Of a stretch of 64,000 bases of DNA, positions 1-64,000 are shown piece by piece. Source of the DNA: Streptomyces sp. ICC1. GTDB taxonomy: Bacteria; Actinomycetota; Actinomycetes; Streptomycetales; Streptomycetaceae. The notes under the pieces were generated by a model. That model was not told the DNA's origin. It ran no database searches and worked only from the letters and a program-made list of their open reading frames with translations. The position numbers and the translations under genes were made by a program. The DNA lies in NCBI RefSeq assembly GCF_003287935.1, contig NZ_CP030287.1, positions 806,001 through 870,000 of the forward strand, in the 5' to 3' direction. Each line of letters begins with the position of its first letter. Positions within the stretch are counted from its first letter, which is position 1.

Positions 1-486
1 GTAGCGCTGGGCGGTCATGGCCACCCAGGAGGCCGGGGTGAGCAGCCCCCAGGGCAGCGACCAGCCGAGCGCGGCGCCCTCCGCCGAGGGCTCGCGCTGC
101 TGGACGCCGGAGCCGAAGCGGCGGCCGGAGCGTTCGTTGAAGGCGCGGTAGCAGACGACGACCTCCGCGACCCCGGTGGCCACGGCGAGGGCGGCCTGCT
201 GGACGGTGGCGCAGGCGGCGCCGCCGCCGTAGTGGATGCGGGAGAAGAAGGAGAGCTCCCCGATGCCGGCCGCCTGGGCGACGGTGATCTCGGGGCTGGT
301 GTCCATCGTGAAGGTGACCATGCCGTCGACGTCGGCCGGGGTGAGCCCGGCGTCGTCGAGGGCGGTGTGCACGGCTTCGACGGCCAGCTTGAGCTCGCTG
401 CGGCCGGAGTCCTTGGAGAACTCGGTGGCGCCGATGCCGGCGATGGCGGCCCGGCCGCCGAGCCCGTCGCGGTTGCGGACGCTCAT
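1..486 (-). CDS. Thiolase-fold lipid-transfer protein (Ltp2-like), 3' part cut by window edge
   Basis: The first 162 residues of a thiolase-superfamily lipid-transfer protein are visible and the rest lies beyond base 1. The N-terminus reads MSVRNRDGLGGRAAIAGIG and continues with the thiolase-like stretch GGGAACATVQQAALAV around residues 84-99. The ATG start at 486 overlaps the stop of the upstream MaoC gene as ATGA, so the two are probably translationally coupled. In mycobacteria the last gene of the igr operon is ltp2, whose product is a retro-aldolase acting with the DUF35 domain of ChsH2 to release propionyl-CoA from the steroid side chain. That function is inferred from position and family; a generic acetyl-CoA acetyltransferase annotation is the alternative. 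Confidence 0.88.
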   Translation of the reverse strand, partial: MSVRNRDGLGGRAAIAGIGATEFSKDSGRSELKLAVEAVHTALDDAGLTPADVDGMVTFTMDTSPEITVAQAAGIGELSFFSRIHYGGGAACATVQQAALAVATGVAEVVVCYRAFNERSGRRFGSGVQQREPSAEGAALGWSLPWGLLTPASWVAMTAQRY

Positions 487-887
487 GCCGTGGCCTCCGG
501 GGCGCCCAAGGTGACGGTGACCGTGACCGTGCCGGTGACGTGGTGGCCGATGCCGTTGGCGCCGACGACGCGGATCTCGGCGGTGTCGCCGTCCAGCGCG
601 GTGACGGTCCCGGTGAGCGTCATGGTGTCGCCGGGGTAGTTCGGGGCGCCGAGGCGGATGGCCACCTTGCGCAACACGGCGGCCGGGCCCAGGTGGTCGG
701 TGATGTACCGGCCGACCAGGCCGTTGGTCGTGAGGATGTTCATGAAGACGTCCGGGGAGCCCTTCTCCCGCGCGAGCACCGCGTCGTGGTGCACGTCCTG
801 GTAGTCGCGGGAGGCGATCGCGCCCGCGACGATCAGGGTGCGGGTGACCGGTATCTCCAGCGGCGGCAGTGTGTCGCCGATGTTCAT
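483..887 (-). CDS. Small MaoC-family enoyl-CoA hydratase subunit (ChsH1-like)
   Basis: The 134-residue protein is a single hot-dog MaoC domain. The hydratase signature is visible as SRDYQDVHHDAVLAREKGSP around residues 30-49, with the catalytic Asp and His inside DVHHD. The ATG at 887 was chosen because it overlaps the preceding stop by ATGA, whereas upstream extension runs into the dehydrogenase gene. Its length is close to mycobacterial ChsH1 (about 129 residues), which pairs with the MaoC/DUF35 protein ChsH2 to hydrate a 3-carbon steroid side-chain enoyl-CoA. Here the ChsH2-like partner lies two genes upstream. The substrate is inferred; the fold and family are clear. Confidence 0.88.
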   Translation of the reverse strand: MNIGDTLPPLEIPVTRTLIVAGAIASRDYQDVHHDAVLAREKGSPDVFMNILTTNGLVGRYITDHLGPAAVLRKVAIRLGAPNYPGDTMTLTGTVTALDGDTAEIRVVGANGIGHHVTGTVTVTVTLGAPEATA

Positions 888-2005
888 GCCTGCTCCTCTC
901 CTTCTGGTGCGCCTGCTGCCGCGGGGGTGCTCGCTGGGTGTGGGCCCGGTGCTGGTGCGCCCGGTGCCGGTGCGCACGCCGCGAGGGATGCGCCCAGTTC
1001 GGCCAGGAGCTCGCTGCCGCAGCCCAGGTAGGCATCGAGCTGGCGCCCCCACAGGAAGTGCCGGTGGACGGGGTGGTCGAGGTCGGCGCCCATCCCGCCG
1101 TGCAGGTGCTGGCCCGCGTGGACGACCCGCTTGCCCGCCTCCGAGGCCCACCAGGCCGCCGTCAGCGCGTGATCACCCACCGGGAGCCCCTCGTCGACGC
1201 GCCAGGCCGCCTCGTACGCGGTGACCCGGATCGCCTCGGTGTCCATGTACGCGTCGGCGGCGCGCAGCATGACCCCCTGGTTCGTGGAGAGCGGCCGGCC
1301 GAACTGCTCGCGGGTGCAGGTGTACTCCACCGCGCGGGCCAGTGAGCCCGCGCAGACGCCCGCCTGGAGGCCGGCGAAGGCCGTGCGGGCCACGGCCAGC
1401 ACGTCCGCGTAGGCCTCCGGGCCCGGGCCGGCGCCGACCCGTTCCGCCTCGGCACCGGTCAGGGTCAGGCTCCCGGCGGACCAGTGCGCGGTGGTCTCCA
1501 CCGGCGAGGTGCGCACCCCCGGCGCGTCCGTGCGTACGAGCCACAGGGCCCCGGCGGTGTCCGGGACCAGGACGTGCGTGGCCTCGCGCAGCCAGGGCAC
1601 GGCGGGGGCGCTTCCGCTGAGGCGGCCGTCGGCCGACGCCGTGATCCGGCCGCGGTCCGGGAAGGCCCCGGTCGCGATCGCCTCGCCGGAGCCGAGTGCG
1701 GGCAGCAGCCGGGAGCGCTGCTCGGCGCTGCCGTGCCGGGCCAGCGCGAGGATCCCGTACACGCACGTGACGGCGTACGGGACCTGCGCGGTGGTGCGGC
1801 CCTGCTCCTCCAGGAGGAGCACCAGTCCGAGCAGGCCGACGTCCTCGACGGCGGCGGTCAGTCCGGCGGTGGTGAGGGCCTTCCACAGCTCGGCGTCACT
1901 GCCGGTGCCGGCGGCGGCCAGGCGGTCGTGGGTGGCGAGGTCGCCGAAGATCTGGGCGGCGAGCCCGGCCGCGGCGGCCTGCTCCTCGGTGGGGTGGAAG
2001 TCCAT
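884..2005 (-). CDS. Acyl-CoA dehydrogenase, FadE28/ChsE1-like subunit
   Basis: A 373-residue acyl-CoA dehydrogenase. The FAD/substrate-domain motif TREQFGRPLSTNQGVM lies near residues 239-254 and the C-terminal helix segment HAGQHLHGGMGADLDHPVHR near 307-326. It is the more divergent of the two dehydrogenases in this operon and has a Pro/Ala-rich tail. In the igr operon FadE28 and FadE29 form an alpha2-beta2 enzyme, and the FadE28-type subunit lacks the usual catalytic base. The start at 2005 overlaps the upstream stop by one base (TGATG), and its own stop overlaps the next ATG, so the five genes form one transcription unit. Confidence 0.88.
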   Translation of the reverse strand: MDFHPTEEQAAAAGLAAQIFGDLATHDRLAAAGTGSDAELWKALTTAGLTAAVEDVGLLGLVLLLEEQGRTTAQVPYAVTCVYGILALARHGSAEQRSRLLPALGSGEAIATGAFPDRGRITASADGRLSGSAPAVPWLREATHVLVPDTAGALWLVRTDAPGVRTSPVETTAHWSAGSLTLTGAEAERVGAGPGPEAYADVLAVARTAFAGLQAGVCAGSLARAVEYTCTREQFGRPLSTNQGVMLRAADAYMDTEAIRVTAYEAAWRVDEGLPVGDHALTAAWWASEAGKRVVHAGQHLHGGMGADLDHPVHRHFLWGRQLDAYLGCGSELLAELGASLAACAPAPGAPAPGPHPASTPAAAGAPEGEEQA

Positions 2006-3093
2006 CAGGCCTCGCTCCCCCGGAAGACGGGCAGTTCCAGTTCCTCGTCCACGCGCAGGAACTCCAGTTGGACGGGCAGCCCGATGCGGACCTTGTCGTA
2101 CGGGACGCCGGTGATGTTGCTGACCATCCGGACGCCCTCGGCGAGCTCGACGAGCGCGACGGCGTACGGCGGGTCGAAGGCCGGGAAGGGGGGATGGTGC
2201 ATGACGACGTAGCTGAACACCGTGCCGGCGCCGGAGGCCTCGACGGTGTCCCACTCCGGGCTCGCGCAGGCGTTGCAGCCGGGGAGCCAGGGGAAGCGGA
2301 GCGTCGCGCAGGCGGTGCAGCGCTGGATCAGGAGCTTGTGCTCGCGCACCCCGTCCCAGAAGCCCTGGTTGTCGCGGTTGACGACGGGGCGGGGGCGCTG
2401 GGGGGCCTTCTTCGCGGGCTGGGCCGCGGGGGCTGACTGCTGGGCTGACTGCCGGGTCGGCTGCTGGGCCGGCTGCGCCGTTCTCCTCGCCGCCGGGACG
2501 TACTTGAGGATCCGGAAGCGGTGGGTGCCGGCGGGTTCGCCGTTCGCCCGGACGTCCATGCGGGTGGTCACGAAGTGCCCGGTGCCCAGCTTGGTCGTCT
2601 TGCGCGGCGACACCGACTCGATGACGGCGTCGAAGGTGATCGCGTCGCCGGGGCGCAGCGGGCGCAGGTACTCCTGCTCGCAGTCCGTGGCGACCACGGA
2701 GGTGCAGCCCGCCCCGTCGAGGAGCGCGAGGAGCTCGTCGTAGCCCGAGGAGCGCTCGCCGTGTCCGGAGAGTCCGCCCATCGTCCAGGCCTGGAGCATG
2801 GTGGGCGGGGCGATGGCGTCCGCTCCGGTGTAGGCGGGGTTGGTGTCGCCCATCGCCTCGCACCAGTGGCGGATCATCGGCTCGTTGACCGCGTCCTTGC
2901 CCTGTCCGGCGGTGGCGGCGGGCTGCCCTTCGAAGGCTTTGAGCAGCGCGTGGAACCGGACGGCCTCGGTGGCCTCGGCAGCCTTGGCAACCTCGGCCTG
3001 CGCGACCTCGGCCTGCGCGACCTCGGCCTGCGCAACCTCGGCCTGCGCGACCTCGGCCGCCCGGTCCTCCCGGCGCTCCCCCGTGGCGGTCAT
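2005..3093 (-). CDS. MaoC-like hydratase fused to DUF35 OB-fold protein (ChsH2-like)
   Basis: This 362-residue protein has two parts. Residues about 45-205 are a MaoC/hot-dog hydratase domain (DTNPAYTGADAIAPPTMLQA, then TGTHRF-like strands), and residues about 245-362 are a DUF35 zinc ribbon plus OB fold, with Cys pairs in CTACATLRFPWLPGCNAC. A Gln/Pro/Ala-rich linker joins them. The same architecture is found in mycobacterial ChsH2 (about 311 residues), where the MaoC half works with ChsH1 and the DUF35 half activates Ltp2. Unusually, the N-terminus carries a five-residue repeat (EVAQA) about four times, which accounts for part of the extra length. The ATG at 3093 overlaps the upstream stop. 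Confidence 0.88.
   Translation of the reverse strand: MTATGERREDRAAEVAQAEVAQAEVAQAEVAQAEVAKAAEATEAVRFHALLKAFEGQPAATAGQGKDAVNEPMIRHWCEAMGDTNPAYTGADAIAPPTMLQAWTMGGLSGHGERSSGYDELLALLDGAGCTSVVATDCEQEYLRPLRPGDAITFDAVIESVSPRKTTKLGTGHFVTTRMDVRANGEPAGTHRFRILKYVPAARRTAQPAQQPTRQSAQQSAPAAQPAKKAPQRPRPVVNRDNQGFWDGVREHKLLIQRCTACATLRFPWLPGCNACASPEWDTVEASGAGTVFSYVVMHHPPFPAFDPPYAVALVELAEGVRMVSNITGVPYDKVRIGLPVQLEFLRVDEELELPVFRGSEA
2991..3050 (-). repeat. 15-bp coding minisatellite
   Basis: Four almost identical 15-bp units (plus-strand form CCTCGGCCTGCGCGA, one base different in the third) lie end to end. A partial fifth copy and degenerate flanking copies are also present. Each unit encodes AEVAQ in the N-terminal extension of the MaoC/DUF35 protein, so unit gain or loss would leave the reading frame intact. 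Confidence 0.9.
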
Positions 3094-4250
3094 CGCTTCC
3101 TTCCCTTCATGCCGAGCCGCATCATCGCGACGATCTCCCTCTGGACCTCGCTGACGCCGCCGCCGAAGGTGTTGATCTGGGCGGCCCGGTTCATCCGCTC
3201 CAGCTCGCCGCCGGCGAAGGACCCGTGCCCCGGTCCCCGTACGAGCGCCTCCTCCCCCACCACCTCCTGGCAGATCCGGTACACCTCGACGGTGGACTCG
3301 GTGCCCAGGAACTTCACGCCGCTCGCGTCTCCCGGGGCCAGGGTGCCGGCGCCGACGTCCTGGACGAGGCGCCAGTTGAGGAGGCGCACGGCGGCGAGGC
3401 GGGCGTGCGCCTCGGCGAGCCTGGACTGCACCCAGGGACGGTCGGCCGGGCGCTGCCCGGTGGCCGGGTCGGGGGTGCGGGCGTGGTCGAGCGCGGCCTC
3501 GTAGAAGTCCTCGGCCTGCATCCCGATGGCGGCGAGGGCGACGCGCTCGTGGTTGAGCTGGTTGGTGATCAGGCCCCAGCCGCCGTGCTCGGGACCGACG
3601 AGGTTGCCGGCGGGCACGCGGACGGAGTCGTAGTACGTGGCGGTCGTGGTCAGCCCGCCGACCGTCTCGATCGGGGTCCAGGCGAAACCGGGGTCGTCGG
3701 TGGGCACCAGGATGATGGAGATGCCCTTGTGTTTGGGGGCGTCGGGGGCGGTGCGGCAGGCGAGCCAGATCCAGTCGGCGTTCTGGGCGTTGGAGGTGAA
3801 GATCTTCTGCCCGTCGATCAGCCAGTCCCCGCTCTCCTCCCGCACGGCCCTGGTCCGCAGCGAGGCGAGGTCGGTGCCCGCTTCCGGCTCCGAGTAGCCG
3901 ATGGCGAAGACGAGTTCGCCCTTGAGGATCCGGGGCAGGAAGTAGTCCTTCTGCTCCTGCGTCCCGTACTTCATCAGGGTCGGGCCGACGGTGTTGAGCG
4001 TGACCATGGAGACGGGGGCACCGGCCCGGTAGGCCTCGTCGAAGAACACGAACTGCTCGTCGGGGCCGCGGCCCTGGCCTCCGTACTCGACGGGCCAGCC
4101 GAGGCCGAGGAGTCCGTCGGCGCCGATCCGGCGCAGTAGTGCGCGTTGAGCGGCCGGGTCTTCGGGCAACCCGTCCGGCAGCAGGTTTCCGAAGTACTCC
4201 CGCAGTTCGGCGCGGAGCCGCAACTGGCCTTCGGTCGGGGCGAGGTGCAC
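3090..4250 (-). CDS. Acyl-CoA dehydrogenase, FadE29/ChsE2-like subunit
   Basis: A 386-residue acyl-CoA dehydrogenase, first gene of the operon. Visible family features are the FAD-binding stretch FAIGYSEPEAGTDLASLRTR (residues about 119-138) and the C-terminal YRICQEVVGEEALVRGPG. The GTG at 4250 is preferred because GGGAGG lies eight bases upstream. Mycobacterial FadE29 is 387 residues and is followed by ChsH2, although fadE28 sits before fadE29 there, whereas here the FadE28-like gene comes after the ChsH2-like gene. Function in steroid side-chain beta-oxidation is inferred from the whole gene set; a generic fatty-acid role cannot be excluded. Confidence 0.9.
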   Translation of the reverse strand: MHLAPTEGQLRLRAELREYFGNLLPDGLPEDPAAQRALLRRIGADGLLGLGWPVEYGGQGRGPDEQFVFFDEAYRAGAPVSMVTLNTVGPTLMKYGTQEQKDYFLPRILKGELVFAIGYSEPEAGTDLASLRTRAVREESGDWLIDGQKIFTSNAQNADWIWLACRTAPDAPKHKGISIILVPTDDPGFAWTPIETVGGLTTTATYYDSVRVPAGNLVGPEHGGWGLITNQLNHERVALAAIGMQAEDFYEAALDHARTPDPATGQRPADRPWVQSRLAEAHARLAAVRLLNWRLVQDVGAGTLAPGDASGVKFLGTESTVEVYRICQEVVGEEALVRGPGHGSFAGGELERMNRAAQINTFGGGVSEVQREIVAMMRLGMKGRKR

Positions 4251-4286
4251 GGCGCTGGCCTCCCGGCATCACATCATCGAGTGGAC

Positions 4287-4301
4287 CTGACTGTCCGTCA
4301 G
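4287..4301. promoter_or_regulatory. Palindromic operator candidate upstream of the igr-like operon
   Basis: CTGAC, a 5-base spacer, then GTCAG form a perfect inverted repeat 37 bases upstream of the first start codon of the five-gene operon. The spacing and symmetry suit a TetR-type repressor, the usual control of acyl-CoA and steroid catabolic operons. It does not match the mycobacterial KstR consensus, no regulator gene is visible in the window, and no -10 or -35 element was assigned. Confidence 0.45.
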
Positions 4302-4343
4302 ATTCTGGGTCGATGTCAAGGCCGGGGCACTGTGACGAGGGTC

Positions 4344-4406
4344 GGGACGCGGTGACGGGGTGCCGGGACGCGGTGACGGGGTGCCGGGACGCGGTGACGG
4401 GGTGTG
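4344..4406. repeat. 21-bp tandem repeat, about 2.9 copies
   Basis: Two perfect 21-bp units beginning GGGACGCGGTGACGGGGTGC and a third that decays after about 18 bases lie in tandem in the spacer between the operon start and the terminator. They do not encode a credible protein and may reflect replication slippage. Confidence 0.85.
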
Positions 4407-4430
4407 GTGACGAGGTGCCGGGAAACGCCC

Positions 4431-4482
4431 GAGGGCGCCTGCGCTACCGGACCCCAGCCGGTCCGGTCGCACAGGCGCCCTC
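4431..4482. terminator. Hairpin terminator after the small secreted-protein gene
   Basis: The arms GAGGGCGCCTG and CAGGCGCCCTC, with an inner CCGGACC / GGTCCGG pairing, form a long GC-rich stem just downstream of the minus-strand gene ending at 4509. No U-tract follows, which is normal for Streptomyces terminators. Confidence 0.75.
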
Positions 4483-4508
4483 AACAGTCGGTGCGGCTCA
4501 GGCCGCGG

Positions 4509-4820
4509 TCACCACCAGGGGTAGAAGTTCACCGCGACATTGGAGTTGTGCTGTTCGATCGCGGTGAAGGCCGATCCGTTGACCTGCGCGGTGTTGTTCT
4601 GGTTGGACGCACCGGAACCGGTGGCGACCTGCTGCGAGGTGGAGGAGTTGCCGTGGTTGCTGCCGCCGACGCCGCTGCCGATGATGCTGGCGACGCTCGC
4701 GTTCGATCCGTCGTTCGCGAAGGAGCCGTTGTCGGCCGAGGCCACGCCACCGAAGAGTGCGACGGCGAGGGGGAGAGCGGCGACGGCGGCGATGACGCGG
4801 GCGGTACGGATGCTTGCCAT
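4509..4820 (-). CDS. Small secreted Asn/Gln/Ser-rich protein of unknown function
   Basis: A 103-residue protein with a clear Sec signal peptide: a short basic start, then a hydrophobic run ending VASA, with cleavage expected after residue 29. The mature 74 residues are rich in Asn, Ser, Gly and Gln, contain no Cys, and end NFYPWW. A segment around SQQVATGSGASNQNNTAQ loosely recalls the S/Q/N spacing of curlin-type amyloid repeats, but that is only a visual resemblance. It lacks the chaplin hydrophobic strands and does not look like a rodlin. The ATG at 4820 has GGAGG eight bases upstream; an in-frame ATG 36 bases earlier has no such site. It is monocistronic, with its own terminator. Confidence 0.75.
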   Translation of the reverse strand: MASIRTARVIAAVAALPLAVALFGGVASADNGSFANDGSNASVASIIGSGVGGSNHGNSSTSQQVATGSGASNQNNTAQVNGSAFTAIEQHNSNVAVNFYPWW

Positions 4821-5340
4821 GTCTTTATCCTCCAGAAAAGCGAAGTGGGGTTTCACTCCAAGGCAGTTGGCCGACCGCCTCGGTCATTCCGTGTGGTGAC
4901 GACGTCGCGAAACCAGAGTTGCCCACCGAATCCCCGGCGAACCACCCCGGAGACCCTGATTCCCCCGCAAGCATGACCAACATCGGATAAACCTCATTCG
5001 CGCCCCCGACGCCCCCGGTCAGCGCCCCGGGAACCCGTGAAACCGCCGCCGCTCAAGGGGCGAAGCGTTCCGCCAAACCGCCCCGTCCCGGGCACACCCC
5101 GGACATGCCGAAAGGGGCCGCTGCGTCCGGGAACCCCAAGGTCTCCCGGGCCTGCGGCCCTGCCCCACCAAGCTTCACGCCCCCTGCACGCCCCCGGCGC
5201 CCGCCGGGGCCATTCCTCTGTGCCCCGCTCCGGGGCACCCACGCGGCGCGATCCACGGTCGCGGCCTGCTCACACCGACCGACCGGGCTCCAGCGCCTGC
5301 TGTCTCGCTCGTGCGTACTGCGTCATGCATGTCATGTCAT

Positions 5341-5420
5341 GCGGTACTGCGTCATGTGACGCGGTGCTGCGTCACGTCGTGCGGTGCTGCGTCATGTGAT
5401 GCCGTGCTGTCCACTGCCGC
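5341..5420. repeat. 20-bp degenerate tandem repeat in a 684-bp gene-free stretch
   Basis: Three consecutive 20-bp units share the core GCGGTGCTGCGTCATGTGAT with 1-5 differences, and a fourth is weaker. Looser GTCATG/GCTGCG echoes run from about 5310 to 5480. The whole interval 4821-5504 shows no open frame with a ribosome site and coding bias. It holds these repeats and, near 4850-4990, less GC-rich DNA that probably includes the promoter of the secreted-protein gene. Confidence 0.75.
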
Positions 5421-5504
5421 GCTGCGCCGTACGGTCCGGTGCCGCGCTGTGATGAGCTGCGATGCGCTGTGATGCGCCGTGCTGAGCCGTACGCTTCCGT
5501 TTCC

Positions 5505-5927
5505 CTACGCGGCGAGCGCCATCTCCCGGCGGGCTGCTCCGACCCGGACGGCGGCGGCGATCGCGGCGGCGCGGTCACTCTCGGCCACACCGGAGACGGA
5601 AGGGGAAGCGGAGGGGGCAGTCGCGGCGGCGAGGGCGGCGGCGGTGGTCGAGCGGCGGACGGACGGGGTCTTGCCGTGCGCCTCGGCGCGGATGCGCTGC
5701 TTGATGGTGGGCGGGAGCGAGCCGCCGCGCATCATGGCCCGCCAGGTCCGCCGGGCCATGAGGGCCGGCCGGGTCGCGGTGGCGGCGGTGGTGGGGGCGG
5801 TGGAGGACGAGGCGGAGGAGGCGGCGACGGGAGCGGCCTTGCCACCGAGGCCGAGGGCCGCGAAGAGGGCCACGAGCGCTGCGAGGACGGTGGTCCAGAT
5901 CGACGTGATGGTGCTGCGGTGAGCCAT
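5505..5927 (-). CDS. DUF6344-like membrane-anchored protein
   Basis: A 140-residue protein with a short N-terminus, one hydrophobic segment (about residues 6-24) and a long Ala/Thr/Ser-rich stretch. Near residues 70-90 lies a conserved-looking block, LPPTIKQRIRAEAHGKTPSV, that I recall as the hallmark of streptomycete DUF6344 proteins. The ATG at 5927 follows GAGGGAAC and was chosen over an in-frame ATG 48 bases upstream. The function of the family is unknown; the hydrophobic segment could be a signal anchor or an uncleaved signal peptide. Confidence 0.7.
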   Translation of the reverse strand: MAHRSTITSIWTTVLAALVALFAALGLGGKAAPVAASSASSSTAPTTAATATRPALMARRTWRAMMRGGSLPPTIKQRIRAEAHGKTPSVRRSTTAAALAAATAPSASPSVSGVAESDRAAAIAAAVRVGAARREMALAA

Positions 5928-6164
5928 GACGGTTCCCTCATTTCGCGATGTTCCGACGGGCGGATCTGAATACATTCGTCATGATGCGAGCGCAACCGGA
6001 GCGACTCCATGCCCCGCGCCGATCTTCCGACAAACACCACCCAAAGGGACTAATCTCCCGATTTGCACCCTAGAGATCACTCCCGCGAGCCCGTCGCGCC
6101 CGACCGAAAACGAACCCCATCTCCCCACCCCTGGCTGGATGTTGACATCCACTCACAAGCCCGC

Positions 6165-6470
6165 ACTCGACGGAGCCGGCGGCGTCGAGGTGGTGTTTCG
6201 ACAGCGGCACGCACCGCGTCTTCGACCTGGTCGTCGGCGCCGACGGCCTGCACTCCAACACCCGGGCACTGGTCGAAGGGCCGCACCGCCCTGGTCGGCG
6301 ACTCCGCGTACTGCGCCTCATCCGCGTCGGGACAGGGCACGAGCCTGGCCCTGCTCGGCGCGTACGTCCTCGCACGGGAACTCGCTGCCGCCAGCGGAGA
6401 CCACCGGACGGGCTTCGCGTGATACGAGCACGAGATGCGCCATCCAGAAGGCCGGGAAATCGATCACGCT
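6165..6470 (+). pseudogene. Remnant of an FAD-dependent aromatic monooxygenase
   Basis: Pieces of a PheA/TfdB-type FAD hydroxylase appear in three frames. GGVEVVF in one is followed by THRVFDLVVGADGLHSNTR (the DG motif of flavoprotein hydroxylases) in a second. After an apparent loss of about 100 codons comes GRTALVGDSAYCAS...GQGTSLALLGAYVLARELA (the GD motif) in a third. An in-frame TGA then interrupts what would continue YEHEMR. Frameshifts, an internal deletion and a stop show that it is dead. From 5928 to 6164 and from 6471 to 6652 I see nothing else credible. Confidence 0.75.
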
Positions 6471-6652
6471 CAAGGACTACTGCCCGCCCCGTTCCGCTCC
6501 AGGCGTCTCCGTGACCTGCCCGGTCGGCCCGGACCCGATGCTTCCGAGAACCCGGGCATCGCCGCCCGCACGGCCGCGATCAGGTCTCGTACCACCCTTC
6601 CGAGCCGGAAAACTCCTCGCGGGCCTGCATCCGGTGGCGAACAATTCCGGGC

Positions 6653-7273
6653 ATGGGAACTGACATCTACGGGTTCATCGAGTGCCGATGGGACCGCTGG
6701 CTGGACGAGGACGACCGCAGCTGGAACAAGGCCGCCGACATCTCGGACCTCTACAACGGCCGCTCCTACGTCGCCTTCGGATCCCTGTTCGGTGTGCGCG
6801 ACACCACCTCCTTCCGCCCGCTCGCCGACTGCCGGGGCCTCCCTCCGGACGCGTCCGCGGAAAGCCGCGCCGCCGTCGAGTCGTGGGGCTCGGATTCGAG
6901 GGGCGCGTCCTGGATCACCTGGGCCGAGCTCGCGGCCGTGGACTGGGACGAGGTCGCGAACGAGGTCGACGATTGCGTCCACGAGTACCACCGCGGCCCC
7001 GACGGCGGCTGGGAGCTGTACGGCAGGAACAGCGACCTCGCCCGCTTCGCCGTGCTCGCCGGCATCACCGACCCGCAAGCCCTCTACCGCGCGGGCCGCA
7101 CCTACCCGGAGGGCACCGAGTGGCCCGACGACGACCGCCTCTTCCGCGTAGCCCGCCTCCGGCGCAAGGACGCCGTGCCAGACAGCGACTGGGGCGCCGT
7201 CTGGGCGGTCATGCGCACCCTGGCGGGCCTGCACGGAGACGAGGGCGTCCGCCTCGTCGTCTGGTTCGGCTGA
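6653..7273 (+). CDS. Conserved hypothetical protein, Trp-rich, 206 residues
   Basis: The frame has strong third-position G/C bias and begins MGTDIYGFIECRWDRWLDED. The protein is acidic and notably rich in Trp (about 5%), with no signal peptide or membrane segment. I do not recognise a domain. The N-terminal MGTDI-G-ECR pattern recalls small uncharacterised proteins of phages and actinobacteria, but that is memory of a pattern only. It stands alone between the monooxygenase remnant and a shared hairpin terminator, so the context gives no functional clue. Confidence 0.7.
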   Translation: MGTDIYGFIECRWDRWLDEDDRSWNKAADISDLYNGRSYVAFGSLFGVRDTTSFRPLADCRGLPPDASAESRAAVESWGSDSRGASWITWAELAAVDWDEVANEVDDCVHEYHRGPDGGWELYGRNSDLARFAVLAGITDPQALYRAGRTYPEGTEWPDDDRLFRVARLRRKDAVPDSDWGAVWAVMRTLAGLHGDEGVRLVVWFG

Positions 7274-7295
7274 CTCCAGCGGACGACCGCACGCA

Positions 7296-7328
7296 GAAGG
7301 GGTGCCACCTGATCGGTGGCACCCCTTC
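7296..7328. terminator. Bidirectional hairpin terminator
   Basis: GAAGGGGTGCCACC and its perfect reverse complement GGTGGCACCCCTTC are separated by five bases. The hairpin lies between the end of the 206-residue protein gene and the 3' end of the convergent tRNA-Ser, so it can serve both. Confidence 0.85.
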
Positions 7329-7355
7329 CGAGCCGGGCCTCGGCCCCGCCTGCTG

Positions 7356-7440
7356 CGGTGGGTGTGGGATTTGAACCCACGGTGACTCGCGCCACGACGG
7401 TTTTCAAGACCGTTCCCTTAGGCCGCTCGGGCAACCCACC
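7356..7440 (-). tRNA. tRNA-Ser (anticodon UGA)
   Basis: The minus strand folds as a class II tRNA of 85 bases. The acceptor stem is GGTGGGT paired with ACCCACC, the discriminator is G, and the anticodon stem is ACGGT/ACCGT around loop CTTGAAA, giving anticodon TGA for UCA codons. There is a long variable arm and T-arm GTGGG/CCCAC with loop TTCAAAT. CCA is not encoded. The leader side (above 7440) runs into the suspected adapter junction 20 bases later. Confidence 0.95.
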
Positions 7441-7460
7441 TGGCGGGTACAGAGTACCGG

Positions 7461-7515
7461 GTGTCGCTTATACCAATCTGATCCAGTCGACGCTTTACAC
7501 AGTGTAGCTGTAGGG
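7461..7515. other. Probable degraded Nextera i5 adapter (assembly artefact)
   Basis: Bases 7461-7493 match the reverse-complement Nextera read-1 adapter (CTGTCTCTTATACACATCT followed by GACGCTGCCGACGA) at 24 of 33 ungapped positions. Exactly eight bases then intervene (7494-7501), where an index belongs, followed by GTGTAG, the next adapter bases. The ordered layout is what makes it convincing despite mismatches, which suit low-quality read tails. It coincides with the point where the EF-G-like gene loses homology. Confidence 0.65.
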
Positions 7516-8063
7516 TAGAGGGGGCGGACGGCATCGGGGTCGTCGGCGCCGAAGGCGTCGCCGCAGACGGCGGTCATCTGCGTGTAGTCGGCGCGGGCGG
7601 CTTCCAGGTGGGTGACGACGATGGCGCGGGGCATGCCGACGGCGGCGCATTCGTCCCAGACCATGCGGGTGGCGCCGGACAGCCCGTCGCCGTCCTCGGC
7701 GGCCGAGACGACGAAGAGGGCGGCGTCGGCGGCGCGCAGCCCGGCCCGGAGCTCTCCGACGAAGTCGGCGTATCCGGGGGTGTCCAAAATGTTGATCTTG
7801 ATTCCGGCCCACTCGACGGGGACCAGGGAGAGCTGGATCGAGCGCTGGCGGCGGTGCTCGATCTCGTCGTAGTCGGAGACCGTGGCGCCGTCCTCGACGC
7901 GCCCGGCCCGGTTGACGGCGCCGGCGGTCAGGGCCAGGGCCTCGACCAGGGTGGTCTTGCCGGATCCGCTGTGGCCGACCAGCACGACGTTCCGTACGGA
8001 GGCGGGGCGGTCGGCCGTCAGTGCCCTGCCGGCGGCCCCGGCTTGGTGTGATGTGGCTCCCAT
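7516..8063 (-). CDS. EF-G-like GTPase (EF-G2 type), N-terminal fragment truncated at a contig junction
   Basis: About 182 residues of the GTP-binding domain remain of a protein that is normally about 700-730 residues. Seen are the P-loop GHSGSGKTT (about residues 30-38), the switch II motif DTPGYADF (about 95-102) and VVTHLEAARAD at the G4 position. This identifies the actinobacterial EF-G-like paralogue rather than canonical FusA. The ATG at 8063 follows GGGAGG. Homology stops near 7516, where adapter-like sequence begins; the open frame continues to 7404 only through that sequence and antisense to tRNA-Ser. The gene is probably intact in the organism and broken here by assembly. Confidence 0.8.
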
Positions 8064-8227
8064 GGTGTTCGTGCCTCCCGGTTGGAGGGGAAATGGGGCC
8101 CTTCGAGCTTTGCACTGCCGTCACACTGCGTCCATACGTCGTACGGGAGCCGCTGTCCGGGAGGCGGCGAGGGGGCGCCGATGGCCGAAGAACGGCTTAC
8201 GTGGTGTGAACCGGTGGGTGCGTGGCG

Positions 8228-8254
8228 TTGACGGGGCGAGGTGCTGGCTACGAT
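8228..8254 (+). promoter_or_regulatory. Candidate promoter for the PIM operon
   Basis: TTGACG and TACGAT are separated by 15 bases, about 55 bases upstream of the pgsA start. The boxes resemble HrdB-type elements but the spacer is shorter than usual, so this is tentative. Confidence 0.35.
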
Positions 8255-8308
8255 GGGCCAGCCGGTGGCCGCAGTGGCCGTGCGGCCCAGCGACCCTCCG
8301 GGAAGGCC

Positions 8309-9007
8309 ATGCTGAACAAGTACGCGCGTGCATTCTTCACGCGTGTTCTCACGCCATTCGCCGCTCTTCTGCTCCGGCTGGGAGTGAGTCCCGACGCGGT
8401 CACCCTCATCGGCACGGCCGGAGTGGTGGCGGGAGCGCTGGTCTTCTTCCCCATGGGCGAGTTCTTCTGGGGCACGATCACCATCACGCTCTTCGTCTTC
8501 TCCGACCTGGTGGACGGGAACATGGCCCGCCAGGCCGGCGTCTCCAGCCGGTGGGGCGCCTTCCTCGACTCCACCCTCGACCGGGTGGCGGACGCGGCGA
8601 TCTTCGGCGGGCTCGCGCTCTGGTACGCGGGCTCCGGGAACAACAACGCCCTGTGCGCCGTCGCGATCTTCTGCCTGGCCAGCGGCCAGGTGGTGTCCTA
8701 CACCAAGGCCCGCGGCGAGTCGATCGGGCTGCCGGTCGCCGTGAACGGGCTCATCGAGCGCGCCGAACGCCTCGTGATCACGCTGGTCGCGGCAGGCCTG
8801 TCCGGCCTGGCGACCTTCGGGGCGCCCTCGTGGCTCGGGCTGCTCCTGCCGATCGCGCTGTGGGTGGTCGCGGCGGGCTCGCTCGTGACACTGATCCAGC
8901 GCGTGGTGACCGTACGGCGCGAGTCGGCGGAAGCCGACGCGGCGGCCGCGGCCGCCACCGCTTCGGAAACCCCTTCGGAAACCCCTTCGGAAAGCGGAAC
9001 GGCCTGA
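8309..9007 (+). CDS. pgsA: CDP-alcohol phosphatidyltransferase, phosphatidylinositol-phosphate synthase type
   Basis: A 232-residue integral membrane enzyme with about six hydrophobic segments. The CDP-alcohol transferase signature is complete: DLVDGNMARQ (residues about 66-75), then G and two Asp in WGAFLDSTLDRVAD. In actinobacteria the enzyme in this operon joins CDP-diacylglycerol to inositol-1-phosphate to give PI-phosphate, the precursor of PI and PI mannosides. The ATG at 8309 has GGGAAGG just upstream; an earlier start would add a poorly conserved leader. The stop overlaps the next ATG by one base (TGATG). The Glu/Ser/Thr/Pro-rich tail after residue 205 is probably disordered. Confidence 0.88.
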   Translation: MLNKYARAFFTRVLTPFAALLLRLGVSPDAVTLIGTAGVVAGALVFFPMGEFFWGTITITLFVFSDLVDGNMARQAGVSSRWGAFLDSTLDRVADAAIFGGLALWYAGSGNNNALCAVAIFCLASGQVVSYTKARGESIGLPVAVNGLIERAERLVITLVAAGLSGLATFGAPSWLGLLLPIALWVVAAGSLVTLIQRVVTVRRESAEADAAAAAATASETPSETPSESGTA

Positions 9008-9912
9008 TGGGCAAGGCACAGGACAAGCTGGTCGACGGGCTGTACGGGCTCGGCTGGGCCGGGGTCAAGAAGCTGCCCGAACCGGCCGCGACCGCCCTCG
9101 GCCGGCGGATCGCGGACTACGTCTGGAAGCGGCGCGGCAAGAGCGTGCTGCGGCTGGAGTCGAATCTCGCCAGGGTGGTGCCGGACGCGGGCCCGGAGCG
9201 GCTGCGCGAGCTGTCGCACGCGGGCATGCGCTCGTACATGCGGTACTGGATGGAGTCCTTCCGGCTGCCGACGATGGCCAAGGAGCGGTTCAGCTCCGAC
9301 GTGGACATGAAGGACGACCACATCCTGCGCGAGGCGCTGGCCACCGGGCGCGGAGTCGTGGTCGCCCTGCCGCACCTGGCCAACTGGGACCTCGCGGGCG
9401 CCTGGGCCGTCACCCACATCGGCGTCCCGTTCACCACCGTCGCCGAGCGGCTCAAACCGGAGACCCTCTACGACCGCTTCGTCGCCTACCGCGAGAGCCT
9501 GGGCATGGAGGTGCTCCCGCACAACGGCGGCGCCGCGTTCGGCACGCTCGCGCGCCGGCTGCGCTCGGGCGGCCTGGTCTGCCTGGTCGCCGACCGCGAC
9601 CTGTCGGCGTCCGGCGTGGAGGTGGACTTCTTCGGTTCGGCGACGCGCATGCCGGCCGGGCCGGCGCTGCTGGCGCAGCAGACGGGCGCGGTCCTGCTGC
9701 CCGCCACCCTGTACTACGGGGAGTCGCCGCAGATGTACGGCCGGATCCACTCCCCGGTGGAGGTGCCCGCCACCGGCACCCGGCAGGAGAAGACGGCCGC
9801 CATGACACAGGCGCTCGCCGACGCCTTCGCGCAGGGGATCGCCGAACACCCGGAGGACTGGCACATGCTCCAGCGATTGTGGCTCGAGGACCTGGAGGAG
9901 CGCTCCGCGTGA
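9007..9912 (+). CDS. Phosphatidylinositol mannoside acyltransferase (PatA/LpxL-HtrB family)
   Basis: A 301-residue lysophospholipid acyltransferase-fold protein. The catalytic HxxxxD motif is HLANWD (about residues 122-127), followed by the DRDLSASGVEVDFFG region typical of LpxL/HtrB-like enzymes. Its position between PI-phosphate synthase and PimA mirrors the mycobacterial pgsA-patA-pimA arrangement, so the likely reaction is transfer of a fatty acyl group to mannose of PIM at the inner membrane face. Start and stop codons overlap both neighbours, which implies translational coupling. Confidence 0.87.
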   Translation: MGKAQDKLVDGLYGLGWAGVKKLPEPAATALGRRIADYVWKRRGKSVLRLESNLARVVPDAGPERLRELSHAGMRSYMRYWMESFRLPTMAKERFSSDVDMKDDHILREALATGRGVVVALPHLANWDLAGAWAVTHIGVPFTTVAERLKPETLYDRFVAYRESLGMEVLPHNGGAAFGTLARRLRSGGLVCLVADRDLSASGVEVDFFGSATRMPAGPALLAQQTGAVLLPATLYYGESPQMYGRIHSPVEVPATGTRQEKTAAMTQALADAFAQGIAEHPEDWHMLQRLWLEDLEERSA

Positions 9913-11072
9913 AGATCGGCATCGTGTGCCCCTACTCGTGGGACGTGCCGGGCGGCGTCCAGTTCCACATCCGGGACCTGGCGGAACACCTGATCGGCCT
10001 CGGCCACCAGGTGTCCGTGCTGGCCCCGGCGGACGACGAGATCCCGCTGCCCCCCTACGTGGTCTCGGCGGGGCGGGCGGTGCCGGTGCCGTACAACGGG
10101 TCGGTCGCCCGGCTGAACTTCGGCTTCCTGTCGGCGGCCCGGGTGCGGCGCTGGCTGCACGACGGGGTCTTCGACGTGGTCCACATCCACGAGCCGACCG
10201 CCCCGTCGCTGGGCCTGCTGACCTGCTGGGCGGCGCAGGGGCCGATCGTGGCCACCTTCCACACCTCCAACCCGCGCTCCCGGGCGATGCTGGCCGCGTA
10301 CCCGATCCTCCAGCCGGCGCTGGAGAAGATCAGCGCGCGGATCGCGGTGAGCGAGTACGCGCGGCGCACGCTGGTGGAGCACCTCGGCGGGGACGCGGTG
10401 GTCATCCCCAACGGCGTGGACGTCGACTTCTTCGCCAAGGCCGACCCGAATCCGGACTGGTCCGGCCAGACCCTCGGCTTCATCGGCCGGATCGACGAGC
10501 CGCGCAAGGGCCTGCCGGTCCTGATGGCAGCCTTCCCCCGCATCGTGGAGGAGTGCCCGGACGTACGCCTCCTCGTGGCGGGCCGCGGCGACGAGGAGGA
10601 GGCGGTCGCCTCCCTCCCGGCGGACCTCCGCTCCCGCGTCGAGTTCCTCGGCATGGTCTCGGACGAGGACAAGGCGCGGCTGCTGCGCAGCGTCGACGTG
10701 TACGTGGCACCGAACACCGGCGGCGAGAGCTTCGGCATCATCCTGGTCGAGGCGCTGTCCGCCGGGGCGGCGGTCCTCGCGGCCGACCTGGACGCCTTCG
10801 CCCAGGTCCTGGACCAGGGCGCGGCGGGGGAGCTGTTCACGAACGAGGACCCCGCGTCCCTGGCGCGCTCGGCGATCGCCCTCCTGCGGGACCCCGGGCG
10901 CCGCGCGGAACTGAGCGCCCGCGGCGCGGCGCACGTGCGCCGCTTCGACTGGTCGACGGTCGCGGCGGACATCCTGGCGGTCTACGAAACGGTGACGGAC
11001 GGCGCGGCGGCGGTGGCCACGGACGAACGCGTCTCCCTCCGCACCCGCCTGGGCCTCTCCCGCGACGCATAG
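9909..11072 (+). CDS. pimA: GDP-mannose:phosphatidylinositol alpha-mannosyltransferase
   Basis: A 387-residue GT4-family glycosyltransferase with a GT-B fold. The N-terminus MKIGIVCPYSWDVPGGVQFH carries the Gly-rich acceptor loop, and the nucleotide-sugar site shows GGESFGIILVEALSAGA (the E-x7-E motif) around residues 277-293. The GTG at 9909 overlaps the acyltransferase stop as GTGA. PimA adds the first mannose to phosphatidylinositol. Together with the two upstream genes this forms a compact PIM-initiating operon, known in Streptomyces although these lack a mycomembrane. Confidence 0.87.
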   Translation: MKIGIVCPYSWDVPGGVQFHIRDLAEHLIGLGHQVSVLAPADDEIPLPPYVVSAGRAVPVPYNGSVARLNFGFLSAARVRRWLHDGVFDVVHIHEPTAPSLGLLTCWAAQGPIVATFHTSNPRSRAMLAAYPILQPALEKISARIAVSEYARRTLVEHLGGDAVVIPNGVDVDFFAKADPNPDWSGQTLGFIGRIDEPRKGLPVLMAAFPRIVEECPDVRLLVAGRGDEEEAVASLPADLRSRVEFLGMVSDEDKARLLRSVDVYVAPNTGGESFGIILVEALSAGAAVLAADLDAFAQVLDQGAAGELFTNEDPASLARSAIALLRDPGRRAELSARGAAHVRRFDWSTVAADILAVYETVTDGAAAVATDERVSLRTRLGLSRDA

Positions 11073-11104
11073 CCCCACCGCGGCGAAAGGTAGAGTCGCC
11101 GCCC

Positions 11105-11644
11105 GTGATCGAAACCCTTGTCTGGATTGCCCTCGTGCTCGGCCTCGTCGGGGTCTACCTCAGTTGGACCGCCGGGCGGCTCGACCGGCTGCATTCGCGG
11201 ATGGACGCCGCGCGGGCCGGGCTCGACGCGCAGCTCGTGCGGCGGGCCTCCGTGGTGCTGGAGGTCGCCACCTCCGGGGTGCTCGACCCGGCCTCCGCCC
11301 TCGTGCTCTACGAGGCCGCGCACGCCGCCCGGCAGGCCGAGGAGGAGCACCGCGAGGTCGCCGAGAGCGAGCTCAGCCAGGCGCTGCGCGCGGTGTTCGC
11401 CGACGCCGGGCAGGTGGACGCGCTCAAGGCCGCCCCGGGTGGGGCGGAGGCCACGGAGGAGCTCGCGGCGGCGGTCCGCCGGGTGCCCATGGCGCGGCGG
11501 TTCCTCAACGACGCCGTGCGCGCGGCCCGCGCGCTGCGCCGCCACCGCAAGGTCCGCTGGTTCCGGCTGGCGGGCCACGCGCCCTTCCCGTTGGCCTTCG
11601 AGATGGACGACGAGCCTCCGGCGGATCTGGCGGAACGGCCTTAA
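11105..11644 (+). CDS. Membrane-anchored LemA-like hypothetical protein
   Basis: A 179-residue protein with one N-terminal transmembrane segment (about residues 4-20) followed by a long helical, Ala/Arg/Glu-rich region. The phrase LHSRMDAARAGLDAQLVRRASVVLE and the later RRFLNDAVRAARALRRHRKV resemble the helical bundle of LemA proteins, but it lacks enough landmarks for certainty. The GTG start at 11105 follows GAAAGG. It is conserved next to pdxS in Streptomyces as far as I recall; its function is unknown. Confidence 0.75.
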   Translation: MIETLVWIALVLGLVGVYLSWTAGRLDRLHSRMDAARAGLDAQLVRRASVVLEVATSGVLDPASALVLYEAAHAARQAEEEHREVAESELSQALRAVFADAGQVDALKAAPGGAEATEELAAAVRRVPMARRFLNDAVRAARALRRHRKVRWFRLAGHAPFPLAFEMDDEPPADLAERP

Positions 11645-11784
11645 CTTGTACCCAATGGCCAAATCGCGAGGAGCCACCGGCTGCACATTGGCCCTTGCAG
11701 TGGACTGGTCGACAGGGTTTCCTCGGTCAAGTACCACCAGGTCACCAGTACCGCCTGAATTTTCCTTTCGAGTGAGGTCAATCC

Positions 11785-12702
11785 GTGAGCACGCTTCCCT
11801 CCACCCCGCAGTCCGCTGAGTCGGCGATCGGCACCTCGCGCGTCAAGCGCGGCATGGCCGAGCAGCTCAAGGGCGGCGTGATCATGGACGTGGTCAACGC
11901 CGAGCAGGCGAAGATCGCCGAGGACGCCGGCGCCGTGGCCGTCATGGCCCTGGAGCGGGTTCCGGCCGACATCCGCAAGGACGGCGGCGTCGCCCGGATG
12001 TCCGACCCGAACATGATCGAAGAGATCATCGAGGCCGTCTCCATCCCGGTCATGGCCAAGTCCCGCATCGGCCACTTCGTCGAGGCCCAGGTGCTGCAGT
12101 CCCTCGGCGTCGACTACATCGACGAGTCCGAGGTCCTGACCCCGGCCGACGAGGTCAACCACTCCGACAAGTGGGCGTACACCACCCCCTTCGTCTGTGG
12201 CGCCACCAACCTGGGCGAGGCCCTGCGCCGCATCGCCGAGGGCGCGGCCATGATCCGCTCGAAGGGCGAGGCCGGCACCGGCAACGTGGTCGAGGCCGTC
12301 CGCCACCTGCGTCAGATCAAGAACGAGATCGCCCGCCTGCGCGGCTACGACAACAACGAGCTGTTCGCCGCCGCCAAGGAGCTGCGCGCGCCGTACGAGC
12401 TGGTCAAGGAAGTCGCCGAGCTCGGCAAGCTCCCGGTCGTGCTGTTCTCCGCCGGTGGCGTCGCCACCCCGGCCGACGCCGCGCTGATGCGCCAGCTCGG
12501 TGCCGAGGGCGTCTTCGTCGGCTCCGGCATCTTCAAGTCGGGCGACCCGGCCAAGCGCGCCGCCGCCATCGTGAAGGCCACCACCTTCTACGACGACCCG
12601 AAGATCATCGCGGACGCCTCCCGCAACCTGGGCGAGGCCATGGTCGGCATCAACTGCGACACCCTCCCCGAGTCCGAGCGCTACGCCAACCGCGGCTGGT
12701 AG
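11785..12702 (+). CDS. pdxS: Pyridoxal 5'-phosphate synthase, lyase subunit PdxS
   Basis: A 305-residue (beta/alpha)8 protein that condenses ribose 5-phosphate, glyceraldehyde 3-phosphate and ammonia to PLP. Diagnostic segments are [20 protein letters not shown], the catalytic Lys in MAKSRIGH (about residue 92), the phosphate-binding loop RSKGEAGTG and [10 protein letters not shown] near the C-terminus. The GTG start at 11785 lies eight bases from the purine-rich GTGAGG. It forms an operon with pdxT nine bases downstream. The 140-bp upstream spacer contains GTGGACTGG and CACCAGGTCACCAG, which might be regulator half-sites, but nothing is assigned. Confidence 0.97.
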
Positions 12703-12710
12703 TCATCACC

Positions 12711-13301
12711 ATGACCACCCCCGTGATTGGTGTCCTGGCACTCCAGGGCGACGTACGGGAGCACCTGATCGCCCTGGCCTCGGCTGACGCCGTGGCCAGG
12801 CCGGTCCGGCGCCCCGAGGAGCTCGCCGAGGTCGACGCCCTGGTGATCCCCGGCGGCGAGTCCACGACCATGTCGAAGCTCGCCGTGCTGTTCGGCATGC
12901 TGGAGCCGCTGCGCGAGCGCGTGCGGGCCGGGATGCCGGTCTACGGCACCTGCGCCGGCATGATCATGCTCGCCGACAAGCTCCTGGACGGCCGTGAGGA
13001 CCAGGAGACCCTGGGCGGCATCGACATGATCGTGCGCCGCAACGCCTTCGGTCGGCAGAACGAGTCCTTCGAGGCGCAGGTCGACTTCGCCGGCATCGAG
13101 GGCGGCCCGGTGGAGGGCGTCTTCATCCGCGCCCCCTGGGTCGAGTCCGTCGGCGCCACCGCCGAGGTGCTTGCCACGTACGACGGCCACACGGTCGCCG
13201 TGCGGCAGGGCAATGTGCTCGCCACCTCGTTCCACCCCGAGCTGACGGGTGACGACCGGGTCCACGCGTACTTCGTCGACATGGTGCGCGCGGGGCTGTA
13301 A
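12711..13301 (+). CDS. pdxT: Pyridoxal 5'-phosphate synthase, glutaminase subunit PdxT
   Basis: A 196-residue class I glutamine amidotransferase that feeds ammonia to PdxS. The nucleophile Cys is in [10 protein letters not shown] (about residue 83), and the His-Glu pair is in SFHPELTGD near residue 175. The N-terminal [12 protein letters not shown] and PGGESTTM motifs are typical of the family. The ATG at 12711 follows the pdxS stop by eight bases; the two subunits assemble as a 12+12 complex in characterised homologues. Confidence 0.97.
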
Positions 13302-13358
13302 TGGTGTCCCGGTAGGATCTGAGGCGAACACTGTTGGTGACGCGAAGGAGACAGGCAG

Positions 13359-14111
13359 ATGTCCGGCCACTCTAAATGGGCTACGACGAAGCACAAGAAG
13401 GCCGTGGTTGACGCCAAGCGCGGCAAGCTCTTCGCGAAGCTGATCAAGAACATCGAAGTCGCGGCCCGCATGGGCGGTGCCGACATCGACGGCAACCCGA
13501 CCCTCTTCGACGCCATCCAGAAGGCGAAGAAGAGCTCGGTCCCGAACAAGAACATCGACTCCGCGGTCAAGCGCGGCGGCGGCCTCGAGGCCGGCGGCGC
13601 CGACTACGAGACGATCATGTACGAAGGCTACGGACCGAACGGCGTCGCGGTGCTCATCGAGTGCCTCACCGACAACCGCAACCGTGCCGCGTCCGACGTG
13701 CGTGTCGCCATGACCCGCAACGGCGGCTCGATGGCCGACCCGGGCTCGGTCTCGTACCTGTTCAACCGCAAGGGCGTCGTGCTCCTGCCCAAGGGCGAGC
13801 TCTCCGAGGACGACGTCCTGGAGACGGTGCTCGAGGCGGGTGCCGAAGAGGTCAACGACCTCGGCGACAGCTTCGAGATCATCAGCGAGGCCACCGACAT
13901 GGTCGGGGTCCGCACCGCGCTCCAGGAGGCGGGCATCGACTACGACTCGGCCGACTCCAACTTCCTGCCGACCATGCAGGTCGAGCTCGACGAGGAGGGC
14001 GCGCGCAAGATCTTCAAGCTGATCGACGCGCTCGAGGACAGCGACGACGTGCAGAACGTCTTCGCCAACTTCGACGTCTCGGACGAGGTCATGGAGAAGG
14101 TCGACGCCTGA
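13359..14111 (+). CDS. yebC: YebC/PmpR-family DNA-binding or translation-associated protein
   Basis: 250 residues, the normal length of the family, beginning [20 protein letters not shown], which is the N-terminal signature. Family members have been described as transcriptional regulators, including of ruvC neighbours, and more recently some relieve ribosome stalling at proline stretches. The position directly before ruvCAB is conserved across many bacteria. AAGGAGACAGGCAG precedes the ATG. A hairpin terminator follows, so it is probably uncoupled from ruvC. Confidence 0.95.
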
Positions 14112-14137
14112 CCGGCGCAGACCGCTCACAGCGTGGA

Positions 14138-14177
14138 GCAGCGGGCCGACGGGGGACACACCCCGTCGGCCCGCTGC
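14138..14177 (+). terminator. Hairpin terminator after yebC
   Basis: GCAGCGGGCCGACGGGG and CCCCGTCGGCCCGCTGC pair perfectly over 17 bases around a six-base loop, 26 bases past the yebC stop. Confidence 0.85.
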
Positions 14178-14295
14178 GTTGTCAGAGGCAGCCATTAGTC
14201 TGGCGACCGCAACCATCGATCGAGCAGCCACGACGGCGAGGCGCCACCTCCGCGAGAGCGGCGGCGGCCTCGCCGCACAGGGGGAAGGGGGCGGG

Positions 14296-14832
14296 GTGCG
14301 CGTACTCGGCGTTGACCCGGGGCTGACCCGGTGCGGTGTCGGCGTGGTCGAGGGGGTGGCCGGCCGCCCCCTGATGATGCTGGGTGTCGGGGTCGTACGG
14401 ACTCCCGCGGACGCGGAGTTGGGCCTGCGCCTCGTCGCCATCGAGCAGGGCATCGAGGAGTGGCTGGACGAGTACCGGCCCGAAGTCGTCGCAGTGGAGC
14501 GGGTGTTCAGCCAGCACAACGTCAGCACGGTGATGGGCACGGCCCAGGCCAGCGCCGTGGCGATGCTGTGCGCCGCCCGGCGCGGACTGCCGGTCGCCCT
14601 GCACACGCCGAGCGAGGTCAAGGCCGCCGTCACCGGCAGCGGCCGCGCGGACAAGGCGCAGGTCGGAGCCATGGTGACCCGGCTGCTTCGGCTGTCCGCC
14701 CCGCCCAAGCCCGCCGACGCGGCGGACGCGCTGGCCCTCGCCATCTGTCACATCTGGCGGGCCCCCGCCCAGAACCGCCTCCAGCAGGCGGTCGCCCAGC
14801 ATGCCACCGCCCTGAAAGGCCGCACCTCATGA
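14296..14832 (+). CDS. ruvC: Holliday junction endonuclease RuvC
   Basis: A 178-residue RNase H-fold resolvase. Acidic active-site residues are recognisable in [12 protein letters not shown] (Asp near residue 6), [11 protein letters not shown] (Glu near 68) and [11 protein letters not shown] (Asp pair near 140). The GTG at 14296 was chosen because GGGGAAGGGG lies immediately upstream and the protein then begins at the first beta strand. It cleaves Holliday junctions with RuvAB. Its stop overlaps the ruvA start as ATGA. Confidence 0.95.
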
Positions 14833-15461
14833 TCGCCTTCGTCAGCGGCCCCGTCGCCGCGCTCGCCCCCACCCTGGCCGTGATCGAGGTCGGGGGAGTG
14901 GGCATGGCCGTCCACTGCACGCCCGGCACCATCGCCGGCCTGCGCGCGGGGGAGACGGCCCGGCTGGCGACCTCCCTGGTCGTGCGCGAGGACTCGCTCA
15001 CGCTGTACGGCTTCGCCGACGACGACGAGCGCCAGGTCTTCGAGCTCCTCCAGACGGCGAGCGGGGTCGGCCCGAAGCTCGCGCAGGCGATGCTCGCCGC
15101 GCACAGCCCGGACGCGCTGCGCGTCGCCGTCTCGGTGGGGGACGAGAAGGCGCTGATGGCCGTCTCCGGCATCGGGAAGAAGGGCGCGCAGAAGCTGCTG
15201 CTGGACCTGAAGGACAAGCTGGGCGCGCCGCTGGGGTCGAGCGGGATGGTCGGCGCGCAGCGCGCGGCGGCGGTTGGTCCGGCGGCGTGGTCCGAGCAGT
15301 TGTCCGCGGCGCTGATCGGGCTGGGGTACGCCTCCCGGGACGCGGAGGAGGCCGTTTCGGCGGTGACGCCGCAGGCGGAGGCGGCGATTGCCGCCGGCGG
15401 GTCGGCCCCGGTTCCGCAGCTGCTGCGCGCCGCCTTGCAGTCCCTGAACCGGGCCCGGTGA
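14829..15461 (+). CDS. ruvA: Holliday junction DNA helicase subunit RuvA
   Basis: 210 residues: an N-terminal OB fold ([12 protein letters not shown]...), the double helix-hairpin-helix region [15 protein letters not shown] and [16 protein letters not shown] (about residues 77-130), and a C-terminal domain that contacts RuvB ([16 protein letters not shown]). RuvA tetramers bind four-way junctions and load RuvB. Unlike compact ruvCAB operons, a strong palindrome and tandem repeats separate this gene from ruvB. Confidence 0.95.
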
Positions 15462-15470
15462 CGCCGGTGC

Positions 15471-15508
15471 GGCGCCGCTGCCGGGGGCCGGCCCCCGGCA
15501 GCGGCGCC
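15471..15508 (+). terminator. 38-bp perfect palindrome after ruvA
   Basis: Nineteen bases (GGCGCCGCTGCCGGGGGCC) are followed at once by their exact reverse complement, nine bases after the ruvA stop. As RNA this is a very stable stem, though a few central bases must unpair. It should terminate or strongly attenuate ruvCA transcription before ruvB. Confidence 0.75.
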
Positions 15509-15660
15509 TCAAGCGCCGGCGGGGCTGAAGGATCGCCTCAAACGCCGGCGGGGCTGCAAGATCGCCTCAAGCGCCGGCGGGGCTGAAGGATCGCCTCAAG
15601 CGTCGGCGGGGCTGCAAGATCGCCTCAAGCGTCGGCGGGGCTTGATTTTCGCCGGCGGGG
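15506..15660. repeat. 29-bp tandem repeat, about 4.7 copies, between ruvA and ruvB
   Basis: Units start at 15506, 15535, 15564, 15593 and 15622, each reading GCCTCAAGCGCCGGCGGGGC and then TGAAGGATC or TGCAAGATC. The last is truncated and runs into two more GCCGGCGGGGCT cores. The core is the CGCCGGCGGGGCT motif that I recall as common in Streptomyces intergenic regions. It is contiguous repeat without spacers, so it is not a CRISPR. Confidence 0.9.
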
Positions 15661-15759
15661 CTGGATTTTGGCCGACGGCGGCGCGCACGTGCGCGCAGCG
15701 CATCCGGTGTGACGGCCCGCGCACAGACCACCGCACGACCGAGAAAGCAGACTGACACC

Positions 15760-16821
15760 GTGAACTGGGATGACGAGAGCGACGACCGGATCGTCGCGGC
15801 GGCGGCGGACGGCGAGGACACCGCCGTCGAGGCCGCGCTGCGGCCCAAGGACCTCGGCGAGTTCGTCGGCCAGGAGAAGGTCCGCCAGCAACTGGACCTG
15901 GTCCTCAAGGCGGCCCGCCAGCGCGGTGCCACCGCCGACCACGTGCTGCTGTCCGGCGCCCCGGGGCTGGGCAAGACCACCCTGTCCATGATCATCGCCG
16001 CCGAGATGGGCGCGCCCATCCGGATCACCTCCGGCCCCGCCATCCAGCACGCCGGCGACCTGGCCGCGATCCTCTCCTCCCTCCAGGAGGGCGAGGTCCT
16101 CTTCCTCGACGAGATCCACCGCATGTCCCGGCCCGCCGAGGAGATGCTGTACATGGCCATGGAGGACTTCCGGGTCGACGTGATCGTGGGCAAGGGGCCC
16201 GGCGCGACCGCCATTCCGCTGGAGCTGCCCCCGTTCACCCTGGTCGGCGCCACCACCCGGGCCGGTCTGCTGCCCCCGCCGCTGCGCGACCGCTTCGGCT
16301 TCACCGGCCACATGGAGTTCTACGCCCCCGAGGAGCTGGAGCGCGTCATCCACCGCTCCGCGCGCCTCCTGGACGTGGAGATCGACACCGCCGGCGCCGC
16401 CGAGATCGCCGGGCGCTCCCGCGGCACCCCGCGCATCGCCAACCGGCTGCTGCGCCGCGTCCGTGACTACGCCCAGGTCAGGGCCGACGGCGTGATCAAC
16501 CGCGAGGTCGCCGGTACCGCCCTGAAGGTCTACGAGGTGGACGAGCGCGGGCTCGACCGCCTCGACCGGGCCGTCCTGGAGGCGCTCCTCAAGCTCTTCG
16601 GCGGCGGACCCGTCGGCCTGTCGACGCTCGCCGTGGCCGTCGGCGAGGAGCGCGAGACGGTGGAAGAGGTGGCCGAGCCGTTCCTCGTACGGGAGGGGCT
16701 TTTGGCCAGGACCCCGCGGGGGCGGGTCGCGACCCCGGCCGCATGGGCCCACCTGGGACTTGTCCCGCCGCAGCAGAGCGGGAGCGGATCAAGCGGACAA
16801 CAGGGCCTGTTCAGGGCCTGA
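15760..16821 (+). CDS. ruvB: Holliday junction branch-migration ATPase RuvB
   Basis: A 353-residue AAA+ motor. Walker A is GAPGLGKTT (about residues 67-75), Walker B FLDEIHR (about 118-124), sensor 1 LVGATTRAG, the Arg-finger region PLRDRFGF, and the C-terminal winged helix follows residue 260. GTG at 15760 gives the usual MNWDDE-like N-terminus; a start 51 bases upstream would add a basic leader. With RuvA it drives branch migration. It probably has its own promoter in the 298-bp repeat-containing spacer, which holds no other gene. Confidence 0.95.
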
Positions 16822-16987
16822 CGGCGAGGAGGATGGCCCCACCAGGAACTGCGGTGACATGCTGGGCGTTGTTCCATCGGTGCGGACTCGCCTAGACTCC
16901 GCCGATGCCGACCCTTACGGTCGGCGTACCCACCCCCCGTAGAAAAGGCCGCCTTCTCGTGCGGTCGATGCGAAGGACCTGCGTCCC

Positions 16988-17452
16988 GTGACGAATATCT
17001 ACTCTCTCCTCCCGTTCTTGCTGATCATCGGGGCGATGTTCCTGCTGACCCGCAGCCAGAAGAAGAAGCAGCAGCAGGCCGTGAAGATGCGCGACCAGCT
17101 GACGCCCGGCACCGGTGTCCGCACCATCGGCGGCATGTACGCCACGGTGAAGGAGATCGGTGACGACACCGTCACGCTCGAGGTGGCTCCCGGCGTCCAC
17201 GCGATCTACGCGAAGAACGCCATCGGCGCTGTCCTGGAGGACGAGGAGTACAACCGCATCGTCCACGGCATCACCGATGATCTGACGATCGACGCGCCGG
17301 TCGTCCCGGACGACGCGTCCTCCCTCACCGACGACGAGGCTCCCAAGCTCGACCTGGGCAAGAAGGACGAGCCCAAGGCCGACGAGGCGAAGGCGCCCGA
17401 GGGCGACGAGCCCAAGGACGGCAAGGCCGACGGCGAGGCCGGCGCGAAGTAG
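16988..17452 (+). CDS. yajC: Preprotein translocase subunit YajC
   Basis: 154 residues: one N-terminal transmembrane helix (LLPFLLIIGAMFLLTRSQKKK), the conserved YajC beta domain to about residue 90, and a Lys/Asp/Glu-rich hydrophilic tail typical of streptomycete versions. It associates with SecDF and YidC at the membrane. The GTG start at 16988 is 18 bases after GAAGGAC. TAGACT near 16893 could be the -10 element, but the -35 is unclear. Confidence 0.92.
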   Translation: MTNIYSLLPFLLIIGAMFLLTRSQKKKQQQAVKMRDQLTPGTGVRTIGGMYATVKEIGDDTVTLEVAPGVHAIYAKNAIGAVLEDEEYNRIVHGITDDLTIDAPVVPDDASSLTDDEAPKLDLGKKDEPKADEAKAPEGDEPKDGKADGEAGAK

Positions 17453-17604
17453 CGCCCGGCCGGGGGCCGCGAAGGGCGCCTGACCGGCGGCCGCGCGGTC
17501 CCCGCCTGTGACACTTCTGCGGGGGGCAGGGGTCCCCACACACATTTCGTGGCCGTCCGCGCGCTGACCCGGCGCAGGACGGTTGGACAGGGAGATACGA
17601 CAAG

Positions 17605-19392
17605 GTGGCAGCACCGAAGAAGGGCCGGCGGCCCACGGGGGCTCAGGGGAGGCCGGGGCGTTCCCTGGCCATCATCCTGATCGCGATGGTGGCGCTCACC
17701 GCGGGGATGTTCCTCACGAAGCAGACGACGCCGCGCCTCGGCATCGACCTCGCCGGCGGTACGAGCATCACGCTCAAGGCCAAGAGCGAGCCCGGCAAAG
17801 AGAGCGCCGTCAACGAGACCAACATGAACACGGCGGTCGGCATCATCGAGCGCCGCGTCAACGGTCTCGGCGTCTCTGAAGCCGAGGTCCAGACGCAGGG
17901 CAAAGACCACATCATCGTGAACATCCCCAAGGGGACGAACGAGCAGCAGGCGCGCGAGCAGGTCGGTACCACCGCCCAGCTCTTCTTCCGCCCGGTGCTC
18001 GCGGTGGCGGACGGCGCCCCGATCGTTCCCGAGGCGAACGCGAGCGGTTCTCCGAGCCCCTCCGCCAGCGGCTCCGGGTCTCCGTCGGCCGGTGCGCCCA
18101 CCCCGTCGTCCAGCGCCACTTCCCAGGGCCGTGCGCTCAGTGAGGCCCTCAAGGCCCCGAACGCCCCCTCTCCCTCGCCCTCGGCGAGCGAGTCGAAGAA
18201 GGCAGACGACAAGGCCACCCCGTCCACGTCGCCGTCCGCGCCGACCGCCGACGAGGCGGCCGCCGCCGACCTGCAGGCGAAGTTCGCCGCGCTGGACTGC
18301 AGCAACGAGGCGCAGCGCGCCGCCGTCAGCAAGAACGTCAAGCCCGAGGACCCGACGCTCGCCTGTGGCAAGCGCGGCGACGCCTGGGGCAAGTGGGTAC
18401 TCGGCCCGGCGCAGGTCAACGGCCAGGACGTGAAGGACGCCAAGGGCGTCATCGACCCGCAGCGCGGCATGTGGATCGTCACGATGCAGTTCACGGACAA
18501 GGGCGCCGACAAGTTCGCCAAGATCACCGGTGAGCTGGCGGCCAAGCAGTCCCCGCAGAACCAGTTCGCGATCGTGCTCGACGGCGAGGTCATCTCCGAC
18601 CCGTCCGTCAGCCAGGCGCTGACCGGCGGCAACGCCGAGATCTCCGGCGGCTTCACCCAGCAGTCCGCGATGGACCTGGGCAACATGCTCTCGTACGGCG
18701 CCCTGCCGCTGTCCTTCCAGGAGGACAGCGTCACCACCGTCACCGCCGCGCTCGGCGGCGAGCAGCTGAAGGCCGGCCTCATCGCCGGCGCCATCGGCCT
18801 CGCCCTCGTCGTGATCTACCTGCTGGCGTACTACCGGGGCCTGGCGTTCGTCGCCATCATCAGCCTCATGGTCTCCGGCGTCCTGACCTACACGATCATG
18901 GCGCTGCTCGGAAAGGGCATCGGCTTCGCGCTGAACCTGCCGGCCGTCTGCGGTGCGATCGTCGCGATCGGCATCACCGCGGACTCGTTCATCGTGTACT
19001 TCGAACGCATCCGCGACGAGATCCGCGAGGGCCGCACCCTGCGTCCGGCCGTCGAGCGTGCCTGGCCGCGTGCCCGGCGCACCATCCTGGTCTCCGACTT
19101 CGTGTCGTTCCTGGCCGCCGCGGTGCTGTTCATCGTCACCGTCGGCAAGGTGCAGGGCTTCGCCTTCACCCTGGGTCTGACCACCCTGCTCGACGTGGTC
19201 GTGGTGTTCCTCTTCACCAAGCCCGTCATGACGCTGCTGGCCCGTACGCAGTTCTTCTCCAGCGGTCACCCGTGGTCCGGGCTGGACCCGAAGCGACTGG
19301 GCGCGAAGCCGCCGCTGCGACGCTCGCGTCGTACCGGCTCCGACGCGGCCGCCGCGACCGCCTCCGTTCCCGTCGACGCAAAGGAGGCGTGA
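17605..19392 (+). CDS. secD: Protein translocase subunit SecD
   Basis: 595 residues. One N-terminal membrane helix (about 22-38) precedes the family motif PRLGIDLAGGTSI, the P1 periplasmic region, and five C-terminal helices (about 392-560) of the RND-like core. The P1 region contains a Ser/Pro/Ala-rich insertion (about residues 146-215) with acidic and Lys-rich patches that most SecD proteins lack. SecDF uses proton flow to help pull exported proteins out of the Sec channel. GTG at 17605 follows GGGAGATACGACAAG. The gene lies three bases before secF, within yajC-secD-secF. Confidence 0.95.
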   Translation: MAAPKKGRRPTGAQGRPGRSLAIILIAMVALTAGMFLTKQTTPRLGIDLAGGTSITLKAKSEPGKESAVNETNMNTAVGIIERRVNGLGVSEAEVQTQGKDHIIVNIPKGTNEQQAREQVGTTAQLFFRPVLAVADGAPIVPEANASGSPSPSASGSGSPSAGAPTPSSSATSQGRALSEALKAPNAPSPSPSASESKKADDKATPSTSPSAPTADEAAAADLQAKFAALDCSNEAQRAAVSKNVKPEDPTLACGKRGDAWGKWVLGPAQVNGQDVKDAKGVIDPQRGMWIVTMQFTDKGADKFAKITGELAAKQSPQNQFAIVLDGEVISDPSVSQALTGGNAEISGGFTQQSAMDLGNMLSYGALPLSFQEDSVTTVTAALGGEQLKAGLIAGAIGLALVVIYLLAYYRGLAFVAIISLMVSGVLTYTIMALLGKGIGFALNLPAVCGAIVAIGITADSFIVYFERIRDEIREGRTLRPAVERAWPRARRTILVSDFVSFLAAAVLFIVTVGKVQGFAFTLGLTTLLDVVVVFLFTKPVMTLLARTQFFSSGHPWSGLDPKRLGAKPPLRRSRRTGSDAAAATASVPVDAKEA

Positions 19393-19395
19393 GAG

Positions 19396-20451
19396 ATGTC
19401 GAAGCTCGGAGATCTCGGCGCCAAGCTGTACCGGGGTGAGGTCGGCTACGACTTCGTCGGCAAGCGCTTCGTCTGGTACGGCGTTTCCATCCTGATCACC
19501 ATCACGGCGATCGTGGCCGTGGCCGTGTCCGGCCTCAACATGGGCATCGAGTTCAAGGGCGGTGCCGTCTTCACCACCCCGAAGACCTCCGTCTCGGAGA
19601 CCCGGGCCCGCGAGGACGCGGAGAAGGCCTCCGGCCACGACGCGATCGTCCAGAAGCTCGGCACCGGCGGCCTGCGCATCCAGATCTCCGATCTGGACAC
19701 CGACTCCGCCGCCGAGGTGAAGACGAAGCTCGCCGCCGACTTCAAGGTCGACGCGGGCCAGATCAACGCGGACCTGGTCGGCCCCAGCTGGGGCGAGCAG
19801 ATCGCCAACAAGGCCTGGACCGGCCTCGGCGTCTTCATGGTCCTCGTGGTGATCTACCTGGCCATCGCCTTCGAGTGGCGGATGGCGATCGCGGCCCTGA
19901 TCGCGCTGATCCACGACCTCACGATCACGGTCGGCGTCTACGCGCTGGTCGGCTTCGAGGTCACCCCGGGTACGGTCATCGGCCTGCTGACCATCCTCGG
20001 TTACTCCCTCTACGACACCGTCGTCGTCTTCGACGGTCTCAAGGAGGGCTCGAAGGACATCACCAAGCAGACCCGCTGGACGTACAGCGAGGTCGCCAAC
20101 CGCAGCATCAACGGCACGCTGGTCCGCTCGATCAACACCACCGTCGTGGCGCTGCTCCCCGTCGGCGCGCTGCTCTTCATCGGCGGCGGCTTCCTGGGCG
20201 CCGGCATGCTGAACGACATCTCGCTGTCGCTGTTCGTCGGCCTCGCGGCCGGCGCCTACTCGTCGATCTTCATCGCGACCCCGCTGGTCGTGGACCTGAA
20301 GGAGCGCGAGCCGGCGATGAAGGCGCTGAAGAAGCGGGTGCTCGCGAAGCGGGCGGCCGGCGACGCCAAGGGCGGGGCGCCCGAGGACGGCGTCGAGAAC
20401 GAGGACGGGCCGCAGGTGGTGGCCCAGGGCCGTTCGGGACGGCGCCGGTGA
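19396..20451 (+). CDS. secF: Protein translocase subunit SecF
   Basis: 351 residues: a first membrane helix (about 25-45), MGIEFKGGAVF (the SecF counterpart of the SecD GIDLAGG motif), a soluble segment, and five helices from about residue 135, with the VGFEVTPGTVIGLLTILGYS region containing conserved Gly and Pro. A GGAGGC motif ending the secD coding region serves as its ribosome site. The C-terminal tail is charged. Its stop overlaps the apt start as GTGA. Confidence 0.95.
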   Translation: MSKLGDLGAKLYRGEVGYDFVGKRFVWYGVSILITITAIVAVAVSGLNMGIEFKGGAVFTTPKTSVSETRAREDAEKASGHDAIVQKLGTGGLRIQISDLDTDSAAEVKTKLAADFKVDAGQINADLVGPSWGEQIANKAWTGLGVFMVLVVIYLAIAFEWRMAIAALIALIHDLTITVGVYALVGFEVTPGTVIGLLTILGYSLYDTVVVFDGLKEGSKDITKQTRWTYSEVANRSINGTLVRSINTTVVALLPVGALLFIGGGFLGAGMLNDISLSLFVGLAAGAYSSIFIATPLVVDLKEREPAMKALKKRVLAKRAAGDAKGGAPEDGVENEDGPQVVAQGRSGRRR

Positions 20452-21002
20452 CCGTGGAGCTGTCTCCCGACGTACGCGACCTGCTGCTCAGCCGGATCAC
20501 GGACGTGGCGGACTACCCGAAGCCGGGCGTGATGTTCAAGGACATCACCCCGCTGCTGGCCGACCCGAAGGCGTTCGGCGCCCTGACGGACGCGCTGGTG
20601 GAGCTGGCGCGGGCGTACGGAGCGACGAAGATCGTCGGACTGGAGGCGCGGGGGTTCATCCTGGCGGCTCCGGTGGCCGTCCAGGCGGGCATCGGCTTCG
20701 TGCCGGTGCGCAAGGCCGGGAAGCTGCCGGGGGCGACGCTCCTGCAGTCCTACGACCTGGAGTACGGGTCGGCGGAGATCGAGATCCACGCGGAGGCGCT
20801 GGACGCCGGGGACCGGGTCATGGTCATCGACGACGTGCTGGCCACCGGCGGTACCGCGGGGGCCTCGCTGGAGCTGATCCGGCGGGCGGGTGCGGAGGTC
20901 GCGGGCGTGGCGGTCCTGATGGAGCTGTCGTTCCTGCCGGGGCGCGAGCGGCTGGCGCCCCTGTTGGGCGATGCCCCGCTGGACGCACTGATCGTGGTCT
21001 GA
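20448..21002 (+). CDS. apt: Adenine phosphoribosyltransferase
   Basis: 184 residues, type I phosphoribosyltransferase fold. The PRPP-binding motif VMVIDDVLATGGTA is at about residues 125-138, and the family segments FKDITPLLADP and GLEARGFILAAPVA are present. It salvages adenine to AMP. The GTG at 20448 overlaps secF; the secF-apt-relA order is a long-standing actinobacterial arrangement that couples purine salvage to (p)ppGpp metabolism by proximity. Confidence 0.96.
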   Translation: MTVELSPDVRDLLLSRITDVADYPKPGVMFKDITPLLADPKAFGALTDALVELARAYGATKIVGLEARGFILAAPVAVQAGIGFVPVRKAGKLPGATLLQSYDLEYGSAEIEIHAEALDAGDRVMVIDDVLATGGTAGASLELIRRAGAEVAGVAVLMELSFLPGRERLAPLLGDAPLDALIVV

Positions 21003-21014
21003 CCCCGTTCGCGT

Positions 21015-21055
21015 GAAGCGGCGGGCACCCGGGACACCCGGGTGCCCGCCGCTTC
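21015..21055 (+). terminator. Hairpin terminator after apt
   Basis: GAAGCGGCGGGCACCCGGG and its perfect 19-base complement are separated by ACA, 13 bases after the apt stop. This separates apt from relA transcription. Confidence 0.9.
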
Positions 21056-21232
21056 TGCGTGCGGCGCCGTTGCCGGGGCCGGGGCGGAGCCGCCGGGAGC
21101 GGACCCGCACCCGTCGCGCAGGCTCGGGGAACGGCGTGCCGCAACCCTCGCTACCATGGGTTGTCCGGACCTGACCGGGGCCACCGGATCCTCCCCCGGA
21201 CTCCGTCCGGGGGGACTCCCAGAGGAGCGCTC

Positions 21233-23665
<2,433 letters not shown>

Positions 23666-23703
23666 CCGCACACCGCACGCCGCCGGAACACCGTGCGCAC
23701 GCG

Positions 23704-23742
23704 CGAGGGCCCCGGTACGGAAGATCCGTACCGGGGCCCTCG
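23704..23742. terminator. Bidirectional hairpin between relA and the DUF349 gene
   Basis: CGAGGGCCCCGGTACGGA and TCCGTACCGGGGCCCTCG are perfect complements with a three-base loop, placed between two convergent genes. Confidence 0.9.
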
Positions 23743-23764
23743 TACGTGCGGGGGCGGCCCCGAA

Positions 23765-24994
23765 TCAGCCGCCGAACTCCTCGAGACCCTTCAGCGCCTG
23801 GTCCAGCAGGGCCTGACGGCCCTCCAGCTCCCGGGACAGCTTGTCGGCCTTCGCGTTGTTGCCCGTCGCGCGCGCGGCGTCGATCTGGCCGCGCAGCTTG
23901 TCCACCGCCGCCTGCAGCTGACCCGTCAGGCCGGCGGCACGGGCCCGCGCCTCCGGGTTGGTGCGGCGCCACTCGCCTTCCTCGGTCTCCTGGATGGCCC
24001 GCTCGACGGAGTGCATCCGGCCCTCGACCTTGGGACGCGCGTCCCGCGGTACGTGGCCGATGGCCTCCCAGCGCTCGTTCAGGGAGCGGAAGGCGGCACG
24101 GGCCGCCTTCAGGTCCGTGACCGGGACGAGCTTCTCGGCCTCGTCGGCCAGCTCCTCCTTCAGCTTCAGGTTCTCCACCTGCTCGGCGTCGCGCTCCGCG
24201 AACACCTCGCTGCGCGCCGCGAAGAAGACGTCCTGCGCACCGCGGAAACGGTTCCACAGGTCGTCCTCGGACTCGCGCTGCGCGCGGCCCGCGGCCTTCC
24301 AGCTCTCCATCAGCTCGCGGTAGCGGGCGGCGGTCGGACCCCAGTCGGCCGACTTCGACAGCGCCTCGGCCTCCGCGACCAGCTTCTCCTTGACCTTGCG
24401 GGCGTCCTCGCGCTGCGCGTCGAGCGAGGCGAAGTGGGCCTTGCGGCGCTTGGAGAAGGCGGAGCGGGCGTGCGAGAAGCGGTGCCACAGCTCGTCGTCC
24501 GACTTGCGGTCCAGGCGGGGCAGACCCTTCCAGATGTCCACCAGCGCCCGCAGCCGCTCACCGGCGCTGCGCCACTGGTCGCTCTGCGCCAGCTGCTCGG
24601 CCTCGACGACCAGCGCGTCCTTGGCCGTACGGGCCTCGTCCGTCTGCTTGGCCTTCTGGACCTTGCGCTCCTCGCGCCGCGAGTCCACGGTCGACACCAG
24701 CTTGTCCAGCCGGACGCGCAGCGCGTCGAGGTCGCCGACGGCGTGGTGCTCGTCCACCTGCGTGCGCAGGTGCTCGATGGCCGTCTGGGCGTCCTTGGCG
24801 GGCAGATCGGTGGTCCGCACCCGTCGTTCGAGGAGGCCGATCTCGACCACCAGGCCCTCGTACTTGCGCTCGAAGTAGGCCAGGGCCTCCTCCGGGGTGC
24901 CGGCCTGCCACGAGCCGACGACCTTCTCGCCATCGGCAGTACGCACGTACACGGTGCCGGTCTCGTCGACTCGGCCCCACGGGTCGCTGCTCAC
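23765..24994 (-). CDS. DUF349-family coiled-coil protein
   Basis: 409 residues, almost entirely helical and charged, with repeated DUF349 units of the form W-x(n)-LWHRF or LWNRFRGAQDVFFAAR (about residues 165-330). Leu/Ala heptads suggest coiled coils. Cyanobacterial and actinobacterial members are poorly understood; no enzyme motif is visible. The GTG at 24994 has GGAGG six bases upstream. The 210 bp above it hold no gene; I see only GC-rich spacer and the end of the cyclophilin gene. Confidence 0.88.
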   Translation of the reverse strand: MSSDPWGRVDETGTVYVRTADGEKVVGSWQAGTPEEALAYFERKYEGLVVEIGLLERRVRTTDLPAKDAQTAIEHLRTQVDEHHAVGDLDALRVRLDKLVSTVDSRREERKVQKAKQTDEARTAKDALVVEAEQLAQSDQWRSAGERLRALVDIWKGLPRLDRKSDDELWHRFSHARSAFSKRRKAHFASLDAQREDARKVKEKLVAEAEALSKSADWGPTAARYRELMESWKAAGRAQRESEDDLWNRFRGAQDVFFAARSEVFAERDAEQVENLKLKEELADEAEKLVPVTDLKAARAAFRSLNERWEAIGHVPRDARPKVEGRMHSVERAIQETEEGEWRRTNPEARARAAGLTGQLQAAVDKLRGQIDAARATGNNAKADKLSRELEGRQALLDQALKGLEEFGG

Positions 24995-25204
24995 AGCGCC
25001 TCCTCCACCTGATGCCTTGCGAGGGGTTCACCCCCTGGGCATCGTCCACAGTTTCCTGGGGGCGGGCCGCGCCCGCCCTGCACAACGCCAACATAGGCGA
25101 CCGCCGGGCCGGCTGTCCGCATCCAGCACGACGGAATATCGCCGTACCAGAGCGCCGTCGAAGAAATCGAGGGGACAGCCCGGGCCCGGGGCGCCCGGTC
25201 CTGG

Positions 25205-25987
25205 TCAGTTCTGGGTGACGGTGCCCTTCTCGATGGTCACGGGGGTCTTGGGGGCCCCGTCCTGGCCGCCGTCGGCCGTACCGGCCTTGGCCACTTCTTC
25301 GAGCACCTTCAGGCCGGCCGCGTCGATCTTGCCGAACGGGGTGTACGAAGGCGTCAGAGGGCTGTCCTTGTACACCAGGAAGAACTGGCTGCCGCCCGAG
25401 CCGGGCTGGCCGGTGTTGGCCATCGCCACCGTGCCCGCCGGGTAGACCACCTGGCCCTGCTCGTTGGGCTTGCCGAGGGACTCGAGGTTCTCGTCCGCGA
25501 TCGTGTAGCCCGGGCCGCCCGTGCCGGTGCCCTGCGGGTCACCGCACTGCAGGACGAAGATCCCGCTCGTCGTCAGGCGGTGGCACTTGGTCTTGTCGAA
25601 GAAGTTCTTGTCGGCGAGCGACTTGAACGAGTTGACCGTCTGCGGGGTCTTCGCCGCGTCCATTTCGAACGTGACGTCGCCCGCGCTGGTCTTCAGGTCG
25701 AAGGTGTACTTCGCCTTGGCGTCGATCGCCATCGCCGGCGAGGGGGACTGCTGGGGCGTCGGCGAGGCCGACGGGTTCGCGGCCGGGTCGGCCGCCTCGT
25801 CCTTCTTGTCCTTGTCGAAGACGCCGCCGACCACCAGGCCGACCAGCGCGGCGACCACCACGGCCACCGCCGCGCCGATCACGGCCGCGCGCCTGCGCGA
25901 CTTCTGCCGTGCCTCGGCACGCCGCTTCTGCTGGCGTTCGTACTTCTCCCTGGCGAGCTGGCGCCGCCGCTGATCGTTCGTGACCAC
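25205..25987 (-). CDS. Membrane-anchored cyclophilin-type peptidyl-prolyl isomerase
   Basis: 260 residues. A very basic N-terminus (QRRRQLAREKYERQQKRRAE) precedes one transmembrane segment (about 36-56), then a Pro/Ser/Asp-rich extracytoplasmic linker and a cyclophilin domain (about 92-255) with VTFEMDAAKTPQTVNSF, FFDKTKCHRL and GSGGSQFFLVYKD. It isomerises prolyl bonds outside the membrane, presumably assisting folding of exported proteins. The GTG at 25987 is preceded by GGAGAC. The gene diverges from the metallo-hydrolase gene, with the promoters sharing 154 bp. Confidence 0.93.
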   Translation of the reverse strand: MVTNDQRRRQLAREKYERQQKRRAEARQKSRRRAAVIGAAVAVVVAALVGLVVGGVFDKDKKDEAADPAANPSASPTPQQSPSPAMAIDAKAKYTFDLKTSAGDVTFEMDAAKTPQTVNSFKSLADKNFFDKTKCHRLTTSGIFVLQCGDPQGTGTGGPGYTIADENLESLGKPNEQGQVVYPAGTVAMANTGQPGSGGSQFFLVYKDSPLTPSYTPFGKIDAAGLKVLEEVAKAGTADGGQDGAPKTPVTIEKGTVTQN

Positions 25988-26141
25988 CGGGTCGTCTCCT
26001 TGTGCGTGTCTGGTACCACTGTCCGGGCTGGGTTAGGCCGTACCGTATATGGGTTCGCTGTGTAATGAGCGGCGCCGGTAGGCTCTGAGCAGCAGCATTC
26101 CGATCTGCAGCCTCCCACCCGGACGACGATTGAGGACGAAC

Positions 26142-26873
26142 GTGCTGATTGCCGGATTCCCCGCCGGGGCCTGGGGGACCAACTGTTACGTGGTCGCCCC
26201 CGCCGCCGGTGAGGAGTGCGTCATCATCGACCCCGGCCACCAGGCCACCCGGGGTGTCGAGGAGACGCTGAGGAAGCACCGGCTCAAGCCCGTCGCGGTC
26301 GTCCTGACCCATGGCCACATCGACCACGTGGCCTCGGTGGTCCCGGTGTGCGGAGCGCACGACGTACCGGCCTGGATCCACCCCGAGGACCGCTTCATGA
26401 TGAGCGACCCGGAGAAGGCGCTCGGCCGCTCCATCGGGATGCCGCTCATGGGCGAGCTGACCGTGGGGGAGCCGGACGACGTCCGCGAGCTCACCGACGG
26501 CGCGGGCCTGAAGCTGGCGGGGATGGACTTCTCGGTGGCGCACGCCCCCGGCCATACCAGGGGGTCGGTGACCTTCCGGATGCCCGAGCTGGCTGCCACT
26601 CCACAAGATCAAGGGTGCCCGCCGGTCTTCTTCTCGGGCGACCTGCTCTTCGCCGGCTCCATCGGACGCACCGACCTGCCCGGCGGCTCCCACGCCGAGA
26701 TCCTCGAGTCGCTGGGCCGCGTGTGCCTGCCGCTCGACGACTCGACCGTGGTGCTGTCCGGCCACGGTCCCCAGACCACCATCGGCCGAGAGCGCGCGAC
26801 CAACCCGTACCTGCGGGAGGTCGCGGCCGGCCTGGCAGCGGATCCGACAGCCGCTCCACGACGAGGAATGTGA
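26142..26873 (+). CDS. Metallo-beta-lactamase-fold hydrolase (glyoxalase II-like)
   Basis: 243 residues with the metal-binding motif THGHIDH (about residues 58-64), further ligands in HAPGHTRGS and SGDLLF, and a final His in SGHGPQT. It probably hydrolyses a thioester such as a mycothiol or lactoyl conjugate; the exact substrate is not readable. The GTG at 26142 is preferred over a TTG 12 bases upstream because GAGGACGAAC precedes it. It lies ten bases before hisS, a conserved pairing. Confidence 0.87.
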
Positions 26874-26883
26874 CGAGAGTTTC

Positions 26884-28143
26884 GTGAGTACTTTTCAGGC
26901 CCCCAAGGGCACGTACGACCTGCTGCCGCCCCGCTCCGCCACCTTCCTGGCGGTGCGCGAGGCGATCTCGGCGCCCCTGAAGAACTCCGGCTACGGGTAC
27001 ATCGAGACCCCCGGCTTCGAGAACGTCGAGCTGTTCTCGCGCGGTGTCGGCGAGTCCACCGACATCGTCAGCAAGGAGATGTACACCCTCACGACGAAGG
27101 GCGGCGACGAGCTCGCCCTGCGTCCCGAAGGCACCGCGTCCGTGCTGCGCGCGGCGCTCCAGGGCAACCTGCACAAGCTCGGCGGCCTGCCCGTCAAGCT
27201 CTGGTACTCCGGCTCGTACTACCGCTACGAGCGGGCGCAGAAGGGCCGCTACCGCCACTTCTCCCAGGTCGGCGCCGAGGCGATCGGCGCCGAGGACCCG
27301 GCGCTGGACGCCGAGCTGATCATCCTGGCCGACCAGGCGTACCGCTCGCTGGGCCTGCGCGACTTCCGGATCCTGCTGAACTCGCTGGGCGACAAGGAGT
27401 GCCGCCCGGTGTACCGGGAGGCCCTGCAGTCCTTCCTGCGCGGGCTGGACCTGGACGAGGACACCGTCCGCCGTGCCGAGATCAACCCGCTGCGCGTCCT
27501 CGACGACAAGCGGGACGACGTACAGAAGCAGCTGGTCGGCGCGCCGATGCTGCGCGACTACCTCTGCGACGCGTGCAAGGCGTACCACGAGGAGGTGCGG
27601 GCGCTGGTGACGGCGGCCGGGGTCGCCTTCGAGGACGACGAGAAGCTGGTCCGCGGGCTGGACTACTACACGCGGACCACCTTCGAGTTCGTCCACGACG
27701 GCCTGGGCTCGCAGTCGGCGGTCGGCGGCGGCGGCCGCTACGACGGCCTCTCCGAGATGATCGGCGGACCGGCGCTGCCGTCGGTCGGCTGGGCGCTCGG
27801 CGTGGACCGTACGGTGCTGGCGCTCGAGGCCGAGGGCATCGAGCTGGACATCCCGTCGGCGACCTCCGTCTTCGCGGTGGCGCTGGGCGGGGCGAAGCCG
27901 GTGCTGTTCGGTCTGGTGACCGAGTTGCGGCGGGCCGGTGTCGCCGCGGACATCTCGTACGGGGGCAAGGGCCTCAAGGGTGCGATGAAGGACGCGAACC
28001 GCAGCGGGGCGCGGTTCGCGGTGGTCGCGGGCGACCGCGACCTCGAAGAGGGCGTGGTCCAGCTGAAGGACATGGAGTCCGGGGAGCAGACGCCGGTGGC
28101 ACTGGCCGACGTGGTCGCCACGGTCCAGGCGCGCCTGGCCTGA
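26884..28143 (+). CDS. hisS: Histidyl-tRNA synthetase
   Basis: 419 residues, class II synthetase. Motif 2 region [19 protein letters not shown] (about residues 114-132), HisA motif [13 protein letters not shown] (about 258-270) and motif 3 [15 protein letters not shown] are all visible. The anticodon-binding domain starts near residue 325. It charges tRNA-His in the cytoplasm. GTG at 26884 follows GACGAGAGTTTC. No leader element such as a T-box is evident in the ten-base gap. Confidence 0.96.
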
Positions 28144-28196
28144 CGGACGCTGCCGCCTGGTGGGGCGGGGCCGGGGGACCCGCTGCGCGGAGCTCT

Positions 28197-28261
28197 CCCC
28201 GCCCCGCCCTTTCGCCGTTTCCCGGGGCGGAGCCCCGGTTTCGGGAAGGGGCGGGGTGGGG
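28197..28261. terminator. Nested hairpins between convergent hisS and response-regulator genes
   Basis: An outer stem (CCCCGCCCCGCCCTT with AAGGGGCGGGGTGGGG, slightly imperfect) encloses a perfect inner hairpin CCGGGGC-GGA-GCCCCGG. The two genes end on either side. Confidence 0.7.
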
Positions 28262-28284
28262 GAAGGCCCGCGCAGCGGCCGCAG

Positions 28285-28911
28285 TCACAGCAAGCCGTGC
28301 CGCATGGCCGTGGTCACGGCGGCCGTGCGGTCCGTGACCTCCAGTTTGCCGAAGATGCGGAGCATGTGGGTCTTGACCGTCGACTCCGCCACGAACAGCC
28401 GGCGGCCGATCTCGGCATTGGTCGAGCCCTCCGCGACCAGGCGGAGCACCGCCACCTCCCGGTCGGAGAGCCGCGGCAGCGACGGGCGGGTGCGGAGCTG
28501 GTCCACCAGGCGGCCCGCCACCGTCGGGGCGAGGACCGTCTCGCCGCGCACGGCCGCCCGGATCGCGGCCGTCAGCTCCGCCCGCGCCATGTCCTTCAGC
28601 AGATAGCCCGCCGCTCCCGCCTCCACCGCGCGCAGGATGTCCCGGTCGTCCTCGTACGTGGTCAGGACCACCACGCGGACCGGCAGCCCGGCCGCGCAGA
28701 TGCGGGCGATCGATTCGACGCCGTCGCCGCCCGGCATCCGCAGGTCCATCAGGATCAGGTCCAGGTCGGGGAGCAGCCGCGCGGCCAGCGCCTCCGCCTG
28801 CGGGCCGTTCGAGGCCTCCGCGACGACCTCCAGGTCCGGCTCGGCGCTGAGCATGCCGCGCAGGCCCTCCCGCACCACGGGGTGGTCGTCGGCCAGCAGG
28901 ATGCGGATCAT
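28285..28911 (-). CDS. NarL/LuxR-type response regulator
   Basis: 208 residues. Receiver domain with acidic pocket LLADDHPVV, phosphoacceptor Asp in LILMDLRMPGG (about residue 55), and Lys in YLLKDMARAE (about 105). A C-terminal LuxR-type helix-turn-helix, LSDREVAVLRLVAEGSTNAE, lies at about 143-200. It is the last gene of a four-gene minus-strand set with its kinase 13 bases upstream and an ABC exporter before that, so it most likely controls that exporter. Confidence 0.93.
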   Translation of the reverse strand: MIRILLADDHPVVREGLRGMLSAEPDLEVVAEASNGPQAEALAARLLPDLDLILMDLRMPGGDGVESIARICAAGLPVRVVVLTTYEDDRDILRAVEAGAAGYLLKDMARAELTAAIRAAVRGETVLAPTVAGRLVDQLRTRPSLPRLSDREVAVLRLVAEGSTNAEIGRRLFVAESTVKTHMLRIFGKLEVTDRTAAVTTAMRHGLL

Positions 28912-28924
28912 GTCGTACGGCTCC

Positions 28925-30124
28925 TCAGCGGATCGGGAGGGTGACGGTGACGGTGGTACCGGTCGAGGCCGTGCTGTCGATCGCCGCCGTCCCGCCGGCC
29001 TCCGCCGCGCGGGCGCGCAGGCCCCGCAGGCCGTAGCCCGGTGCGGGGGCCGCCGGGTCGAAGCCCCGCCCGGTGTCCCGGACAGTGACGGTCAGCTCGG
29101 AGCCGCCGTAGGCCAGGGACACCGCGCAACGTGCCTGCGGGCCCGCGTGCTTGGCCGCGTTCGAGAGGGATTCCTGACAGGTGCGCAGGGCCACGACCTC
29201 CAGGGCCGGGGCCAGCGGACGGACGTCCCCCGTCACCGACACGGCCGCAGGCGGGTCGTGCCGGGCCGCGAGGCGGCGTACGGCGTCCGGCAGCGAGCCG
29301 CCGTCCAGATCGGCGGGTGCGCCGCCGGTGACCAGGGCGCGGGCCTCCGCCAGGTTCTGCCGGGCGGTGGCGGCCATCAGGTCCAGGTGGCGGCGCGCCT
29401 GCGCCGGATCGGTGTCCAGCTCCGACTGCACGGCCTGCACCAGCATCAGGAGACTGGTGAAGCCCTGCGCGAGCGTGTCGTGGATCTCCCGGGACATGCG
29501 TTCCCTCTCGGTGTGGGCGCCGCGTTCGGCGGAGAGCCTGGCCACCTCCTCCCGGGTGGCGTCGAGTTCGGCGATCAGGGAGGCCCGGTTCTGGCTCTGC
29601 TCGATGATGCGGATGATCCAGGCGCCGAAGAACGCGGAGAACGCGAAGGTGACGACGGAGCCGAGGACGCCCACGAACACCTCGTTCCCGGGCGGCCGCC
29701 ACAGCAGCGCCCAGCCGGCCACGGGCAGCAGGGCCACCATCCCCATCGCGGCCACCGCCCGGCGCAGCGGCAGCAGCATGAAACAGGGCGGGGCGAGCGC
29801 GAAGGTGATCAGGCGGGCCTCGCCGGCGAGGGCGGAGGCCGGCAGGAACAGCGCCAGGTTCCCCGCCAGGTAGCGCACCGACCGCCCGTACCGGGCGCCC
29901 GGCTCCAGCAGGAGCAGCGGGCGCCCGGCCCACGCGTACCAGGGGACGAGCAGCGCGAGCAGGGCCACGGCGGCCAGCCGGTGGGGGAGCGGCGGGAAGT
30001 CGCCGCCGAGGACGAAGGCCGCGGTGGCGGCCCACACCAGCCCGAAGTAGAGGTCCCACGGCCCGAAGGCGCGGTCCCAGACGTGGGACTCGCGCGCTCC
30101 GGGGAACCGGGCGGGGCCGCTCAA
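28925..30124 (-). CDS. Sensor histidine kinase, HisKA_3 (NarX/DesK-like) family
   Basis: About 399 residues. Four to five hydrophobic segments cover residues 20-170, then a coiled-coil signalling helix, the dimerisation and phosphotransfer motif SREIHDTLAQGFTSLLMLVQ (His near 215), and an HATPase domain with NAAKHAG and RDTGRGFDP. No extracellular sensor domain is evident, so the signal is probably sensed in the membrane. The start is uncertain: TTG at 30124 overlaps the permease stop as TTGA but lacks a good ribosome site, and a GTG 24 bases upstream is possible. Confidence 0.88.
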   Translation of the reverse strand: MSGPARFPGARESHVWDRAFGPWDLYFGLVWAATAAFVLGGDFPPLPHRLAAVALLALLVPWYAWAGRPLLLLEPGARYGRSVRYLAGNLALFLPASALAGEARLITFALAPPCFMLLPLRRAVAAMGMVALLPVAGWALLWRPPGNEVFVGVLGSVVTFAFSAFFGAWIIRIIEQSQNRASLIAELDATREEVARLSAERGAHTERERMSREIHDTLAQGFTSLLMLVQAVQSELDTDPAQARRHLDLMAATARQNLAEARALVTGGAPADLDGGSLPDAVRRLAARHDPPAAVSVTGDVRPLAPALEVVALRTCQESLSNAAKHAGPQARCAVSLAYGGSELTVTVRDTGRGFDPAAPAPGYGLRGLRARAAEAGGTAAIDSTASTGTTVTVTLPIR

Positions 30125-30966
30125 CCGTCGCGGCGGTTCTTCCACTTGAAGGTCAGCAGACACAGGACCAGCCCCCCGACGACCCAGGCGCCCAGGACCA
30201 GGGCGACCTTGCCATACTCCCAGCCGCCGGCCTGTTCGAGAACGGCCGCGGACTCCGGGAGGAACACCCCGCGCAGCCCCTGGCACATCCACTTGAGCGG
30301 GAACAGCGCACCGATGTTCAGCAGCCAGTCGGGGATCTGGTGGACCGGGATGAAGACCCCGGAGACGAACTGCAGGATCAGGAACGGCAGGACCACGACC
30401 GAGCTGGCGCTCTTCCCGGACTTGGGCAGGCTGCTGATCGCGATGCCGAGCAGGGCGCAGCCGGCCAGCCCGAGGGCGAAGATCCAGGCGAAGGTCAGCC
30501 ACTTGGCGGCGGACACCGGCAGATCGAGGTCGAACAGGGTGGAGCCGACCAGCAACAGGATCGCGGTCTCGGCGAGCCCGGTGACCAGCACCAGCCAGAC
30601 CTTGCCGAGGAAGTACGCCGCCGGCGGCATCGGCGTGCCGCGCAGCCGGCGCAGCACCTTCTCGTCGCGTTCGACGGCGATCGAGATGCCGAGGGACTGG
30701 AAGCTGGTGGACATGATGCCGGCGGCGACCATGCCGGCCGCGTACATCTGGGAAGCGGTGACCCCGGTGCCCTCCATGCCGTCGCGGAAGATCGAGGCGA
30801 ACAGCGCGAGGAGGACGATGGGGAAGGCGAAGGTGAAGATCACCGCGTCGCGCTGGCGGGCGAACTGCCTGATCTCCAGCGCGCCCCGGCTCAGCCCCAG
30901 CGACCAGGCGCCGGGCAGGGCCTTGGCGCGGCCGCCGCGCACGCTCGTACCGGTCACCGTGCTCAT
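30121..30966 (-). CDS. ABC-2 type transporter permease
   Basis: 281 residues with six hydrophobic segments and the ABC-2 pattern FAFPIVLLALFASIF near the N-terminus and PFLILQFVSGVFIP, FPLKWMCQGLRGVFLP in the C-terminal half. It pairs with the ATPase whose stop overlaps its ATG as ATGA. Family members export drugs, lipids or peptides; the two-component genes downstream suggest inducible export or cell-envelope stress resistance. Confidence 0.92.
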   Translation of the reverse strand: MSTVTGTSVRGGRAKALPGAWSLGLSRGALEIRQFARQRDAVIFTFAFPIVLLALFASIFRDGMEGTGVTASQMYAAGMVAAGIMSTSFQSLGISIAVERDEKVLRRLRGTPMPPAAYFLGKVWLVLVTGLAETAILLLVGSTLFDLDLPVSAAKWLTFAWIFALGLAGCALLGIAISSLPKSGKSASSVVVLPFLILQFVSGVFIPVHQIPDWLLNIGALFPLKWMCQGLRGVFLPESAAVLEQAGGWEYGKVALVLGAWVVGGLVLCLLTFKWKNRRDG

Positions 30967-31841
30967 CGGGACTCCTCCTGCCGCGTCGTGCCCGGGTCGA
31001 GCTGGCCCGTGAGGCGCAGGTACACGTCCTCCAGGGTGGGGCGGGTGATCCTCAGGTCCGGGACCTCGCCGTCGAAACGGGCCGCCAGCTCGGCGACCGT
31101 ACGGGTGGGCGTGTCGGTACGGGTGCTGCGCGTGCCGCCGTCGCGGTCGGTCCACTCGACGGTGGCCCCGGTCCCCAGGCGGGCCCGCAGCGAGGCCGGA
31201 TCGCCCTCGGCGACGACCTTGCCGCGGGCGATGACCGCGAGCCGGTCGGCGAGGGCCTCGGCCTCCTCCAGGTAGTGGGTGGTGAGCACGATGGTGGTGC
31301 CGGCGTCGGACAGCAGGCGGATCAGGTCCCAGAACTGCCGCCGGGCCGCCGGGTCGAAACCGGTCGTCGGCTCGTCGAGGAGCAGCAGCTCCGGGTCGCC
31401 GATGACGCCCAGCGCGACGTCCAGACGCCGGCGCTGGCCGCCGGAGAGGCCCTTCACCCGGTGGCCGCGCTTGTGCTCCAGGCCGACGAGGGCGATGACC
31501 TCGGCCGGATCGCGCGGCGCCGGGTAGTAGCGGGCGAAGTGCTCGACCGTCTCCCGTACGGTCAGTTCGGCGGGCGCCGACTCGTCCTGCCAGACGATGC
31601 CGACGCGCGAGCGCCAGGCCCGCCCGCCGGTGGCGGGGTCCGCGCCGAGCACGGACACCTCGCCGCCGTCCCGCTCCCGGTGCCCCTGGAGTATTTCCAC
31701 GGTCGTGCTCTTGCCTGCGCCGTTGGGCCCGAGGAGGCCGAAGACCTCGCCCCGCCGGATCGTCAGGTCCAGTCCGTCCACCGCGGTGACCCCGCCGTAC
31801 TGCTTGCGGAGCCCCCGCACTTCCACCGCGTTTCGTGTCAT
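30963..31841 (-). CDS. ABC transporter ATP-binding protein (DrrA-like)
   Basis: 292 residues from ATG 31841. Walker A GPNGAGKST (about 40-48), signature LSGGQRRRLDVALG (about 134), Walker B LLLLDEPTTG and switch His in LTTHYLEEAEALADR. The C-terminal accessory region ends TLEDVYLRLTG, as in DrrA-type drug exporters. An alternative ATG nine bases earlier has no ribosome site, whereas GGGGG lies close before the chosen ATG. It is first in the ATPase-permease-kinase-regulator operon. Confidence 0.92.
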   Translation of the reverse strand: MTRNAVEVRGLRKQYGGVTAVDGLDLTIRRGEVFGLLGPNGAGKSTTVEILQGHRERDGGEVSVLGADPATGGRAWRSRVGIVWQDESAPAELTVRETVEHFARYYPAPRDPAEVIALVGLEHKRGHRVKGLSGGQRRRLDVALGVIGDPELLLLDEPTTGFDPAARRQFWDLIRLLSDAGTTIVLTTHYLEEAEALADRLAVIARGKVVAEGDPASLRARLGTGATVEWTDRDGGTRSTRTDTPTRTVAELAARFDGEVPDLRITRPTLEDVYLRLTGQLDPGTTRQEESR

Positions 31842-31978
31842 GTCCCCCATGGTGTGCCGGGGGCGCGTCCACCGGTTCCCCCGTGCGTACGTCCTTATGT
31901 CCGTCGAACGGTGGACAGCGGGCCGCGTACGGCACAATGGCCGGTGCTTGTTGACCTTGCAGATGTGGAGCGGGCGGG

Positions 31979-32599
31979 ATGACGACACGAGGGACCGGCA
32001 CGGACACCGCGGAGCCGCGGACGGCGGTCGGCGGAAGCCGGGCGCTGGCCCTGCTGCTGGTGATCACAGGGCTCGCGGGACTGCTCGCCGCCTGGGTCAT
32101 CACGATCGACAAGTTCAAGCTGCTGGAGGACCCGGACTTCACGCCGGGCTGCAGCCTCAACCCGATCGTCTCCTGCGGCAACATCATGAAGAGCGACCAG
32201 GCGGCCGTCTTCGGCTTCCCCAACCCGATGCTGGGCCTGGTCGCCTACGGCATCGTCGTCTGCGTCGGCGTGAGCCTGCTGGCCCGCGCCCGCTTCCCGC
32301 GCTGGTACTGGCTGACCCTGAACGCCGGGATGCTGTTCGGCGTCGGCTTCTGCACCTGGCTGATGTACCAGTCGCTGTACAACATCAACTCCCTGTGCCT
32401 GTGGTGCTGCCTCGCGTGGGTCGCCACCATCGTCATGTTCTGGTACGTGACCTCGCACAACGTCCGGGGCCGCCTGCTGGGGGCCCCCGGCTGGCTGCGC
32501 GCCTTCTTCGACGAGTTCACCTGGGTGCTGCCCGTCCTGCACATCGGGATCATCGGGATGCTGATCCTGACGCGCTGGTGGGACTTCTGGACCTCCTGA
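31979..32599 (+). CDS. Vitamin K epoxide reductase (VKOR)-family membrane protein
   Basis: 206 residues with about five transmembrane segments. The VKOR redox centre is visible as INSLCLWCC (CxxC near residues 140-143), with the additional loop cysteines in [10 protein letters not shown] (about 58-67). Bacterial VKOR homologues reoxidise a DsbA-like partner using quinone, making disulfides in exported proteins. No Trx-like partner gene is adjacent, so the partner must be elsewhere. The ATG at 31979 is divergent from the ABC operon. Confidence 0.9.
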
Positions 32600-32680
32600 G
32601 GCCCCTGTGAGGCACCTGTGAGGCCCCTCGCGGATCCCGCCCCGGGCGGTCCTGTCAGTGGGCTCGCATAGGCTTCCGGT

Positions 32681-34036
32681 GTGGAACCAGACCTCTTCAC
32701 CGCCGCAGCCGAAGAACGACAGGCGAAGGACCCCTCCAGTTCTCCGCTCGCCGTCCGGATGCGTCCGCGCACCCTGGACGAGGTCGTCGGCCAGCAGCAC
32801 CTGCTGAAGCCCGGCTCACCGCTGCGCCGGCTCGTCGTGGACGGGGCGGGCGGTCCGGCCGGAGCCTCCTCGGTGATCCTGTGGGGTCCGCCGGGCATCG
32901 GGAAGACCACGCTCGCCTACGTGGTGAGCCAGGCGACGAAGAAGCGGTTCGTCGAGCTGTCCGCGATCACCGCCGGCGTGAAAGAGGTACGGGCCGTCAT
33001 CGAGGGCGCCAAGCGCGCGGCCGGCGGCTACGGCAAGGACACCGTCCTGTTCCTCGACGAGATCCACCGCTTCAGCAAGGCGCAGCAGGACTCCCTGCTC
33101 CCGGCCGTGGAGAACCGCTGGGTCACGCTGATCGCCGCGACCACGGAGAACCCGTACTTCTCGATCATCTCCCCGCTGCTGTCGCGGTCCCTGCTGCTGA
33201 CGCTGGAACCGCTGACCGACGAGGACCTGAGCGCCCTGATGCACCGGGCGCTGACGGAGGAGCGCGGACTGGGCGGGGCCGTCACCCTGCCGGAGGACGC
33301 CGAGGCGCACCTGCTGCGCATCGCGGGCGGTGACGCCCGGCGCGCCCTGACGGCCCTCGAGGCGGGCGCCGGTTCCGCGATCGCCAAGGGCGAGCCGGAG
33401 ATCACCCTCCAGACGGTGGAGGAGGCGGTCGACCGGGCGGCGGTGAAGTACGACCGGGACGGCGACCAGCACTACGACGTGGCGAGCGCACTGATCAAGT
33501 CGATCCGCGGCTCGGACGTGGACGCGGCGCTGCACTACCTGGCACGGATGATCGAGGCGGGGGAGGACCCGCGGTTCATCGCCCGGCGGCTGATGATCTC
33601 GGCGAGCGAGGACATCGGGCTGGCCGACCCGACGGCCCTGCCGCTCGCGGTGGCGGCCGCGCAGGCGGTGGCGATGATCGGCTTCCCGGAGGCGGCGCTG
33701 ACCCTGTCGCACGTGACGATCGCGCTGGCGCTGGCCCCGAAGTCCAACACCGCGACGACGGCGATCGGTGCGGCGCTGGCGGACGTCCGGGCCGGGCTGG
33801 CCGGCTCCGTTCCGGCTCACCTGCGGGACGGGCACTACAAGGGGGCGGCGAAGCTGGGCCACGCGGTGGGGTACGTCTACCCGCACGACGTGCCCGGGGC
33901 GATCGCCGCGCAGCAGTACGCGCCGGACGCGGTGCACGGCAAGCGGTACTACGAGCCGACGCGCTACGGCGCCGAGGCGCGGTACGCGGACGTGGTGGAG
34001 AAGGTCCGCGAGCGCCTGCGGGGCGGCGGGTCCTGA
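32681..34036 (+). CDS. rarA: Replication-associated recombination protein A (RarA/MgsA), AAA+ ATPase
   Basis: 451 residues. Walker [12 protein letters not shown] (about 69-79), Walker [10 protein letters not shown] (about 124-132), sensor 1 ATTENPYFS, Arg finger region [10 protein letters not shown], and the MgsA C-terminal tetramerisation domain including [16 protein letters not shown] (about 304-319). It acts at stalled replication forks. GTG at 32681 begins [14 protein letters not shown]. It is a RuvB relative but clearly the RarA branch by its C-terminus. Confidence 0.93.
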
Positions 34037-34081
34037 CGTGTCGGCGGGCCGGGCCCGGGGGAGGGGCCTAGGCTCCGTCGC

Positions 34082-34792
34082 ATGGGACGTCCCGCTCCGC
34101 TCGTCGCCGTCGCCGCCACCGCGCTGCTGCTCGGCGGATGCCACCACGGGGACGCCGGGAAGGCCCGCGCCAGCGCCGCCGCGCTCGTCGCGCAGGTGCC
34201 GCTCGCGAGCGCCGGGTTTCCGCCGGACGCCGCCACCGCCAGGACCGGGCTGGGCGGGCTCACCGTCGAGTGGGGCAAGAACTGGGAGACGTACAAGCGA
34301 GAGAACTTCGGCAGGTACTGGTCCGACGAGACCGACGCCGTCGGCGGGCGCAACGGCTGCGACACCCGGGACGACGTGCTCCGCAGGGACCTGCGGGAGC
34401 TGCGCGAGGGGGACCGCAACGCCTGCGTCGTCCTGTCCGGGGTGCTGCACGACCCGTACACCGGCAAGGAGCTCCCCTATTTCTACCGGCGCGCCTCGCA
34501 GATCCAAACCGACCACGTCGTCGCCCTCGGCGCCGCCTGGCGCGGGGGCGCGTACGCCTGGACCCCGCAGCGCAGGCTGGAGTACGCCAACGACCTCGAC
34601 GTGCTGCTCGCGGTGGACAAGCAGACCAACTACGACAAGAGCAGCAAGACCGCCGACAAGTGGAAGCCGCCGCAGAAGGCCTACTGGTGCGAGTACGCGC
34701 GGCGCTACACCGGCATCAAGGTGAAGTACCGGCTGTCCGTGACCCCGCCCGAGAAGCAGGCGCTGCAGGAAATGCTCGCCACCTGTCCCTAG
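34082..34792 (+). CDS. Secreted HNH/DUF1524-type nuclease-like lipoprotein
   Basis: 236 residues with a lipoprotein signal: hydrophobic stretch then LLLGGC with Cys at residue 20. The mature protein contains the GmrSD/DUF1524-type HNH core QTDHVVALGAAWRGGAYAW (about 140-158), then Asn in YANDLDVLLAVD and the K-x-N-Y pattern. Family members are secreted nucleases, many possibly used for DNA scavenging. The gene ends four bases into the oppositely directed DUF2470 gene. No immunity-like neighbour is visible. Confidence 0.88.
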   Translation: MGRPAPLVAVAATALLLGGCHHGDAGKARASAAALVAQVPLASAGFPPDAATARTGLGGLTVEWGKNWETYKRENFGRYWSDETDAVGGRNGCDTRDDVLRRDLRELREGDRNACVVLSGVLHDPYTGKELPYFYRRASQIQTDHVVALGAAWRGGAYAWTPQRRLEYANDLDVLLAVDKQTNYDKSSKTADKWKPPQKAYWCEYARRYTGIKVKYRLSVTPPEKQALQEMLATCP

Positions 34793-35706
34793 TCGAACAG
34801 TGTGCGCATGGCCTGGCGCAGCTCGCAGACGTCGGCCACCGGCTCGGGGAAGTCGAAGCGGGCGTCGAAGGCCGACCCCGCGCCCGTGCCCGCGCCGCGC
34901 GTGAAGCGCACCCGCAGGCCCAGGCGGTCGAGTGCGAGGGGGACCGCCGTCAGGTCCGCCGCCTCCCGGGTGCCGAGCAGCGCGCGCAGGTCGGCCAGCC
35001 GGTCGCCGTGCGCGGTGGCCAGGTGCTGGAGGATCTCGGTCTCGTGCGCCGTCATCGGGTCGGGCTCGGCCGCGGCGAGCAGCTCGGGCTCCACGTGCTC
35101 GGCGCCCCACAGGTCGTCGACGGAGATCTCCCCGACCTCCAGGCGCAGCAGCATCCACGCGGGCCGGCCGCCGCCCTCGAGGAGAGCGGACGGGCCCTCG
35201 AGGGTTTCGGACATCCCGAGGAGCTCGCCGACCGGGTGGCGCTCCGCCAGCAGGGCCGCGCAGGCCGCCCGGTCGGCGTCCCCGCGCACCGGGGTGAGCC
35301 ACCCGGCGAGCCACGCTCGGCCTCGGATACGATGGGGCACGGACACCGGCGCCACATCCGTGATCTCGATCACGGCGGTGAGGTCGTCGTCCTGGGCGTG
35401 AGCGGCTGCCCTGGCAGCCGCGGATTCCCCTGATACCAGGAGAATCACGTCCCCGTCCGGGGTGACGGTCCTTGCGGCCGGCGCCCCCGTTCCGAACTCT
35501 CCCTGGTCACGAGCACCGGGCAGGGTGAGGGATACTGAGGCGTTGGACTCTACGAGGGTTCGTACGCGTTCGGCTCCGGTGAGCTGCCGAACGCCTTCCC
35601 TGGGACGCGGCTGACCTTGCCAATCGTCGTCGAAAGCAGATCCTGTTTCGTTTGGATCTGAACTTCGATGCGCACTGGGCAGGGGGATCCCATGTGGTCG
35701 AGACAT
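34789..35706 (-). CDS. DUF2470-domain protein, probably haem/iron related
   Basis: 305 residues. The C-terminal 80 residues show the DUF2470 pattern HETEILQHLATAHGD ... LDRLGLRVRFT ... DFPEPVADVCELRQAM. The central part (about 95-215) resembles the split-barrel FMN-binding fold found in HugZ-like haem-utilisation proteins, though I see no certain haem ligand. The ATG at 35706 follows GAGGAGG. Immediately upstream is an excellent iron box, so iron repression is expected. The N-terminal 60 residues are hydrophilic and probably disordered. Confidence 0.85.
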   Translation of the reverse strand: MSRPHGIPLPSAHRSSDPNETGSAFDDDWQGQPRPREGVRQLTGAERVRTLVESNASVSLTLPGARDQGEFGTGAPAARTVTPDGDVILLVSGESAAARAAAHAQDDDLTAVIEITDVAPVSVPHRIRGRAWLAGWLTPVRGDADRAACAALLAERHPVGELLGMSETLEGPSALLEGGGRPAWMLLRLEVGEISVDDLWGAEHVEPELLAAAEPDPMTAHETEILQHLATAHGDRLADLRALLGTREAADLTAVPLALDRLGLRVRFTRGAGTGAGSAFDARFDFPEPVADVCELRQAMRTLFD

Positions 35707-35720
35707 TACGTCCTCCTCGC

Positions 35721-35739
35721 TAAGGTAAGCCTCACCTAA
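35721..35739 (-). promoter_or_regulatory. Iron box (DmdR1/IdeR operator)
   Basis: Read on the minus strand the site is TTAGGTGAGGCTTACCTTA. It matches the actinobacterial iron-box consensus TTAGGTTAGGCTAACCTAA at about 16 of 19 positions and retains the dyad. It lies 15 bases upstream of the DUF2470 start, overlapping where a repressor would block transcription, and only 23 bases from the divergent rpsD start. Confidence 0.85.
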
Positions 35740-35761
35740 CTTACATGGAGGTAGGTTCCAC

Positions 35762-36373
35762 GTGAACCAGAAGCGACCCAAGGTCAAGAAGTCGCGTGCC
35801 CTCGGCATTGCGCTGACCCCGAAGGCCGTCAAGTACTTCGAGGCCCGCCCCTACCCGCCGGGCGAGCACGGCCGTGGCCGCAAGCAGAACTCGGACTACA
35901 AGGTTCGTCTGCTGGAGAAGCAGCGTCTGCGCGCTCAGTACGACATCTCTGAGCGTCAGATGGCCCGCGCGTACGACCGCGCCAAGAAGGCCGAAGGCAA
36001 GACGGGCGAGGCGCTGGTCGTCGAGCTCGAGCGTCGCCTCGACGCCCTGGTCCTGCGTTCGGGCATCGCCCGCACCATCTACCAGAGCCGTCAGATGGTC
36101 GTTCACGGCCACATCGAGGTCAACGGCGACAAGGTCGACAAGCCGTCGTTCCGTGTCCGCCCGGACGACGTCATCACGGTGCGCGAGCGCAGCCGCGAGA
36201 AGGTTCCGTTCCAGGTTGCCCGTGAGGGTGGCTACGCAGGCGAGGGCGAGACCCCCCGTTACCTGCAGGTCAACCTGAAGGCCCTGGCCTTCCGCCTGGA
36301 CCGCGACCCGAACCGCAAGGAAATCCCGGTCATCTGCGACGAGCAGCTCGTCGTCGAGTACTACGCTCGCTGA
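35762..36373 (+). CDS. rpsD: 30S ribosomal protein S4
   Basis: 203 residues. The S4 RNA-binding domain is visible as LVLRSGIARTIYQSRQMVVH (about 95-114). The N-terminus lacks the CxxC zinc motif (NQKRPKVKKSRALGIALTPK), so this is the zinc-independent type that streptomycetes carry at this locus. GTG at 35762 follows GGAGG. It is isolated from the main ribosomal operon, as is usual in Streptomyces. Confidence 0.97.
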   Translation: MNQKRPKVKKSRALGIALTPKAVKYFEARPYPPGEHGRGRKQNSDYKVRLLEKQRLRAQYDISERQMARAYDRAKKAEGKTGEALVVELERRLDALVLRSGIARTIYQSRQMVVHGHIEVNGDKVDKPSFRVRPDDVITVRERSREKVPFQVAREGGYAGEGETPRYLQVNLKALAFRLDRDPNRKEIPVICDEQLVVEYYAR

Positions 36374-36400
36374 TCCAGCGGACGTAGCCTCACAGGCTGG

Positions 36401-38629
36401 TCAGCCCGCCGGTTCCCCCTTGGGGGAGCCGGCGGGCTTCCTGTTGTCCGCCCCCGGGCGGGTCGCCGGCCGGTCGGCGGCGGCGCGCGGCCTCGGCAGC
36501 GGACCCGTCGGCGCGGGTGCCGGCTCCGGCCCGCGCAGGGCCCGCTCCACCAGCGCGTCCACCCCCAGCGTCCGCCCGTGCCGGGCGCAGGACGCGTACC
36601 GCTCGGCGCCCAGCAGCTCGCCCGCCCGCTCCTGGCACATCAGCCGCGGGGCGTTGAAGTACCCCGAGCCGAACAGCCGCAGCCCCACCCCGTCCCACAT
36701 CGGCTCCGCCGCCCCCTGGAGCAGCGCCGCCTCCGCCGGGTGCCCCTCGGCCACCGTCACCAGCGCCAGCAGCTCCACCGCCAGCACCAGCCCGACCAGG
36801 TCGCGGAAGGCGTGGTTGACGGCCACGCACTCGGACAGCAGCCGCCGCGCCTCGGCCGTGCCCCCCGCGTCCAGCGCCGCGTACGCCAGGACGTACAGGG
36901 CGTACGCCTTCGTCCAGCGCTCCCCGCGCTCCTCGCAGATGTCCCGGACCTCCTCGCACAGCGAGAGCGCGCCCTCCTGCTCCCCCTGGAAGGCCAGCGC
37001 CATCGCCAGCTCCACCTGGCACATCAGCACGTTGCTGTTCAGCTCGCCGGCCTCCCGGTAGCGCTCCAGCGCCGAGCCCAGCAGCTCCCGGGCCCGCACC
37101 ATGTCGTCCGAGACCAGCGCCAGGCAGCCCAACCGGTGCACCGCGTACGCGGCCGCCACCGGGTTCCCGCTCTGCGCGGCCCCGTCCCGGCACTCGTACA
37201 GGGCGCTCATCGAGGCCACCGAGTCCCCCTGCAGGGCGGCGACGTACCCGAGCACCCACAGCGCCTTCAGCCGCGAGCTCTCGTACTCCGAAGGCTCGCC
37301 CGGCCCGGGTCCGGCCTCCAGGGAGCGGTCCAGCCAGTGCCGGCCCTCGGTGAGCCGGCCGCAGCCCGCCCAGTAGAACCAGAGGGTGCCCGCCAGGTAC
37401 TGGCCGAGGTGGACCTCGTCCGGCTCGTCCAGGCAGCACTCCAGCGCGAGCCGCAGGTTCGCCAGCTCCGCCTCGACCAGCGCGGCCACCTCCTGCTGGC
37501 GCGGGCTGAACCAGTCCAGCTCGCACCAGGTCGCCAGGCCCATGTACCAGTCCCGGTGCCTGCGCCGCAGCCGCCCGGCGTCGCCCGTCGACTCCAGCCA
37601 GCCCGCCCCGTAGATCCGTACGGTCTCCAGCATCCGGTAGCGGACCCCGGCGGCCGTCTCCTCCCGGACCAGCAGGGACTGCCCCAGCAGCTCCCCGACC
37701 AGGTCCAGCACCGACTCCACCGGCAGGTCCGGGCCCGCGCACACGTACTCGGCGGCATCGAGGTCGAACTGCCCGGCGAAGACCGAGAGCCGCGCCCACA
37801 GCAGCCGCTCCGCGGTGGTGCACAGCTCGTGGCTCCAGCCGATCGCCGTGCGCAGGGCCCGGTGGCGGGGCAGCGCCCCGCGCGAGCCGCCCGTCAGCAG
37901 GGCGAAGCGGTCCTCCAGCCGGGACAGCACCTGCGCCGGGGACAGCGTGCGCATCCGGCCCGCCGCCAGCTCCAGAGCCAGGGGCAGGCCGTCGAGCCGG
38001 GCGCACAGCTCGGCCAGCACCGCCCGGTTCGCCTCCGTCAGGCTGAACGAGGGATCGGCCGCAGAGGCCCGTTCGATCAGCAGGGCCAGGGCCTCCTCGG
38101 GGTCCAGCGGGGCCAGCGGCCAGGACAGCTCGCCGTCGAGGGTCAGCGGGCGCCGGCCGGCGGCGAGCACGCGCAGGCCGGGGGAGCCGCGTAGGAGGTC
38201 CCGTACCAGGGCGGCGGTCTCGTCCACCAGTTGCTCGAAACCGTCCAGGACCAGCAGCAGCCGCCGTTCGGCCAGGTGCTCGGCGAGCACCTGGCGGGGC
38301 GGCCGGACGGTGTGGTCGGTCAGCCCGAGGGCCTCCGCGATGGTCAGTTCCAGCAGCGTCGGATCCCGTACGGAAGCCAGCTCGGCCAGCCACACGCCGT
38401 CGCAGTGGCGTTCCTGCGCGGGGTCCGCGGACCTGTCGTCCGCCGCGGCCCGGGCCGCCGCCAGGACCAGCCGGGACTTGCCGACCCCGCCCGCGCCGGT
38501 CACCGTGACCAGCCGCGAGGACTCCAGCAGTCGCTCCAGCTCGGCCAGTTCGACCCCCCGCCCGACGAAGCCGCTCAGGTCCGAGGGAAGATTGCCCGGC
38601 GTCCTTCGGGGAATGGGTCTCTGTCGCAT
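36401..38629 (-). CDS. Large AfsR-like/COG3903 NB-ARC-type ATPase
   Basis: 742 residues. A STAND-class NTPase module occupies residues 20-330: Walker A VTGAGGVGKSRL (about 43-54), Walker B RRLLLVLDGFEQ, and the GLPLALELAAGRM motif (about 203-215). The C-terminal half is helical repeats resembling TPR units (DRSLEAGPG..., ALWVLGYVAALQG...). No N-terminal SARP and no C-terminal LuxR helix-turn-helix is seen, so DNA binding is not evident and a signal-sensing scaffold role is possible. The start at 38629 gives MRQRPIPRRTPGNLP; upstream in-frame sequence lacks coding character. Confidence 0.83.
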   Translation of the reverse strand: MRQRPIPRRTPGNLPSDLSGFVGRGVELAELERLLESSRLVTVTGAGGVGKSRLVLAAARAAADDRSADPAQERHCDGVWLAELASVRDPTLLELTIAEALGLTDHTVRPPRQVLAEHLAERRLLLVLDGFEQLVDETAALVRDLLRGSPGLRVLAAGRRPLTLDGELSWPLAPLDPEEALALLIERASAADPSFSLTEANRAVLAELCARLDGLPLALELAAGRMRTLSPAQVLSRLEDRFALLTGGSRGALPRHRALRTAIGWSHELCTTAERLLWARLSVFAGQFDLDAAEYVCAGPDLPVESVLDLVGELLGQSLLVREETAAGVRYRMLETVRIYGAGWLESTGDAGRLRRRHRDWYMGLATWCELDWFSPRQQEVAALVEAELANLRLALECCLDEPDEVHLGQYLAGTLWFYWAGCGRLTEGRHWLDRSLEAGPGPGEPSEYESSRLKALWVLGYVAALQGDSVASMSALYECRDGAAQSGNPVAAAYAVHRLGCLALVSDDMVRARELLGSALERYREAGELNSNVLMCQVELAMALAFQGEQEGALSLCEEVRDICEERGERWTKAYALYVLAYAALDAGGTAEARRLLSECVAVNHAFRDLVGLVLAVELLALVTVAEGHPAEAALLQGAAEPMWDGVGLRLFGSGYFNAPRLMCQERAGELLGAERYASCARHGRTLGVDALVERALRGPEPAPAPTGPLPRPRAAADRPATRPGADNRKPAGSPKGEPAG
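36403..36438. terminator. Hairpin terminator between rpsD and the AfsR-like gene
   Basis: AGCCCGCCGGTTCCCC and GGGGAGCCGGCGGGCT pair with one G-U and a four-base loop. It overlaps the last codons of the convergent gene, so it mainly serves rpsD. Confidence 0.85.
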
Positions 38630-38795
38630 GGGACACGGAGGGTACTGGTCCGGATGCTCTGCGTACAAGGCGGACTCCGCCCGGCCGCGGGCCGGGGCGC
38701 GGCCGGGAATTCCGGTACTTCGGCGGATCTCCGGCGCGATAGGGTCGGAGGACGACTTTTTCGCTTGCTGATCAATGTGTAGAGAGCGGTGTGAC

Positions 38796-39236
38796 GTGTC
38801 CGGTGGAGAGGTGGCCGGGATCCTCGTGGCCGTCTTCTGGGCCATCCTGGTCTCCTTCCTCGCCGTGGTGCTGGTGAGGCTGGCCCAGGTGCTCAAGGCG
38901 ACCACCAAGCTGGTGGCCGACGTGACCGACCAGGCCGTCCCGCTGCTCGCGGACGCCTCCACGACCGTCCGCTCGGCCCGCACCCAGCTGGACCGGGTCG
39001 ATGCCATCGCGAGCGACGTCCAGGAAGTCACCTCCAACGCCTCCGCGCTGTCCTCCACCGTGGCGTCCACCTTCGGCGGCCCGCTCGTCAAGGTCGCGGC
39101 CTTCGGCTACGGCGTCCGCAAGGCGCTCGGCAAGAACGGCGCCGCCCCCGAGGACGTGCCGCGCAAGACGCCGCGACGTAACGTGATCGTTGGCCGTACG
39201 GTGCCGGCGGCCCGGCGCCGGAAGCAGAAGGGCTGA
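38796..39236 (+). CDS. DUF948-family membrane protein
   Basis: 146 residues with an N-terminal transmembrane helix (about 6-25), an amphipathic helix rich in Val/Leu/Thr (LKATTKLVADVTDQAVPLLA), and a basic tail ending RRRKQKG. The pattern matches DUF948, small membrane proteins of unknown role in Gram-positive bacteria. The GTG at 38796 is preferred over an ATG 21 bases upstream because GAGAGCGGTG precedes it. It lies eight bases before the next small gene and leads into alaS. Confidence 0.82.
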   Translation: MSGGEVAGILVAVFWAILVSFLAVVLVRLAQVLKATTKLVADVTDQAVPLLADASTTVRSARTQLDRVDAIASDVQEVTSNASALSSTVASTFGGPLVKVAAFGYGVRKALGKNGAAPEDVPRKTPRRNVIVGRTVPAARRRKQKG

Positions 39237-39244
39237 GACCGCCG

Positions 39245-39619
39245 ATGTTCCGCCGAGCCTTCTGGTTCACCGCAGGCGCAGCCGCCGGCGTGTGGGCCAC
39301 CACCAAGGTCAACCGCCAGCTCAAGAAGCTGACACCGGAGAGCCTCGCCGCCCAGGCCGCCGACAAGGCGCTGGAAGCGGGCCACCGCCTCAAGGACTTC
39401 GCCCTCGACGTCAAGGCGGGAATGTCGCAGCGCGAGGACGAGCTGAACGACGCACTGGGGCTCCACCAGGACCCCGACCTGCCCGGCAACGTCAGCGCCC
39501 TTCCCGGGCCGCGGCGGCTGCGGGCCATCGCGCACGACCCGTACGACAAGCAGGACCAGACCACCACTCACCGCTCGAGCCGCTCGAGGGGCAAGTACAA
39601 CCGGAATGAGGACCACTGA
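39245..39619 (+). CDS. DUF6167-like small protein upstream of alaS
   Basis: 124 residues starting [20 protein letters not shown], one weak transmembrane or signal-anchor segment, then a charged helical region and a hydrophilic Arg/Ser/His tail. I recall this as the streptomycete DUF6167 family; no function is known. The stop overlaps the alaS ATG (TGATG), so the pair with the DUF948 gene is probably co-transcribed with alaS. Confidence 0.8.
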
Positions 39620-42288
39620 TGGAGTCGGCTGAAATCCGCCGCCGCTGGCTGAGCTTCTTCGAGGAGCGCGGTCACACCGTTGTCCCTTCGGCGTCGCTCA
39701 TCGCGGACGACCCGACTCTGCTGCTGGTGCCCGCGGGCATGGTGCCGTTCAAGCCGTACTTCCTGGGCGAGGTCAAGCCGCCCGCACCCACGCTCACCAG
39801 CGTGCAGAAGTGCGTCCGCACGCCGGACATCGAAGAGGTCGGCAAGACCACCCGCCACGGCACGTTCTTCCAGATGTGCGGCAACTTCTCCTTCGGCGAC
39901 TACTTCAAGGAAGGCGCCATCAAGTACGCCTGGGAGCTGCTCACCAGCTCCGTGGCGGACGGCGGCTACGGCCTCGAAGCCGAGAAGCTCTGGATCACGG
40001 TCTACCTCGACGACGACGAGGCCGAGGCCATCTGGCGCGACAAGATCGGCGTCCCGGCCGAGCGCATCCAGCGCCTGGGCAAGAAGGACAACTTCTGGTC
40101 CATGGGCGTCCCGGGCCCCTGCGGCCCCTGCTCGGAGATCAACTACGACCGCGGCCCCGAGTTCGGCGTCGAGGGCGGCCCCGCCGTCAACGACGAGCGC
40201 TACGTGGAGATCTGGAACCTGGTCTTCATGCAGTACGAGCGCGGCGCCGGCGACGGGAAGGAAGACTTCCCGATCCTCGGCGACCTGCCGTCGAAGAACA
40301 TCGACACCGGTCTCGGTCTCGAACGCCTCGCCATGATCCTGCAGGGCGTGCAGAACATGTACGAGACCGACACCCTGCGCGTGGTCATGGACAAGGCCAC
40401 CGAGCTGACGGGCGTGCGGTACGGCGCCGCCCAGGGAACCGACGTCTCGCTGCGCGTGGTCGCCGACCACATCCGCACCTCCGCCATGCTCATCGGCGAC
40501 GGCGTGACCCCCGGCAACGAGGGCCGCGGCTACGTGCTGCGCCGCATCATGCGCCGCGCCATCCGCAACATGCGCCTCATGGGCGCCACCGGGCCGGTCA
40601 TCCAGGAGCTCGTCAACGTGGTCATCGAGACCATGGGGCAGCAGTACCCGGAGCTGGTGACCGACCGCAAGCGCATCGAGACCGTCGCGCTCGCCGAAGA
40701 GGCCGCCTTCCTCAAGGCCGTCAAGGGCGGCACGAACATCCTCGACACCGCCGTGACCGAGACCAAGGCCGCCGGCGGCACGGTCCTGGCCGGCGAGAAG
40801 GCGTTCCTGCTCCACGACACCTGGGGCTTCCCGATCGACCTCACCCTGGAGATGGCCGCCGAACAGGGCCTCGCCGTGGACGAGACCGGCTTCCGCCGCC
40901 TGATGCAGGAGCAGCGCGACCGCGCCAAGGCCGACGCCAAGGCCAAGAAGACCGGCCACGCGGACATGTCCGCCTACCGGGAGATCGCCGACGGTTCCGG
41001 CGCCACCGAGTTCACCGGCTACGCCACCACCCAGGGCGAGTCCGTCATCGTCGGCCTCCTGGTCAACGGCGTCTCCGCGCCCGCCGCCTCCGAGGGCGAC
41101 GAGGTCGAGGTCGTCCTGGACCGCACCCCCTTCTACGCCGAGGGCGGCGGCCAGCTCGCCGACCAGGGCCGGATCCGGCTCGACACCGGTGCCGTCATCG
41201 AGGTCCGCGACGTCCAGCAGCCGGTCCCCGGTGTCTCCGTGCACAAGGGCTCCGTCCAGGTCGGCGAGGTGACGGTGGGCGCCTCGGCGTACGCCGCCAT
41301 CGACATCAAGCGCCGCCGGGCCATCGCCCGCGCCCACTCGGCCACCCACCTGACCCACCAGGCGCTGCGCGACGCGCTCGGCCCCACGGCCGCCCAGGCC
41401 GGTTCCGAGAACTCGCCCGGCCGCTTCCGCTTCGACTTCGGTTCGCCGAACGCCGTTCCCGGCTCGGTCCTCACCGACGTCGAGCAGAAGATCAACGACG
41501 TGCTCTCCCGCGAGCTCGACGTCACCGCCGAGGTCATGAGCATCGACGAGGCGAAGAAGCAGGGCGCCATCGCCGAGTTCGGCGAGAAGTACGGCGAGCG
41601 CGTGCGCGTCGTGACCATCGGCGACTTCTCCAAGGAGCTGTGCGGCGGCACCCACGTCGGCAACACCGCCCAGCTCGGCCTGGTGAAGCTGCTCGGCGAG
41701 TCCTCCATCGGCTCCGGCGTGCGCCGCGTCGAGGCCCTCGTCGGCGTGGACGCCTACAACTTCCTCGCCAAGGAGCACACGGTCGTCGCCCAGCTCCAGG
41801 AGCTGGTCAAGGGCCGTCCGGAGGAGCTGCCGGAGAAGATCGCCTCCATGCTCGGCAAGCTGAAGGACGCCGAGAAGGAGATCGAGAAGTTCCGCGCGGA
41901 GAAGGTCCTCCAGGCCGCCGCCGGCCTCGCCGCGGACGCCCAGGACGTACGCGGCGTCGCCGTGGTCACCGGCCGGGTGCCGGACGGCACGGGCGCCGAC
42001 GACCTGCGCAAGCTGGTCCTCGACGTCCGCGGGCGCATCCAAGGAGACCGCGCGGTCGTCGTGGCCCTGTTCACCGTCGCCAACGACCGCCCGCTGACCG
42101 TCATCGCCACCAACGAGGCGGCCCGCGAGCGCGGCCTCAAGGCCGGCGAGCTGGTCCGTACCGCCGCCAAGACCCTCGGCGGCGGCGGTGGCGGCAAGCC
42201 GGACGTCGCGCAGGGCGGCGGCCAGAACCCGGCCGCCATCGGCGACGCCATCGCGGCCGTCGAGCGCCTCGTGGGCGAGACCGCCTGA
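39619..42288 (+). CDS. alaS: Alanyl-tRNA synthetase
   Basis: 889 residues, full length. Class II catalytic core ([20 protein letters not shown] at the N-terminus), the editing domain with [13 protein letters not shown] (about 573-585) and the zinc-type site CGGTHVGNT (about 675), then coiled-coil and C-Ala DHHA1 domain with [15 protein letters not shown] near the end. It charges tRNA-Ala and clears mischarged Ser/Gly. It is translationally coupled to upstream and downstream genes by TGATG overlaps. Confidence 0.97.
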
Positions 42289-42758
42289 TGACGCTGCGCC
42301 GCGGCCGCCGGCTGGCCATCGACGTCGGGGACGCCCGGATCGGGGTCGCCTCGTGCGACCCCGACGGGGTGCTGGCCACACCGGTGGAAACCGTGCCGGG
42401 CCGGGACATCCCCTTCGCCCACCGGCGGCTGCGGCAGCTCGTCGAGGAGTACGACCCCATCGAGGTGGTGGTCGGTCTGCCCCGTTCGCTCAGCGGGCGG
42501 GAGGGGCCGGCCGCGGCCAAGTGCCGCGCCTTCGCCATGGAACTCGCCAAGGGCATCAAGCCCGTGACGGTGCGTCTGGTGGACGAGCGGATGACGACGG
42601 TCACCGCGGCCCAGGGCCTGCGGGCCTCGGGGCGCAACGCCAAGAAGGGCCGGTCCGTCATCGACCAGGCGGCCGCCGTGGTCATCCTGCAGAACGCCCT
42701 GGAGACCGAACGGGTATCAGGTAATCCGCCCGGTGAGTGCGTCGAAGTGGTTGTCTGA
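42288..42758 (+). CDS. ruvX: Putative pre-16S rRNA nuclease / RuvC-like (YqgF, RuvX)
   Basis: 156 residues with the RNase H-like fold: DVGDARIGVA near the N-terminus (first Asp), VVGLPRSLSGREGP, LVDERMTTV and KGRSVIDQAAAVVILQ (last Asp). Family members process the 5' end of 16S rRNA in E. coli. Start overlaps the alaS stop as TGATG. The order alaS-ruvX-mltG-aroE is conserved. Confidence 0.93.
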   Translation: MTLRRGRRLAIDVGDARIGVASCDPDGVLATPVETVPGRDIPFAHRRLRQLVEEYDPIEVVVGLPRSLSGREGPAAAKCRAFAMELAKGIKPVTVRLVDERMTTVTAAQGLRASGRNAKKGRSVIDQAAAVVILQNALETERVSGNPPGECVEVVV

Positions 42759-42883
42759 TCGCGATACGGTAACGTTCCGCGCGAAGTGACGGCATTCGAA
42801 CAGCCGTCGCCCACCAAGAGGCGGAACCGGGTGTCGCGGCGGATGGAGTCGCGGCCAACGCCCTGCGGCGCGCTAGGGGATCG

Positions 42884-44638
42884 ATGACTGAGTATGGCCG
42901 GGGCCCTGGCCCCGAACCGTGGCACCCCGAGGATCCCCAGTACGGGGACCAGGGGTGGACCGGGCACGAGGCCCAGCAGGGTCAGATGCCTTACATCGAT
43001 GGTCAGCAGCAGTACCCGCAGGAGCCGCAGTACCAGCAGCAGGTCCAGTACCCGCAGCAGACGTATCAACCGGAGCAGCAGTACCAGCAGCAGCAGTACC
43101 AGCAGTACCAGCAGCAACCGCAGCAGCAGTACCAGCAGCACCAGGGGACGTACGGGGGCCAGGGCTGGGACACCGGCCAGGTCCCCGTCGGCCTGGACCA
43201 GAACCACGGTTTCGACCCGAACGCCGGGTTCGATCACGGCGCCGGGTTCGATGCCGGCTACGTGAACGCCGCGCAGGCCGCGGACCCGTACGCGGGTGCG
43301 GACCCCTACGCGCAGCAGCAGACGGCCGGCTATCCCGGCGAGACCCCCGACCTCTACGGCACCCCCGAGGCCTTCCCTCCGCCGCGCCCCCCGGGCCGCC
43401 GGCACCTGGAGCCGGAGGAGCAGTGGCAGGAGGAGGCCCCGGCCGAAGAGCCCGAGGAATCCTTCCTGGCCGGCGGCGGTGGCGGCCGCGACGACGGTGA
43501 CGACGACGAGCCCGGCGGCCGCCGCTCGGGACGCTCCGGCGGCAAGCCGAAGAAGCGCAGCGGCATGGCCTGCCTCATCGCGTCCGTGGTCATCATCGGC
43601 GTGCTCGGCGGTGGCGGCTACTACGGCTACAGCTACCTCAAGGACAAGTTCGGCGCGGCCGAGGACTTCGCGGGCGCCGGCATCGACGAGGCGGTCGACG
43701 TCGAGATCCCCAAGGGCGCGGGCCTGGGCCAGATGGGCCGCATCCTCAAGGAGAAGGGCGTGGTCGCGAGCGCCCAGGCTTTCGTGGACGCCGCGACGGC
43801 CAACCCCGATGGGAAGAAGATCCAGCCCGGCATCTATCCGCTCAAGAAGAAGATGTCGGCGGCCTCGGCGGTCGCGGTCATGGTGGATCCCACCAAGCTC
43901 CACGTGCTCACCATCACCGAGGGCATGCGCAACAGCACGGTCTACGACGCGATCGACAAGAAGCTCGAGAAGCCGGCCGGCACCACCAAGGACATCGCCT
44001 TCAAGGAGGCCAAGAACCTCGGCCTGCCGGCGTGGGCGAACAACGACCCGAAGATCATGGACCCGCTCGAGGGCTTCCTGTACCCGATGCGCTACGACCT
44101 CTCCAAGGACAGCACCCCCGAGTCGCTGCTCAAGCAGATGGTCAAGAACGCCACCGACAAGTACATGGAGCTCGGGATCGAGGGCAAGGCCAAGGACCTG
44201 GGCCTGAGCAACCCGCTCCAGGTGGTCACGGTCGCCAGCCTCGTCAACGCCGAGGGCAAGAACCACGACGACTTCCGGAAGATGGCGGAGGTGGTCTACA
44301 ACCGCCTCAAGAAGACCAACGACATCTCCAACCAGAAGATCGAGTTCGACTCGACGTACAACTACGTCAAGGGCACGAGCGAGATCAACTTCAACCTCAC
44401 GGAAGCCAGGAACTTCGTCCACCCCTACAACACGCACAACGTCAGGGGACTGCCCCCCGGCCCGATCGGGAACCCCGGCCTGGACGCGGTGACCGCTACG
44501 CTCAACCCGGACGGCGGCGGCTGGATGTTCTTCGTGTCGGTCGACGGCGACAAGACGAGCTTCAGCAAGACCTACGACGAGCACCTGAAGCTCGTCGCCG
44601 AGTTCCAGGCACGGCAGAAGCAGAAGAACGGCGGGTAG
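42884..44638 (+). CDS. mltG: Endolytic peptidoglycan transglycosylase MltG with Gln/Tyr-rich cytoplasmic domain
   Basis: 584 residues. Residues 1-225 are cytoplasmic and unusual: a dense Gln/Tyr/Pro tract (about residues 40-90), then Asp/Ala/Tyr and Pro/Glu-rich stretches. One transmembrane helix (MACLIASVVIIGVLGGGGYY, about 227-246) leads to a LysM-like region and the YceG catalytic domain (about 300-580). The catalytic Glu is within VASLVNAEGKNHDDF near residue 456. MltG cleaves nascent glycan strands at the outer membrane face. The low-complexity N-terminus is longer than in E. coli and is typical of actinobacterial versions. Confidence 0.92.
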   Translation: MTEYGRGPGPEPWHPEDPQYGDQGWTGHEAQQGQMPYIDGQQQYPQEPQYQQQVQYPQQTYQPEQQYQQQQYQQYQQQPQQQYQQHQGTYGGQGWDTGQVPVGLDQNHGFDPNAGFDHGAGFDAGYVNAAQAADPYAGADPYAQQQTAGYPGETPDLYGTPEAFPPPRPPGRRHLEPEEQWQEEAPAEEPEESFLAGGGGGRDDGDDDEPGGRRSGRSGGKPKKRSGMACLIASVVIIGVLGGGGYYGYSYLKDKFGAAEDFAGAGIDEAVDVEIPKGAGLGQMGRILKEKGVVASAQAFVDAATANPDGKKIQPGIYPLKKKMSAASAVAVMVDPTKLHVLTITEGMRNSTVYDAIDKKLEKPAGTTKDIAFKEAKNLGLPAWANNDPKIMDPLEGFLYPMRYDLSKDSTPESLLKQMVKNATDKYMELGIEGKAKDLGLSNPLQVVTVASLVNAEGKNHDDFRKMAEVVYNRLKKTNDISNQKIEFDSTYNYVKGTSEINFNLTEARNFVHPYNTHNVRGLPPGPIGNPGLDAVTATLNPDGGGWMFFVSVDGDKTSFSKTYDEHLKLVAEFQARQKQKNGG

Positions 44639-44644
44639 CAGGAC

Positions 44645-45469
44645 ATGTCACGGATACGGGCCGCGGTGCTGGGTTCGCCCATCGAGCACTCCCTCTCGCC
44701 GGTGCTGCACCGCGCCGCGTATCAGGAGCTCGGCCTCGCCGACTGGTCGTACGACCGGTTCGAAGTCGACGAGGCCGCGCTCCCGGACTTCATCGCCGGG
44801 CTCGGCCCGGAATGGGCCGGCCTGTCGCTGACCATGCCGCTCAAGCGGGCGATCATCCCGCTGCTCGACGGGATCAGTGACACGGCCGCCTCGGTCGAGG
44901 CGGTCAACACGGTCGTGTTCACCGAGGACGGCCGCCGCGTCGGCGACAACACCGACATCCCCGGTCTGCTCTCCGCCCTCGCCGAACAGGGCGTGGGCAA
45001 GGTGGAGTCCGCCGCGATCCTCGGCGCCGGCGCCACCGCCTCCTCGGCGCTCGCCGCGCTCGCGCGGATCTGCTCCGGCGAGGTGACCGCGTACGTACGC
45101 TCCTCCGCCCGCGCCGCCGAGATGCGGGAGTGGGGCGAGCGGCTCGGCGTGGACGTCCGCACGGCCGACTGGTCGCGGGCGGCCGAGGCGCTGGCCGCGC
45201 CGCTGGTCATCGCGACCACCCCGGCCGGAGCCACGGACGAGCTGGCCGGCTCCGTTCCCACGGCCCCGGGCACCCTCTTCGACGTGCTGTACGACCCCTG
45301 GCCCACCGCGCTGGCCGCCGCCTGGTCCGGCCGCGGCGGCAAGCTCCTCGGCGGCCTGGACCTGCTGGTCCACCAGGCCGTGCTGCAGGTCGAGCAGATG
45401 ACCGGCAGCCCCGCGGCGCCCCTGGCGGCCATGCGGGCCGCCGGAGAGCGGGCCCTCGCCGCCCGATAG
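44645..45469 (+). CDS. aroE: Shikimate dehydrogenase
   Basis: 274 residues. Substrate motif SPIEHSLSPVLHRAAY (about 10-25), catalytic Lys in LTMPLKRA (about 65), and NADP-binding loop AILGAGATASSALAAL (about 122-137). It reduces 3-dehydroshikimate in aromatic amino-acid synthesis. It starts six bases after mltG with AGCAGGAC upstream and opens the aroE-orf-aroC-aroK-aroB set. Confidence 0.93.
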   Translation: MSRIRAAVLGSPIEHSLSPVLHRAAYQELGLADWSYDRFEVDEAALPDFIAGLGPEWAGLSLTMPLKRAIIPLLDGISDTAASVEAVNTVVFTEDGRRVGDNTDIPGLLSALAEQGVGKVESAAILGAGATASSALAALARICSGEVTAYVRSSARAAEMREWGERLGVDVRTADWSRAAEALAAPLVIATTPAGATDELAGSVPTAPGTLFDVLYDPWPTALAAAWSGRGGKLLGGLDLLVHQAVLQVEQMTGSPAAPLAAMRAAGERALAAR

Positions 45470-45507
45470 GCTTCCCGGTCGGGACAACGGGGACCTTGGG
45501 GGGCCAA

Positions 45508-45699
45508 GTGGACGAGATCGGCACGGATCAGGTGTTGGCGTCGAGGTGGGACGCCGCGTACGCGGTGGGTCTCTTCTTCCGCAGCCTGCTCAGCTCGTGG
45601 CCGCTCTGGGTCAAGCTGACCATCGGCGCCCTGGTGGGTGGCGCGGTCTGCTGGGAGGGCTACCGGTGGTGGTCCCGGCGCCGGTCCGCCGTCCGATAG
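45508..45699 (+). CDS. Small single-pass membrane protein between aroE and aroC
   Basis: 63 residues from a GTG at 45508 preceded by GGGGGG. One transmembrane segment (about 31-49, WPLWVKLTIGALVGGAVCW) is followed by a basic, Trp/Arg-rich end WEGYRWWSRRRSAV. Coding bias is good and the position sits within an otherwise aromatic-pathway operon. It could be a prepilin-peptidase-region leftover or an independent microprotein; no family is recognised. Confidence 0.6.
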   Translation: MDEIGTDQVLASRWDAAYAVGLFFRSLLSSWPLWVKLTIGALVGGAVCWEGYRWWSRRRSAVR

Positions 45700-45812
45700 C
45701 TGGACCGAGGGCGGTGTACCGGCGCGGACATGGGAGGATCGGGTGAAGGCGGGTCCGGGCCGCGCACCCGGTCGCGCCGTCGCTGAATCAGGCGCGAGCA
45801 TGAGGAGCATCG

Positions 45813-46997
45813 TTGAGCAGGTTGCGTTGGCTGACGGCCGGGGAATCGCACGGCCCGGCTCTGGTAGCGACGCTGGAGGGGCTTCCCGCCGGCGTTCCGG
45901 TCACCACTGAGCTGGTGGCCGACCACCTGGCCCGGCGCCGGCTCGGCTACGGCCGCGGTGCCCGGATGAAGTTCGAGCAGGACGAGATCACGTTCCTCGG
46001 CGGTGTCCGCCACGGTCTGTCCCTCGGTTCCCCGGTCGCCGTGATGGTGGGCAACAGCGAGTGGCCCAAGTGGGAGACGGTCATGTCGGCCGACCCGGTC
46101 GACCCCTCGCTGCTCAAGGACACCGGCCGCAACGCGCCGCTCACCCGGCCGCGTCCCGGCCACGCCGACCTCGCCGGCATGCAGAAGTACGGCTTCGACG
46201 AGGCCCGGCCGATCCTGGAGCGCGCCAGCGCCCGTGAGACCGCCGCCCGCGTGGCCCTCGGTGCCATCGCCCGGTCCTTCATCAAGGAGGTCGCCGGCAT
46301 CGAGATCGTCTCCCACGTCGTGGAACTGGCCGCCGCCAAGGCCCCGTACGGCGTCTACCCGACCCCCGCCGACGTCGAGAAGCTCGACGCCGACCCGGTG
46401 CGCTGCCTCGACGCCGACGCGTCGAAGGCGATGGTCGCGGAGATCGACCAGGCCCACAAGGACGGCGACACCCTCGGCGGCGTCGTCGAGGTGCTCGCCT
46501 ACGGCGTGCCCGTCGGCCTCGGCTCGCACGTGCACTGGGACCGCCGCCTCGACGCGCGCCTCGCGGCCGCGCTCATGGGCATCCAGGCCATCAAGGGCGT
46601 CGAGGTCGGCGACGGCTTCGACCTGGCCCGCGTACCCGGCTCGCAGGCGCACGACGAGATCGTCTCCACCCCCGAGGGCCTGCGGCGCACCTCCGGCCGC
46701 TCCGGCGGCACCGAGGGCGGTCTGACCACCGGTGAACTGCTGCGCGTCCGCGCCGCCATGAAGCCGATCGCGACCGTGCCGAAGGCCCTCGCGACCGTCG
46801 ACGTGGCGACCGGCGAGGCCACCGTCGCGCACCACCAGCGCTCCGACGTCTGTGCCGTGCCCGCCGCGGGCATCGTCGCCGAGGCCATGGTCGCCCTGGT
46901 GCTGGCCGACGCCGTCGTCGAGAAGTTCGGCGGCGACTCCGTCCCCGAGACCCGCCGCAACGTGCGGTCGTACCTCGACAACCTGCAGATCCGGTGA
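45813..46997 (+). CDS. aroC: Chorismate synthase
   Basis: 394 residues beginning [20 protein letters not shown], the signature of the family, with further FMN and EPSP-binding motifs [15 protein letters not shown] (about 290-305) and [15 protein letters not shown]. It converts EPSP to chorismate and needs reduced FMN. The TTG at 45813 is chosen because GAGGAGCATCG precedes it and the next residues are conserved. The stop overlaps aroK as GTGA. Confidence 0.96.
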
Positions 46998-47524
46998 CCG
47001 CCGCCCCCGCGACCGGCCCCCTGGTCGTCCTCGTCGGCCCCATGGGATCCGGCAAGTCCACCGTGGGCGAGATCGTCGCGCACCGGCTCGGCGTCTCCTA
47101 CCGGGACACCGACGCCGACATCGTCGCGGCCCAGGGCCGGGAGATCTCCGACATCTTCGTGGACGAGGGCGAGCCCTACTTCCGTGCGCTGGAGCGGGAG
47201 GCCGTCGCGGCCGCCGTCGCCGGGCACGACGGAGTCCTCGCCCTCGGCGGCGGCGCGATCCTCGACGAGGAGACGCGCGCCCTGCTGGCCGGGCTGCCCG
47301 TCGCCTACCTCTCGATGGACGTGGAGGAAGCCGTACGGCGCGTGGGCCTCGGCGCCGCGCGCCCGCTGCTCGCCGTCAACCCGCGCCGCCAGTGGCGCGA
47401 GCTGATGGAGGCCAGGCGCCCCCTGTACACCGAAGTCGCGCGCGTCGTGGTGGCCACCGACGACCGCACCCCCGAAGAGGTCGCGCAGGCGGTCCTCGAC
47501 GCTCTGGAGTTGAAGAACGCATGA
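46994..47524 (+). CDS. aroK: Shikimate kinase
   Basis: 176 residues, P-loop kinase with [11 protein letters not shown] (about 15-25), Asp pair in RDTDADIV that binds shikimate, and [11 protein letters not shown]. It phosphorylates shikimate at O3. Start and stop both overlap neighbours (GTGA and ATGA), placing it firmly in the aroC-aroK-aroB operon. Confidence 0.96.
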
Positions 47525-48612
47525 CAGACCAGGTGACGCGGATCCAGGTCGGCGAGAGCGCCGGGCACGACGCGTACGAGGTGCTGGTCGGCCGGCAGCT
47601 GCTCGGCGAGCTGGGCTCCCTGATCGGCACGAAGGCCCAGCGGGTCGCGGTCATCCACCCGGAGGCCCTGGCCTCGACCGGGGAGGCGCTGCGCGACGAC
47701 CTCGCGGCGCAGGGCTACGAGGCCGTCGCCATCCAGGTGCCGAACGCCGAAGAGGCCAAGACGATCGAGGTCGCGGCGTACTGCTGGAAGGCCCTGGGGC
47801 AGTCCGGCTTCACCCGCACCGACGTCATCGTCGGCGTCGGCGGGGGAGCCACCACCGACCTCGCGGGCTTCGTCGCGGCCTCCTGGCTGCGCGGCGTGCG
47901 CTGGATCGCCGTGCCGACCACCATCCTGGCGATGGTGGACGCGGCCGTCGGGGGCAAGACGGGCATCAACACCGCCGAGGGCAAGAACCTCGTCGGCGCC
48001 TTCCACCCGCCGGCCGGCGTGCTCTGCGACCTGGCAGCGCTGGAGTCGCTGCCGGTCAACGACTACGTCAGCGGCCTCGCCGAGATCATCAAGGCCGGAT
48101 TCATCTCCGACCCGGTGATCCTCGACCTGATCGAGGAGGACCCGGAGGCGGCCCGCACGCCCGCCGGCCCGCACACGGCCGAGCTGATCTGCCGCTCCAT
48201 CCAGGTCAAGGCGGACGTGGTCTCCAGCGACCTCAAGGAGGCGGGGCTGCGGGAGGTCCTGAACTACGGGCACACGCTCGCGCACGCCATCGAGAAGAAC
48301 GAGCGCTACAAGTGGCGGCACGGCGCGGCCGTTTCGGTCGGCATGCTCTTCGCGGCCGAGCTCGGCCGGCTGGCGGGCCGCCTCGACGACGCGACGGCGG
48401 ACCGGCACAAGGCGGTCCTCGCCTCGGTGGGGCTGCCGCTGACCTACCGCGGCGACCAGTGGCCCAAGCTGCTGGAGACGATGAAGCTCGACAAGAAGTC
48501 CCGGGGCGACCTGCTGCGCTTCATCGTCCTGGACGGGCTGGCCAAGCCGACCGTCCTGGAGGGCCCGGACCCGGCCGTCCTCGTGGCGGCGTTCGGCGAA
48601 GTCACGGCCTGA
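47521..48612 (+). CDS. aroB: 3-Dehydroquinate synthase
   Basis: 363 residues. NAD-binding motif VGVGGGATTDLAGFVAASW (about 102-120), metal ligands in EIIKAGFI (Glu), LNYGHTLAHAIE (His) and KWRHGAAVSVG (His). It makes 3-dehydroquinate from DAHP. ATG at 47521 overlaps the aroK stop. Confidence 0.96.
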   Translation: MTDQVTRIQVGESAGHDAYEVLVGRQLLGELGSLIGTKAQRVAVIHPEALASTGEALRDDLAAQGYEAVAIQVPNAEEAKTIEVAAYCWKALGQSGFTRTDVIVGVGGGATTDLAGFVAASWLRGVRWIAVPTTILAMVDAAVGGKTGINTAEGKNLVGAFHPPAGVLCDLAALESLPVNDYVSGLAEIIKAGFISDPVILDLIEEDPEAARTPAGPHTAELICRSIQVKADVVSSDLKEAGLREVLNYGHTLAHAIEKNERYKWRHGAAVSVGMLFAAELGRLAGRLDDATADRHKAVLASVGLPLTYRGDQWPKLLETMKLDKKSRGDLLRFIVLDGLAKPTVLEGPDPAVLVAAFGEVTA

Positions 48613-48708
48613 TCGGGGCCTTCGCTTGATCGAGTGACCCGCCGGAGCTCCCGGGTCATATAACGTTCTCGCATCAGTCGGGCCGGAACGGGACGGGGTT
48701 GGCAGCGG

Positions 48709-49476
48709 ATGCAGCACGGAGTGGGTGGCGGGAGCTGGGATCCGTCGGGGCGTCAGCACTCGGCGGCGCCCCCGCAGCCGCCGGTCCCCCCGGCGCAGGG
48801 CTGGCCCGTTTCCCCGGTGCCCGCGCCCGCGTCCCTGCCCGTCCGGCATCCCGGGGCCCCCGGGATGCCGGACGGGTCCACCGGGCACATCCCGCTGCCG
48901 CCCGCCGTCGCGGGCACCGGCGGAGCCACCCTCGCGGTGCTGCTGATCGGTCCCGCGGGCGCCGGCAAGACCACCGTGGCCCGCCACTGGGCGGCCACCC
49001 GGCCGGTCCCCACGGCGCACGTCAGCCTGGACGACGTACGGGAATGGGTGTGCTCGGGGTTCGCGGACCCGCAGGCCGGCTGGAACGACCACTCCGAGGC
49101 CCAGTATCGCCTCGCCCGCCGCACCTGCGGCTTCGCCGCCCGCAACTTCCTGGCGAACGGCATCTCCTGCATCCTCGACGACGCGGTCTTCCCCGACCGC
49201 CCCGTGGTGGGCCTCGGCGGCTGGAAGCGCCACGTCGGGCCCGCGCTGCTGCCCGTCGTCCTGCTGCCCGGCCTGGAGATAGTCCTGGAGCGCAACGCGG
49301 CCCGCTCCGGGAACCGGCGGCTCTCCGACGAGGAGGTCGCGCGGATCCACGGCCGCATGGCGGGCTGGTACGGATCCGGGCTGCCGATCATCGACAACTC
49401 CCACCTGGACGTCGAGGGCACCGCCCGCGCCCTGGACGAGACCCTGGCCCGCGCCATCTCGGCGCCGGCCCACTGA
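48709..49476 (+). CDS. P-loop kinase/ATPase of the zeta/T4-PNK-like group
   Basis: 255 residues. A 70-residue Pro/Gly-rich leader precedes a P-loop domain: Walker A LIGPAGAGKTTVARHWAATR (about 79-98), Asp in SLDDVREW, and ERNAARSG and GRMAGWYGSGLPIIDNS in the lid and C-terminal region. This pattern resembles the AAA_33 / zeta-toxin-like nucleotide kinases, but no antitoxin gene accompanies it, so I do not call a toxin. TATAAC near 48660 may be the -10 box. A 39-bp palindrome falls within the leader codons; a downstream Met at residue 53 is a possible alternative start. Confidence 0.78.
   Translation: MQHGVGGGSWDPSGRQHSAAPPQPPVPPAQGWPVSPVPAPASLPVRHPGAPGMPDGSTGHIPLPPAVAGTGGATLAVLLIGPAGAGKTTVARHWAATRPVPTAHVSLDDVREWVCSGFADPQAGWNDHSEAQYRLARRTCGFAARNFLANGISCILDDAVFPDRPVVGLGGWKRHVGPALLPVVLLPGLEIVLERNAARSGNRRLSDEEVARIHGRMAGWYGSGLPIIDNSHLDVEGTARALDETLARAISAPAH
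48838..48876. repeat. 39-bp palindrome inside the kinase leader
   Basis: CCCGTCCGGCATCCCGGGG and its exact reverse complement are separated by one base. The sequence is within the reading frame and encodes part of the Pro/Gly-rich leader, so the mRNA can fold into a strong hairpin 130 bases past the start. Confidence 0.9.
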
Positions 49477-49548
49477 AGCCCGGGCCCGCTGAAGCCCCGG
49501 CCCACTGAAGCCCCGGCCCGCTGAGGCCCCGGCCCTCCGAAGCCCCGG
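49469..49548. repeat. 16-bp tandem repeat, five copies
   Basis: Consecutive 16-bp units starting at 49469, 49485, 49501, 49517 and 49533 follow CCCACTGAAGCCCCGG with one to three changes each. The first unit spans the stop codon of the kinase gene, and the array fills most of the 135-bp gap before the aminopeptidase gene. Confidence 0.9.
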
Positions 49549-49611
49549 CCGCGTCCTCGTACGGCCGCGCTCACCAGGCCGGATGCGCCCGCCGCTCGTA
49601 GGCTCGGAAGC

Positions 49612-50721
49612 ATGTCAGACGTGTACGCGGCCCGCCGGGGCCTGCTTCGCGACCGCTGTGCGGCCGCCGGAAACGCCGCCGCACTCATCACGCGTCCGGC
49701 GAACGTCCGCTACCTCTCCGGGGCGTCGCCGCTGGGCGCCGTCCTGCTGGTCGGACCGGGCGGGGAGGACATGCTGTTCTGCGCCGGGCAGCCCACCGGG
49801 GAGGCCGACGAGGGACGGCTCGACGAGAACCTGCGGATCTCCGTGCTGGCGGGCCCGGGAGCCGATCCCGCCGTCGCCGCCGCCGACCTCGCCGCTTCCG
49901 CGCGCGCCGACTCCCTCGCCGTCGAGGAGCACCACCTCACCGTGGGCCGGCACCGCGCCCTGCGCTCCGTGGCGCCCGGACTGCGCCTCGCCGACCTCGG
50001 GACCGCCGTCGAGCAGCAGCGCCTCGTCAAGGACGAGGAGGAGATCGCCTGCCTGCGGATCGCCGCCGAGATCGCCGACCAGGCCCTCGGCGAGCTGCTG
50101 GAGTCGATCCTGGTGGGCCGCACCGAGCGGCACCTCGCCCTGGAGCTCGAACGCCGCCTCGTGGACCACGGGGCGGACGGCCCGGCCTTCCCGACCTCCG
50201 TCGGCACGGGTCCGCACTCCGGTCGCTCCCGGCACCGGCCCTCCGACCGACGGGTGGAGGAGGGCGACTTCCTCTCCGTCTGCCTCGGCGCGAACTACCG
50301 GGGCTACCGCTGCGAGATCGGCCGGACCTTCGTCATCGGCACGACCCCCGCCGACTGGCAGATCGAGCTGTACGACCTCGTGTTCGCCGCCCAGCGGGCG
50401 GGCCGCGAGGCCCTGATGCCCGGGGCCGCCTACCGAGACGTGGATCACGCCGCCCGTTCCGTGCTGGACTCCGCGGGACACGGGGAGGCCCTCGCGGCGT
50501 GGACCGGACACGGCGTCGGTCTCGAAATCGACGAGGACCCGCAGCTTGCACCTACGGCCATGGGTAAACTGGACGCTTGCGTGCCGGTCACCGTCGAACC
50601 GGGGGTTCACCTCCCGGGCCGGGGCGGTGTCAGGATCGATGACACGCTCGTCGTACGCCCCGAGGCGGACGGCGGTCCCGAGCTACTCACCATTACGACC
50701 AAGGAGCTGCTCGCGCTCTAG
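49612..50721 (+). CDS. M24-family Xaa-Pro aminopeptidase-like protein
   Basis: 369 residues. Pita-bread fold with an N-terminal creatinase-like domain (1-130) and catalytic half starting [20 protein letters not shown]. Metal-binding residues are partly visible: [20 protein letters not shown] where the family usually has D-x10-D, then [12 protein letters not shown] and [17 protein letters not shown]. The first acidic ligand appears replaced by Cys/Leu context, so activity should not be assumed. Position before efp is conserved in actinobacteria. Confidence 0.87.
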
Positions 50722-50780
50722 CCCGCATCGCCGGGCTGTGCGCGCACCCGTGGTCTTCCAGTGCAGGAGATTCCCAAACC

Positions 50781-51347
50781 GTGGCTTCCACGAACGACCT
50801 CAAGAACGGCATGGTGCTGAAGCTCGACGGGGGCCAGCTCTGGTCCGTCGTCGAGTTCCAGCACGTCAAGCCCGGCAAGGGCCCGGCCTTCGTGCGCACC
50901 AAGCTGAAGAGCGTCATGTCCGGCAAGGTCGTCGACAAGACGTTCAACGCCGGCACCAAGGTCGAGACGGCCACCATCGACCGCCGCGACATGCAGTTCT
51001 CCTACATGGACGGCGAGTACTTCGTCTTCATGGACATGGAGGACTTCGACCAGCTGATGGTCGACAAGAAGGCCGTCGGCGACTCCGCCAACTTCCTGAT
51101 CGAGGGCTTCACCGCCTCCGTGGCCCGCCACGAGGGCGAGGTGCTCTACGTAGAGCTCCCGGCCGCCGTCGAGTTGACCATCCAGCACACGGACCCGGGC
51201 GTCCAGGGCGACCGCTCCACCGGCGGCACCAAGCCGGCGACGCTGGAGACCGGCCACGAGATCCAGGTCCCGCTCTTCATCAACACGGGCGAGAAGATCA
51301 AGGTCGACACCCGCACCAGCGACTACCTCGGCCGGGTGAACAGCTAA
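50781..51347 (+). CDS. efp: Elongation factor P
   Basis: 188 residues, three beta barrels. The ribosome-facing loop is [15 protein letters not shown], with Lys33 at the tip, and the C-terminal signature is [20 protein letters not shown]. It relieves stalling at polyproline motifs. GTG at 50781 follows GCAGGAGA by ten bases. It lies two bases before nusB. Confidence 0.97.
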
Positions 51348-51349
51348 CC

Positions 51350-51787
51350 GTGGCTGCCCGGAGCAACGCGCGCAAGCGCGCTTTCCAGATCCTGTTCGAG
51401 GCCGACCAGCGCGACGTGTCCGTGCGCGAGGTCCTCGCGGACTGGATCCGCCACTCGCGGTCGGACACCGACCGCCAGCCCGCGGTGAACGAGTTCACCA
51501 TGGAACTCGTCGAGGGGTACGCCGACAAGGTGGACCGCATCGACGATCTGATCGCCACCTACGCGGTGGACTGGGACCTGGACCGCATGCCGGTCGTGGA
51601 CCGGAACATCGTGCGCCTCGGTGCCTACGAGCTGATCTGGGTGGACGACACCCCGGACGCCGTGGCGATCGATGAGGCCGTCCAGCTGGCCAAGGAGTTC
51701 TCCACGGACGAGTCGCCCTCGTTCGTGAACGGACTGCTCGGCCGCTTCAAGGACCTCAAGCCGAAGCTGCGTCGCAGCGAGAGCTGA
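51350..51787 (+). CDS. nusB: Transcription antitermination factor NusB
   Basis: 145 residues, all-helical, with RSNARKRAFQILFEADQR at the N-terminus and NIVRLGAYELIWVDDTPD, FVNGLLGRF in the C-terminal half. It binds boxA with NusE during rRNA transcription. The GTG at 51350 follows the efp stop at once, so efp-nusB is a two-gene unit ended by a very strong hairpin. Confidence 0.95.
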   Translation: MAARSNARKRAFQILFEADQRDVSVREVLADWIRHSRSDTDRQPAVNEFTMELVEGYADKVDRIDDLIATYAVDWDLDRMPVVDRNIVRLGAYELIWVDDTPDAVAIDEAVQLAKEFSTDESPSFVNGLLGRFKDLKPKLRRSES

Positions 51788-51806
51788 CCCGCGCCGGACC
51801 GGCGCG

Positions 51807-51850
51807 GACGAAAGGGCCCGCAGCGCACGCGCGCTGCGGGCCCTTTCGTC
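51807..51850 (+). terminator. Hairpin terminator after nusB
   Basis: GACGAAAGGGCCCGCAGCGC and its perfect 20-base complement are separated by four bases, starting 19 bases past the nusB stop. Confidence 0.93.
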
Positions 51851-51860
51851 GTGCCGGTCC

Positions 51861-51900
51861 GGGTCGTGCCGGGTCGTGCCGGGTCGTGCCGGGTCGTGTC
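51861..51900. repeat. 10-bp tandem repeat, four copies
   Basis: GGGTCGTGCC is repeated exactly three times, with a fourth copy differing by one base, between the nusB and bldD terminators. No coding role. Confidence 0.85.
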
Positions 51901-51945
51901 GGCCCGGGCCGGCTGGGTCCGCGGATCCGGGACGGGACGCAAAAG

Positions 51946-51992
51946 ACCGGCGGGGCGCCGGGGGCCTCTCGGCTCCCCGGCGCCCCGCCGGT
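51946..51992 (-). terminator. Hairpin terminator after bldD
   Basis: ACCGGCGGGGCGCCGGGG pairs perfectly with CCCCGGCGCCCCGCCGGT around an 11-base loop, 40 bases downstream of the minus-strand bldD stop. Confidence 0.88.
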
Positions 51993-52031
51993 AACGTTTC
52001 TGCTGGGCCTGGGCCCGGTAACACCGTCGGA

Positions 52032-52532
52032 CTAGATGTCCTCGTGCGCCACCGCACGACGCGCGTCCGCGTCCAGCACGCCCCAGCTGATCAGCTGCTC
52101 GGTCAGGACCGAGGGGGACTGGTCGTAGATGACGGCGAGGGTGCGCAGGTCGTCCTGGCGGATCGAGAGCACCTTGCCGTTGTAGTCGCCGCGCTGGCTC
52201 TGGATGGTCGCCGCGTAACGCTGCAGCGGGCCGGCCTTCTCCGCGGGGACGTGGGCCAGGCGCTCCAGGTCCAGGCGCAGCTTCGGCGGCGGCTCGGCCG
52301 CTCCGCCGGGGGTCGTTCCCGGCAGCAGTTCCTGCACCGGAACCCCGTAGAAGTCCGCCAGCTCGGCAAGGCGCTGGACGGTCACGGCGCGGTCCCCGCG
52401 CTCGTAGGAACCGACCACCACGGCCTTCCAACGGCCCTGGGACTTCTCCTCGACACCATGGAGGGAAAGGCCCTGCTGGGTGCGGATGGCGCGGAGCTTG
52501 GCCCCGAGCTGTTTGGCGTATTCGCTGGACAT
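52032..52532 (-). CDS. bldD: Developmental master regulator BldD
   Basis: 166 residues, near-identical to the well-known streptomycete protein as I remember it. The N-terminal XRE-type helix-turn-helix covers about 1-79 (KLRAIRTQQGLSLHGVEEKS), and the C-terminal domain carries the c-di-GMP-binding RGD...RQDD signature (RGDYNGKVLSIRQDD). With c-di-GMP it dimerises and represses sporulation genes during vegetative growth. ATG 52532 begins MSSEYAKQLGAKL. It is divergent from pyrR, and a BldD-like site lies in its own upstream region. Confidence 0.97.
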   Translation of the reverse strand: MSSEYAKQLGAKLRAIRTQQGLSLHGVEEKSQGRWKAVVVGSYERGDRAVTVQRLAELADFYGVPVQELLPGTTPGGAAEPPPKLRLDLERLAHVPAEKAGPLQRYAATIQSQRGDYNGKVLSIRQDDLRTLAVIYDQSPSVLTEQLISWGVLDADARRAVAHEDI

Positions 52533-52640
52533 AACGCTCCCGGACGCTGTGCGCTGTGACGGCATGGACGCTGTGACGACATGAACGCTTTGGCGACATG
52601 GCCCACGTGATGGACCACGTGCGGCTCCGCCGCGCGGCTC

Positions 52641-52660
52641 GTAACTCACTGTGAGGTTAC
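52641..52660 (-). promoter_or_regulatory. Candidate BldD autoregulatory operator
   Basis: GTAACTCACTGTGAGGTTAC is a near-perfect dyad containing TCAC and GTGA half-sites like the BldD box (AGTGA-n-TCACC type). It lies about 110 bases upstream of bldD, and BldD is known to repress its own gene. A second GTTAC-n6-GTTAC motif follows. Confidence 0.55.
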
Positions 52661-52777
52661 GCAGCGTTACTTGGATGCGTCAAGCCGAATGGTCCGCGAC
52701 GCCCACGGACGAGGGGTCCCGGGCCGCCCCGGTGCGGGCCCCGGGGAATCCCCCTGGTACCGTGGAACGCGTAGATC

Positions 52778-53429
<652 letters not shown>

Positions 53430-53546
53430 CCCTGCCGGAGCCGGACCCCCCCGGGGGTCCGCGCGCCGAAGCCTGCCCTGCCACACCCCAGCCCGCCCGT
53501 CTGCCCTCCCCACACCGCTGCCCTCACCGACGTACGGAGAACCCGG

Positions 53547-54548
53547 ATGAAGCGCCACCTCATCTCGGCCGCCGATCTCACGCGCGACGACGCCGTCCTG
53601 ATCCTCGACACCGCCGAGGAGATGGCGCGCGTCGCGGACCGGCCGATAAAGAAGCTGCCCACCCTGCGCGGCCGCACGATCTGCAACCTCTTCTTCGAGG
53701 ACTCGACCCGCACCCGGATCTCCTTCGAGGCCGCCGAGAAGCGCCTGTCCGCCGATGTGATCAACTTCGCGGCGAAGGGCTCCAGCGTCTCCAAGGGCGA
53801 GTCCCTCAAGGACACCGCCCAGACCCTGGAGGCCATGGGCGTCGACGCGGTCGTCATCCGGCACCACGCCTCCGGCGCCCCCTACCGCCTCGCGACCTCC
53901 GGCTGGATCGACGCCCCGGTCATCAACGCCGGTGACGGCACCCACGAGCACCCCACCCAGGCCCTGCTCGACGCCTTCACCATGCGCCGCCGCCTCGTCG
54001 GCAAGGACGCCGGGCTCGGCAAGGACCTGAACGGCCGCCGGATCACCATCGTCGGCGACGTCCTGCACAGCCGGGTCGCCCGCTCCAACGTCCAGCTGCT
54101 GCACACCCTGGGCGCCGAGGTCACCCTGGTGGCCCCGCCCACCCTGGTGCCCGTCGGCGTCGAGGCCTGGCCGTGTGAGATCTCGTACAGCCTGGACGAG
54201 GTGCTGCCGAAGTCCGACGCCGTGATGATGCTGCGCGTGCAGCGCGAGCGGATGAACGCCGCCTTCTTCCCGACCGAGCGCGAGTACTCCCGCCGCTACG
54301 GCCTGGACGGCGCCCGGATGGCCCGGATGCCCGAGCACGCCATCGTGATGCACCCCGGCCCGATGGTCCGCGGCATGGAGATCACCGCCGAGGTCGCCGA
54401 CTCCGACCGCTGCACGGTCATCGAGCAGGTCACCAACGGCGTCTCCATCCGGATGGCCGTCCTGTACCTGCTGCTCGGGGGCTCCGAGCCCGCCGTCACC
54501 ACCAGCACCGCCAGCACCACCGCCGCCCGCACCGAGGAGACGAAGTAA
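53547..54548 (+). CDS. pyrB: Aspartate carbamoyltransferase catalytic chain
   Basis: 333 residues. Carbamoyl-phosphate site [18 protein letters not shown] (about 52-69), [14 protein letters not shown] (about 134-147), and the Asp-binding region [10 protein letters not shown]. No regulatory pyrI is present. It makes carbamoyl aspartate. The C-terminal tail is Ala/Thr/Ser-rich and probably disordered. ATG 53547 follows ACGGAGAACCCGG. Confidence 0.96.
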
Positions 54549-54550
54549 AG

Positions 54551-55837
54551 ATGAGCAAGATCCTGATCCGTGGCGCGAAGGTACTCGGTGGCGAGGCGCA
54601 GGACGTCCTGATCGACGGCGAGACCATCGCCGCCGTGGGCGCGAACCTGGACGCCGGCGACGCGACGGTCATCGAGGCCCAGGGCCAGACCCTCCTCCCG
54701 GGCCTCGTCGACCTCCACACCCACCTGCGCGAGCCCGGCCGCGAGGACTCCGAGACCGTCCTCACCGGCACCCGCGCCGCCGCCTCCGGCGGCTACACCG
54801 CCGTCTTCGCCATGGCCAACACCTTCCCCGTCGCCGACACCGCCGGCGTCGTCGAGCAGGTGTGGCGCCTGGGCAAGGAGTCCGGCTACTGCGACGTGCA
54901 GCCCATCGGCGCCGTCACCGTCGGCCTGGAGGGCAAGAAGCTCGCCGAGCTTGGCGCCATGCACGAGTCCGCCGCCCGCGTCACCGTCTTCTCCGACGAC
55001 GGCAAGTGCGTGGACGACGCCGTGATCATGCGCCGCGCCCTGGAGTACGTGAAGGCCTTCGGCGGCGTCGTCGCCCAGCACGCCCAGGAGCCCCGCCTCA
55101 CCGAGGGCGCCCAGATGAACGAGGGCGTCGTCTCCGCCGAGCTCGGCCTCGGCGGCTGGCCCGCCGTCGCCGAGGAGTCGGTCATCGCCCGCGACGTGCT
55201 GCTCGCCGAGCACGTCGGCTCCCGCGTGCACATCTGCCACCTCTCCACCGCCGGCTCCGTCGAGATCGTCCGCTGGGCCAAGTCCCGCGGCATCGACGTC
55301 ACCGCCGAGGTCACCCCGCACCACCTGCTCCTCACCGACGAGCTCGTGCGCTCGTACAACCCGGTCTACAAGGTCAACCCGCCGCTGCGCACCGAGCGCG
55401 ACGTGCTGGCCCTGCGCGAGGCGCTCGCCGACGGCACGATCGACATCGTCGCGACCGACCACGCCCCGCACCCCCACGAGGACAAGGACTGCGAGTGGGC
55501 CGCGGCCGCCATGGGCATGGTGGGCCTGGAGACCGCGCTCTCCGTCGTCCAGCAGACGATGGTGGAGACCGGACTGCTCGACTGGGCGGGCGTCGCCGAG
55601 CGGATGTCCTTCGCCCCGGCGCGCATCGGCGGCCTCCCGAACCACGGACGCCCCGTCTCGGCAGGTGAACCCGCGAACCTGACCTTGGTCGATACCTCGT
55701 ACCGTGGTGTCGTGGACCCCGCACACTTCGCCTCCCGCAGCCGCAACACGCCTTACGAGGGCCGTGAGCTGCCGGGGCGCGTCACTCACACCTTCCTGCG
55801 GGGCCGGGCAACGGTCGTGGACGGGAAACTGGCGTGA
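54551..55837 (+). CDS. pyrC: Dihydroorotase
   Basis: 428 residues, amidohydrolase type I. Metal ligands in [19 protein letters not shown] (about 55-73), [10 protein letters not shown] (His), [11 protein letters not shown] (His) and [10 protein letters not shown] (Asp). The usual carboxylated Lys is not present in an obvious position and an Asp in [10 protein letters not shown] may take its place, as in the class I group. Two bases after pyrB. Confidence 0.96.
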
Positions 55838-56418
55838 CACCTGCAGTGATCCAACTGGCCGCCGAGGCCGCCGAACGACAGTCGGCGGAGGTGACGGACT
55901 GGGGCGCCCGCATCGCGTGGGTGATCGGTCTGCTCGTCTTCATCGCGTTCGTGTACTGGCTGATGCGGCAGGGCTGGAAATGGCGCGGCACCCTGCAGAG
56001 CGATCTGCCGGAGCTGCCCGCCGCCCCCAGCGGCCTCCCGGCGCACCGGCTGGCCCTGACCGGCCGGTACCACGGGTCCACCACCGCCGGGCAGTGGCTC
56101 GACCGGATCGTCGCCCACGGGCTGGGGGTCCGCAGCCGGGTCGAGCTCACGCTCACCGACGCGGGCCTCGACGTGGTCCGTCCGGGTGCCACCGACTTCT
56201 TCGTACCGGCCGCGCAACTGCGCGGCGCCCGCCTCGACAAGGGAATCGCGGGCAAGGTACTCACCGAGGGCGGTCTCCTCGTCGTCACATGGGCGCACGG
56301 CGACAGGCTGATCGACTCCGGATTCCGCTCCGACCGCGCGGCCGAACACGCCGCCTGGGTCGAAGCGATCAACCTCATGAACCACTCAATCACCACGACG
56401 GAAGGCGCCGAACGATGA
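55834..56418 (+). CDS. Membrane-anchored PH-like protein embedded in the pyr operon
   Basis: 194 residues with one transmembrane helix (about 27-45, [19 protein letters not shown]) and a C-terminal domain (about 75-190) resembling a bacterial PH-like barrel ([20 protein letters not shown] ... WVEAINLMN). It overlaps pyrC (GTGA) and carA (ATGA), so it is co-translated with pyrimidine enzymes although it has no catalytic motif. It is conserved here in Streptomyces as far as I recall; its role is unknown. Confidence 0.82.
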
Positions 56419-57570
56419 CGACCTCCACCAGGGGAGCAGCCAAAGCTCCCGCCGTACTCGTCCTGGAGGACGGTCGGATCTTCCGCGGCCGCGCCTACGG
56501 CGCTGTGGGGGAGACCTTCGGCGAGGCCGTGTTCTCCACCGGCATGACCGGCTACCAGGAGACCCTCACCGACCCGTCGTACCACCGGCAGGTCGTCGTG
56601 ATGACCGCCCCGCACGTGGGCAACACCGGCGTCAACGACGAGGACTCCGAGTCCTCCCGCATCTGGGTCGCCGGATACGTCGTGCGCGACCCCGCGCGCG
56701 TCCCCTCGAACTGGCGCTCGCGCCGCTCGCTGGACGAGGAGCTCGTCAAGCAGGGCGTCGTCGGGATCTCCGGCATCGACACCCGCGCCCTGACCCGCCA
56801 CCTGCGCGAGCGCGGCGCCATGCGCGTCGGCATCTTCTCCGGCGAGGCCTGGGACGGCGTCCGTGACGAGGCGCTGCTCGCCAAGGTGCGCACCGCCCCG
56901 CAGATGAAGGGCGCCAACCTCGCCGCCGAGGTCGCCACCAAGGAGGCGTACGTCGTCCCCGCGATCGGTGAGAAGAAGTTCACCGTCGCCGCCGTGGACC
57001 TCGGCATCAAGGGCATGACCCCGCACCGGATGGCCGAGCGCGGCATCGAGGTGCACGTGCTCCCCGCCACCGCCACCGTCGAGGACGTGTACGCGGTCAA
57101 CCCCGACGGCGTGTTCTTCTCCAACGGCCCGGGCGACCCGGCCACCGCAGACGGCCCCGTCGCGGTCATGCAGGCCGTACTGGCCCGCAAGACCCCGCTC
57201 TTCGGCATCTGCTTCGGCAACCAGATCCTGGGCCGCGCGCTCGGCTTCGGCACGTACAAGCTGAAGTACGGCCACCGCGGCATCAACCAGCCGGTGCAGG
57301 ACCGCACCACCGGCAAGGTCGAGATCACCGCGCACAACCACGGCTTCGCCGTGGACGCGCCCCTCGACAAGGTCTCCGAGACCGCCTACGGCCGCGCCGA
57401 GGTCTCCCACGTGTGCCTGAACGACCAGGTCGTCGAAGGCCTCCAGCTGCTCGACCAGCCGGCCTTCTCCGTCCAGTACCACCCCGAGGCGGCTGCCGGC
57501 CCGCACGACGCCGCGTACCTCTTCGACCGCTTCACGTCTTTGATGGAAACCGCCCAGATGGAGGCCGATC

Positions 57571-57578
<8 letters not shown>
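56415..57578 (+). CDS. carA: Carbamoyl-phosphate synthase small (glutaminase) subunit
   Basis: 387 residues. Class I amidotransferase domain with nucleophile Cys in [11 protein letters not shown] (about residue 269) and His-Glu in [11 protein letters not shown] near the C-terminus; the N-terminal half is the CarA-specific domain. It supplies ammonia to CarB for both pyrimidine and arginine synthesis. It overlaps the PH-like gene and the carB start (by eight bases). Confidence 0.97.
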
Positions 57579-60879
<3,301 letters not shown>

Positions 60880-60920
60880 ATCCCGGCGAGGACCGACAAG
60901 CCCGTACGGCCCGTAGAGGG

Positions 60921-60964
60921 GAGGGGGACACCGTCCAGCGCGAAGCGCGACGGTCGTCCCCCTC
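60921..60964 (+). terminator. Imperfect hairpin between carB and pyrD
   Basis: GAGGGGGACACCGTC and GACGGTCGTCCCCCTC pair apart from a one-base bulge. It may attenuate pyrD-pyrF expression rather than end the operon, since pyrD follows within 40 bases. Confidence 0.6.
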
Positions 60965-61003
60965 TTCATGAGCTTCATGAGCGCACAAGGGAACCCCTGC
61001 ACG

Positions 61004-62113
61004 ATGTACAAACTCTTCTTCGACCTGGTCTTCAAGCGGATGGACCCGGAGCAGGCCCACTACATGGCCTTCCGCTGGATCCGCCTCGCCGCCCGCACGC
61101 CGGTCCTGCGCACCTTCGTCGCCGCCTTCCTGGCACCCCGGTACGCATCGCTGCGCACCGAGGCCCTCGGCCTGCGGATGCACGGCCCCTTCGGGCTCGC
61201 GGCCGGCTTCGACAAGAACGCCGTCGCCATCGACGGGATGTCGATGCTCGGCTTCGACCACATCGAGATCGGCACGGTCACGGCCCAGGCCCAGCCGGGC
61301 AACCCGAAGAAGCGGCTGTTCCGGCTGGTGCCGGACCGTGCGCTGATCAACCGCATGGGCTTCAACAACGAGGGTTCGGCGGCCGTGGCGGACCGCCTGG
61401 CCGCCCGCAACCCGGTCTTCAAGACCGTCGTCGGCGTCAACATCGGCAAGACGAAGGTCGTGCCCGAGGAGGAGGCCGTCGCCGACTACGTCGCCTCCAC
61501 CGAGCGCCTCGCCCGCCACGCCGACTACCTGGTCGTCAACGTCTCCTCCCCGAACACCCCGGGACTGCGCAACCTCCAGGCGACCGAGTCGCTGCGCCCG
61601 CTGCTGAGCGCCGTACGGGAAGCCGCGGACCGCGCCGTCACCGACCGCCGGGTCCCGCTGCTCGTCAAGATCGCCCCGGACCTCGCGGACGAGGACGTGG
61701 ACGCGGTCGCCGACCTGGCCCTGGAGCTGGGCCTGGACGGCATCATCGCCACGAACACCACCATCGCCCGCGACGGCCTCGGTCTGAAGTCCTCCCCGTC
61801 CCTGGTCAAGGAGACCGGCGGACTGTCCGGCGCCCCCGTCAAGGAGCGCTCGCTGGAGGTCCTGCGCCGGCTGTACGCCCGCGTCGGCGACCGGCTGGTC
61901 CTGGTCGGCGTCGGCGGCATCGAGAACGCCGAGGACGCCTGGCAGCGGATCCTGGCCGGCGCGAGCCTGGTCCAGGGCTACAGCGCCTTCATCTACGAGG
62001 GCCCCTGCTACGCCCGCGCCATCCACAAGGGCCTGGCCGCGCGCCTGGCCGCCAGCCCGTACGCGACCCTCGCCGACGCGGTGGGCGCCGAAACCCGAAA
62101 GGCCGCGCTGTGA
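61004..62113 (+). CDS. pyrD: Dihydroorotate dehydrogenase, quinone-dependent (class 2)
   Basis: 369 residues. The N-terminal extension ([20 protein letters not shown]) is the class 2 membrane-association region. FMN-site motifs are NRMGFNNEG (about 116-124) and [14 protein letters not shown] (about 177-190, Ser catalytic), then [13 protein letters not shown]. The ATG at 61004 gives the usual class 2 N-terminus; an upstream ATG at 60968 has no ribosome site. It transfers electrons to quinone at the membrane. Confidence 0.93.
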
Positions 62114-62952
62114 GCCCTGTGATCCCGTTCGGTACCCGCCTGCGCGAGGCGATGGACACCCGCGGTCCGCTGTGCGTGGGCATCGACCCGCACGCGGCGC
62201 TGCTGGCCTCGTGGGGCCTGGACGACGACATCGCGGGCCTGGAGAAGTTCTCCCGCACGGTCGTCGAGGCGCTGGCCGACTCGGTGGCGGTCTTCAAGCC
62301 GCAGGCGGCGTTCTTCGAGCGGTTCGGGTCCAAGGGCGTCGCGGTGCTCGAGCAGACCGTGGCCGACGCCCGGGCGGCGGGCACGCTGGTCGTCATGGAC
62401 GCCAAGCGGGGCGACATCGGCTCGACGATGGCCGCGTACGCGCAGACCTTCCTGTCGCCGTCCTCGCCGCTCTTCTCCGACGCGCTGACCGTCTCCCCGT
62501 ACCTGGGCTACGGCTCGCTGAAGCCGGCGGTCGACCTGGCCCGCGAGTCGGGGGCCGGCCTGTTCGTCCTGGCCCTGACCTCCAACCCGGAGGGCGCGGA
62601 GGTCCAGCGGGCCGTGCGGTCGGACGGCCGGACGATCGGCGCGACGATGCTCGGGCACCTGGCGGCGGAGAACGCGGGCGCCTCCCCGATGGGCTCGTTC
62701 GGAGCCGTCGTGGGCGCGACCCTCGGGGACCTGTCCTCCTTCGACCTGGACATCAACGGGCCGCTGCTGGCCCCCGGCATCGGCGCGCAGGGCGCGACGG
62801 CGGCGGACCTCCCGGCGGTCTTCGGCGCGGCCGTCCGCAATGTCGTGCCGAACGTGTCGCGGGGCGTGCTGAAGCACGGACCCGACGCGGGTGCGTTGCG
62901 CGGCGCGGCGGAGCGGTTCGCGGACGAGATCCGCGCGGCCGTCTCGGCCTGA
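62110..62952 (+). CDS. pyrF: Orotidine 5'-phosphate decarboxylase (type 2)
   Basis: 280 residues with the active-site motif [16 protein letters not shown] (about 97-112), typical of the longer type 2 enzymes, and [10 protein letters not shown] near the N-terminus. It makes UMP. GTG at 62110 overlaps pyrD as GTGA. Last recognisable gene before the adapter-derived junction; the integration host factor gene expected next in Streptomyces is missing, in line with a contig break. Confidence 0.95.
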
Positions 62953-63009
62953 CCCACGCGTTGCCGGGCGCCCGCGCAGGGGCGTACGGCCCTGGGGGTC
63001 GGGGCGTTC

Positions 63010-63080
63010 CTGTCCCTTAGACACATCTCCGAGGAAGTAACACGGAGAGGAGAGGCGGCAGCGTCAGATGTGTATAAGAG
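63010..63080. other. Nextera transposase adapter residue (assembly artefact)
   Basis: Bases 63056-63080 are identical to the Nextera read-1 adapter over 25 bases: CGGCAGCGTC directly followed by the mosaic end AGATGTGTATAAGAG. Bases 63010-63033 match the other side, CTGTCTCTTATACACATCT followed by CCGAG, at 22 of 24 positions. Between them is noisy sequence. This is library adapter, not a natural Tn5 insertion. Confidence 0.95.
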
Positions 63081-63093
63081 CCGGCGGTAGGCG

Positions 63094-63181
63094 CTGAGGC
63101 CCGAGGACGGGAACGAGGAAGGGCCACCGCCCCGCAGCCGCGGGGCGGTGGCCCTTCCTCGTTCCCGTCCTCGGGCCTCAG
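63094..63181. repeat. 42-bp perfect inverted repeat, probably a foldback read artefact
   Basis: Bases 63094-63135 are the exact reverse complement of 63140-63181, leaving a four-base loop, and the arm extends through the catalase stop codon. The inner part (about GGGCCACCGCCCCG with its mate) may be the real catalase terminator. The outer part, directly attached to adapter residue, is best explained by a foldback read. Confidence 0.75.
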
Positions 63182-64000
63182 CCGGAGACCGCCGCCGCGA
63201 TCCGGTCGCCGAGCGCCTTGTCCACGTTGCGCCAGTACCGCACGGCCCGCTCCAGGACCGGGGCGCTGACCCCGTCCAGCAGGTGCCCGCTGATGTTCGA
63301 CACCAGCCGGTCGCGGGCCGCATCGTCCAGCACCTCGCGGACCATCGTGCCGGGCTGCCCCCAGTCGTCGTCCGCGCTGTGCAGGCCGTACGCCTCGCGG
63401 ACCATCTCGCCCGCCGAGGCCCAGCCGGCCGGCTCGCCGAAGCGGGCCGTGTCCGCCGCGGGGCCGCCGTAGGAGTTGGGCGCGTACGGGCGGGCCGCGG
63501 CCGAGGCCTCGAAGCGCATCGCACCGTCCTTGGAGTACGAGGAGACGAGCGAGCGGGCCCGGTTGGGCGGCAGTTGCGCGTAGTTGGCGCCGATCCGGTA
63601 GCGGTGCGTGTCCGGATACGAGAACAGCCGGCCCAGCAGCATCTTGTCCGGCGACGGACCGATGCCCGGCACCAGGTTCGAGGGCTCGAAGGCGGCCTGC
63701 TCGATGTGGATGAAGTAGTCCGCCGGGTTCTTGTCGAGGGTCATCCGCCCGACCTCGATCAGCGGGTGGTCGGCGTGCGGCCACACCTTGGTCAGGTCGA
63801 AGGGGTTGAAGCGGTAGCCGGCCGCGTCCTCGAAGGGCATCACCTGGATCCACAGGGTCCAGCTCGGCGGCTCACCGCCCGCGATCGAGTCGAACAGGTC
63901 CCGCCGGTGGCGGTCGGGGTCCTCGCCGGCGATCCGGTCGGCATCGGCCTGCGTCAGGAACTCGATGCCCTGGTCCGTCTTGAAGTGGTACTTCACCCAG
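63178..64000 (-). CDS. Monofunctional haem catalase, C-terminal part
   Basis: About 274 residues of the 3' portion are present and the N-terminus lies beyond base 64000. The proximal haem ligand Tyr is in the motif RLFSYPDTHRYRIGANYAQLP-like stretch (read as RLFSYPDTHRYRIG, then ANYAQLP), preceded by YFIHIEQAAFEPSNLVPGIG. It belongs to the small-subunit clade (KatA-like). It degrades hydrogen peroxide. Because an adapter junction precedes its 3' flank, its adjacency to pyrF is not real evidence of linkage. Confidence 0.93.
   Translation of the reverse strand, partial: WVKYHFKTDQGIEFLTQADADRIAGEDPDRHRRDLFDSIAGGEPPSWTLWIQVMPFEDAAGYRFNPFDLTKVWPHADHPLIEVGRMTLDKNPADYFIHIEQAAFEPSNLVPGIGPSPDKMLLGRLFSYPDTHRYRIGANYAQLPPNRARSLVSSYSKDGAMRFEASAAARPYAPNSYGGPAADTARFGEPAGWASAGEMVREAYGLHSADDDWGQPGTMVREVLDDAARDRLVSNISGHLLDGVSAPVLERAVRYWRNVDKALGDRIAAAVSG

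What the first reader, a model, noticed from the sequence alone, without database searches (positions are those of the whole stretch)
63010..63080. Sequencing adapter embedded between pyrF and catalase
Twenty-five consecutive bases match the Nextera read-1 adapter (ending AGATGTGTATAAGAG), and 22 of 24 match the opposite adapter end. No natural DNA should carry both. The sequence therefore joins two contigs falsely, and gene order across this point is unsupported. The expected neighbour of pyrF in Streptomyces (integration host factor gene) is absent, in line with a false join.
Basis: partly seen in the sequence, partly recalled or inferred. Interest (0 to 1): 0.75.

Follow-up and report, generated by a model that had tools for sequence, protein, structure and literature searches.

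The report
Adapter-marked false joins in pseudo-chromosome
The odd sequence between pyrF and the catalase gene is leftover Illumina Nextera adapter at a false join, one of many in a Streptomyces "single chromosome" that appears to be several hundred draft contigs glued end to end in order of size, so gene order across these points means nothing.

Summary
In detail: window 63010-63033 is the Nextera read-2 adapter (22/24) and 63056-63080 the read-1 adapter (25/25), facing each other. The false-join reading is right, and the problem is far larger. The 9.03 Mb one-contig assembly carries 145 such sites; 38 of 60 relatives have none, and relatives with many are drafts. The spacings between 134 known joints shrink along the coordinate as whole multiples of an ever smaller contig length: about 700 contigs concatenated longest first. 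This pointed to a second join in the window at 7461-7513, confirmed by homology. Homology also proves the pyrF join false: in four Streptomyces relatives the pyrF-side DNA continues after 0.47-0.88 kb into pyrK-pyrD(1B)-mIHF, which here lies 7.2 Mb away on a contig that begins inside pyrK. All 87 distinct mosaic-end copies counted have at least 2 mismatches, as expected of adapters that escaped a trimmer allowing one. An artefact; it matters for data quality only.

The parts
7461..7513 (-). Second adapter remnant (read-1 adapter, reverse complement, then an 8-nt index and GTGTAG): end of the preceding contig and joint before the contig that starts at 7514
   Evidence: 24 of 33 bases of the read-1 oligo, next best place in the window 20; sequence; homology to three relatives starts at 7514
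7514..8063 (-). N-terminal part (about 180 codons) of an EF-G-like GTPase gene cut by the joint; the C-terminal part lies at C1:2,008,523
   Evidence: Pfam GTP_EFTU; open frames of 756-759 aa in three relatives
7514..63033 (.). One contig of about 55.5 kb, from the joint at 7513 to the joint at 63034
57571..60879 (+). carB
   Evidence: NF003671, 1616 bits, cut-off 599
60968..62113 (+). pyrD, class 2 (quinone-dependent)
   Evidence: NF003648, 561 bits, cut-off 433; TIGR01036, 419 bits, cut-off 200
62110..62952 (+). pyrF, last gene before the false join
   Evidence: TIGR02127, 280 bits, cut-off 110.6
62953..63009 (+). Last 57 native bases after pyrF at the end of the left contig
   Evidence: alignment to TBY4 reaches 62979
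63010..63033 (-). Nextera read-2 adapter remnant, reverse complement on the + strand
   Evidence: 22 of 24 bases
63034..63055 (.). Joint between the two contigs lies in here; probably degraded index and P5 adapter
   Evidence: weak
63056..63080 (+). Nextera read-1 adapter remnant at the start of the right contig
   Evidence: 25 of 25 bases
63093..63182 (.). Perfect 43-nt inverted repeat with a 4-nt loop that reaches the catalase stop codon: natural terminator or fold-back read
   Evidence: relatives
63178..64000 (-). Catalase gene of the right contig, continuing beyond the window
   Evidence: Pfam PF00199, 614 bits, on the whole gene in L071

Best explanation
The span is the butt joint of two contigs from a Nextera-type Illumina library. 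Short inserts let reads run through into the opposite adapter; adapter copies with no or one error were trimmed away, copies with two or more errors stayed and ended up at contig ends. About 700 contigs were then concatenated longest first, without regard to gene order, into one 9.03 Mb pseudo-chromosome. Shown here: adapter identity, genome-wide recurrence, the shrinking-length ladder, the misplacement of pyrF's true neighbour, the split EF-G-like gene, the lower bound of 2 mismatches. Inferred: read-through, the trimmer, the deliberate concatenation and the exact number of contigs.
For: Adapter match and orientation. 145 sites against 1 for the control in the own genome, 62 read-1-type and 42 read-2-type against 0; in eight draft relatives 50 of 51 plus-strand hits lie at contig starts. 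Spacing against position, Spearman -0.73; 7 neighbouring spacings equal within 1% against 0.68 in shuffles. Fewest contigs needed for a never-rising length: 699, against at least 8321 in 1000 shuffles and 2224 in 1000 block shuffles (tolerance 200). Two boundaries placed by homology alone, at C1:8,095,595-8,102,081 and C1:2,008,523, fall on the ladder. True order pyrF-pyrK-pyrD1B-mIHF in four Streptomyces. EF-G-like gene in two places. No mosaic end with 0 or 1 mismatch among 87 distinct copies. Same index TAGGCATG after the adapter at two joints and a poly-A run at one of them.
Against: The contig count rests on a tolerance of 150 bp or more (699 at 150, 200 and 250; 1135 at 100) and on one joint position chosen after seeing a misfit (1057 without it at tolerance 200; still below every shuffle). 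The greedy fit always finds some solution, so only the comparison with shuffles is informative. Searches list only part of the sites (one search lists 100 of 145). Raw reads were not available. The first 516 kb hold no listed site. The true neighbour of the catalase was not found.
Confidence: 0.96

Rival explanations
1. Adapter left in a gap between two contigs that are truly adjacent: contamination without a wrong gene order.
For: Reference-guided scaffolding of adapter-bearing contigs would leave such remnants, and a few joints have N runs beside them.
Against: Close relatives continue from pyrF into DNA that lies 7.2 Mb away here; a gene is split over 1.2 Mb; contig length shrinks along the coordinate.
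Confidence: 0.02
2. Insertion of a Tn5-type transposon, natural or from laboratory mutagenesis, whose ends are the mosaic-end sequences.
For: The 19-nt mosaic end is the hyperactive Tn5 transposase site (recalled).
Against: The sequencing tails GGCAGCGTC and CCGAG sit beside the ends; only 22 bases lie between them, so no transposon body; well over a hundred mismatched copies in one genome; no target duplication seen by eye.
Confidence: 0.005
3. A natural rearrangement placed the catalase next to pyrF in this strain, and the adapter resemblance is coincidence.
For: Streptomyces genomes rearrange, and the three closest relatives lack this catalase.
Against: Chance expectation 0.01 per window; sites recur 145 times against 1 for the control; pyrK and an EF-G-like gene are cut at other joints.
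Confidence: 0.005

Closest known systems
Adapter read-through from short inserts in NexteraXT libraries (PMC3906532, passages seen)
   Same: Same oligos; reverse complement of the opposite adapter after the insert; index, then a run of A where the read passes the end of the fragment (L086).
   Different: The paper deals with reads and trimming; here the remnants survive inside a finished-looking assembly.
Adapter remnants at contig ends of draft genomes (G016, G031, G039, G040, G042, G044, G047, G049)
   Same: Same pattern and inward orientation, at contig starts for 50 of 51 listed plus-strand hits.
   Different: There the contigs were left apart; here they were joined, so the remnants are internal and create false neighbours.
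Tn5-type transposon end
   Same: The 19-nt mosaic end.
   Different: Sequencing tails beside it, no transposon body, mismatched copies throughout the genome.

Membership tests
Nextera adapter contamination | Mosaic end joined to the read-1 or read-2 tail, in the right order and orientation | tested here: met
   25 of 25 and 22 of 24 bases; oligos in PMC3906532
Nextera adapter contamination | Index and P7/P5 sequence or poly-A beyond the tail | tested here: inconclusive
   Clear at L085 and L086 and partly at window 7461; weak at 63034-63055
Nextera adapter contamination | Present in the raw reads and absent from the organism's DNA | not testable with these tools
   No reads available
Length-ordered concatenation of contigs | Joint spacings are whole multiples of a contig length that never rises along the sequence | tested here: met
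   699 contigs needed against at least 2224 in block shuffles (1057 without the adjusted joint; 1135 at tolerance 100)
Length-ordered concatenation of contigs | Boundaries without adapter, located by homology, fall on the same ladder | tested here: met
   6,487 bp contig at C1:8,095,595 where the ladder gives 6.26-6.71 kb; contig start at C1:2,008,523, 38.7 kb before the next adapter, where it gives 37.8-39.9 kb. Two tested, two met
Length-ordered concatenation of contigs | Genes cut at joints, their other parts elsewhere | tested here: met
   EF-G-like gene in two places 1.2 Mb apart; pyrK without its N-terminal part, the missing part not searched for
Tn5-type transposon insertion | Transposon body between intact ends | tested here: not met
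   22 bases between the ends; no copy with fewer than 2 mismatches among 87

The most novel reading that the evidence does not exclude
A species-representative genome counted as one contig and 100% complete is in fact about 700 draft contigs glued together longest first. Every large-scale order statement drawn from it (synteny, gene clusters spanning joints, position on the chromosome arms) would be void, the missing 0- and 1-mismatch adapters record the trimmer setting used, and the spacing ladder is a general test for such pseudo-chromosomes.
Probability: 0.93. Interest if true: 0.3.

Novelty: not a real feature. Interest (0 to 1): 0.2.

Why it matters
There is no biology in the adapter, but the genome is an entry that quality metrics rate as excellent (1 contig, completeness 100, contamination 1.19). 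Anyone using it for gene order, cluster boundaries, gene fusion or gene loss can be misled: this window alone shows a gene cut at one joint and a false neighbour at another. The ladder test (spacings of adapter remnants shrinking as whole multiples along the coordinate) is a simple way to detect such pseudo-chromosomes, and it located joints that carry no adapter.

Tried and rejected
Transposon insertion was rejected (sequencing tails, no body, dispersed mismatched ends). Adapter between truly adjacent contigs was rejected (synteny, ladder). Reference-guided ordering was rejected for the same reasons.

A simple story in which mIHF is just the lost neighbour had to be revised: in this assembly mIHF has a class-1B pyrD in front of it and no pyrF. 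This first looked like a second pyrimidine operon or a mixture of strains, but carB and mIHF gave one full match each and pyrF one match in the whole genome, and the named relatives show the order carB-pyrD(class 2)-pyrF-pyrK-pyrD(1B)-mIHF. Results aside from this: S. celluloflavus L129 matches only pyrK-pyrD1B and not the pyrF side within the flank held, and Kitasatospora phosalacinea (L132, L157) has pyrD1B between carB and pyrF. The relatives' PyrK scores below the NCBIfam cut-offs (best 149 bits, cut-off 314), so its name rests on two Pfam domains and its place beside pyrD.

The first fits of the ladder gave 1012 contigs (tolerance 80) and 1371 (a beam search whose cost favoured extra divisions); one joint had been placed at the wrong one of its two adapter copies. 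Searches show both treatments. A comparison with recalled Nextera index names was too weak to use. The count of mosaic ends took one joint twice; one search recounts by distinct position. The strain could not be named (one search found 0 papers for its length; one search says it may leave out the window's own genome). Papers: listings only; passages of PMC3906532.

Mended then: the four gap lengths (each one base less), the mosaic-end count (46, not 47, with 2 mismatches), the class of the window's pyrD (now tested), and the tolerance-100 result, which had been left out. The odds of the novel case went from 0.95 to 0.93 because of the last.

Full report
What is there. [quoted passage not shown] window 63056-63080 is identical over 25 bases to the read-1 oligo (oligos as printed in PMC3906532). 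Chance gives 0.01 mosaic ends with up to 3 mismatches per window; two were found. They face each other across 22 bases that are probably degraded index and P5 sequence (weak).

It is not local. The window is C1:806001-870000 of a one-contig assembly of 9,034,319 bases. AGATGTGTATAAGAG with up to 2 mismatches occurs there 145 times against 1 for the reversed pattern. With the tails included there are 62 read-1-type and 42 read-2-type sites at up to 3 mismatches, against 0 for the controls. Of 60 relatives searched with the same pattern, 38 have no site. The highest count among the others is 17, and those with ten or more are drafts: in the eight that I counted by hand (G016, G031, G039, G040, G042, G044, G047, G049) 50 of 51 plus-strand hits start within the first 112 bases of a contig, the exception being G042:C223:1493 (G044 has 5 sites, and G008 and G029 with 4 and 3 were not counted). 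So adapter remnants belong at contig ends, pointing inward. In the own genome six of seven joints with two remnants have the order end-then-start; the seventh is a tandem pair.

The remnants have a sharp lower bound. Over the window, the joint loci fetched and the last 400 kb of the assembly there are 87 distinct mosaic ends: 46 with 2 mismatches, 24 with 3, 11 with 4, 6 with 5, none with 0 or 1. In 220,463 bases of 58 relatives' loci there is none. A trimmer that tolerates one error in 19 bases would leave exactly this (inference). Six N runs of 26-47 bases in the 400 kb sit beside adapter remnants or poly-A, as if stronger matches had been masked; who masked them is unknown.

The order of contigs. 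The spacing between known joints shrinks along the coordinate (Spearman -0.73), and 7 neighbouring pairs of spacings agree within 1%, against 0.68 in shuffles and 2.4 in shuffles within blocks of 12 (p 0.004). Examples: 18136/18128, 12604/12613, 10184/10184, 1805/1842/1784. If contigs were concatenated longest first, each spacing must be a whole number of contigs of a length that never rises. A greedy fit always finds some answer, so the measure is how few contigs it needs. For the 133 spacings between 134 joints (133 from the sites listed, plus the one at window 7461) it needs 699 at a tolerance of 150, 200 or 250 bp, and 1135 at 100 bp. At 200 bp, 1000 shuffled orders need at least 8321 and 1000 block-shuffled orders at least 2224. 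One joint position (7,021,912 or 7,022,087, two remnants of one joint) was chosen after seeing a misfit; without that choice the fit needs 1057 and still beats every shuffle. The stretch before the first listed joint (516 kb) is outside the fit.

Tests of the ladder. The ladder says that the contig left of our joint is 55.1-63.8 kb long, so another joint should lie in the first 8 kb of the window. At 7461 there is a read-1 remnant (24 of 33 bases, next best place 20) followed by an 8-nt index and GTGTAG, and DNA of three relatives begins to align at exactly 7514, in 3 of 3. The hit at 7461 had already appeared in the scan, but I recognised it as a joint only through the ladder, and it was then added to the fit. 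It cuts an EF-G-like gene (open frames of 756-759 aa in three relatives) after about 180 codons; the C-terminal part is at C1:2,008,523, 38.7 kb before the adapter at 2,047,199, where the ladder runs from 39.9 to 37.8 kb. The contig that holds mIHF spans C1:8,095,595-8,102,081 by homology alone, 6,487 bp (three relatives end at the same base, a fourth 15 bases earlier). The ladder there gives 6.26-6.71 kb, and the rest of that interval divides into 6 x 6,596 and 3 x 6,455 bp (arithmetic by hand). Neither boundary carries an adapter in the stretch read.

Why the pyrF-catalase join is false. In 28 of 29 relatives' loci mIHF follows pyrF; the 29th ends at a contig edge, and the locus of a thirtieth relative was not fetched. 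In this assembly mIHF (NF041260) is at C1:8,097,352, behind a class-1B pyrD (NF005574, 346 bits, cut-off 269) and a pyrK-like gene that has the NAD-binding and iron-sulfur domains but lacks its N-terminal part. In Streptomyces sp. TBY4, AP-93, NRRL B-3428 and H27-H1 the DNA matching the window's carB-pyrD-pyrF side (85-95%) is followed after 583, 882, 594 and 473 bases by DNA matching the mIHF contig; in the first three that match begins at base 8595 of L070, the contig's first base. Of seven loci compared, six hold both sides; S. celluloflavus L129 shows only pyrK-pyrD1B. Nine of 30 genus relatives have a catalase homologue of 76% or better: three (G018, G022, G024) have it on the same contig as pyrF, 3.7-4.3 Mb away, and six on another contig. 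TBY4, AP-93 and H27-H1 have only paralogues of 50% or less, so the catalase's true neighbour stays unknown.

How it arose (inferred). Nextera libraries with short inserts give reads that run into the opposite adapter and past it into a run of A (PMC3906532, passages). The same signs are here: the same index after the adapter at L085 and L086, and poly-A at L086. Reads with a badly sequenced adapter escaped trimming and became contig ends. The assembler's list, usually sorted by length (recalled), was then written out as one sequence.

The hairpin at 63093-63182. The right contig starts with a perfect 43-nt inverted repeat that reaches the catalase stop codon. Of eight relatives' loci examined after close homologues of this catalase, six have a hairpin with arms of 14-23 nt, L040 one of 28 nt at 86%, L046 none. 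It may be a natural terminator that stopped the assembly, or a fold-back read; I lean to the second without proof.

Verdict. It is an assembly artefact; what deserves attention is its extent.

Noticed in passing
window 7461-8063: A second adapter-bearing joint, next to the tRNA-Ser at 7355-7440, cuts an EF-G-like GTPase gene; its C-terminal part is at C1:2,008,523.
   Followed up: yes
L070:8595-10106 (C1:8,095,595-8,097,106); L126, L127, L128, L168: A small Streptomyces clade carries a class-1B PyrK-PyrD pair between pyrF and mIHF in addition to the usual class-2 PyrD. No other match above 34% identity over most of the protein was seen in 60 sampled genus members; G069 has a 35-residue match at 66% close to its class-2 pyrD, perhaps a remnant.
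   Followed up: partly
own genome 8.63-9.03 Mb; L007, L080, L088: N runs of 26-47 bases sit directly beside adapter remnants or poly-A, as if a database screen had masked the better matches.
   Followed up: partly
window 63093-63182: Perfect 43-nt inverted repeat at the start of the right contig, longer than the hairpins after the same catalase in relatives.
   Followed up: partly
G016, G031, G039, G040, G042, G044, G047, G049: Eight unnamed draft relatives also carry Nextera remnants at contig starts.
   Followed up: no
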